From positions 1-30,057 of IMG/VR virus record IMGVR_UViG_3300030329_000587: DNA of 30,057 bases; one strand, written 5' to 3'. The notes below the pieces were generated by a model, which was not told the DNA's origin, did no database searches, and saw nothing but the letters and a program-made list of their open reading frames with translations. Origin of the DNA: a virus. Positions 1-30,057 of this stretch are shown piece after piece (within the stretch, counting starts at the first letter, position 1; each line of letters starts with the position of its first letter). The position numbers and the translations under genes were made by a program.

Positions 1-68
1 CCGACCAAACTGTGAAGATAAGTATTGGTACTAGCAGTATTGTTTTGAGTAGCGTACCTATAAGCCAT
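1..68 (-). CDS. Partial fibre-like protein (N-terminus only)
   Basis: An ATG at 66-68 opens a frame that stays open to the window edge (22 codons, beginning MAYRYATQNN). It follows the stop codon of the upstream small fibre-partner gene by three bases. The same arrangement is seen at 1114-1120, where a related small gene ends and a fibre gene starting with Met-Ala begins. I infer the next tail-fibre or adhesin gene of the series. There is no clear Shine-Dalgarno sequence, so translation may be coupled to the upstream gene. Function cannot be shown from 22 residues. Confidence 0.5.
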   Translation of the reverse strand, partial: MAYRYATQNNTASTNTYLHSLV

Positions 69-71
69 TAT

Positions 72-356
72 TTATTTGGGTTTAGGATACTTATCCTTTA
101 CTGCTTTAATCTTAGCTTTCCAGCCATCCATATCGTGATATATCTGGTCTAGCTGTTCAGGAATTGGATCATACGCTTTTGCTCTGTCACGTTGGTATTT
201 TTGGGCATCATATAATGCAGTCTCATCAATGGTTGCTTTATCCCATTCAGCTTTAGTGCAAAGAGGCTTATCTTTCCAAACTATTGACTCATAACTGTCA
301 CCATGGGAAATCCATTTATCAAGAGAAATGCCTAAACGATTCATGACTTTACTCAT
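72..356 (-). CDS. Small fibre-associated protein, copy 2 (KYQRDR / KYPKPK family)
   Basis: This 94-aa soluble protein has no signal peptide or membrane segment. It is clearly paralogous to the product at 1118-1390. Both carry a D..KYQRDR..(A)Y..I block near the middle and end in a lysine-rich tail, KAVK.KYPKPK or KAVKDKYPKPK. Small proteins with this pattern commonly follow fibre genes in tailed phages and are often annotated as tail-fibre assembly or hypothetical; the exact role is not established. The start has a good Shine-Dalgarno sequence (GGAGG) and its ATG overlaps the TGA of the upstream fibre gene as ATGA. I infer a fibre partner or chaperone from position only. Confidence 0.75.
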   Translation of the reverse strand: MSKVMNRLGISLDKWISHGDSYESIVWKDKPLCTKAEWDKATIDETALYDAQKYQRDRAKAYDPIPEQLDQIYHDMDGWKAKIKAVKDKYPKPK

Positions 357-1114
357 TGTTTAACCTCCATCACTGTCATAGTTGAAAGACCAAATACATC
401 ACCTGAACTCCATCGTCTATTCCAGTTGACAGTCATCCCACTACTGTCATATGTACCAAAAACGACTTCATAAAGGTGGGCGTTCGTGCTTATTGTCGTG
501 TCCTGCCAACATAGGCTTGTAGACAATACTCCTGAAGTAGCAACATTATTATAAAGACTATGAATAAAAGCAGTGGATGGTGAACCAGCAATATCTGATG
601 TTGATAGCACTATGTCATCACCACCTTCCGACCTTCTGATACAAGGCCCAGCCCACTCCGCCTCACTTACGCCATACATAACATTTGCACAAATAATAAC
701 CTTTGATCCTTGATATTGTGGAGTAAGGGAAATTTTTAAGAGCGAATCATCTATTGTTGTTGGATACACAGGGCCAGTCGATTTATTACCAGCATTTGTA
801 GCCAAAGCAACAGTGTCAGTTCCTCCATACCAACTGTATTTTGCTTGCAATATGGAATCTGTCGGCATATTACTGGGAACTGCCTCAAAAGCAGGAGCCG
901 ATCCTGTACCTGTAGAAGTAAGTACATGACCATCTGTACCTAAATGAGCTAACTTATCCAAGTTAATCGCATCATCTGCTATTCTTGCAGTTGCAAAAGT
1001 ACCACTTGTTATTTTACTTGCGGCTAAACTCGGTATCCTGGCATCTGCTAAAGTCCCAGATACTATAGATCCTGCTTGTCCGTGTGCTAATGTTGTAGCT
1101 TTAGTTGTTGCCAT
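353..1114 (-). CDS. Tail fibre / adhesin protein
   Basis: A 253-aa protein. Residues 1-75 hold short repeats of the LADARIP.LAASKITSGTF type followed by a G.DGHVLTSTGTGSAPAFE segment, a pattern common in phage fibre shafts that trimerise. The rest is a Ser/Thr/Gly-rich beta-type domain ending in a hydrophobic strand (STMTVMEVKQ). A short LYNN..T motif is shared with the fibre product at 2451-2855. The ATG follows the stop of the upstream small gene by three bases with no Shine-Dalgarno sequence, which suggests coupled translation. It probably forms an accessory receptor-binding fibre; the receptor is unknown. Confidence 0.75.
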   Translation of the reverse strand: MATTKATTLAHGQAGSIVSGTLADARIPSLAASKITSGTFATARIADDAINLDKLAHLGTDGHVLTSTGTGSAPAFEAVPSNMPTDSILQAKYSWYGGTDTVALATNAGNKSTGPVYPTTIDDSLLKISLTPQYQGSKVIICANVMYGVSEAEWAGPCIRRSEGGDDIVLSTSDIAGSPSTAFIHSLYNNVATSGVLSTSLCWQDTTISTNAHLYEVVFGTYDSSGMTVNWNRRWSSGDVFGLSTMTVMEVKQ

Positions 1115-1117
1115 AGT

Positions 1118-1390
1118 TTATTTAGGTTTAGGGTATTTTGCTTTGACTGCCTTACGTCTTTCTATGATCGATGCCTTGTCTGACTCATCGTACAAAGCGA
1201 CTACTAATTCTTGTATAGATGGGTATTCTGCTAATCGATCACGTTGGTATTTTTTGGAGTCGTAATCAGCTATTTTTTCATCTATTTGTTTTTGAGTTGG
1301 TGGATTATCCCCAACCCAAACAATTTTTTCATCCTCGACTCTAAATGAGCAATGAAATTCACTTAATAAATCAATTTTTTCTCTGTCCAT
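1118..1390 (-). CDS. Small fibre-associated protein, copy 1 (KYQRDR / KYPKPK family)
   Basis: A 90-aa paralogue of the product at 72-356. It shares YDSKKYQRDRLAEYPSI (YDAQKYQRDRAKAYDPI in copy 2) and the C-terminus KAVKAKYPKPK. The N-terminal 40 residues differ, with a beta-rich F.V.D.KIVWVGDNPPT segment against ESIVWKDKPLCT in copy 2; the shared IVW spacing suggests the two halves are diverged rather than unrelated. It lies between two fibre genes, separated from the upstream stop by one base and without an obvious Shine-Dalgarno sequence. Likely a fibre-assembly partner, by position only. Confidence 0.75.
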   Translation of the reverse strand: MDREKIDLLSEFHCSFRVEDEKIVWVGDNPPTQKQIDEKIADYDSKKYQRDRLAEYPSIQELVVALYDESDKASIIERRKAVKAKYPKPK

Positions 1391-1391
1391 T

Positions 1392-2012
1392 TTAATTTTT
1401 TGCTACAATTCCCATCATTATAATTCCAGTATTCGAGTCTGCGTACCACCTTGAACCACCAGCTGCCCCATTTCCGTATACTCCCCACTTGAATTTATAA
1501 GTTTTTTCACTTCCACTCGTATTTTGATTAACTCCTGCAGCACTGCCGGGATTCGTTGTCGTCCCATCATTAGAATTAATAAGTGAACTTCCTCCTTTTA
1601 AAACGTTTGTCCCAGATGCTAAAGATCCGCTACTCACTGCTGGGGTTGATCCATCTGTAGTATAAAAAATACAATTCTGAGAAGCCTTTACATTCCCTGA
1701 ATATTGATAAGAATTTCCTCCAATTGCAGACATGTAAGCATAAAAATTGTTAGGTACTGTTAGTGTAATAAGATTGCTAGTCGCAATTCCATACTCTGTG
1801 TTTGCTGCTGTGGTATCAGAAGTTGCCGTATCTTGAATCATTTTACATTCTATGACTGCTCCTGACGGAACCCCAGAACCCCAACTCCAAGCACTCCCAG
1901 AATCAGAAGCAAGTACCCTAGTTCCTGAATCATCTTTTATACTGTCAGTTTGGACAATAGGGGATGTTAATTTTACACCAATTACATCAGCAATATCTCT
2001 TGCTCTACTCAT
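1392..2012 (-). CDS. Fibre-like structural protein (MSRARDIADVIG start)
   Basis: A 206-aa protein. The N-terminus MSRARDIADVIG is of a type often seen at the start of fibre or tail-spike proteins in aquatic phages and may be a short attachment helix. The body is rich in Ser, Thr, Gly and Asn with alternating hydrophobic residues, typical of beta-structured trimers. It ends in a hydrophobic strand (TGIIMMGIVAKN) like neighbouring fibre products. A strong Shine-Dalgarno sequence (AAGGAGG) precedes the ATG, which overlaps the TGA-containing end of the upstream gene. Receptor binding is inferred from composition and position. Confidence 0.7.
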   Translation of the reverse strand: MSRARDIADVIGVKLTSPIVQTDSIKDDSGTRVLASDSGSAWSWGSGVPSGAVIECKMIQDTATSDTTAANTEYGIATSNLITLTVPNNFYAYMSAIGGNSYQYSGNVKASQNCIFYTTDGSTPAVSSGSLASGTNVLKGGSSLINSNDGTTTNPGSAAGVNQNTSGSEKTYKFKWGVYGNGAAGGSRWYADSNTGIIMMGIVAKN

Positions 2013-2242
2013 TTGCCTCCTTCACACTTTAGTGCTTTAAGTTCATCAGTAGTTTTACAGGAATCTACACTTTTAGTTATATCTCTAAGCCTTTGCTTTT
2101 CGGCTACGATTGCCTTTGTGTCTGCACCAGATTCCTGTGCTTGCATAAACAATATGTCTTGTGCTTCTAGTAAAGGTTTCCGTTCCTGCCTAAGTCTTTC
2201 TTTTGTGATGTCTTTTGCTTTATCTAAGTTGATTGTAATCAT
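2009..2242 (-). CDS. Small helical protein of the tail-fibre region
   Basis: A 77-aa, highly charged, predicted helical protein (KAKDITKERLRQERKPLLE and later AEKQRLRDITKSVDSCKT). Small coiled-coil proteins like this are frequent among tail-fibre genes of aquatic tailed phages and have no settled function. It overlaps the upstream gene by four bases (ATGA) and the downstream one by four bases, so it is in the same translational chain. A GGAG sequence lies upstream of the ATG. It could be a chaperone or a virion protein; nothing in the sequence decides this. Confidence 0.7.
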   Translation of the reverse strand: MITINLDKAKDITKERLRQERKPLLEAQDILFMQAQESGADTKAIVAEKQRLRDITKSVDSCKTTDELKALKCEGGK

Positions 2243-2448
2243 GCACCTACTCCATCATGTCCATTCTTATCAAAGTCGTATTCCCAAGCATTCCTAAAAT
2301 CAAATTCTTTTGGTAAATCTGTGTGATCTATAATTTTATATTTAACACCAGTAGGAACGTCTTTTTTTGCAGTCTCTTCATCCGAAAATACACCAGTTGG
2401 AGTCATAACTGCAATACCACTTTCTTGTTGATAGATAATTACTTTCAT
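2239..2448 (-). CDS. Small conserved-type protein of the tail-fibre region
   Basis: A 69-aa protein that starts MKVIIYQQESGIAVMTPTG, then has a DVPTGVKYKIID segment and a short FRNAWEYDF motif, ending in a Gly/Asp tail (NGHDGVGA). This layout is familiar from small proteins beside fibre genes in T4-like and T7-like aquatic phages, where they have no known function. It has no membrane segment. It lies two bases after the stop of the upstream fibre gene, has no clear Shine-Dalgarno sequence, and overlaps the downstream gene by four bases. A companion protein of the fibre cluster is the most that can be said. Confidence 0.7.
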   Translation of the reverse strand: MKVIIYQQESGIAVMTPTGVFSDEETAKKDVPTGVKYKIIDHTDLPKEFDFRNAWEYDFDKNGHDGVGA

Positions 2449-2450
2449 TT

Positions 2451-2855
2451 TTAAGCCACAAATATTATGGAAATTATTTGAGAATCAGATGCTGCTCCAC
2501 CTGATGTATCATGAGACTGATAAAATGCTTTAAATCGTGCATTTACACCAGAATCAGTCTCAGCATTATTATAAAGCATCATGCTTGGCCCACCTCTATT
2601 GCCACCACTATTTTGATCGTAATTGGCGTATCCTGCAGAAAAATTATTTGGGATTGGTTGTATGAAATTAACAGTGAAATCTCCTGTCGCATTTCCAGCA
2701 ATACTTGAAACATTCCCTGAACCCCTTATCATAGCTGTTCCGGGGTTTGTACTAAAATCCCCGTCTAAATTAAAATTAACCCAAGCTCTTACCCTAAAAT
2801 TCTGACCTATCGTTTTAGATCGTGCATCTGCACTTTCATTAACTAACCCACTCAT
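2451..2855 (-). CDS. Fibre-like structural protein
   Basis: A 134-aa protein starting MSGLVNESADARSKTIGQNF. I chose the ATG at 2853-2855 because GGAG lies about eight bases upstream and the ATG sits next to the stop of the upstream gene (2857-2859). A longer frame exists, but its first 41 residues overprint the upstream gene. The sequence RVRAWVNFNLDG is followed by a Gly/Asn/Ser-rich beta-type body and a hydrophobic C-terminal strand (IISIIFVA). The LYNNAETDS motif matches LYNNVATS in the fibre product at 353-1114, where the DNA is also near-identical over about 13 bases. Probably a receptor-binding or fibre-tip component. Confidence 0.7.
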   Translation of the reverse strand: MSGLVNESADARSKTIGQNFRVRAWVNFNLDGDFSTNPGTAMIRGSGNVSSIAGNATGDFTVNFIQPIPNNFSAGYANYDQNSGGNRGGPSMMLYNNAETDSGVNARFKAFYQSHDTSGGAASDSQIISIIFVA

Positions 2856-2856
2856 A

Positions 2857-3243
2857 TTAGCTACTCCAATCTTGTTTAATAAAAGTAGTAACAATGTCCA
2901 CATCCGCACTTGTATCCATTTTAAAACTCCATTTATCCCCCGGATAAAGTACAAATCTGTCATTCCATGCAAAAACACTTGCTTCAGGAATGTCCTGATA
3001 GAGTATTTCTAAAGTCCCAGTTCCATCATGCAAATAGCACCTAAGATTTTCCGTTCCACTTGCCGTATTGGTTGCAATAAATCCAAGAACTGTGATGATA
3101 GTATTGGCTGGAACTACTGCTGTATCTGTTCCTGTAGTAGCTCGGTATGGACTTGTCCATACATGAGCAGTTTGGGAATTACTTAAAGTTTCAATAGTAC
3201 CTCTACAGAGTACCTCTGTCCCAGATCCACTTGGTATAGCCAT
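2857..3243 (-). CDS. Tail-region structural protein, unknown fold
   Basis: A 128-aa protein (MAIPSGSGTEVLCRGTIETL...) dominated by alternating hydrophobic and polar residues, with a W.DRFVLYPGDKWSFKM stretch near the C-terminus. Similar small beta-rich proteins directly after the T7-type fibre gene often belong to the tail or fibre complex. It starts one base after the fibre stop, preceded by an AGGATATT sequence that can serve as a ribosome-binding site. No enzymatic motif is visible. The role is inferred from position only. Confidence 0.65.
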   Translation of the reverse strand: MAIPSGSGTEVLCRGTIETLSNSQTAHVWTSPYRATTGTDTAVVPANTIITVLGFIATNTASGTENLRCYLHDGTGTLEILYQDIPEASVFAWNDRFVLYPGDKWSFKMDTSADVDIVTTFIKQDWSS

Positions 3244-3244
3244 A

Positions 3245-5008
3245 TTAATATCCTAATGTAAGTGCTTGATGAGTTGAGCTTTGCATAAAGGCTCCTTTTT
3301 GTTTAATTTTTCCTGTTGTTGATGTCTCAATATCAACTCCTGAAGCTAATGTTGTATCGTTACTTATAGTAATGCTTGAACCATCTGCCGATATACTGTC
3401 GAGTGCTATTGATCCAACATTGGTTATGTTGTTGTCACCAAAGGAAACATTACCGGAAAATGTGCCACCAGAAGAGGCGCTAACCGTATCTGAAACTGTG
3501 AAGGATTTAAATGCAATGACATTTAATTCGTCATTCAATGCTGGTGCGGCAACTAAAACAATACTGGTGCCGTTTGATGCTGTGTAATCTGTGGTGTCCT
3601 TGAGCTGAACCCCATTCAAGAAAACAATAATATTGCTTGTCGTGTAAGAAAGCGTCCCCCCAACATCCGCACTTCCAGAATAGGTTTTGGAAGATACCTG
3701 ACCTGATGTTGTGACGAATTTATACTCTAATAGACTTGCAGATCCAGCCGCAGACGCCGCAATCCAATTGCCGCCATCATAGATCCGCATTTCATTGTCA
3801 GTTGTGTTGAAATACAACATTCCTGTGGCAAGCGCATTACCATCATTATCCGTGCCGGGACCATCCTTACTGCCATTAAATGCCCCATATACCCCTTGGC
3901 CTCTAAAATCAAGATCAACACTTGATCCTGCCGCCGCCATGTTTTCAGAAATGGTAATACTTGTTCCATCAACTTTTATGACATTGGCATCCGTTGGGAT
4001 TCCTGAACCTGTGACCTCTTGACCAACAATAATATTTGATGCACTTGCAACTGTAATAACGCTGGCATTCTTAGCCCAAGTACCTGTGGTGTCTGCATCT
4101 GTCGCAGATGCGCCATCTGCCATCTTGCCTAAGTAGGTATCTGAAAAGTTGTCATAGACAGAGCTGACTGATGCCGCGCTATTCTTAGCCGCAACTTCAG
4201 AAGCCGCCGCATTAGTGGCAGATGTTGACGCCGAAGAAGCAGAAGAAGCCGCATTGCTAGCATATTTGCGAGCTGAATAATTTCCTGATGTTACTTCATT
4301 TGCTTCGACGCCCTGACCACCAATAGCCCATTCCTTTGCTGATCCATCGGCCGGAGCATGTGTGGAATCTACACCGACAGCCCAATTCTTTGCTGACTCG
4401 TCAGAGGTATCTGAGCCTGACCCTCCAGAATAGGTTTGTGCGTTTCCGTCAACTCTTGTTGCATAGCTGATTGTGGTCAGCTTGTAGTCGTTTGTTATTG
4501 TAACATTGGCATCTGAATAAGCCTTATTAACAGCGTCATCATCCCCGGTAGGCGTTGCAACTCCTGAGATCCTTTTGTCAACGCCATCAACCTCAATGTT
4601 GTATTGGGTTGTATCTGAAGGGTCGATTGCAATAGATTCATTGGCGCGGTCAATGGCTTCCAATGCCAAAAATCGAGCCTGATCAGTCGAAGTATTAAGA
4701 TCCTCATCCTGAATAACCGAGTTTGCAGAAAAGACAACTTCTGCCGCAGTTCGGTTTGTTTCCCGGTAGATCCGCAATATATTTGTTGAACTTAGCGCGG
4801 CGTTTAAAGGCGATGATCCTGCACCCGGAACGGCTGACAGAGTGACCGTTCCTGAAACAACGGAGTACTGAGACGTGCTTAAGTTAGTACCGCCTAGTGA
4901 TGCCTTAATGTTGTCGGTGTCATGAGCAACTGCGGAAAAGCTGTAAGTGTAGTCTTTCCCGCTGTTTGCGCTGGAATTGGAAGTATATTCTATGTAGGAA
5001 TAAGCCAT
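3245..5008 (-). CDS. Tail fibre protein with T7 gp17-like N-terminal domain
   Basis: A 587-aa protein. Residues 1-135 fit the T7 gp17 N-terminal attachment domain: an initial beta segment with GKDYTYSFSAVAHDTDNIKA, then LRIYRETNRTAAEVVFSANSVIQDEDLNTSTDQARFLALEAIDRA, which matches the gp17 pattern of 'D.t.Gs.l...DLN....Q....a.EA.D'. An Ala/Ser-rich coiled region (about 240-290) follows, then a beta-rich shaft with FNGSKDGPGTDNDGNALATGMLYFNTTDNEMRIYDGGNW (about 385-420), a motif common in phage fibres. It should attach to the tail tube and carry host recognition. It is slightly longer than T7 gp17 (553 aa). A TGCTAGCA palindrome lies in the coiled region (4255-4262). Confidence 0.88.
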   Translation of the reverse strand: MAYSYIEYTSNSSANSGKDYTYSFSAVAHDTDNIKASLGGTNLSTSQYSVVSGTVTLSAVPGAGSSPLNAALSSTNILRIYRETNRTAAEVVFSANSVIQDEDLNTSTDQARFLALEAIDRANESIAIDPSDTTQYNIEVDGVDKRISGVATPTGDDDAVNKAYSDANVTITNDYKLTTISYATRVDGNAQTYSGGSGSDTSDESAKNWAVGVDSTHAPADGSAKEWAIGGQGVEANEVTSGNYSARKYASNAASSASSASTSATNAAASEVAAKNSAASVSSVYDNFSDTYLGKMADGASATDADTTGTWAKNASVITVASASNIIVGQEVTGSGIPTDANVIKVDGTSITISENMAAAGSSVDLDFRGQGVYGAFNGSKDGPGTDNDGNALATGMLYFNTTDNEMRIYDGGNWIAASAAGSASLLEYKFVTTSGQVSSKTYSGSADVGGTLSYTTSNIIVFLNGVQLKDTTDYTASNGTSIVLVAAPALNDELNVIAFKSFTVSDTVSASSGGTFSGNVSFGDNNITNVGSIALDSISADGSSITISNDTTLASGVDIETSTTGKIKQKGAFMQSSTHQALTLGY

Positions 5009-5011
5009 TTC

Positions 5012-8000
5012 TTATTGTTGTATAAATTCACCTAATTCTTCTTGTTGCCTTTTTTTTTCTTCAAGCGGGATGTATCTAGGATCAATGATATTTTGACTTA
5101 AAGGTGCTTGCGCTCTTGCCATTTGAGCTTCAATCAGTTGCTCCTGAATTTCTGCGCCAAAGTCATCAAGATTTACTAAATTCTGCCAAGCAACTTCTTT
5201 TGCCGCTTTGAGTTCAAATTCCAACTCTTTTCTCTGCATGCCGGGGTCCATTTCCCTGAACTCAGGAGACGCAACACGTTCATGGATTCCCAAGTCATAA
5301 AGAGTTTGTGCGAACTTCTGGCCCCAAAGGTATTGCTGACGATCAGTAAGATTAATCCTAAAAGACTCTCCTGTGTCGATCTTAACAACCTTTTGCCTCC
5401 AATGAGATGGGGGTGAAACCCCTACGCCACCAAGCTTTACGACGGTTTGGGTAATAATGCTTTTATCCCTGTTCGTCTCAGGCATTGGATTCAGCATTGA
5501 GTCGAAGAACCTCCGCGCTTTAGGGCTGAACATACCATTCTTAATCGTGTACCTGAGCTGAGAAACCCCATCATAGTTGAGGCGAGGATTAAGCTGAGTG
5601 CTACCACCACCGCCATAAGGCATATCACCATCAGGCCCAGCCCCGATAAGATCCGTAAACCACGGATTCCTAGACTTCCAACGCTTGAGATAGCTTTTGA
5701 TGAGTGATGGATCAACCGTGTTTCTGATGTAGGGATCTTCACCTCTTGCAACTCCGGCACGGAATGATGAAAGCGTGGAATCAAGCGGGTTTATTGCTTT
5801 TGCTAAATTTTCAAATGGCCCCGCCAAACCATGCCGTGGATCGCTTTTAAATAAACTTTGAATTTGGGATACCCCGCGAAGCATCATTCGTTCATCTGCA
5901 AAGCCCCCCCACATCATTCCGAAGTGTCCCCAAAGCTCACTAAGACTATCAATAGCGTCGTTATATTCAGCCTCTCCTTTAAAGAATCCCGGCGTTACAT
6001 TCATTAGAAGCTCTGCGAAATGGGACGAATCAGAGCCGATTTGAACAATTAGAGACAGAGGATCTAGGCCCGCATAACTTCGGTATCCATTTTCTGTAAC
6101 AAAAGCATGTGTCTGAAACCCGGATTCACGAAGAACGTCTGTTTCGACAGCTCGCTTATCACGCTGTTCAATCGGTTTGTCAGGCGAAGTCCGAGGTGGC
6201 ATCCAAGTGGTCATGCCGCCCTGCCATGTTCGTATTGCAGACCAGATCATGATTGAAGAACCAACCCACGTTTTTGCTTTTGCAAGACTTTGGGCTTCCC
6301 TGCCATGTATTCCGGCTAGGGCGTTGTGGTGCTCCTTGACAACCCTGCCGAGTACCGGGATGTGTGACATCGAATCCCGTGTCAGATTGACAGGCGTGGA
6401 GAAGAACGGGAGAAAGATTCTAAGTGGCGGGAAGGCGTCCCTCATCTTATTCATGAGTTCAAACATATCGTAACGCTCCCCTTCTTCAGCCTCTTTTGTT
6501 GCTCCTGAAGAGGCTTTCTTGAATGGCGTCTTGAACCATGACTCTGCCGATCCCATAGGCCTTGCAAACACCGATTCCTGAACAAACTTCTGTTCAAGCT
6601 CATCAATCTCTCGATACATAAAATTAATCGGAGAGTCGATGTTCCGGGTCATGATATGATTATAAGCCGTGTCATAATCAATATTGCCCATCGATGCCGC
6701 TTTCCGGGCATAGCGGTCTGCAAGCGCAAAGCGCTGAAAGAATAAAGCCTGTGATCGGATCAGCTCATCGGATGACATTTGCAACCGAGTACCACCGCGG
6801 CTTACCCGTGCTAGCATCCTGCCAATAACAGGGGCCACACCGGGGTCATCAGACCACAAGAAATGCCCGGAGGTGGGATGGTGTAATTCGTTTCTGTAAG
6901 GGCCGGGGAGAACAGGCGCGTCTGTAACAAAAGAAAGTGCCGCAGATTTTAGGGCGTACATTTTCCCGTACCACATCCCCATCAGCCCCTTGGCCGCTTC
7001 TTGTGAGGATATGCCTGAGTTCTTCAAGAACCCTGCAAGCTGGCGTTCCACAATCGTCATGGCAAGTTTCATCTCACCACTTAACAGGTTTCTTACCACC
7101 GTCTTTGGATTAGACATGAGGCCTGAAACGTATTCGTTCAGAAGATGCTCTGACCCAAGCATCAGCTTTCGATAAGCCCGATAACCCAGATTCTTCATGA
7201 ACTTCTGGTAGAAGCCCGGATTCTTAACCTCAGCCTGCTTTGCCATCTTCAATGCCGCTCTGACATTGTGGCCTGTGTTTCGATCCCCGTAGGCCTGAGC
7301 AATGGATCGCAAGACATTAGGATCTACACCGCCCACTTCAATCTTCATCCCAAATTGACCTAAACCGCGACCAAATGCCTCAGCCCCTCCTTTGAGGGAA
7401 TAGTCCAAAAAACCTAATAATTCTAAATGTTGGTCTATTAATACATCTGTTTCAGGGCTTGAAGGAAGATCAAGTAAATCTTCAACAAATTTAGCATGGT
7501 TGACAGCAATAATTCTTAATGCTTCTGCATTGGCTGATTGCTCATCTACCTTTTTCCCGATCCCGATGATGTCATCAAGATCCATCCCAGCTTCAACTTT
7601 ACGCTCTGCACGACGCCGTATGACTGCTCGGCGGCGGGGCTTATCAAGCTTTGGTTTAACTTCAGCAAGAGCAAGCGAGACTTTGTTAATGAGATTCTGA
7701 ACATCTGCTTCAGTATCAATATTACGGAAGTTAAAGAATCGACCACCAGCCGTCCGTAACGTCTCTCTTTTGGCACTTTCTGAAGTCCCTCTTACCTCAA
7801 TATCAAAATCAATTAGACCTGTTTCTGGGTCAATATAAATAGTGTCACGCATGCTCTCAACGTACTCACGCCATTCTTTTTGGTCTTTAACTTTAAAAGG
7901 CTCTTCAGCCTTGGTTCGTCCCGGTTTTGCGCCTAATTCAAACATCTGTGGGGCATCTTCCGGCGTGACATTCAGACCGCCTGCGGTGTGCGCTTCTGCC

Positions 8001-8857
8001 TTCTCTTCAAGGCTTTTAATAGCCTCACGCCACTTTGCTGATCCTTTAGCAAATATCTCCGCGGTAACCTTCGTCATCCCGATCTCATGAGCGGCATGAT
8101 AGAGCCTATTCACCAGCTCTGGCGCGTCCTCATCTGTCGCAAGTAAGACTTTCTTAAATGCGTCATGTAGGCCCGGATGATTTTCTAATAGGTCTGCAAT
8201 CATATTCCCCACATTTGGGTCTTTGCCGGAAAATCCTAAAAATCCTGCTAACCCTCCAACGGCTAATTCGTTTTGAGACAATCTTGGCCCTAAAAGCGGG
8301 CCTGCTAGCATGTAGGCGGCGACCATGTGAGTGCCGCCTCTAACCAGCATCTCGTCTATTCCCTGTGGTGGATCGGCGGTAGGAAGAGGTGCAAACTCTT
8401 GATTGATAAGAGGGTCAGGCTTAATAATTCCAATGGAAGGAAGGTCGATTTCTTCTGCAAGGTAAGGACTTGTAAGCCCACCTGTGAAATAATTTATATG
8501 CTTATTAACCTGTTCGGCAGGAACCTCAAGCAAGGCCTTGTGGGGCTCACTCATGAGCAAATCACCCCATTGAAGTAGATTAGTGCCAACCTCACCCGCA
8601 GAGTTGAAAAGATCAATCAAACCACCTAAGCCCTGTCCAAAATAGGTCGGGGATACACTTTTCATGTACCTTGCCATGTTGGAATCTTTGAGGTCTTGTG
8701 CTTCCACTTGAGAATCAAGTCTTTCCCTAAGTGCAACAAAATCCTCTGTACTCATGTCTTCCATTTCCTGAGCTGTTACTCCCAGCCATGAAAGGACTGC
8801 TCGTTGATCAGGTATCGGAATATCGTTGCCGTCTTGATCTTTAGTAATGTCAACCAT
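5012..8857 (-). CDS. Large internal virion / DNA ejection protein (T7 gp16 position)
   Basis: A 1281-aa protein in the slot of T7 gp16 (1318 aa), the inner-core protein ejected into the cell to extend the tail channel. Sequence likeness to gp16 is not obvious to me. In particular I see no N-terminal lytic transglycosylase motif, which T7 gp16 has. The C-terminal half contains a stretch around residue 819 (FPPLRIFLPFFSTPVNLTRDSM) of a kind seen in large internal proteins of other podoviruses. Hydrophobic patches occur near residues 170-215 and 880-900. The ATG overlaps the TAA of the upstream gene as TAATG. The call rests on size, gene order and that C-terminal pattern. Confidence 0.7.
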   Translation of the reverse strand: MVDITKDQDGNDIPIPDQRAVLSWLGVTAQEMEDMSTEDFVALRERLDSQVEAQDLKDSNMARYMKSVSPTYFGQGLGGLIDLFNSAGEVGTNLLQWGDLLMSEPHKALLEVPAEQVNKHINYFTGGLTSPYLAEEIDLPSIGIIKPDPLINQEFAPLPTADPPQGIDEMLVRGGTHMVAAYMLAGPLLGPRLSQNELAVGGLAGFLGFSGKDPNVGNMIADLLENHPGLHDAFKKVLLATDEDAPELVNRLYHAAHEIGMTKVTAEIFAKGSAKWREAIKSLEEKAEAHTAGGLNVTPEDAPQMFELGAKPGRTKAEEPFKVKDQKEWREYVESMRDTIYIDPETGLIDFDIEVRGTSESAKRETLRTAGGRFFNFRNIDTEADVQNLINKVSLALAEVKPKLDKPRRRAVIRRRAERKVEAGMDLDDIIGIGKKVDEQSANAEALRIIAVNHAKFVEDLLDLPSSPETDVLIDQHLELLGFLDYSLKGGAEAFGRGLGQFGMKIEVGGVDPNVLRSIAQAYGDRNTGHNVRAALKMAKQAEVKNPGFYQKFMKNLGYRAYRKLMLGSEHLLNEYVSGLMSNPKTVVRNLLSGEMKLAMTIVERQLAGFLKNSGISSQEAAKGLMGMWYGKMYALKSAALSFVTDAPVLPGPYRNELHHPTSGHFLWSDDPGVAPVIGRMLARVSRGGTRLQMSSDELIRSQALFFQRFALADRYARKAASMGNIDYDTAYNHIMTRNIDSPINFMYREIDELEQKFVQESVFARPMGSAESWFKTPFKKASSGATKEAEEGERYDMFELMNKMRDAFPPLRIFLPFFSTPVNLTRDSMSHIPVLGRVVKEHHNALAGIHGREAQSLAKAKTWVGSSIMIWSAIRTWQGGMTTWMPPRTSPDKPIEQRDKRAVETDVLRESGFQTHAFVTENGYRSYAGLDPLSLIVQIGSDSSHFAELLMNVTPGFFKGEAEYNDAIDSLSELWGHFGMMWGGFADERMMLRGVSQIQSLFKSDPRHGLAGPFENLAKAINPLDSTLSSFRAGVARGEDPYIRNTVDPSLIKSYLKRWKSRNPWFTDLIGAGPDGDMPYGGGGSTQLNPRLNYDGVSQLRYTIKNGMFSPKARRFFDSMLNPMPETNRDKSIITQTVVKLGGVGVSPPSHWRQKVVKIDTGESFRINLTDRQQYLWGQKFAQTLYDLGIHERVASPEFREMDPGMQRKELEFELKAAKEVAWQNLVNLDDFGAEIQEQLIEAQMARAQAPLSQNIIDPRYIPLEEKKRQQEELGEFIQQ

Positions 8858-11800
8858 TATTCAATTTCAGATTCTTTAGTTTTATTATCACCAAGATTCA
8901 CTTTGGTTGGGTCAATATTGTATAAAACACTTCGCACCGCCTTAGCAGAAGATTGTACTTTTGAATTTGTTTTATACTCTTTCATCCGCTCTAAAACGGT
9001 TTTATTGTAGTCAGGTATTTGTTTCTGAAGTTCCTGCTCAAGTTTGATAAGTTCGGGTTCTGCAATTTGCTGTATTTGTAATGTATCAAAATCCTTATCT
9101 TTGTTAATTTCATAGACGCCTTGTAAAAACTTCCTAAACCTGATCCTAAGATTACTCCTAACTTCTTGGAGCTTTGCGCCTGTGGGTGAACCAAGAATTG
9201 TTTGCCAGATTTGGTTATCAGGATGTGGGATCTGAATATAGTTGTTAAACAATTCGGTAGTACTGTTTTCCCACTTTGCAAAATCGGTTTCCCTAGCTTT
9301 GACAGCTTCCTCAATATCATCTCTTAAATTCCTGAAAGTTGATGTGCCAATACCTTCGCCTTCTGCTAGAGACGCCTGTTCTGTGATGTAATTAAACAAA
9401 ACATCTTTTTTAAAATCTGGTTCAAGCAACATTTGGCTTATGAATACCGTCGCCTCTTTATTCGCGTAATCTGAACCATTCTTCTTTTTGGTTTCAATAT
9501 GGTCACGGTAGGCAACCAACGCCTTATTGCGCTGTGCATTAGCATGGGCAGTCAGGGGCTCTTTCCCGGTCCATTCAAGTGTTTCTTTGACATCATCCAG
9601 ACTCATCCCTTCAAACAAACTTGGCTTTAAGAAAAAATCCTCTGCTATTGAAACAAATTCTTTTTCTTCGTCAGACGCATCCCTGTCATAAATCAACTCA
9701 TCACGTTTTGCGATAAGGATTCCTGTTTCTTCAGTATTATCGCCTGTTAATACCTGAATCTGACCATTTGATTGTTTAATAAGATCGGGGTTGTTTTCCC
9801 ACATTCTGAAATTATAAAGACGCTTTTCCTTAACCTGTGCTTCCAGTTTTTTATTTTTAATTTCCTGAAGCTCCAGAATATCGTCATTTTCAAGCACGCC
9901 TTTATCCAACTTCCCTAATTTTGTGGCGTCAAAATCAAGAATATTATCACCTGTTATCCAAAACAGTCTTCGCCCTAGTCGTGGATTTGCTTTCTGGCGG
10001 CGGTCTTGAATGGTGTCTTGTTGAAGTTTTAATTGATTAAACCAATCGCCTGCCTCATCACCAACAAAATGTTCTCTGAAATCATCTAAATTAATAGATG
10101 CCAGATAAGACTCGTCTTGACTTGAAAGGAAATCTTTGAGGCTTCTTGCGATTTTTACTTGTCTTTCATCTCTTGCTTGAAGAAGCCCGCTTCGGTGTTC
10201 TTGTAATCGGACTAGAAACTGTGGGTCAGCTCCGGGTTCATAGAGCGCTGGATAATTAGCTTTATTAATCTCTTTATCCATAACCGATTGTCGATTTTCA
10301 TACGACGTGTGACCCGCGTAAGCCCTCTCAGCTTTTTCATTATTCAGCTTTTCTTCTTTTGTAACTTTTGGCGTCTCATTCAGTAACCGCTGACGCTCAA
10401 TAATCAGCTTCTCAGCCAGCTCCGGGGAAGGTGCTAGCTTTTTATTTGTATTGAGATCCGTCTGCTTTATTAACTCAGTTGGGTTGTTGCGGAGACGAAG
10501 GTATTCCTTCATCGCGCCTTTTTCCTTATCCGTAAGACTTATTTCATTTTTAACACGTTCCTGACGGCGCTTTAGCACTCCCATTGCGGTGTCGCTAAAA
10601 CCGTATTTCTTTTGAAAATCTTCGTTAAGTGTGGTTGCAGAGAGGATCTTCTTGGAAATAAGAGTCTCATCTGTCAGCTCTCCACGGATCAAATCACGGC
10701 GTTCCTTCTGCCCTGCTATGGAAGTGGCCTTTTGGGCCGCCCATATCTTACGGACTTGGGTTTGCTGATCGGTGGATAACTCTTTAATCATCCCCTCTAT
10801 GGCACTCGGAGTTTTTTCTCCTAAGTTGGGATCATCAAGGATGGTCTTGAAAAGCTCAAAATTGGTTTCGCCTTGCTGTTCTCTCAGAAAATCAACTTTG
10901 AATTTAAGTAACGCGACTTGCTCGTCATTAAGGCCTTTCCCGTCACGCCTGCCCTTGAGAACGTCAACGCCGGAATATGGGTTCTTGTTGGTTGAAAGCC
11001 TGAGAAGATAGGCTGAATTGCCTTCTGCAAAGTTCTTATCCTGTGCGACTTTAAGAGAGTTCTCTTCAGCTTTTTCCTTCTGATCTTTCCTAAAATCTCG
11101 AATTTCTTGTTTGCGTTTCTCTAAATGGCCGACAAGTTCCTTGTTGCCTTTATATTTGTTAAGCAATGCGGCCCATTCCTTGCCCTGTTTATCCCCGACA
11201 GGAAGATCCATTCGACCCATATCTTGCTCAAACATCTCCCTGAGTCTGTCATCAGTAATTTTGTCGAATATTTCTTTAAAAGCCCTGTGTTTCAAAAGAG
11301 CATTTTCACGCTGGTCATCGCTCAACTCACCTTTTGTGTGCATGTCAACGATGTGTACCTCAGTCCCGGTATGACCCATTAAAGGCAGGATATTAAAATA
11401 ATTTGCTTTTTGGGTATCCTCTAAATCCTTGTCTTGCGCGGCCTGCAATAGCTCTTGCCTGCCTTTAATCAGAGAGGCAATATCGGATTGTTGGTCATTT
11501 GTAAGATTAAAATTATTCTTTATAACCGTTGCCAAAGCATTTTCATCACCAGCCAATATCTCTGCATCGCTATAATTAGTCATCAGATGCTTTAACGCCT
11601 GTCGGTATCTGTTCTTTTCTCCCGCCGTTTTTGCATTGGCATCGTAACGCTTCATGATCGCGGCGCCTTCTCCCGGTTCAAGCCGTGCTTCATTTACATA
11701 GTCCTTCAATTCGCTTCGGCTGAGTTTTGCAAGATCCGGCGTGCTTGTTGTTCTGAGGAAAAGAGCAACCTTATCGGATTGTTTCTTTTGTGCATCATCA

Positions 11801-12768
11801 ATCCGCTTAACTAAGGCGGTCTTTGCTTTCGTAACACCAGAAGAGGGCCCTGTGAGCTTAGAACGGCCTTGAACAATCTCTGCAAGGCTCATGTTGTTCC
11901 TAGCATATCCGGGCTGATCTAGCGCCGTAGCCATCTTGTATGCCATAAGTGCTTCCGCGTCACTTGCGGCAGGGTTTTCAATCGTTTCTATGGAATCACT
12001 AATTACCTGATCGTAAACCAAGACCTCAACCTGTGGGCCGAGAAGCGGAAACTGTGGTGCTAGCTCCTTATAGATCCTTTTAAAATCATTCGGGGATATT
12101 GATTTTGTGACCTCAAAGGTTGGAGATTGTGGCGTTTGAAGCAGGACGTTTAGCTCCTGAAGTTTGTTCTTGATCGCTGATTTTGCAACGATGGTCCGCT
12201 GTCGGATTGATTCTTTCTGTACCTCTTGACGGAGCGCCCCCTCAACCTTCTGGCGGGCCATGAGGATCTGTTCCGTGTAATTCTTATTAAGAAGCAGAGT
12301 GGGTTCCTGACGGTCTTCGCGTAACGCGGTCCCCGCATTAAATTCTTCTAATTTGTCAACAAGCTTTTTTGCAGGCGATTCCTGATCTTCACTCCCAAAG
12401 ACAAATCCTTCCATGGACTCTGCAACCATGGTATCAGCCTGATCCAGAAGCAGATTGGCATCCTCAATCCCAAAGTTCCGGGCTCTGACCGCATTGTATT
12501 TGTCCATCACCAAGCGGTTTTCCTGCATGCTTTCGGTAGGCGGCTTCACCATACCAAGAGCAACATTCATCTCGGCGTCTGCAATCTCTTTCTCAATATT
12601 GAGTTTGCGGTTTGCAACAATACTTCCACCAATTTCGCTGACGTATTTTCTCAGTTGTTCCATTGCCACCGTGGTCTGTGGCATACCGCCACCGCCACCG
12701 CCGCCGCTGTAACCGACGCCAATGTTGGGTAGTGGGCTTCTAAACTGTGGAATGCTTTCTTCTGCCAT
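8857..12768 (-). CDS. Large internal virion protein (T7 gp15 position)
   Basis: A 1303-aa, strongly charged and mostly helical protein in the slot of T7 gp15. It is much longer than gp15 (747 aa). The N-terminus is short and Pro-rich, with seven consecutive glycines at residues 22-28 (encoded by a CCG/CCA-rich tract at 12686-12707), then a long series of predicted helices and coiled coils rich in Lys, Glu and Gln to the end. No catalytic motif stands out. It presumably forms part of the internal core and is ejected with DNA. It overlaps both neighbours by TAATG, so stoichiometry may be set by coupled translation. Confidence 0.7.
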   Translation of the reverse strand: MAEESIPQFRSPLPNIGVGYSGGGGGGGMPQTTVAMEQLRKYVSEIGGSIVANRKLNIEKEIADAEMNVALGMVKPPTESMQENRLVMDKYNAVRARNFGIEDANLLLDQADTMVAESMEGFVFGSEDQESPAKKLVDKLEEFNAGTALREDRQEPTLLLNKNYTEQILMARQKVEGALRQEVQKESIRQRTIVAKSAIKNKLQELNVLLQTPQSPTFEVTKSISPNDFKRIYKELAPQFPLLGPQVEVLVYDQVISDSIETIENPAASDAEALMAYKMATALDQPGYARNNMSLAEIVQGRSKLTGPSSGVTKAKTALVKRIDDAQKKQSDKVALFLRTTSTPDLAKLSRSELKDYVNEARLEPGEGAAIMKRYDANAKTAGEKNRYRQALKHLMTNYSDAEILAGDENALATVIKNNFNLTNDQQSDIASLIKGRQELLQAAQDKDLEDTQKANYFNILPLMGHTGTEVHIVDMHTKGELSDDQRENALLKHRAFKEIFDKITDDRLREMFEQDMGRMDLPVGDKQGKEWAALLNKYKGNKELVGHLEKRKQEIRDFRKDQKEKAEENSLKVAQDKNFAEGNSAYLLRLSTNKNPYSGVDVLKGRRDGKGLNDEQVALLKFKVDFLREQQGETNFELFKTILDDPNLGEKTPSAIEGMIKELSTDQQTQVRKIWAAQKATSIAGQKERRDLIRGELTDETLISKKILSATTLNEDFQKKYGFSDTAMGVLKRRQERVKNEISLTDKEKGAMKEYLRLRNNPTELIKQTDLNTNKKLAPSPELAEKLIIERQRLLNETPKVTKEEKLNNEKAERAYAGHTSYENRQSVMDKEINKANYPALYEPGADPQFLVRLQEHRSGLLQARDERQVKIARSLKDFLSSQDESYLASINLDDFREHFVGDEAGDWFNQLKLQQDTIQDRRQKANPRLGRRLFWITGDNILDFDATKLGKLDKGVLENDDILELQEIKNKKLEAQVKEKRLYNFRMWENNPDLIKQSNGQIQVLTGDNTEETGILIAKRDELIYDRDASDEEKEFVSIAEDFFLKPSLFEGMSLDDVKETLEWTGKEPLTAHANAQRNKALVAYRDHIETKKKNGSDYANKEATVFISQMLLEPDFKKDVLFNYITEQASLAEGEGIGTSTFRNLRDDIEEAVKARETDFAKWENSTTELFNNYIQIPHPDNQIWQTILGSPTGAKLQEVRSNLRIRFRKFLQGVYEINKDKDFDTLQIQQIAEPELIKLEQELQKQIPDYNKTVLERMKEYKTNSKVQSSAKAVRSVLYNIDPTKVNLGDNKTKESEIE

Positions 12769-13442
12769 TATGCTTCTACTTTAGAAGGAATCATTAAACC
12801 TTGATTGGCTGTGTTCTTACCGCCAAATAAATAATCGTAGCCTGCTTCTAAACCCCAAGTATCGTCAGTACCTTCGCCAAGTTGCTTGTCGGTGATGTAG
12901 CCTTTCAACAATGCTGAGAACTGTCCCAGACGCACCAAGCCCATATCCGGGGTTTTAGCGTCACGTCGGACCCTTGCTGTTTCCATAGATAGGTTTAGGG
13001 CTTTCCGCGTTTGCTTTAAGTTCTCCCAATTATCTGCGGACATCATGGAGATGTGATCGCTTAATGACTTGAAATCATCCTCAACCGTTTGGATGGCATT
13101 CAAATTTTCTCTGGTGAGCTGGTTCTGGAAAGCTTCAACGCTAGCACTTCCGGCATCAAGGCCCTTAGCTTCTGCCGTTACCGTGGCCGTTGCTTCTTCC
13201 TGAAGCTGTTTCTTGAGTATAATCTGCTTCTTTTTTGATGCGACTTGCCGTTCCTGTTCTTTCCTGATCTGAAGCTTGGCTTGATTTCTTGCAGTTGCTC
13301 GGCCTGCCTGTTCGCGATCAAGGTTGATTTTCTTTTGAGATATTTCAAATTCGTCTCGTGCTAATCGCCCTTGTAGCCTAGCCTCTTCCCCCATGGTGTA
13401 GGCATCGGCCGCGCCCATTATCATTCCTGCGTATCCGCACAT
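12768..13442 (-). CDS. Internal virion protein (T7 gp14-like)
   Basis: A 224-aa protein starting MCGYAGMIMGAADAY. Its short Cys/Gly/Ala hydrophobic start resembles that of T7 gp14 (MCWAAAIPIAISG). A long charged coiled coil follows (about 25-85, with RNQAKLQIRKEQERQVASKKKQ) and then a helical C-terminal half. T7 gp14 (196 aa) is the smallest internal core protein and is thought to form the channel in the outer membrane during ejection. Gene order (after tail tubular B, before the two giant internal proteins) agrees. Stop and start codons overlap the neighbours as TAATG. Confidence 0.8.
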   Translation of the reverse strand: MCGYAGMIMGAADAYTMGEEARLQGRLARDEFEISQKKINLDREQAGRATARNQAKLQIRKEQERQVASKKKQIILKKQLQEEATATVTAEAKGLDAGSASVEAFQNQLTRENLNAIQTVEDDFKSLSDHISMMSADNWENLKQTRKALNLSMETARVRRDAKTPDMGLVRLGQFSALLKGYITDKQLGEGTDDTWGLEAGYDYLFGGKNTANQGLMIPSKVEA

Positions 13443-16138
13443 TAGATATTCCCTGTTCGCTTATAGAATTGTGCTTCCCACTCACCACCTTGGAAACTGC
13501 AAGGCATCCAATCGGTTGTGCGGATCTCAACAATGACCCCTGTGGATATGGAATAAACCGGGAAGCGAAAGGTGCCGGAAAGAATCGGCGTGTTATCGGT
13601 CTTTAAATCTTTATTACCTACTAGACGGCCGTTAAAGACATGAGTGCTTTGGTCCCGCATCGTCACACCGTTCTCAGTCACGTCGTAACCTTCTGGTTTG
13701 ATGAGTACCTTGAAATAGCCTGTGTCAGCATAATTTACCGACATGGTACGAAGCTGTATCCGTCCTGCCGTTGTTGCGGCCTGACCTTCTTTCATTCGCA
13801 CCACGGGCTCTGAGAAGCGGTAGATAAACTCGTAACCGATTCCTGCCCAGATAGGATTGGAGCTGGATAGGGTCAGAGCGCCAACTTCAGCGGCTGTCTT
13901 GGAGTCTCCGGCCTTGTCAATATAAACAAGGTTTGCATTTGCGGAACCCGCGTCTGTGTAATAGGTAGATGAGAAATTATCGAATGCTGAATCAGTTGTA
14001 AGTTTAACCCGTCGATCTAAATGAACTCCGGCCAGCATATTTGTCTCAGAAGCGGCTGAGTCTTTCCCAAGATTAAGTTTTTCGATGTAGCTCCGAGTTG
14101 TGCCGCTAAGTGTGCGCTCAACGATTAGAATCAGATCCGTTTCAATAAAACCCATTCCGCGGATCTTCCCGTCAAATGTCCATTTAGACCATGACGCCTG
14201 TGCTTTGCTGGTTCCTAACCATGTGTAGCGATAGACGTATATTGTGTCCTCTGAATCGCTGTCGTTGGTGCGGACCAGAAGCATATCGGCATTAGACGAT
14301 GCTAGCAGTTGGGTGGCTTCCCCGTCGATATACTTAGGAACGTGCATCGTGATCTGTGCGGCGTCCATCGTGTTCGTATTTGAATCAACGAAATATTCCC
14401 TGATGCCTGTGTGAGCCCCGCGTTTCTCTGCAAAGAAAACAAACTTTCCTGAGCTGGAAGGCTTGGCTTTTAGAGAGGCCTCAAAAGTCGTGGCAGTCTT
14501 AATCGAGGCAGATTTAGATGTAAGGATGTTGTCTGCTCTAAGGACGTTTTGCTGAAGCTTGGAAAACAGAAGCAGGGATTCACTATAAGGAATCGCAAAT
14601 TCCAGAAGCGAAATCTCAGTCCCAGCATTACTGATCTCAATCGGTTGTGTGTCTAATGAAGTCAGGACTGTCGGCAGGAAGAAATTAGTAGACTGATTGG
14701 TTTCGCTCATGTGAAGCGTCTCGCCGCTCAACATCCCTAAACGTCCCTGATGATAGAAAAGGTCGCTGATGGTCTTCCCGACAAACTGAGGGAAAGGATT
14801 TGTCTCATCATCCCCGGCGGCGCGGGCAGTCCAATTCGTCAATTTTAAGCTGTAAGTACCGTCAGAGTTCCGCACCAATCTTCTTGGCAGAGTGCTAGCA
14901 TCGAAGCCGTGGATTTCGTTGTCTTTCGGTACTTCTGTATAGCTCACCTCCTTTGTCGAACTGTTTAAGACTGCCTGCACATAATAATCATCCTGATTCT
15001 TACTGAAATCTCCGCTGACTTTGATCTCAAAGCCATTCATTGCCGTTGGGCCCTTGGATGGGAGCTTAGAAAAGTCTGGTGTGGTGTCCTTAAATGCGAC
15101 CATGTGCCCGAAGTCGCGGCTGTCTTTTGCTTCAATCGTGAAATCGGTATTCAGATTTGCAGTCTTGAAATGAATGACAGACTGATCGGCTTCATGGGTA
15201 ACGGTAATGGAAGACTCGCCGTTCATCGTAAACTCGGCTACCCCGCTTGTATAAGTTGGCGAACTTCCACCATTTAATTGATCAACAAGATTTGTGGTGA
15301 TCGTTGAAGTTTTGGTCACGCTTTCTGAGACAGTAGAGCCGCTGTCTGCAACGGTTACAGTCTTTTCTGTGCTATTAACCTTAATTTTATAGGTAGAGCC
15401 AAAGCCGCCGACCTTGACGTAAACAATCGCTTCTTTGTAATTCCGATTTGTGACCGTTGTGGAGCTTTTTGAGACAGACTGTGACTTGTTTAGAATAAAC
15501 GTCTCATCTGCAATCGAGACAGTCCTTAAATTACTCTCGGGATCTGCAATCTTGACGTAATCACAAATGTTGTCGTAGTCGGTGCCCGAAGCGTGGACTT
15601 TTGTGTAAGTCGGAGAACCTGTGGCGTTACTGCCCGGAGTGCCGGACATGGCGTAATCGAATGTGTTTGTTGTTTTATTTGCAACGGTGAACTCGCCATT
15701 AAAATAGTTGCTTCCTGTCGAGACTTCTGCGGAGTTGACCTGAACTTTATCTCCGTTGCTTAACCCGTGGCTTGCTTTGGTTAGCGTGGCCGTGTCACCT
15801 GAACGGGTAATGGTGCAGGCAATATCATCCGGGTCTGTCACGTTGACAGAAACAGCCGCGCCCGTGCTAGCATTGCGTAACATGGGCACGGTGTTTGGAG
15901 GCACAAGGAGAAAGAATGCCTCAGTTGCGGATCGGGTAAGGGTGGTCCCGTAAGATTTTTCTGTGGAAATGTCGCCGATCTTCGCTAGATGCTCCGTGCA
16001 GGGACGCTTGCTTAGGCCTACTGCGGGGTCACTAATTCCGTTGACTTGCTCATCTCCCTGCGTCGGAAGCCGCAAGACCATCGGTTGCTGACTCACCCCA
16101 TCTGCAAAATTAGGGAACGAATCAGAAATAAATGCCAT
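13442..16138 (-). CDS. Tail tubular protein B (T7 gp12-like, nozzle)
   Basis: An 898-aa protein, somewhat longer than T7 gp12 (794 aa). The N-terminal segment DSFPNFADGVSQQPMVLRLPTQGDEQVNGISDPAVGLSKRP is the family hallmark (N-l..GVSQQP...R...Q...Q.N......GL.kRp). Later blocks fit the same family: a FPQFVGKTISDLFYHQGRLGMLSGETLHMSE region around residues 455-485 and a C-terminal RTTDWMPCSFQGGEWEAQFYKRTGNI. It forms the hexameric nozzle below the tube. Three TGCTAGCA palindromes fall in this gene. TAATG overlaps join it to both neighbours. Confidence 0.95.
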   Translation of the reverse strand: MAFISDSFPNFADGVSQQPMVLRLPTQGDEQVNGISDPAVGLSKRPCTEHLAKIGDISTEKSYGTTLTRSATEAFFLLVPPNTVPMLRNASTGAAVSVNVTDPDDIACTITRSGDTATLTKASHGLSNGDKVQVNSAEVSTGSNYFNGEFTVANKTTNTFDYAMSGTPGSNATGSPTYTKVHASGTDYDNICDYVKIADPESNLRTVSIADETFILNKSQSVSKSSTTVTNRNYKEAIVYVKVGGFGSTYKIKVNSTEKTVTVADSGSTVSESVTKTSTITTNLVDQLNGGSSPTYTSGVAEFTMNGESSITVTHEADQSVIHFKTANLNTDFTIEAKDSRDFGHMVAFKDTTPDFSKLPSKGPTAMNGFEIKVSGDFSKNQDDYYVQAVLNSSTKEVSYTEVPKDNEIHGFDASTLPRRLVRNSDGTYSLKLTNWTARAAGDDETNPFPQFVGKTISDLFYHQGRLGMLSGETLHMSETNQSTNFFLPTVLTSLDTQPIEISNAGTEISLLEFAIPYSESLLLFSKLQQNVLRADNILTSKSASIKTATTFEASLKAKPSSSGKFVFFAEKRGAHTGIREYFVDSNTNTMDAAQITMHVPKYIDGEATQLLASSNADMLLVRTNDSDSEDTIYVYRYTWLGTSKAQASWSKWTFDGKIRGMGFIETDLILIVERTLSGTTRSYIEKLNLGKDSAASETNMLAGVHLDRRVKLTTDSAFDNFSSTYYTDAGSANANLVYIDKAGDSKTAAEVGALTLSSSNPIWAGIGYEFIYRFSEPVVRMKEGQAATTAGRIQLRTMSVNYADTGYFKVLIKPEGYDVTENGVTMRDQSTHVFNGRLVGNKDLKTDNTPILSGTFRFPVYSISTGVIVEIRTTDWMPCSFQGGEWEAQFYKRTGNI

Positions 16139-16767
16139 TAGATGAGTCTATTGTATGATTCGTAAAGATTGTTTTCGCCACGTTTGTAGTGGTTAAATAT
16201 ATTGTGACGGCTGACTAATGATTCTGCCTGTTTCATTTCAGATCGGGACATCGCTTCATCCCTTTCGGAGAAACCATAGATTTCGGCGCTTCCTAAATAA
16301 CGCGACACAAAGACCCTAGCGGCCCTGATTGAAATATATCGTCGGGCATACTCAGGAATGGAATTACGCTCTGTCGTGACATCGTTGTTGAAATTAAGTT
16401 CTTCAACGAGATCGACTATAACTTCATCGTAATCATCTTTGATTTCGTAGGTGTGTTTTTCAAAGTTGTAAAGACGAAGCCCCCGTTGCGTCAACGGGTA
16501 GTCTCTTGACGTGTCCACACACACGACTTTAAGAGTATTTTTTGGAAGAACTATGACTTTGTCAGTAGTGGGAGTAAGTGTGTACTTGCGCCTTGTATTG
16601 AAATGCCAGCCTTCTGTCTGAACCTCTTTGTTTACTCGATCCAAAATCTTCTCAGCCGCCTCTGCGTCTGCCAAACCTGATCGAAGAGAGTTGACAGGAG
16701 CTTCCCCGATCACGCTCAACATCACATTTACTGCTTCAAGCTTCGGGTTTTCTATAATTACAGCCAT
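16138..16767 (-). CDS. Tail tubular protein A (T7 gp11-like, adaptor)
   Basis: A 209-aa protein against 196 aa in T7. The pattern AVNVMLSVIGEAPVNSL near the N-terminus, then AEKILDRVNKEVQTEGWHFN (T7: [20 protein letters not shown]), and the C-terminal PEYARRYISIRAARVFVSRYLG and RDEAMSRSEMKQAE identify the gp11/gatekeeper family. It binds under the portal ring and connects the tail tube. It begins downstream of the capsid terminator hairpin and has no clear Shine-Dalgarno sequence, while its stop overlaps the next gene as TAATG. Confidence 0.95.
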   Translation of the reverse strand: MAVIIENPKLEAVNVMLSVIGEAPVNSLRSGLADAEAAEKILDRVNKEVQTEGWHFNTRRKYTLTPTTDKVIVLPKNTLKVVCVDTSRDYPLTQRGLRLYNFEKHTYEIKDDYDEVIVDLVEELNFNNDVTTERNSIPEYARRYISIRAARVFVSRYLGSAEIYGFSERDEAMSRSEMKQAESLVSRHNIFNHYKRGENNLYESYNRLI

Positions 16768-16781
16768 AAGATTCTATTAAG

Positions 16782-16807
16782 AAAGGAAACGGGGGCCGAA
16801 ACCCCCG
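16782..16807 (-). terminator. Terminator after the capsid gene
   Basis: Twelve bases after the capsid stop, the minus strand forms a perfect 6-bp GC stem, CGGGGG (16802-16807) and CCCCCG (16790-16795), with a 6-base loop, followed by TTTCCTTTCTT. This is where T7 has its main terminator (T-phi, after gene 10). As there, partial read-through would feed the tail genes while capsid mRNA stays most abundant. The U-tract is interrupted by two C residues, so termination is probably incomplete. Confidence 0.8.
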
Positions 16808-16818
16808 AAGAAGTAAGA

Positions 16819-17802
16819 TTAAGTTCTTACAGTTTGATTTGCGCCATAATTGATCTGATAGCACGACTCAGGACGGAGCCAGTTCGTTCCAAGAGCGAAC
16901 TTAGCAACCATCAAATGTCCTTGTCTGCGGATGTCATACTCAGATTCTACCTTCAAGCCCATTAACTGAACTGTTCCGATAGCTGAACGATGAAACCCGA
17001 CTGCAAGACACTTCCTGAAATCACCAATATAGCTATTATTGGTTTGAATCATGTTGCTGTCATGGCTTGTCACATTGGACAGAGGTGGGAGATGATTGGA
17101 CTTCAGGACATTGATTCCTGCAATCCTCAGAACTTCACCTTCTGCAAATGAACCAGACCCACCCCAATCACGATTGATGGCTTTAGTGCCTTCAACGATC
17201 TTGTAGTATTGGATCGGATCAAACACGACAAAGCGGTCACTTTCAGGAACATCATTCTGATCCATCATTCGCGCCATTGTCATGATATGCCCGGTGAGCT
17301 TGTCGCCGTCAATATCATCGGCATCATTCGCAAGTGCGATCTGATTAGCCGCAGAGGGTTTCCCGCCTGTGATATTAGCCGTCTGACCACCACCATTATG
17401 AACCTGAATCAGACAATTCTTATCGAACTTATTCGCAAGTGCCTGACCAAGTTGTTTCGCGTATTCACCGCGAACATCGTAATGATTAATCGCCTCATCC
17501 AGATTGGAAATGAAGACGTGTGAGATGAGAAGGCCATCGATATGCACAATTCTTTCATTGTGCTTGATCGCCGCCCCAAGAATTTCAGCACCGGGAGTAT
17601 GGTACTCGGCCGCAGACGTTCCCATTACTGGAAATTGTGCCGATTTCCCGGAAGAAATTGTGCGGTTCATGTGAAGAGGCTTCATGATGTTTAGTTCATC
17701 AAACGAAGTCAGAACTTCTCCACTAAATACCTTTAAAAATAAATCTAGTGCGCCACCTGACGCATTAACTTGACCTAATCGAGAGACTGTTGCCGCTGTC
17801 AT
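16819..17802 (-). CDS. Major capsid protein (T7 gp10A-like)
   Basis: A 327-aa protein of the T7 gp10A family (345 aa), an HK97-fold capsid subunit. Diagnostic stretches are LDLFLKVFSGEVLTSFDE near residue 20, SGKSAQFPVMGTSAAEYHTPG around 52-72 (T7: SGKSAQFPVLGRTQAAYLAPG), HIDGLLISHVFISNLDEAINHYDVR, and the C-terminal YDIRRQGHLMVAKFALGTNWLRPESC. A good Shine-Dalgarno sequence (AAAGGAT) precedes the ATG. A 131-bp non-coding region lies upstream and a strong terminator lies downstream, which suggests a separately boosted transcript. No frameshifted minor form can be recognised. Confidence 0.97.
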   Translation of the reverse strand: MTAATVSRLGQVNASGGALDLFLKVFSGEVLTSFDELNIMKPLHMNRTISSGKSAQFPVMGTSAAEYHTPGAEILGAAIKHNERIVHIDGLLISHVFISNLDEAINHYDVRGEYAKQLGQALANKFDKNCLIQVHNGGGQTANITGGKPSAANQIALANDADDIDGDKLTGHIMTMARMMDQNDVPESDRFVVFDPIQYYKIVEGTKAINRDWGGSGSFAEGEVLRIAGINVLKSNHLPPLSNVTSHDSNMIQTNNSYIGDFRKCLAVGFHRSAIGTVQLMGLKVESEYDIRRQGHLMVAKFALGTNWLRPESCYQINYGANQTVRT

Positions 17803-17933
17803 AAATTATCCTTTGGTTTGTGATTTTAAAACGGTTTCTAACCGCTTCTATTCTCACTTGGCAACGACGAAGATTATCCTCCGCAGAGGGTCAGCCCGCG
17901 CTTCTGTTTGAAAGAAGAGAAAAGTTACCGGGG
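17803..17933 (-). promoter_or_regulatory. Non-coding region upstream of the capsid gene with two small hairpins
   Basis: This is one of the few real gaps in the gene block. On the minus strand there is a CCTC-TGCG-GAGG hairpin (17878-17889) and nearer the gene CGGTT-AGA-AACCG (17832-17844), which extends with A-T and G-T pairs and is followed by TTTT. The second could be a weak terminator or part of a promoter. By analogy with the T7 phi10 promoter, a promoter for the phage RNA polymerase is expected here, but no sequence like the T7, T3 or SP6 consensus is present and I could not find a repeated promoter motif. The Shine-Dalgarno sequence for the capsid lies at its left end. Confidence 0.4.
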
Positions 17934-18722
17934 TTACGAATCTAACTCAGAAAGAGCCATCCGTTGTTCAATATTTTGGCGGTATGCAGGATCATTCCGA
18001 TACCGTGGATCGCGCATGGCTTCTGAAACCTGTGCCCATGAATTAAATCCATTGGCCGCTGTGTTCGGTCTGCCTTGCACTAAGTTTGGGGCAAAACCTG
18101 TCTCCTGCTTCCACAAAGCAACCATGGATCGAATCGCAAACTTATTCTTCTCTGCGTCTCCGCTGAGGGAATTATTGTAAGCATCAATCTCACCTTGGGA
18201 GAGGTTATCACCAGCCCATTTAATCATTTGTTGGAACTGTTCTTCACCCCCGGCCTCTGTGTAAGCATTTTGACGGTTTTGTTCGGCCAGCGATTGCTGA
18301 CCTTTGATGTAGCTGTCAACAAACTCCCGCGAGAGTCCTGAGTCAGCTAATTCTTGGTAGCTATTCTGTGACAGCTCACCACTATCTGTAAATTCCTTTT
18401 CAAATTTTGCATAGTCAAGCCCTTGTTCCGAGAGCATCCCCTTTGCCTGTTCTTCAGTAGTGTTTTCAACGGGGGTTTCTGGGGGGTCTGACTGTGGCTC
18501 TTGATTCTGTGAGCCCATCTTTGACTCAAGTTCTGAATAGGCCTTCGCCATATCTTCAGCACTATTAAACTTCTCAGGCAACCATTCAGGACGTTGTGGC
18601 TCTGGTGCTTCAAGCGTTGGTTCTTCTCCTTTGGTTTCTTCCGCTTCAGCCTTTGCCACCATTTCGTCAATGTATTCCTGCGATTGGGGCTCAGGGGTTT
18701 CCGTTGTTTGTACTTCTGGCAT
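17934..18722 (-). CDS. Capsid assembly scaffolding protein (T7 gp9-like)
   Basis: A 262-aa acidic protein between portal and capsid, where T7 has gp9 (307 aa). The first 75 residues are rich in Glu, Pro, Thr and Gln, followed by RPEWLPEKFNSAEDMAKAYSELESKMG, a common start motif of podovirus scaffolds. A helical middle (ISQ/NQ-rich) and a C-terminal region with SWAQVSEAMRDPRYRNDPAYRQNIEQRMALSE, the likely capsid-contact helix, complete it. It should guide procapsid assembly and leave before maturation. The Shine-Dalgarno sequence is weak. Confidence 0.92.
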   Translation of the reverse strand: MPEVQTTETPEPQSQEYIDEMVAKAEAEETKGEEPTLEAPEPQRPEWLPEKFNSAEDMAKAYSELESKMGSQNQEPQSDPPETPVENTTEEQAKGMLSEQGLDYAKFEKEFTDSGELSQNSYQELADSGLSREFVDSYIKGQQSLAEQNRQNAYTEAGGEEQFQQMIKWAGDNLSQGEIDAYNNSLSGDAEKNKFAIRSMVALWKQETGFAPNLVQGRPNTAANGFNSWAQVSEAMRDPRYRNDPAYRQNIEQRMALSELDS

Positions 18723-18748
18723 AAAATTTTTCTGAAAAACTTAGCGGA

Positions 18749-20380
18749 TTACGATGGTAGTTGTTCTGGGGCTGGCATCTGTGGCTGGGCTGGCATCTGT
18801 GGCTGGGCTGGCATCTGTTCACCACCTCCACCCATCATGTCCGGGCCGAATTGCTTAATAATCTCTGGGCTAGCAGACTTCAGAAGCTCATGGAATCGCT
18901 CCTGCTTCATCCTCTGTTCTGCTTGCTGGGCTTCTTGTTGCTTCTGTTCATCCGTCTTAATAAGTCCGTTCATCTCAATACCCCGCGCCGCGCCGACACG
19001 TTTAATGATCTCACCCATGTTCATTTCAGCCTGCACGCCTTGGGCTTGACCAAGCATCTGTATGTCATTCAGGAACTCAGTCAATCGGTTCAAGTCATCA
19101 GAGCGACCAAGCCCTTCAAGGCCTGTGACGATCTGCGGTCTGACAGATTCTTCAGGCATTGCAGGTAGCTCACCCTTGGTTTCTAATTTCTCAAGAATGA
19201 TCTTGACCATGGGGAGCTGAAACGATGTGGATAAGAGGCTGAACACGCCGCCCAAACTAGACTCAAGCTCCTGCGCCATGAATCGAATCTCTTCCGCAGT
19301 CACACGCTCTGCATCTCTGCGGATCGCGCTGTTAAGAAGGAACGAATAGCTCAGGCGTTCACTTAATTTCCCGATAGTTTGTTCTGCAATCCTGAAATCA
19401 TTGAACTTCTCCATTTGCAGGACGGTGACATCATTTGATGATCCCGCAATGATCCCGCCGTTAGGTGTTTCAGCAAGATCCATTTCATTAGTGAAGCCAT
19501 TAGGATTTACCAGAAACAGAACCTTTGCGGCCGCGGCAGAGCCTTCAACGATGGCTTTGGTAAGAGTCTCTAAGCTTTTGAGGTCACCATAGTAGGCTTC
19601 ACAATGGCCGCGTCCATAATCCTCCCCGTCTACTGATTCAAATTTTAAGGGTAACCATGGCAAGGTCTTCCCATCAGGATACAGTCCTTGTGATCCGGGT
19701 ATAACCTTGTCCTCAACCTCTTGATGAACATGCCATGCACCTTTGTTATCTTTCATGACACATGTAAATAGGTCGAACTCCTTATCTGGGTCATGCTCAC
19801 CACTTTGGTTACTGTCCACTAACCCTTTCGCCCGCTCTGGAAGCATCATCGGGGAAACGGTTTCACGGATGATCAGCTCTGTAAGGTTCCCTTCAAAATC
19901 TCGGTAGCAAACATATCGGTCTAAGGGGTAGACTCGCATCTTTCCATAGATCGGATCGGGCCAGCAGACAAGAGCGTTGCCGGAAACGATCAGGTGCTTA
20001 ATCGCCTCAAAGGTTTGGATGCGTATAGCAGAAGTCTCAATCTCACGCATAACTGCACGTTCAGCTCGGCTCATTGCTTCGTCAATCTGACCCTTGGATG
20101 CTTCCCGTGCTAGCTCGGCCTTCACGGTGTCATCCATGATGAGCTTAAAGAACGGGGCATTTGGCGGCATTAAGGTTAGCAATAGTTTCGCCGCAAGATG
20201 GTTTACTCCGCGGGCTCCAAGGCTCTGATACGGAGTCTTGAAGTTGGTGGCAGAAGTAGCTCCTTCTTGTGGGTAAAGGGTCGGGATGGTGAGTTCCGAG
20301 CATTTCCTCGCCCGTTCAAGAAACGGGTTTCGCGCTGTGGCACCCTTTTCGTAACGTGCCCTGAGACTTTTCTTTTCCAT
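18749..20380 (-). CDS. Portal (head-tail connector) protein, T7 gp8-like
   Basis: A 543-aa protein, close to T7 gp8 (536 aa). The N-terminal ARYEKGATARNPFLERARKCSELTIPTLYP and GARGVNHLAAKLLLTLMPPNAPFFKL match the family core (T7: R...A..R.......P.l.P....., G...v.nLa.kLm.aLFP). The middle has GRGHCEAYYGDLKSLETLTKAIVEGSAAAAKVLFLVNPNG and the later RDAERVTAEEIRFMAQELESSLGGVFSLLS, also typical. The last 20 residues are a QMPAQP repeat. It forms the dodecameric ring through which DNA is packaged. The start overlaps the upstream stop (TAATG) behind an AGGA sequence. Confidence 0.96.
   Translation of the reverse strand: MEKKSLRARYEKGATARNPFLERARKCSELTIPTLYPQEGATSATNFKTPYQSLGARGVNHLAAKLLLTLMPPNAPFFKLIMDDTVKAELAREASKGQIDEAMSRAERAVMREIETSAIRIQTFEAIKHLIVSGNALVCWPDPIYGKMRVYPLDRYVCYRDFEGNLTELIIRETVSPMMLPERAKGLVDSNQSGEHDPDKEFDLFTCVMKDNKGAWHVHQEVEDKVIPGSQGLYPDGKTLPWLPLKFESVDGEDYGRGHCEAYYGDLKSLETLTKAIVEGSAAAAKVLFLVNPNGFTNEMDLAETPNGGIIAGSSNDVTVLQMEKFNDFRIAEQTIGKLSERLSYSFLLNSAIRRDAERVTAEEIRFMAQELESSLGGVFSLLSTSFQLPMVKIILEKLETKGELPAMPEESVRPQIVTGLEGLGRSDDLNRLTEFLNDIQMLGQAQGVQAEMNMGEIIKRVGAARGIEMNGLIKTDEQKQQEAQQAEQRMKQERFHELLKSASPEIIKQFGPDMMGGGGEQMPAQPQMPAQPQMPAPEQLPS
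18771..18818 (-). repeat. 18-bp tandem repeat at the 3' end of the portal gene
   Basis: The unit GCTGGCATCTGTGGCTGG occurs 2.67 times without a mismatch (18771-18788, 18789-18806, 18807-18818). It is in frame and encodes QMPAQP repeats at the portal C-terminus. Copy number could change by slippage without breaking the frame. Confidence 0.9.
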
Positions 20381-20724
20381 TAAGTCCTAGCGTATCCGAT
20401 ATTAAGTCCTGATTTGGTTGGGCCTGTCGGGATGGATAGACCTTTCGGAGTCAGCGTGTCACGCCGCATCCGTGTGGAGCGTTTAGTCTGTGCCGCAGTC
20501 TTGAGAGAAGGACCGCCTTTCTCATCTGCCATTTCGTTAGCCATAGCAAGGTCTTCTTCTTGCTCTTGTGCAATCATTTGTTCTTTTTGCTCCGCTAACG
20601 CTTTTTCTTGAGCCGCTTTTTGTTCTTTAGCCGCTTTTTTTTGATCTTTGCGAGTCTCTTCCGCTGTGTAAGCACCATAAACTGCCGCCGCCGCCGCAAT
20701 AGCGGTGTAAGTTGTAACACCCAT
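20380..20724 (-). CDS. Small protein before the portal gene, possible virion component
   Basis: A 114-aa protein. I use the ATG at 20722-20724 because AAGGAATAAC precedes it; a longer frame to 20850 would overprint the upstream gene. Residues 1-20 are hydrophobic (TTYTAIAAAAAVYGAY), followed by a long Lys/Glu/Gln/Ala coiled coil (about 20-65) and a basic, Thr/Arg-rich tail ending in GLSIPTGPTKSGLNIGYART. Position matches T7 gp6.7/gp7.3, small virion-associated proteins, and a similar hydrophobic start with a coiled coil and basic tail is frequent at this locus. The function is an inference from position. Confidence 0.6.
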   Translation of the reverse strand: MGVTTYTAIAAAAAVYGAYTAEETRKDQKKAAKEQKAAQEKALAEQKEQMIAQEQEEDLAMANEMADEKGGPSLKTAAQTKRSTRMRRDTLTPKGLSIPTGPTKSGLNIGYART

Positions 20725-20725
20725 G

Positions 20726-20908
20726 TTATTCCTTTTGCATTTGTTTAAGCTTCCAAACCACCGAAGCTTGTCCCGCTTTAAACCAGATTTCACGGTCATC
20801 TTCATCAATCTGTGGGCACTTGTTCGGGTAAAGCCGATTAAGTTCCTCAACTAAATGATCTTGTATCCCCCAATCTAAGCCGGGAAGAAGCTTCTTGGTT
20901 TTAAACAT
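20726..20908 (-). CDS. Small hypothetical protein (DREIWFKAGQ motif)
   Basis: A 60-aa protein with a central PNKCPQIDEDDREIWFKAGQASVV stretch. Short proteins with this D..D.EIWFKAGQ..VV pattern recur near the structural genes of T7-like podoviruses and have no known role. It overlaps the end of the amidase gene by eight bases and lies one base before the next gene, so it is part of the same chain. The Shine-Dalgarno sequence is weak (AAAAAG). No membrane segment or catalytic motif is visible. Confidence 0.65.
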   Translation of the reverse strand: MFKTKKLLPGLDWGIQDHLVEELNRLYPNKCPQIDEDDREIWFKAGQASVVWKLKQMQKE

Positions 20909-21428
20909 TCTTTTTGGTGTCTGTTAATAGTGGGAACATGCTAGCACGGTTTTCTAAGTTGAAAGTCTTGAGGCTGTAACTGGTTTCAGCCCACCAATCT
21001 GCGACGTTAAAGACAGGGCACAAGGATGAGGTGTCGGTGCGGTTATGCCCGCAGACATCTGCTTCAGGATAAACTCGGACTAGGTAGCAACAAAGATGCG
21101 TCAAAGAGGTCATCTGCACCGCAGTATAATCAGGGGATTTGGCTTCGCCTTTGACGTTCCCGCCACCGATCAAACAGATGCCGATGCTGTCGTGATCCCG
21201 ACCTTTGCAATGGTTTCCTATCGCATAAAGAGGACGGCCTAGTTCTATGATTCCGTTTCTGCGAATCACATAATGGTAGCCAACATCCACGCATCCCTGT
21301 CGCATGTGAAGGGAGCGCATAAACTCCACGCCGTCATCATCATTAGGTTTTGTGAGTGAGCTGTGAATAACAATCAGGTTTGTATCTTCACGCTCTTTCC
21401 AATCCGGGCCGTAAGAGAATTTAGTCAC
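20901..21428 (-). CDS. N-acetylmuramoyl-L-alanine amidase (T7 lysozyme gp3.5-like)
   Basis: A 175-aa Amidase_2 enzyme that cleaves the amide bond between N-acetylmuramic acid and L-alanine. I choose the GTG at 21426-21428, which has AAGGAGG upstream; the frame continues to 21569 but overprints the nuclease gene. Zinc ligands by comparison with T7 lysozyme are H22 (VIHSS), H128 (CGHN) and C137 (CPVF), with Y51 (VGYHY) as the catalytic Tyr. The T7 Lys128 position is a Ser here (S135). T7 lysozyme also inhibits its RNA polymerase; whether this one does is unknown. Residues 150-175 extend past the T7 protein. A TGCTAGCA palindrome lies in that tail (20939-20946). Confidence 0.92.
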   Translation of the reverse strand: MTKFSYGPDWKEREDTNLIVIHSSLTKPNDDDGVEFMRSLHMRQGCVDVGYHYVIRRNGIIELGRPLYAIGNHCKGRDHDSIGICLIGGGNVKGEAKSPDYTAVQMTSLTHLCCYLVRVYPEADVCGHNRTDTSSLCPVFNVADWWAETSYSLKTFNLENRASMFPLLTDTKKNV

Positions 21429-21750
21429 TAATCTGCACCTCCTTGATGTCCCATGCCTTCCCAGCTCTGCGGACCAGAAAGAACTTAAACCAAGGAAATG
21501 CTTGAGCGGCCACCTTGAGCTTGACGTTGGCATCATCACGCATGAAGCCCTTGCACTCATGGATCTCAAAGCAGTCTTTTTTTATCACCAGAAAATCCGG
21601 CTTGTAAAAAGTCTTGAACGCCAGCCGTAGTCCCATGGGCTCGTATCTGTAATCAAGAATCTCTCCCGCCATCTTAAGAAGGTGAAGATAGTTTCCGTAA
21701 TCCCTTTCAAGTTTATTCTGCTTGTTCGGGTCATAGAATTGAGGCTTCAT
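21421..21750 (-). CDS. Phage endonuclease, PD-(D/E)XK type (DUF1064-like)
   Basis: A 109-aa protein. The ATG at 21748-21750 has AAGGA upstream and overlaps the upstream TGA as ATGA; the frame also opens earlier at a TTG without such support. The fold markers are an early Glu (NKLERDYGNYL), then YKPDFLVI and FEIHECKGF, giving the D...E-C-K core of a PD-(D/E)XK nuclease, and a later K.AAQAFPWFKFFLV. This matches the DUF1064 group of phage proteins, thought to act as structure-specific nucleases. It sits in the position of the T7 endonuclease I gene beside the amidase and could resolve branched DNA before packaging; this is inferred. Confidence 0.75.
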   Translation of the reverse strand: MKPQFYDPNKQNKLERDYGNYLHLLKMAGEILDYRYEPMGLRLAFKTFYKPDFLVIKKDCFEIHECKGFMRDDANVKLKVAAQAFPWFKFFLVRRAGKAWDIKEVQISD

Positions 21751-22205
21751 TCGATCCTTGTAAACTTGTTCATAGGAATGATCACGCAAGGCTCTTTATC
21801 CTGCGGATCGTTGCGGTCAAATCTACCAATGATTCCAATTTTGACATTCTCATTTCGGTTTGAGAAAACGCATCGATACAGTTCCGTTGAGTCTTCTATG
21901 TCGCTGTTCAGCTCAATGTATAGCCAGAAAGAAAGCCCTGTGTGGTCGCAGAATCTAATACCTGATTCGTATTTTTGGTATGACAGCCGGAACCCGCCCC
22001 ATTCTTCTAGCTGAGAATAGGAAACATGCCGCCGCTTGTATTCTCCGCAAGCGACAGCGTGACCACGATCATCGAAAAACAGGTAATCCCATGGGTAGTA
22101 TTTGGGCGTCATGAAAGCATCAATCCCCCCAAATTTTTCGGAGATTCTACGACGCACGGACTCTTGATTCTGCCAATGGCTGTGCGTCTCGTAGGTGGGG
22201 CGCAT
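21747..22205 (-). CDS. Putative nuclease-like protein (WDY...GEYKRR)
   Basis: A 152-aa protein. Near residues 35-60 is a pattern YYPWDYLFFDDRGHAVACGEYKRR, which fits a PD-(D/E)XK core (D, then E-x-K) with downstream helix YSQLEEWGGFRLS. The C-terminal half is beta-rich (RFCDHTGLSFWLYIELN, YRCVFSNRNENVKIGIIGRFD). I do not recognise the family and the nuclease call depends only on the spacing of D, E and K. It is flanked by a related-type nuclease and a small protein, each overlapping by one to four bases, so they are co-translated. Confidence 0.55.
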   Translation of the reverse strand: MRPTYETHSHWQNQESVRRRISEKFGGIDAFMTPKYYPWDYLFFDDRGHAVACGEYKRRHVSYSQLEEWGGFRLSYQKYESGIRFCDHTGLSFWLYIELNSDIEDSTELYRCVFSNRNENVKIGIIGRFDRNDPQDKEPCVIIPMNKFTRIE

Positions 22206-22426
22206 TAGAAGGGCTCGTCTTCTTTGCGGATCTCTGGCTGTGGTACGTCAGGCTTTTTTTCTTTCGGAGCCAAGAAAAGATTGAAGTCTGGATCGTTGTC
22301 TTTTTCTTTAAAACTGTTACTGAAAATTAGGAGCTTCGCGGTGCCAAGGCTCCCGCTGTAATACACTTCGCCTTTGGTTGTGGTGTTTTCCCACAAACCC
22401 GTCAGTTTTACTTTTTTATCTTCCAT
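22205..22426 (-). CDS. Small protein with SSB-like acidic C-terminal tip
   Basis: A 73-aa protein. The body KLTGLWENTTTKGEVYYSGSLGTAKLLIFSNSF with N.PDF.LFLAP resembles a widespread group of small phage proteins (DUF736-like beta barrels). The Lys/Pro-rich linker ends in RKEDEPF, which recalls the acidic-aromatic tip of single-stranded DNA-binding proteins (DDDIPF in E. coli SSB, terminal Phe in T7 gp2.5). Position directly after the RNA polymerase gene also matches the region where T7 keeps gp2.5. The role as an SSB is an inference. The gap to the polymerase stop is two bases and no Shine-Dalgarno sequence is evident. Confidence 0.6.
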   Translation of the reverse strand: MEDKKVKLTGLWENTTTKGEVYYSGSLGTAKLLIFSNSFKEKDNDPDFNLFLAPKEKKPDVPQPEIRKEDEPF

Positions 22427-22428
22427 GA

Positions 22429-24870
22429 TTAGCTAAATAGATACTTGGATTCTAAGACTGCGGATAGATTCAGGTCACCTCTGGTTGGTGCGGCGGGGAG
22501 AGCGGGGCCGTACCTCTCAAGCTGGCGCTTGAAGTTATCCAAGAGGTCTGGGGTGTGGAGTTCTACAAATTGTTTGCGGAGCTGGTAGCTCAGGCGTGGG
22601 GCGTTGGAAGCATGGACGGCAAAGCAATCATGGATCGTCATCTGATCCTTGATGCCCTGATCTGCACATGCTAGCACCGTCTCGGTGAGGTGGCTGGCGT
22701 CTAGGCTGTGGATAAAGTTAGGACTAGAGCCTTGGACCGCACGCTGTTTGTGGATCTTGTCCGTCTCATTCGGGAATCGCATTGCAATGAAAGTTCCATC
22801 AAGCACCGTCGTTGTGCGGCGGGCCGATACCTTCAGGTAGTTCTGAAGTACCCTGAACCCTGATGGGGTTTGCCATGTCAGAGGTAGCCCTGCGTCAGCG
22901 TAAGTGCGGGCGGCGTCTCGTATCCAATCCATAGTTTGATTCGCACACTTCATCACTTTATCAATCGCCTTCATGATCTTGCCTGCAAGGTAGCCGGATT
23001 CCTTCCAGCATGTGGGCCTCAATCCCTTGTTAGCCCACGGTATCGCCTTGCCTGTGGCATGTCCTTCTTGGATCTGATCGCTGACGTAGAGCCTCATTGC
23101 GGAGAGCGTCCCGCCGTATGGGATAATCATCACGGAGCGCTTCACGGTCTTCCGGGTAATCCCCCAATCCATCCATCCCCGTGCGATGCTGTTCCCCTGA
23201 TGTGCATCATCCTGAACCATGGCTTTGCACTCATTCGCCACCGCCTGATAAATATCCTGTGGCTGATCTGACGGGGTTAGGTTGGTCAGCCCTGCGCCGA
23301 TAGGGTCAAGCATCAGGGCGCTGAAATGCTGAAGCCCGTTGTTACTGCCATCCATCTGCACCGGGAGATGTGAATAAAAACTGTTTCCTTCCTTGATGTA
23401 GTTCGACCACTCAAAACAGAAGGCTAGAAACTGAAAGGGTTTGTCGGCTTCCTGCCAGTAGTCGTAATCAAGCGGAGCTTCCGCGCATCTGATAATGTGA
23501 TCCTCAATCTCTTTAACCCAGAGGTGTCTTTCGTCTAGTGAAATCTTGTCGTTCCCATACATGGCCGCGCCGTGTGATGCCAGCATGATCTCGGCAGGCT
23601 TTGATGTGATGGGTATCCCCTTCCAGAACTTTAGTAAGGATCTTGAGAAGTCTGGGCCTTGTGGACTGAGCGGGCTGTAAGCCGGATATTTTCTACCGCG
23701 GAAGTCAGAGTAATAAACATAATAAAAAGCACGGTCACGGTAGCTTCTCGCAGTCTGCATACATTGAATAAGGTGCAGTCTGAGACTCCGATCCGTTGCA
23801 TTCTGTTCGCGGATCTTCCGGGCAAGCAATGAATACTCTTTCAGGACTTCGCGCTGTGCTTCAGTCATTTCTTCTTTAGGTATTCTCTGAGTGAAAGGAC
23901 TCTCTGGGACTTTAGCTTCTGATCCGGGTAGCCCTGCAATCCTCAAGTCGCGCTCCATGCACTCTTCAATCACTTCAGCAAGGTCTTGGTTTAAAGCCCA
24001 CTTGGTTTTTTGAAGGGTGTTCAGGCAATGGTATTCCTTCGGCTGGTGGATCGCATCAGCATCCTTGAGGTACTTGGTGGCGTTCAGCTTAATCGCAGGG
24101 AAGCGGAGTGCTTCAGTAAAATATCCACCGCGGTAAACGCCTTCCCAATTCCGGGGCTTGATTAAAGTCGGCGGGGTGAGAGACGAGCGCAAAGATTCTT
24201 CCTCAATTAGCTCTTTCATCCATGAGATTGCGGAGTCTGTGAGGCGTGCGTATTTTCTCATCTGTTTGCCCACCCCTAAAGCGGGAAACTCAACAAGCCC
24301 TGTCCTAAGACGCATGCAATGAAGTAGAAAGACGCCTAGCTCCTGTTTAGTTTTGAGATTCCAAGCCGTCCATTCAATACCCCCAGCCTTTGCCGCTTTT
24401 AAAAGCTTTGTGCGTCTGTGCCCGCGGCCTTTGGCCTGTCGGTTTGTGATTTCTTTGGCGGCATAAAGCAGATTCTTTTCAGCCTTCTTGAATGCTAGCA
24501 TCCTCGCGTGATCTTCAACGTGACTCGCAACCTTGCGGCAGAGCTGATCGTAATAACATTCGGTTGCAAAAGATCCGTAGCTCAACAAATCAAGGCACGT
24601 CTTGATGGTAAGATATGCCGCGGTCTGTGGATCTACACCTTGCTCTTCTAGGAACCTTGAGTACCTTGCCGGGAGTCCGACCATGGCTTTACGCCTGAGC
24701 CGGATCTCTGCGGCGATAACACGGACAGCCTCACCCATAATCTTGCGGCTGTTCTGGTTCGTTGATCCGATTTTATTCTGAGAATTTTTGAGAGTTTTCT
24801 TGTGTAATTTCTCGGTGGACTGACGCCACGCGGCGTTTTCTAGGGCTCTTTGTTTGCGTAGCGTTGCCAT
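22429..24870 (-). CDS. DNA-dependent RNA polymerase, single-subunit T7 type
   Basis: An 813-aa enzyme (T7: 883 aa) that transcribes the phage genes from its own promoters. Conserved blocks are SDFRGRKYPAYSPLSPQG (388-405), the palm motif VQMDGSNNGLQHFSA with catalytic D507, the fingers motif TRKTVKRSVMIIPYGG with R573, K577 and Y585, and PNFIHSLDASHL plus MTIHDCF with catalytic D748. The protein ends in LFS, where T7 has FAFA. The specificity-loop region (about 683-702, RRTTTVLDGTFIAMRF) differs from T7, so the promoter sequence should differ. GAGGGG precedes the ATG and lies inside an inverted repeat. Two TGCTAGCA palindromes fall in the gene. Confidence 0.98.
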   Translation of the reverse strand: MATLRKQRALENAAWRQSTEKLHKKTLKNSQNKIGSTNQNSRKIMGEAVRVIAAEIRLRRKAMVGLPARYSRFLEEQGVDPQTAAYLTIKTCLDLLSYGSFATECYYDQLCRKVASHVEDHARMLAFKKAEKNLLYAAKEITNRQAKGRGHRRTKLLKAAKAGGIEWTAWNLKTKQELGVFLLHCMRLRTGLVEFPALGVGKQMRKYARLTDSAISWMKELIEEESLRSSLTPPTLIKPRNWEGVYRGGYFTEALRFPAIKLNATKYLKDADAIHQPKEYHCLNTLQKTKWALNQDLAEVIEECMERDLRIAGLPGSEAKVPESPFTQRIPKEEMTEAQREVLKEYSLLARKIREQNATDRSLRLHLIQCMQTARSYRDRAFYYVYYSDFRGRKYPAYSPLSPQGPDFSRSLLKFWKGIPITSKPAEIMLASHGAAMYGNDKISLDERHLWVKEIEDHIIRCAEAPLDYDYWQEADKPFQFLAFCFEWSNYIKEGNSFYSHLPVQMDGSNNGLQHFSALMLDPIGAGLTNLTPSDQPQDIYQAVANECKAMVQDDAHQGNSIARGWMDWGITRKTVKRSVMIIPYGGTLSAMRLYVSDQIQEGHATGKAIPWANKGLRPTCWKESGYLAGKIMKAIDKVMKCANQTMDWIRDAARTYADAGLPLTWQTPSGFRVLQNYLKVSARRTTTVLDGTFIAMRFPNETDKIHKQRAVQGSSPNFIHSLDASHLTETVLACADQGIKDQMTIHDCFAVHASNAPRLSYQLRKQFVELHTPDLLDNFKRQLERYGPALPAAPTRGDLNLSAVLESKYLFS

Positions 24871-25006
24871 ATAATACCCCTCAAGCCACCTTCGCTATTG
24901 AATCGCTTATGAAGACCAGCTTATCGGTTAGGTCAGCTTGTGGATTCCTGCGGGAACGAGCATGCAGGAAGAGGAGAGCGTGCCTTTGGACTTGAGGGAG
25001 TATCAT
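24871..25006 (-). repeat. Imperfect inverted repeat exactly bounding the spacer before the RNA polymerase gene
   Basis: The arms ATAATACCCCTCAAG (24871-24885) and CTTGAGGGAGTATCAT (24991-25006) pair over 15 positions with one G-T wobble and one unpaired base. They touch the polymerase ATG on one side and the HTH gene stop on the other. The polymerase ribosome-binding sequence GAGGGG is inside the arm. An inner hairpin TTCCTGC / GCAGGAA (about 24945-24970) is nested within. In mRNA this could fold into a branched leader that hides the ribosome-binding site; this is inferred from pairing only. Confidence 0.65.
24881..25006 (-). CDS. Possible 41-aa protein before the RNA polymerase gene
   Basis: An ATG directly after the TAA of the HTH gene opens a 41-codon frame that ends in a TGA inside the polymerase ribosome-binding arm. 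The peptide begins MILPQVQRHALLFLHARSRR and continues NPQADLTDKLVFISDSIAKVA, a plausible helical and basic small protein. There is no Shine-Dalgarno sequence, but a stop-start junction (TAAATG) would allow coupled translation, and its stop lies 9 bases before the polymerase ATG. If translated, ribosomes would open the leader structure over the polymerase start. It may also be chance. Confidence 0.45.
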   Translation of the reverse strand: MILPQVQRHALLFLHARSRRNPQADLTDKLVFISDSIAKVA

Positions 25007-25186
25007 TTATTTTTTAACTTCTGAATTTTTTAACAAATGTATTATAGAACTTACGGGAATTATCATTTTGCGTCCCCCGGGTTGATAGGCTTTTAGTTTT
25101 CCTTCATTGATCCATCGTCTAATAGTTCTGACATGGACATTAAGGATGTCTGCCGTATCGGTTAAGCTGTAAAAAGTTTTTTTCAT
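25007..25186 (-). CDS. Small HTH DNA-binding protein (excisionase / MerR type)
   Basis: A 59-aa protein beginning MKKTFYSLTDTADILNVH. The pattern YSLTDTADILNVHVRTIRRWINEGKLKAYQPGG.RMIIP fits the excisionase-family winged HTH (helix-turn-helix about residues 7-28, wing with K-L-K-A-Y and an RKMIIP strand). Such proteins act as recombination directionality factors or as transcription regulators. With no integrase in view, regulation is as likely as excision. The start overlaps the upstream stop as ATGA at 25183-25186, and its stop abuts the inverted repeat before the polymerase gene, so it may control that gene. Confidence 0.8.
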   Translation of the reverse strand: MKKTFYSLTDTADILNVHVRTIRRWINEGKLKAYQPGGRKMIIPVSSIIHLLKNSEVKK

Positions 25187-25359
25187 TTTACGCCCGCGTG
25201 TTTCTCATAGTATCGTTTTTTGGCTTCGTCAATCATCTCCTGAGTGATTTCAGTCTTGGATCGCTTGCCTCGTTTAGTGTTCTTCGCGTACTTTGTCTTC
25301 CTAAAATTGCGCTGTTCTTCAGGAATAAATTCAGTAAATATCTCATTAAGTTTCGTCAT
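25183..25359 (-). CDS. Small basic protein of unknown function
   Basis: A 58-aa protein beginning MTKLNEIFTEFIPEEQRNF, with a Lys/Arg-rich middle (RKTKYAKNTKRGKRSKTEI) and a helical end EMIDEAKKRYYEKH. I choose the ATG at 25357-25359 because GGAAG lies five bases upstream and it starts just after the upstream stop; the frame is open to 25491 but that part overprints the upstream gene. The charge suggests nucleic-acid binding. I do not recognise the family. Confidence 0.6.
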   Translation of the reverse strand: MTKLNEIFTEFIPEEQRNFRKTKYAKNTKRGKRSKTEITQEMIDEAKKRYYEKHAGVK

Positions 25360-25360
25360 A

Positions 25361-25669
25361 CTATCTTCCATGTGTATCCGATATTTCATTCCTGAATCTA
25401 GTCCCAATTCCATCCCATTCATGGAAAAAAGGATTCGCTTCTTTGAACATCGTGCATTGCTCTGCAAAATATGGTTTTTCATCAGCATCAACAGGACTCA
25501 TTGGAATTAATGTGTCTAAAATGACCCGATCCTCTTCTTTATTGTGGTCGAGAGTAAGGTGCAACTCCATCACCTTACATAGTTTATCCGGGTCATCGTT
25601 TACGCATTTATCGCAATTCCAAGAAGCCCAATCCATGTGTTCGGTCCCGTTTGGAAAATAAGCCATCAT
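25361..25669 (-). CDS. Hypothetical protein with paired cysteines, downstream of recT
   Basis: A protein of about 102 aa beginning MMAYFPNGTEHMDW. Near residues 19-31 it has CDKCVNDDPDKLC, a Cys-x-x-Cys...Cys cluster that could bind a metal, with a further Cys around residue 72. The C-terminal part is Phe/Trp-rich and acidic. Two adjacent ATG codons are possible starts; the second is better spaced from GGAGG and overlaps the recT stop. Its place in the recombination operon suggests a DNA-metabolism accessory role, but the function is unknown. Confidence 0.6.
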   Translation of the reverse strand: MMAYFPNGTEHMDWASWNCDKCVNDDPDKLCKVMELHLTLDHNKEEDRVILDTLIPMSPVDADEKPYFAEQCTMFKEANPFFHEWDGIGTRFRNEISDTHGR

Positions 25670-26565
25670 GCCTCCACGGTTACATCTTTAGCCACCTGAT
25701 CTGAACCATCACCAATGATCAGAGGAATCTGTTTATTTGATTTTTCGGATTTTTCATTGGGGCTTTTTTCGGATTTTTCCAATTTTTCAGGGCCCAAATT
25801 TTTTCCCGAAAACTTTTCGTTTAATTCATCGGCGCTGTTATCCTCTTCAGCCTCGGTGCCATGGACGTATTCCCATTCTTTGCTGTCAAGATTTAAAGCG
25901 AATCCTGATCCCCCGGCTTCGGCTTTATTAACTGCGGTTTCCAGCTTCTCATTTCCTGTGGGAAGGTTCTTGAGTAAGCGCCTTAAAACCGTCTTCCGTG
26001 CCATTTCCTCATAGTCTGTTTTCCATGGCCCGGAGCTACCGCTCTTGGATCGCGCCTTAATCTTGTCGATTTTGGCTCGGCTCATATACTCAAAATAAAC
26101 CTCTTCTTCGCCTTTAATCTTGGCGCAGGCGTAACAGCCAATCAGCTTGCCGGGATTCTCATCATCAATATTCGGGACGTGTTCAATGCGGGGATTATCT
26201 GACCCTTCAATGATCTTGAAATGATGATCGGTGTCGTAAACAGGCTTGCTCCATATCTTTGTGAAATGGCCGCTCTGCATCGCCAGTTTCATCAACCCTT
26301 TATATCCGGGTTGGAGCTGGCACTTATTCCCGTAAGGGACTAGGTAGGCAAGGCCCTCAATGCTGTTTGGGACAAGACCCATACTGCATGCTTCCATAAC
26401 GCTCTGAAGGATGGAGCCCTTGGAGCATTTCATAATTGCAGGGTTTTTCTGTACTTCCGTTAAAACGATCCGCTGAACCTTCTGCGGGCTGATGTGAGCC
26501 GGGAGAAGGGGCGCCATCTCAGGCTGTAATAAAACCAAATCTTTTTTGAGTTCTGCTTTTTCCAT
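25666..26565 (-). CDS. recT: RecT-family single-strand annealing recombinase
   Basis: A 299-aa protein (E. coli RecT: 269 aa) that binds single-stranded DNA made by the partner exonuclease and anneals it to homologous DNA. Family hallmarks are KCSKGSILQSVMEACSMGLVPNSIEGLAYLVPYG.KCQLQPGYKGLMKLA (about 46-93) and the basic, Gly/Ser-rich SGSSGPWKTDYEEMARKTVLRRLLKNLP (about 175-203). The C-terminal 60 residues are a low-complexity, charged EKSEKSPNEKSEKSNK tail, with a repeated TTTTTCGGATTTTTC in the plus-strand DNA (25741-25780). AAGGAG precedes the ATG. It pairs with the RecE-like gene two places upstream. Confidence 0.95.
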   Translation of the reverse strand: MEKAELKKDLVLLQPEMAPLLPAHISPQKVQRIVLTEVQKNPAIMKCSKGSILQSVMEACSMGLVPNSIEGLAYLVPYGNKCQLQPGYKGLMKLAMQSGHFTKIWSKPVYDTDHHFKIIEGSDNPRIEHVPNIDDENPGKLIGCYACAKIKGEEEVYFEYMSRAKIDKIKARSKSGSSGPWKTDYEEMARKTVLRRLLKNLPTGNEKLETAVNKAEAGGSGFALNLDSKEWEYVHGTEAEEDNSADELNEKFSGKNLGPEKLEKSEKSPNEKSEKSNKQIPLIIGDGSDQVAKDVTVEA

Positions 26566-26574
26566 TTTATCTCC

Positions 26575-27327
26575 TTAGAATGCTATTTTCCCTGAACGGA
26601 AATTCATGTTGTAAACCCGTGCTAGCTGTTCGATATAGTTCCCCGTGTTATGGCTGGGATATATCTCGCCACCTCTTTCCTTGAGCTTCTGAAGCATCCT
26701 TTTTTTAGAATAATTCTCATGCTCCATCATTTGAGCAATTGCCATTTTAATCTTGTCCTGCTTGGGCGGGATTAAAGCTTGGCATTGAGCTATATGCTCG
26801 CATTGCTCTTCAATCAGATTCACATTTTTAAAATGCAAATGATCTTGGGTAATCATTTCGATGATGGTTGATATTGCGAGATTCCGCTCAAACTCAATCC
26901 GGCATATCAAAACAGGATTAAACCCAAATTTATTCATCAGGTACTCAAGGATTTGAGCGCCTTTACTGTTATTATTAACTTGGGCTTTCACAAAATCTGA
27001 TACTGACCATCTATTCGTTGCCGCGCTCATTTCTGCATAGTCCTCAACCTTCGCTTCAGGATCTACCAAGACATAGCCTTCTATCCCTAGTGAACACGCG
27101 ACTTCTGCACGGTGATGACCGTCGCAGATGACAAAATCCTCGTTGATGACAATCGGAAAAGCTTTTTTAAAACCAAACTTTTTCATTGATTCCGTAATCC
27201 TACGGATACGACCTCTTTGTGTTGCTTGAGCCACACCAGCAAGTCGGTTGGCGTTGTTTGGCAATAAAGATTTCAGTTCTTCCGCTGATACTTTTAGCAA
27301 AGTACCTTTCTTGTATTTTCTACTCAT
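26575..27327 (-). CDS. ParB / Srx-fold DNA-binding protein
   Basis: A 250-aa protein. I choose the ATG at 27325-27327, which follows AAGGAGATATAAA and the RecE stop by one base. Residues 40-75 form a ParB N-terminal-like region: an arginine-rich helix (GRIRRITESMKKFGFKKAFPIVINEDFVICDGHHRAEVA), with the signature G-H-H-R (70-73). The middle is helical with a possible HTH (WSVSDFVKAQ), and the C-terminal third is basic. This fold includes ParB CTPases, sulfiredoxins and ParB-type nucleases, so partition, nuclease and regulator roles are all open. No ParA ATPase is seen. A TGCTAGCT site lies in its 3' end (26620-26627). Confidence 0.8.
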   Translation of the reverse strand: MSRKYKKGTLLKVSAEELKSLLPNNANRLAGVAQATQRGRIRRITESMKKFGFKKAFPIVINEDFVICDGHHRAEVACSLGIEGYVLVDPEAKVEDYAEMSAATNRWSVSDFVKAQVNNNSKGAQILEYLMNKFGFNPVLICRIEFERNLAISTIIEMITQDHLHFKNVNLIEEQCEHIAQCQALIPPKQDKIKMAIAQMMEHENYSKKRMLQKLKERGGEIYPSHNTGNYIEQLARVYNMNFRSGKIAF

Positions 27328-27328
27328 T

Positions 27329-28171
27329 TTATATCTCCTTAAATGCCCACCGTGGCAGGCTAATTTCCTCAATAATGGGGCTGTATCCGCTGAATTGATT
27401 TTCAATCGGGGAGTTTTTGTATTTTGCGTATTTTCTGAGGTCTGCCTGCGAGTGCATAAAACCCTCAGCCAGACTCCCCTCGTCTAAGGTGTAACACGCG
27501 ACACCGTGCGGCGGCTGACTCTCCACGCACACAAAAACAAACTTTGCTCTGACACCTGAAACCACTTCCCAACCTCGCAGATACCATGCGGCTTGGACGT
27601 GGTAACGATAGTTCGCAATGCTCTTGGCAAAATTATCGGTGCTAGCATCCGCGGTGGATTTGAGATCAACAAGAACCTCTCGGTCTTCGGTGATATAATC
27701 CGGGCGGCATTTACAAGGGACTGAGGCGGTGAATCCATCAGCGATCACTTTTTCATCCCAGAAAAGTGAGGCCTCAGTCATGCCATCCCCAGAAAAGATG
27801 CTTCCTGCCATTGGATGCTTTTTGACTGCCTCATCCATGGCGTCAATCCTTTCAAGCTGGTTCTGGGTCAGCATCGTCGCGCCTCTATACTTTGCGGTGT
27901 AGGCCGCCATCTCTTCCTTGCCAGCCTTGGTTCTTTTGTTGATCCAATGCGGCTCTTCAAAATACCTATGGCTGAAGAAATCGGGCTCTAAGACAGCAGT
28001 GTGGAACGCGGTGCCCTCAACCATAGCCTTGGTTGGTTCGGAAGAAGGTGCCTCAAAATGAAGGATGCTTCTGTGGATTCTGTCGAGATCACTCTTAGAA
28101 ATGGCAGGATAATGCCGATATTCCGAATTCGGCATTTGCTGAATGATCTCCCATTTCATTTTTTCTAGCAT
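27329..28171 (-). CDS. recE: RecE-like exonuclease (PD-(D/E)XK, exonuclease VIII type)
   Basis: A 280-aa protein equal to the nuclease domain of RecE (in E. coli the C-terminal part of an 866-aa protein). It degrades double-stranded DNA 5' to 3' and leaves 3' single strands for RecT. Motifs are YRHYPAISKSDL, VEGTAFHTAVLEPD with H57, the catalytic CRPDYI (D158) and VDLKS (D169, K171), and NYRYHVQAAWY (188-199). I choose the ATG at 28169-28171, which overlaps the upstream TAG (ATGCTAG) behind GGGAG; the frame also has an earlier TTG. A TGCTAGCA palindrome lies in the D-A-S stretch after the catalytic Lys (27640-27647). Confidence 0.93.
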   Translation of the reverse strand: MLEKMKWEIIQQMPNSEYRHYPAISKSDLDRIHRSILHFEAPSSEPTKAMVEGTAFHTAVLEPDFFSHRYFEEPHWINKRTKAGKEEMAAYTAKYRGATMLTQNQLERIDAMDEAVKKHPMAGSIFSGDGMTEASLFWDEKVIADGFTASVPCKCRPDYITEDREVLVDLKSTADASTDNFAKSIANYRYHVQAAWYLRGWEVVSGVRAKFVFVCVESQPPHGVACYTLDEGSLAEGFMHSQADLRKYAKYKNSPIENQFSGYSPIIEEISLPRWAFKEI

Positions 28172-28272
28172 TTTCTCCCCCAAATTTTTTGCTTAAACCT
28201 TTGCCATAAGGTCCGCTTCTTTCGGAGCTTCTTTTGCGCTTGGTCTTGGGCCAAGCAATCGATTAATCGCAT
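28165..28272 (-). CDS. Small highly basic protein
   Basis: A 35-aa peptide beginning MRLIDCLAQDQAQKKLRKKR and ending WQRFKQKIWGRKC. About 40 percent of its residues are Lys or Arg, with an amphipathic pattern in the second half. The ATG (28270-28272) has GAGG at a good distance. A longer in-frame start exists at 28410, but its Shine-Dalgarno sequence abuts the ATG and its first 46 codons look like non-coding DNA. It may bind nucleic acid or membranes. The stop overlaps the recE start. Confidence 0.5.
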   Translation of the reverse strand: MRLIDCLAQDQAQKKLRKKRTLWQRFKQKIWGRKC

Positions 28273-28396
28273 AGTGCTACCTCGTTTATTGTGATGCCGG
28301 GAGACTGAGCCCCCGGCTGATTTTGAAGAGGGTAAACCGTCAATAATCGGGTTTTTACGGGACCAATCAACCTCTTCATGAGGGGCGCAATCCGCA
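28273..28396 (-). promoter_or_regulatory. Non-coding spacer with a GC hairpin, possible host-type promoter
   Basis: This 124-bp gap holds the hairpin GCCGGG-GGCTCAGTCT-CCCGGC on the minus strand (28296-28317) with no U-tract, so it is not a clear terminator. Upstream of it TTGATT and GATTAT are spaced by 17 bases, which would suit a weak sigma-70 promoter for the recE-recT part of the operon; each box matches consensus at four of six bases. The promoter call is weak. Confidence 0.3.
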
Positions 28397-28570
28397 TTAA
28401 CGCCCGTCATCCCTTAAAGTCTCTAAAATATCGGATTTCAACGCTTCACGATCAGCTTTAACCCGCCGGATCGTCTCGGTTTCTGACAGCTCTGGTGCTA
28501 GCAAAACAGAAAGCTCCTTGACGGCTTTTGTGTTTTTATCAAGTGCTTCAATAAGCTCATTTATCTGCAT
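28397..28570 (-). CDS. Small helical protein, unknown function
   Basis: A 57-aa protein beginning MQINELIEALDKNTKAVKEL and ending in ETLRDDGR. It is predicted to be two helices (LIEALDKNTKAVKELSVLL and ETIRRVKADREALKSDILETL), possibly a coiled coil. The ATG at 28568-28570 has GGGG upstream and overlaps the end of the helicase-loader candidate by 14 bases. A TGCTAGCA palindrome (28496-28503) encodes the L-L-A-P turn between the helices. The family is not recognised. Confidence 0.6.
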   Translation of the reverse strand: MQINELIEALDKNTKAVKELSVLLAPELSETETIRRVKADREALKSDILETLRDDGR

Positions 28571-29033
28571 GGCCGCCCCTTGGATGATCCAATAGAAATA
28601 CCCAATCCCTTCCATAAGCGTCTTGTGTCATCCGAAATCGCTGACCATTGGAATCTGTACCTTCTACTGTTTGTTTGATCGCGCCTCTCGGCACCTCGGC
28701 TCCATCAGCCCAGAGCGCTAAAATCTTTTTCATGTTTTTCTGGGCTATCGCTGAAGGCTCGTTCTTTTTCTTAGGTTCCTCTCCCGGTAGTGCAGGCACT
28801 CGCTTGGAGCCTGTGTAACGCTCAACGGCCAGCTCCTTAAAATGAGCAATGGTCGGGAATTTTTTTAGCCTATCAATGCTTTTTTTAAGACCTTGCTGAA
28901 GCTGTTCCGGGCTCAGGGTTGCCAGCGCTCCCTGCCACAACCCTTCCAGCTCGTCCGTCAGTTCCTCTTTGAAATTGATTGCCAGAGCTTCCAAGCAGAC
29001 GCTTATAGCTTGATCTCTTGTCATTTCCGTCAT
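28557..29033 (-). CDS. Putative replicative helicase loader (G39P / lambda P-like)
   Basis: A 158-aa protein. The N-terminal 80 residues fit the pattern of the phage G39P/helicase-loader group: a helix with LTDELEGLWQGALATLSPEQLQQGLKKSIDRLKKFPTIAHFKELAV, where the FPTIAHFK motif is typical. The C-terminal half is basic and charged, with GRDWVFLLDHPRGGH at the end. Position directly downstream of a winged-helix replication initiator is the lambda O-P order. It would load the host DnaB-type helicase at the phage origin. The start overlaps the upstream gene by 149 bases in another frame, with GAGG upstream. Confidence 0.65.
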   Translation of the reverse strand: MTEMTRDQAISVCLEALAINFKEELTDELEGLWQGALATLSPEQLQQGLKKSIDRLKKFPTIAHFKELAVERYTGSKRVPALPGEEPKKKNEPSAIAQKNMKKILALWADGAEVPRGAIKQTVEGTDSNGQRFRMTQDAYGRDWVFLLDHPRGGHADK

Positions 29034-29802
29034 TATCTACCTCGTTTTTTCGTTCACGCCGCGCACGGTTTGCTTCAATCACTTCCGCGCTGGATTTCAT
29101 CCATGTTGGGCGATTATCGCTCTTATTTGCCTCTAAAGGCCTAAAATAGCTAGTTTGAAAGCCCACCCAACTACGTTCAATTGCAGTTTTGAGAGCGCCG
29201 ATAACGTCCATGTTCTCCTGATGGGCTTTCGATATTGTGTCGAGCGTTTGCCCGATATATTTTTCATCCTTCCATTTTTTACTGGCAGGATAGACATCGC
29301 CTTTAAGCTTCGCCCATTCATGCCAGAGGTCTAAAAACCCGGGTAATTTTTCTAAATTTTCAGGGATTGCGTGACTAAGTATGGAACTATATGAAATATA
29401 GTTCTTTCTTTCTTTCTTTAGTTGTGCACCTATCTTTGTCCCGCTCGTTGTCTCGCCCGTTGCAACGGATAGCTGGTAATCGTCGTATTTGCAGACCTTC
29501 ACGACGGTCGTGAGTTGTCCCATATCGCGTATCGATAACTGTCCCGTTTTTTTAAGGGTATTTAAGAAGCGATTTACCTTCCCTCTTGACCACCCCCAAC
29601 GCTTCCCCATCGTCAGCCTTGACCACGCCAATTCACCGCGGGAAACCTCAATGGTATTCCCGTTGATATAGGCCACGTTGTCCTCGTAATTCGCATTTAA
29701 AAGAAGATCGATCCACGCCTGCCCCTTTGAGAAACTTTCGGCTTTCCATAGGTCGTGATCGCATATTTTTCTATGCAGACGGATATATCCGGCGTTACTC
29801 AC
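28885..29802 (-). CDS. Phage replication initiator (winged-helix, DnaD / O-like)
   Basis: A 305-aa protein. The N-terminal 110 residues, with GYIRLHRKICDHDLWKAESFSKGQAWIDLLLNANY, then RGELAWSRLTMGKRWGWSRGKVNRFLNTLKK.G, fit the winged-helix domain of phage replication proteins of the O/DnaD type. The middle (about 145-225) is helical and contains LPGFLDLWHEWAKLKGD. The last 50 residues are low-complexity and overprinted by the helicase-loader gene. It should bind the phage origin, often within its own gene, and recruit the loader. The start is GTG, overlapping the upstream stop (GTGAGTAA), with GGAAG upstream. Confidence 0.85.
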   Translation of the reverse strand: MSNAGYIRLHRKICDHDLWKAESFSKGQAWIDLLLNANYEDNVAYINGNTIEVSRGELAWSRLTMGKRWGWSRGKVNRFLNTLKKTGQLSIRDMGQLTTVVKVCKYDDYQLSVATGETTSGTKIGAQLKKERKNYISYSSILSHAIPENLEKLPGFLDLWHEWAKLKGDVYPASKKWKDEKYIGQTLDTISKAHQENMDVIGALKTAIERSWVGFQTSYFRPLEANKSDNRPTWMKSSAEVIEANRARRERKNEVDNDGNDKRSSYKRLLGSSGNQFQRGTDGRAGRVVAGSAGNPEPGTASARS

Positions 29803-29998
29803 TCTTCAGCTCTTCCAATTTTTTTAATACAGAAATATTCCTGTCGGTTGCCAGACCAATAGCGGTAGCCTGAACCTTCTGAATAAGGTCATCATCAAGC
29901 GCACGGCTCACGGTGGCTAGGGATACTCCCATTTCGTCAGCGACGTTCTGAAGCGGAATCCCGCTGTCGCGCAATAATTGTTTAACTCCTTCCTTCAT
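29795..29998 (-). CDS. Small HTH regulator (Cro / repressor-like)
   Basis: A 67-aa protein. The segment IPLQNVADEMGVSLATVSRALDDD (about 14-37) is a helix-turn-helix of the XRE/LacI type: an A-D-x-x-G-V turn followed by the recognition helix S-L-A-T-V-S-R-A-L. The C-terminal 25 residues are helical and may dimerise. It heads the leftward operon before the replication genes, where lambdoid phages place Cro or CII. A candidate operator is just upstream. AAGG precedes the ATG at a good distance. It may be one of the DNA-binding partners for the dispersed palindromes, but this is only a possibility. Confidence 0.8.
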   Translation of the reverse strand: MKEGVKQLLRDSGIPLQNVADEMGVSLATVSRALDDDLIQKVQATAIGLATDRNISVLKKLEELKSE

Positions 29999-30057
29999 TT
30001 ATAGCCTTGTAAGATTGTTTGCAATAATGTATGCTGTATAAAGCCTAAACTAGCTTA
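29999..30057 (-). promoter_or_regulatory. Upstream region of the HTH gene with a short palindrome
   Basis: This 59-bp leader at the window edge contains ATTGTTTGCAAT (30014-30025), arms ATTG/CAAT with a 4-base centre, at about 16 bases from the HTH start. It could be an operator for the small HTH protein. The promoter would lie here or beyond the edge; I see no convincing -35/-10 pair. Confidence 0.3.

Follow-up and report, generated by a model that had tools for sequence, protein, structure and literature searches.

Temperate T7-like phages are already known, LUZ100 and ProddE among them, and those examined retain the T7 replisome. LUZ100 of Pseudomonas and CRP-227 of Roseobacter are temperate-type Autographiviridae (PMC10134795). 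They resemble the lineage described here in their T7-type RNA polymerase (RNAP; 32-34% identity), their portal and terminase (about 47-58%) and an integrase next to or near the RNAP gene, with a tRNA at the integrase in LUZ100. Unlike the lineage, they encode SSB, endonuclease I, primase-helicase, DNA polymerase, gp6 exonuclease and a MarR regulator, while RecE, RecT and a G38P initiator are not annotated there. Desulfovibrio phage ProddE also has a T7-like virion, an integrase, an excisionase and a CI-like repressor just before the RNAP, but its T7 replisome is complete, comprising primase/helicase, DNA polymerase and gp6-type exonuclease.

Other parts of the lineage find their counterparts elsewhere. 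Bacillus phage SPP1, whose logic of recombination-dependent replication has been described (PMC6316719, PMC3485210), has a full-length G38P-type initiator, an exonuclease, an annealing protein and a resolvase-like nuclease, as well as an AT-rich stretch at the matching place of its initiator gene. It differs from the lineage in being a lytic siphovirus with its own DnaB-type helicase, G40P, and SSB, and the exonuclease of the lineage is of the RecE type. The phiKMV-type Autographiviridae, represented here by loci L083, L100 and L108, likewise place the RNAP gene directly before the lysis and virion genes with replication genes upstream, but L083 encodes a DNA polymerase and a DnaB-type helicase of its own. 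Temperate phages of the lambda and epsilon15 type share the order of divergent cI and cro, initiator and recombination genes. Their late genes, however, depend on host RNAP and an antiterminator, and their virions are unrelated to that of T7. A search of the open-access literature yielded no description of a phage that combines a T7-type RNAP with this replication module.

A shared gene order in independent contigs

The window analyzed here is the whole 30-kb IMG/VR fragment IMGVR_UViG_3300030329_000587 (30,057 nt), from an uncultured virus of bacteria; its named genes all lie on the minus strand (Table 1). A first-pass annotation made from the sequence had claimed a T7-type RNAP and T7-order virion genes. 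All of these are in the window: the catalytic Asp, Lys, Tyr and Asp of the RNAP (T7 positions 537, 631, 639 and 812) are conserved, portal, scaffold, capsid, tail tubular proteins A and B, internal virion proteins and fibre follow one another as in T7, and the portal is about 50% identical to Autographiviridae portals.

Table 1. Features of the window, listed from its right-hand end
Feature	Coordinates	Strand	Match or basis
Beginning of cI-cro control region, cut by contig end	29999..30057	-	aligns with G001 up to 27352
Cro-like HTH protein, first early-operon gene; in relatives divergent from CI-like gene	29795..29998	-	HTH; weak LacI/XRE-type matches
Replication initiator, SPP1 G38P type, winged-helix N-terminal domain	28885..29802	-	phrog_2514 2.3e-22
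Candidate replication origin: AT-rich peak, initiator gene codons 134-153, right after iteron-like repeats	29344..29403	-	AT maximum
Second replication ORF, 158 aa (orf158), overlaps initiator	28557..29033	-	no family; helicase-loader candidate by position only
RecE / exonuclease VIII-type nuclease	27329..28183	-	phrog_412 3.4e-73; PF12684 4.9e-30
ParB-like protein	26575..27405	-	phrog_12305 1e-11
RecT single-strand annealing protein	25666..26565	-	PF03837 3.3e-43; phrog_148 3.1e-69
Excisionase-like HTH protein, 59 aa	25007..25186	-	HTH_17 2e-13; phrog_66 excisionase/regulator 1.1e-7
T7-type single-subunit RNA polymerase	22429..24870	-	phrog_414 1e-207; PF00940 1e-104
Resolvase-like nuclease	21421..21789	-	phrog_190 Holliday junction resolvase 6.3e-13; weak DUF1064
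Amidase endolysin	20901..21569	-	phrog_822 2e-42
Possible Rz-like spanin	20380..20850	-	phrog_1152 0.0035
Portal (head-tail adaptor), T7 gp8 type	18749..20380	-	phrog_449 3.4e-173
Scaffold	17934..18722	-	phrog_1052 4.3e-59
Major capsid protein	16819..17802	-	phrog_267 1.6e-79
Tail tubular protein A	16138..16767	-	phrog_446 2.2e-50
Tail tubular protein B	13442..16138	-	phrog_457 1.8e-182
Three internal virion proteins, T7 gp14-gp15-gp16 position	5012..13442	-	position and size; weak phrog_805, phrog_6651 matches
Tail fibre	3245..5008	-	phrog_38058 1.3e-13; phrog_2710 2.3e-8

A sibling contig of 42.7 kb, G001, encodes an RNAP at 98% to that of the window and supplies the part that the window lacks: a T7-type terminase (TerL 2.2e-107, with the T7 RNase H domain), a tyrosine integrase next to a half-tRNA-Lys, and a CI-like repressor whose gene diverges from cro. 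All genes of G001 share one strand except that of the CI-like protein and one neighbour. Among Autographiviridae traits, the lineage shows portal, capsid, tail tubular proteins and terminase of the T7 type, arranged as in T7 on one coding strand. The window gene at 72-356 matches G001 41074-41352; the window therefore bridges both ends of G001, which is nearly complete.

Could the join of T7-type and lambda-like genes be an assembly artefact, the end of a lambda-like prophage fused to a T7-like genome? The window is one metagenome contig that ends at both sides, and no relative is cultured. The same join nevertheless recurs in independent contigs, at about 90% DNA identity to the window in G001 and G002 and at 46-65% protein identity in L113, L114, L115, L116, L127/L139 and L131; we count the artefact as refuted and leave it practically no weight. 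About fifteen IMG/VR contigs share, as far as each reaches, the order (int)-cI-cro-initiator-orf-RecE-RecT-RNAP-resolvase-amidase-portal, with cI and cro divergent; this recurrence and the RNAP tree described below support the chimaeric lineage proposed at the outset. Comparison of window and sibling indicates purifying selection, with dN/dS of 0.04 for RNAP, 0.09 for RecT, 0.10 for RecE, 0.17 for the initiator and, codon-aligned, 0.12 for orf158.

Lysogeny genes

The divergent cI-cro arrangement is present in G001, L113, L116, L139, L147-L149, L151, L153 and L154. In G001 the control region holds a perfect palindrome with 6-bp arms, GCCTAA-N6-TTAGGC, directly after a TTGACA box. The CI-like protein has 111 aa and matched no cleavage domain, so induction would differ from that of lambda. 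Directly upstream of int, a half-tRNA-Lys(TTT) or half-tRNA-Arg(TCT) is found in G001, L149, L151, L153 and L154. The relatives thus carry a temperate-phage set of integrase, repressor and putative attachment site. That the phage may be temperate had been suggested earlier; the integrase, the half-tRNA beside it in five contigs, the CI-like repressor divergent from cro and the excisionase-like gene now argue strongly for lysogeny in the lineage.

No closed circular or integrated copy of the lineage was found. An RNAP scan of 84,980 GTDB species genomes returned no member, its hits being limited to distant prophages with a T7 replisome and fragments that could not be resolved, and a search for the host with the half-tRNA-Lys, allowing up to 2 mismatches, gave no hit in samples of 369 and 385 genomes from two proteobacterial classes. 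Has the lineage recently become lytic, keeping integrase and repressor as remnants along with host-dependent replication? The lack of an integrated copy among genomes fits this, as does a window cut before the integrase. Yet the reading frames of the integrase and the CI-like protein are open, and both genes are conserved even between contigs that have diverged, and half-tRNAs from two different tRNA genes suggest that site choice is still changing, which makes recent lytic conversion unlikely. Somewhat less probable again is a phage-plasmid, kept as an extrachromosomal replicon through its ParB-like protein instead of integrating: the ParB-like gene occurs in the window and G001 but is missing from the remaining lineage contigs, ParA was not found, and the integrase has adjoining half-tRNA sites.

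Initiator, candidate origin and recombination genes

The Cro-like HTH, winged-helix initiator, RecE and RecT named in the first-pass annotation are all borne out by profile matches; the second ORF is present, as a candidate loader by position. The lambda-type label given to this module fits the gene order, but the initiator is a full-length relative of SPP1 G38P: hhalign of the lineage alignment against G38P gives 99.6%, E 1.7e-24 over 243 columns, and the L113 orthologue matches phrog_428 (replication initiation, 1.1e-26). The AlphaFold model of the initiator is poor. SPP1-type is the better description, and the module is nearer to the recombination-dependent system of SPP1 minus its helicase than to that of lambda. 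The RecT is 35% identical to that of epsilon15, and resolvase-like orthologues in relatives score 1.1e-9 and 2.4e-14.

All five lineage initiator genes, and SPP1 gene 38 as well, reach their AT maximum in the same linker, although the window peak is weak taken alone, being equalled by 120 of 1000 codon shuffles. The iteron-like repeats of the window initiator gene show no excess over shuffles, whereas the SPP1 control does. The 158-aa ORF is kept in the same place among lineage members; it matched neither SPP1 G39P nor Pfam. An identification with G39P was not supported: homology was not detectable, and the AlphaFold model of the ORF was poor (pLDDT 49.6).

Absence of a phage replisome

DNA polymerase A (PF00476) and DnaB-type helicase (PF03796) were found in none of 14 records, window and G001 among them; the same search was positive for both in LUZ100 and CRP-227. 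No SPP1-type G40P helicase occurs in the lineage records searched, and in G001 every non-virion ORF longer than 176 aa has an assignment. In L113 a large ORF ahead of the portal, considered as a possible polymerase, encodes an acidic, proline-rich repeat protein.

The missing replisome had first been argued from the interval between early and virion genes. The absence stands for window and sibling alike, but that interval is not the sole place to look, because the RNAP follows the replication and recombination genes and immediately precedes those for lysis and virion, a phiKMV-type layout seen in L083, whereas in T7 it comes ahead of the replication genes. A replisome encoded outside every fragment seen is very improbable: G001 is linear in the IMG/VR classification with both ends in the fibre cluster, which makes a small gap possible, but the window spans that cluster, the 14 records lack a match, and polymerase and helicase would take over 3 kb. 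Since both are absent from a sibling that covers the missing part of the window, where integrase and CI-like genes were found, the gene content strongly suggests that the lineage uses the host replisome, as originally proposed. We file it as a relative of Autographiviridae that branches inside the RNAP tree and lacks a phage replisome, not as a standard member.

Proposed mechanism

We read the window as part of the genome of a temperate T7-like podovirus whose phage-encoded replisome has been replaced, acting as follows, and assign this reading a probability of roughly 0.85. The CI-like repressor and Cro, whose genes and divergent layout are observed, would control an early operon transcribed by the host. 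The G38P-type initiator would bind an origin, probably within its own gene, and together with the overlapping orf158 would recruit host DnaB helicase and the host replisome. RecE, RecT and the resolvase would drive recombination-dependent replication to concatemers, as in SPP1. The RNAP, product of the last early gene, would then transcribe the lysis, virion and packaging genes in a role like that of the late activator Q of lambda, and the concatemer would be packaged by the T7-type terminase. The integrase, seen with half-tRNAs in relatives, would recombine at tRNA genes.

A scan for 20-base repeats on the coding strand returned only coding repeats and no repeated phage promoter. A conserved element in the leader of the major capsid gene was rejected as such a promoter since it occurs once per genome. 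Late transcription by this RNAP thus rests on knowledge of the family.

RNA polymerase phylogeny and implications

In a quick RNAP tree with long branches, the lineage forms one clade (SH-aLRT 100) inside the family, nested among phages with a T7 replisome. Its sister is L055/L060, with T7 helicase; L060 also has polymerase and integrase. Of 98 other RNAP loci, 91 have T7 replication genes and none has RecT, RecE or a G38P-type initiator. The nesting suggests that the replisome was replaced once, in a T7-like ancestor that was temperate already. We consider it likely that this is a stable, divergent T7-like lineage in which a host-dependent, SPP1-style initiator and recombination module replaced the T7 replisome, and in which the RNAP probably serves a temperate phage as late-gene switch downstream of CI/Cro lysogeny control.

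Why would this matter? In T7, close ties join RNAP, replisome and virion: the origin is primed by RNAP, which is also bound by gp3.5, and gp2.5 works together with gp5. If the reading is true, T7 DNA polymerase, helicase, SSB and gp6 are dispensable to a T7-type RNAP and virion, and with the replisome swapped and the rest retained, the T7 modules would be separable in nature. The lineage would document a route from self-sufficient phage to host dependence. Such dependence may be linked to temperateness, as L060, the closest by RNAP among relatives that have a replisome, also encodes an integrase. A T7 RNA polymerase on a contig is no warrant for calling a phage lytic.

Three loci considered as further replisome-free cases beside an RNAP (L083, L100 and L108) were set aside, L083 being phiKMV-type with its polymerase upstream. 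Separately, locus L029, in a bacterial MAG, has no T7 replisome between its RNAP and portal genes, an arrangement suggesting that replisome loss may have occurred elsewhere too.

Genome content and the missing part

The window corresponds to the full record of one linear IMG/VR virus contig (30,057 bases), and its minus strand carries all principal genes (table). The first-pass annotation had described T7-type transcription and virion genes joined to a lambda-type replication and recombination module; its gene-by-gene observations held for every gene, but the label "loader" found no homology support. All four T7 RNA polymerase catalytic residues are kept in the window RNA polymerase.

What lies beyond the window? 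Scanning IMG/VR with its RNA polymerase recovered a sibling contig, G001 (42,704 bases), whose RNA polymerase protein is 98% identical. DNA identity is about 90% from the tail tubular genes through the HTH gene, and G001 extends beyond on both sides. The window's last gene (72-356) matches G001 41074-41352 and its small fibre genes match G001 at both ends; therefore, the window bridges those ends. Judged by sequence, the two contigs together account for almost all of a permuted genome about 43 kb long.

Genes of the window, followed by genes of G001 beyond the cro-like gene
Feature	Position	Strand	Remark
Small HTH (cro-like) protein	29795-29998	minus	first in transcription direction
Winged-helix replication initiator	28885-29802	minus
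158-aa ORF	28557-29033	minus	overlaps initiator
Two short ORFs	between 158-aa ORF and RecE-type exonuclease	minus
RecE-type exonuclease	27329-28183	minus
ParB-like protein	26575-27405	minus
RecT	25666-26565	minus
Excisionase-like HTH_17 protein	25007-25186	minus	among short ORFs
T7-type RNA polymerase	22429-24870	minus
Resolvase-like nuclease	21421-21789	minus	phrog_190
Amidase	20901-21569	minus
Possible spanin	after amidase, before portal	minus
Portal, scaffold, capsid, tail tubular A, tail tubular B	after possible spanin, in this order	minus
Three large internal virion proteins, fibre, small fibre-type gene cluster	after tail tubular B, in this order	minus
CI-like HTH_3 protein	G001, beyond cro-like gene	opposite	111 aa
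Tyrosine integrase	G001, after CI-like gene		PF00589; phrog_1, 3e-29
Excisionase-like gene and small ORFs	G001, after integrase
AAA/DUF7192 pair	G001, between small ORFs and terminase
T7-type terminase large subunit	G001		phrog_38, 2e-107; T7 RNase H-like domain, 3e-39
More small genes	G001, beyond terminase large subunit

In the AAA/DUF7192 pair, the first member is a CobS-like AAA_5 ATPase (L008, a piece of G001, 13400-15370; phrog_249, "porphyrin biosynthesis") that adjoins the DUF7192 protein (phrog_1909). An ORF near the terminase (L008 18125-18976) has an ART-PolyVal ADP-ribosyltransferase domain (1e-14).

The gene join in the window is not an assembly artefact. Many additional contigs of this lineage, with RNA polymerase identities of 57-65%, came up in scans that used the RNA polymerase, the capsid protein and the initiator as queries. 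RecT is joined to a lineage RNA polymerase in L113, L116, L139 (the same record as L127), L131, L114 and L115, accompanied, within contig reach, by RecE, the 158-aa ORF family, initiator, cro and a divergent CI-like gene. The order integrase, divergent CI-like gene, cro, initiator recurs in L147, L148, L149, L151, L153 and L154. Between the window and G001, the genes of the replication and recombination module are under purifying selection.

The window capsid protein (16819-17802) is 89-91% identical to those of contigs L122-L127, though their portal is only 73-79% identical; against G001 (L007), the capsid is 77% and the portal 98% identical. Because capsid and portal point to different relatives, these sequences argue for recombination inside the virion module. 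The small fibre-type genes (72-3243) contain repeated modules and are paralogous to genes at both G001 ends; the cluster is likely a rapid-exchange site. Between the spanin-like gene and portal, part of the lineage carries a large acidic, proline-rich repeat protein with long Asp runs (L113 9217-11766, 849 aa; L139 5130-7223, 697 aa) that is absent from the window.

Absence of a T7 replisome

A Pfam search for DNA polymerase A and DnaB-type helicase found neither family in the window or in G001, while the temperate-type T7-like phages LUZ100 and CRP-227 were positive for both in the same search. Neither was present in 12 further lineage records. In G001, unassigned ORFs beyond the virion block reach at most 176 aa, which is enough for neither enzyme.

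How unusual is this? We compared 98 other T7-type RNA polymerase loci from bacterial genomes and IMG/VR, covering the stretch around each locus. At least one T7 replication gene occurs in 91, and RecT, RecE or the lineage initiator in none. Of the other seven, four are short or ambiguous, two (L100, L108) are fragments of phiKMV type, and one is L029. This last locus (9857-17745 of a Hyphomicrobiales MAG contig) has a divergent T7-type RNA polymerase and a T7-type portal; no T7 replication gene lies between the two, and the genes upstream look bacterial. It is possibly a second, independent case of replisome loss.

A maximum-likelihood tree of the RNA polymerase (97 rows) groups all ten rows from the lineage in a single clade (SH-aLRT 100), which is nested within T7-replisome phages. 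The pair that is sister to this clade, L055/L060, has T7-type genes for helicase and SSB; in L060 a polymerase and an integrase are present as well. Since this was a quick tree with long branches, the sister placement is less certain than the clade itself. The economical reading is a single replisome replacement in an already temperate T7-like ancestor. LUZ100, CRP-227, ProddE and vB_PaeM-G11 are established examples of temperate or integrase-bearing T7-like phages; all four, unlike the lineage, have a T7-type DNA polymerase and primase-helicase. The open-access literature that we searched held no account of a phage of this kind whose replisome had been replaced.

Probable integration and lysogeny control

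Two putative integrase site choices occur in one lineage. Directly upstream of the integrase start lies the 3' half of tRNA-Lys(TTT), CCA end included, in G001 (L008; confirmed by an Rfam tRNA match), L151 and L154, versus the 5' half of tRNA-Arg(TCT) in L149 and L153. The boundary of both kinds is the anticodon stem-loop, where tyrosine integrases usually make their crossover. In LUZ100, too, a tRNA adjoins the integrase (PMC10134795). No host was found for the lineage. In the G001 CI-like/cro intergenic region, a perfect palindrome, GCCTAA-N6-TTAGGC, comes after a TTGACA box; the automatic promoter scan did not call this element.

Replication module and proposed mechanism

The initiator aligns over its whole length with G38P of the Bacillus phage SPP1 (hhalign 99.6%, E 1.7e-24). 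In SPP1, it is through G39P and the phage helicase G40P that the primase, clamp loader and polymerase of the host are brought in; concatemer formation then takes over, driven by the exonuclease G34.1P, the annealing protein G35P and the resolvase G44P (PMC6316719; PMC3485210). The lineage module shares in kind the initiator, exonuclease (RecE type), annealing protein (RecT) and resolvase (resolvase-like nuclease), but has no helicase. The 158-aa ORF occupies the position of G39P, to which no homology was found. The initiator gene AT maximum lies within codons 134-159 in each of the five lineage genes; in SPP1 gene 38 it lies within codons 134-153. No codon shuffle reached it in two genes; 12% did for the window, where repeats are at chance level, so a candidate origin at this stretch is at best a good guess.

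From the genes, their order and conservation, the absences and the half-tRNAs, we infer a course of infection in which every activity is predicted. Under CI/Cro control, the host would most likely transcribe an early operon that runs from cro through the initiator, the second ORF and the recombination genes to the RNA polymerase. The initiator would begin theta replication with host enzymes, and RecE, RecT and the resolvase would carry it on to concatemers. The RNA polymerase, encoded by the last early gene, directly before the lysis and virion genes, would turn on the late genes, and a T7-type terminase would package the DNA. No phage promoters were found. The capsid gene leader (17803-17933) contains a small hairpin element, TGACC-stem-GANAATC, kept in thirteen contigs with diverged flanks. 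Of its four pairs, two show compensatory changes, and each genome has it once; it could be a late promoter or an mRNA processing or stability element.
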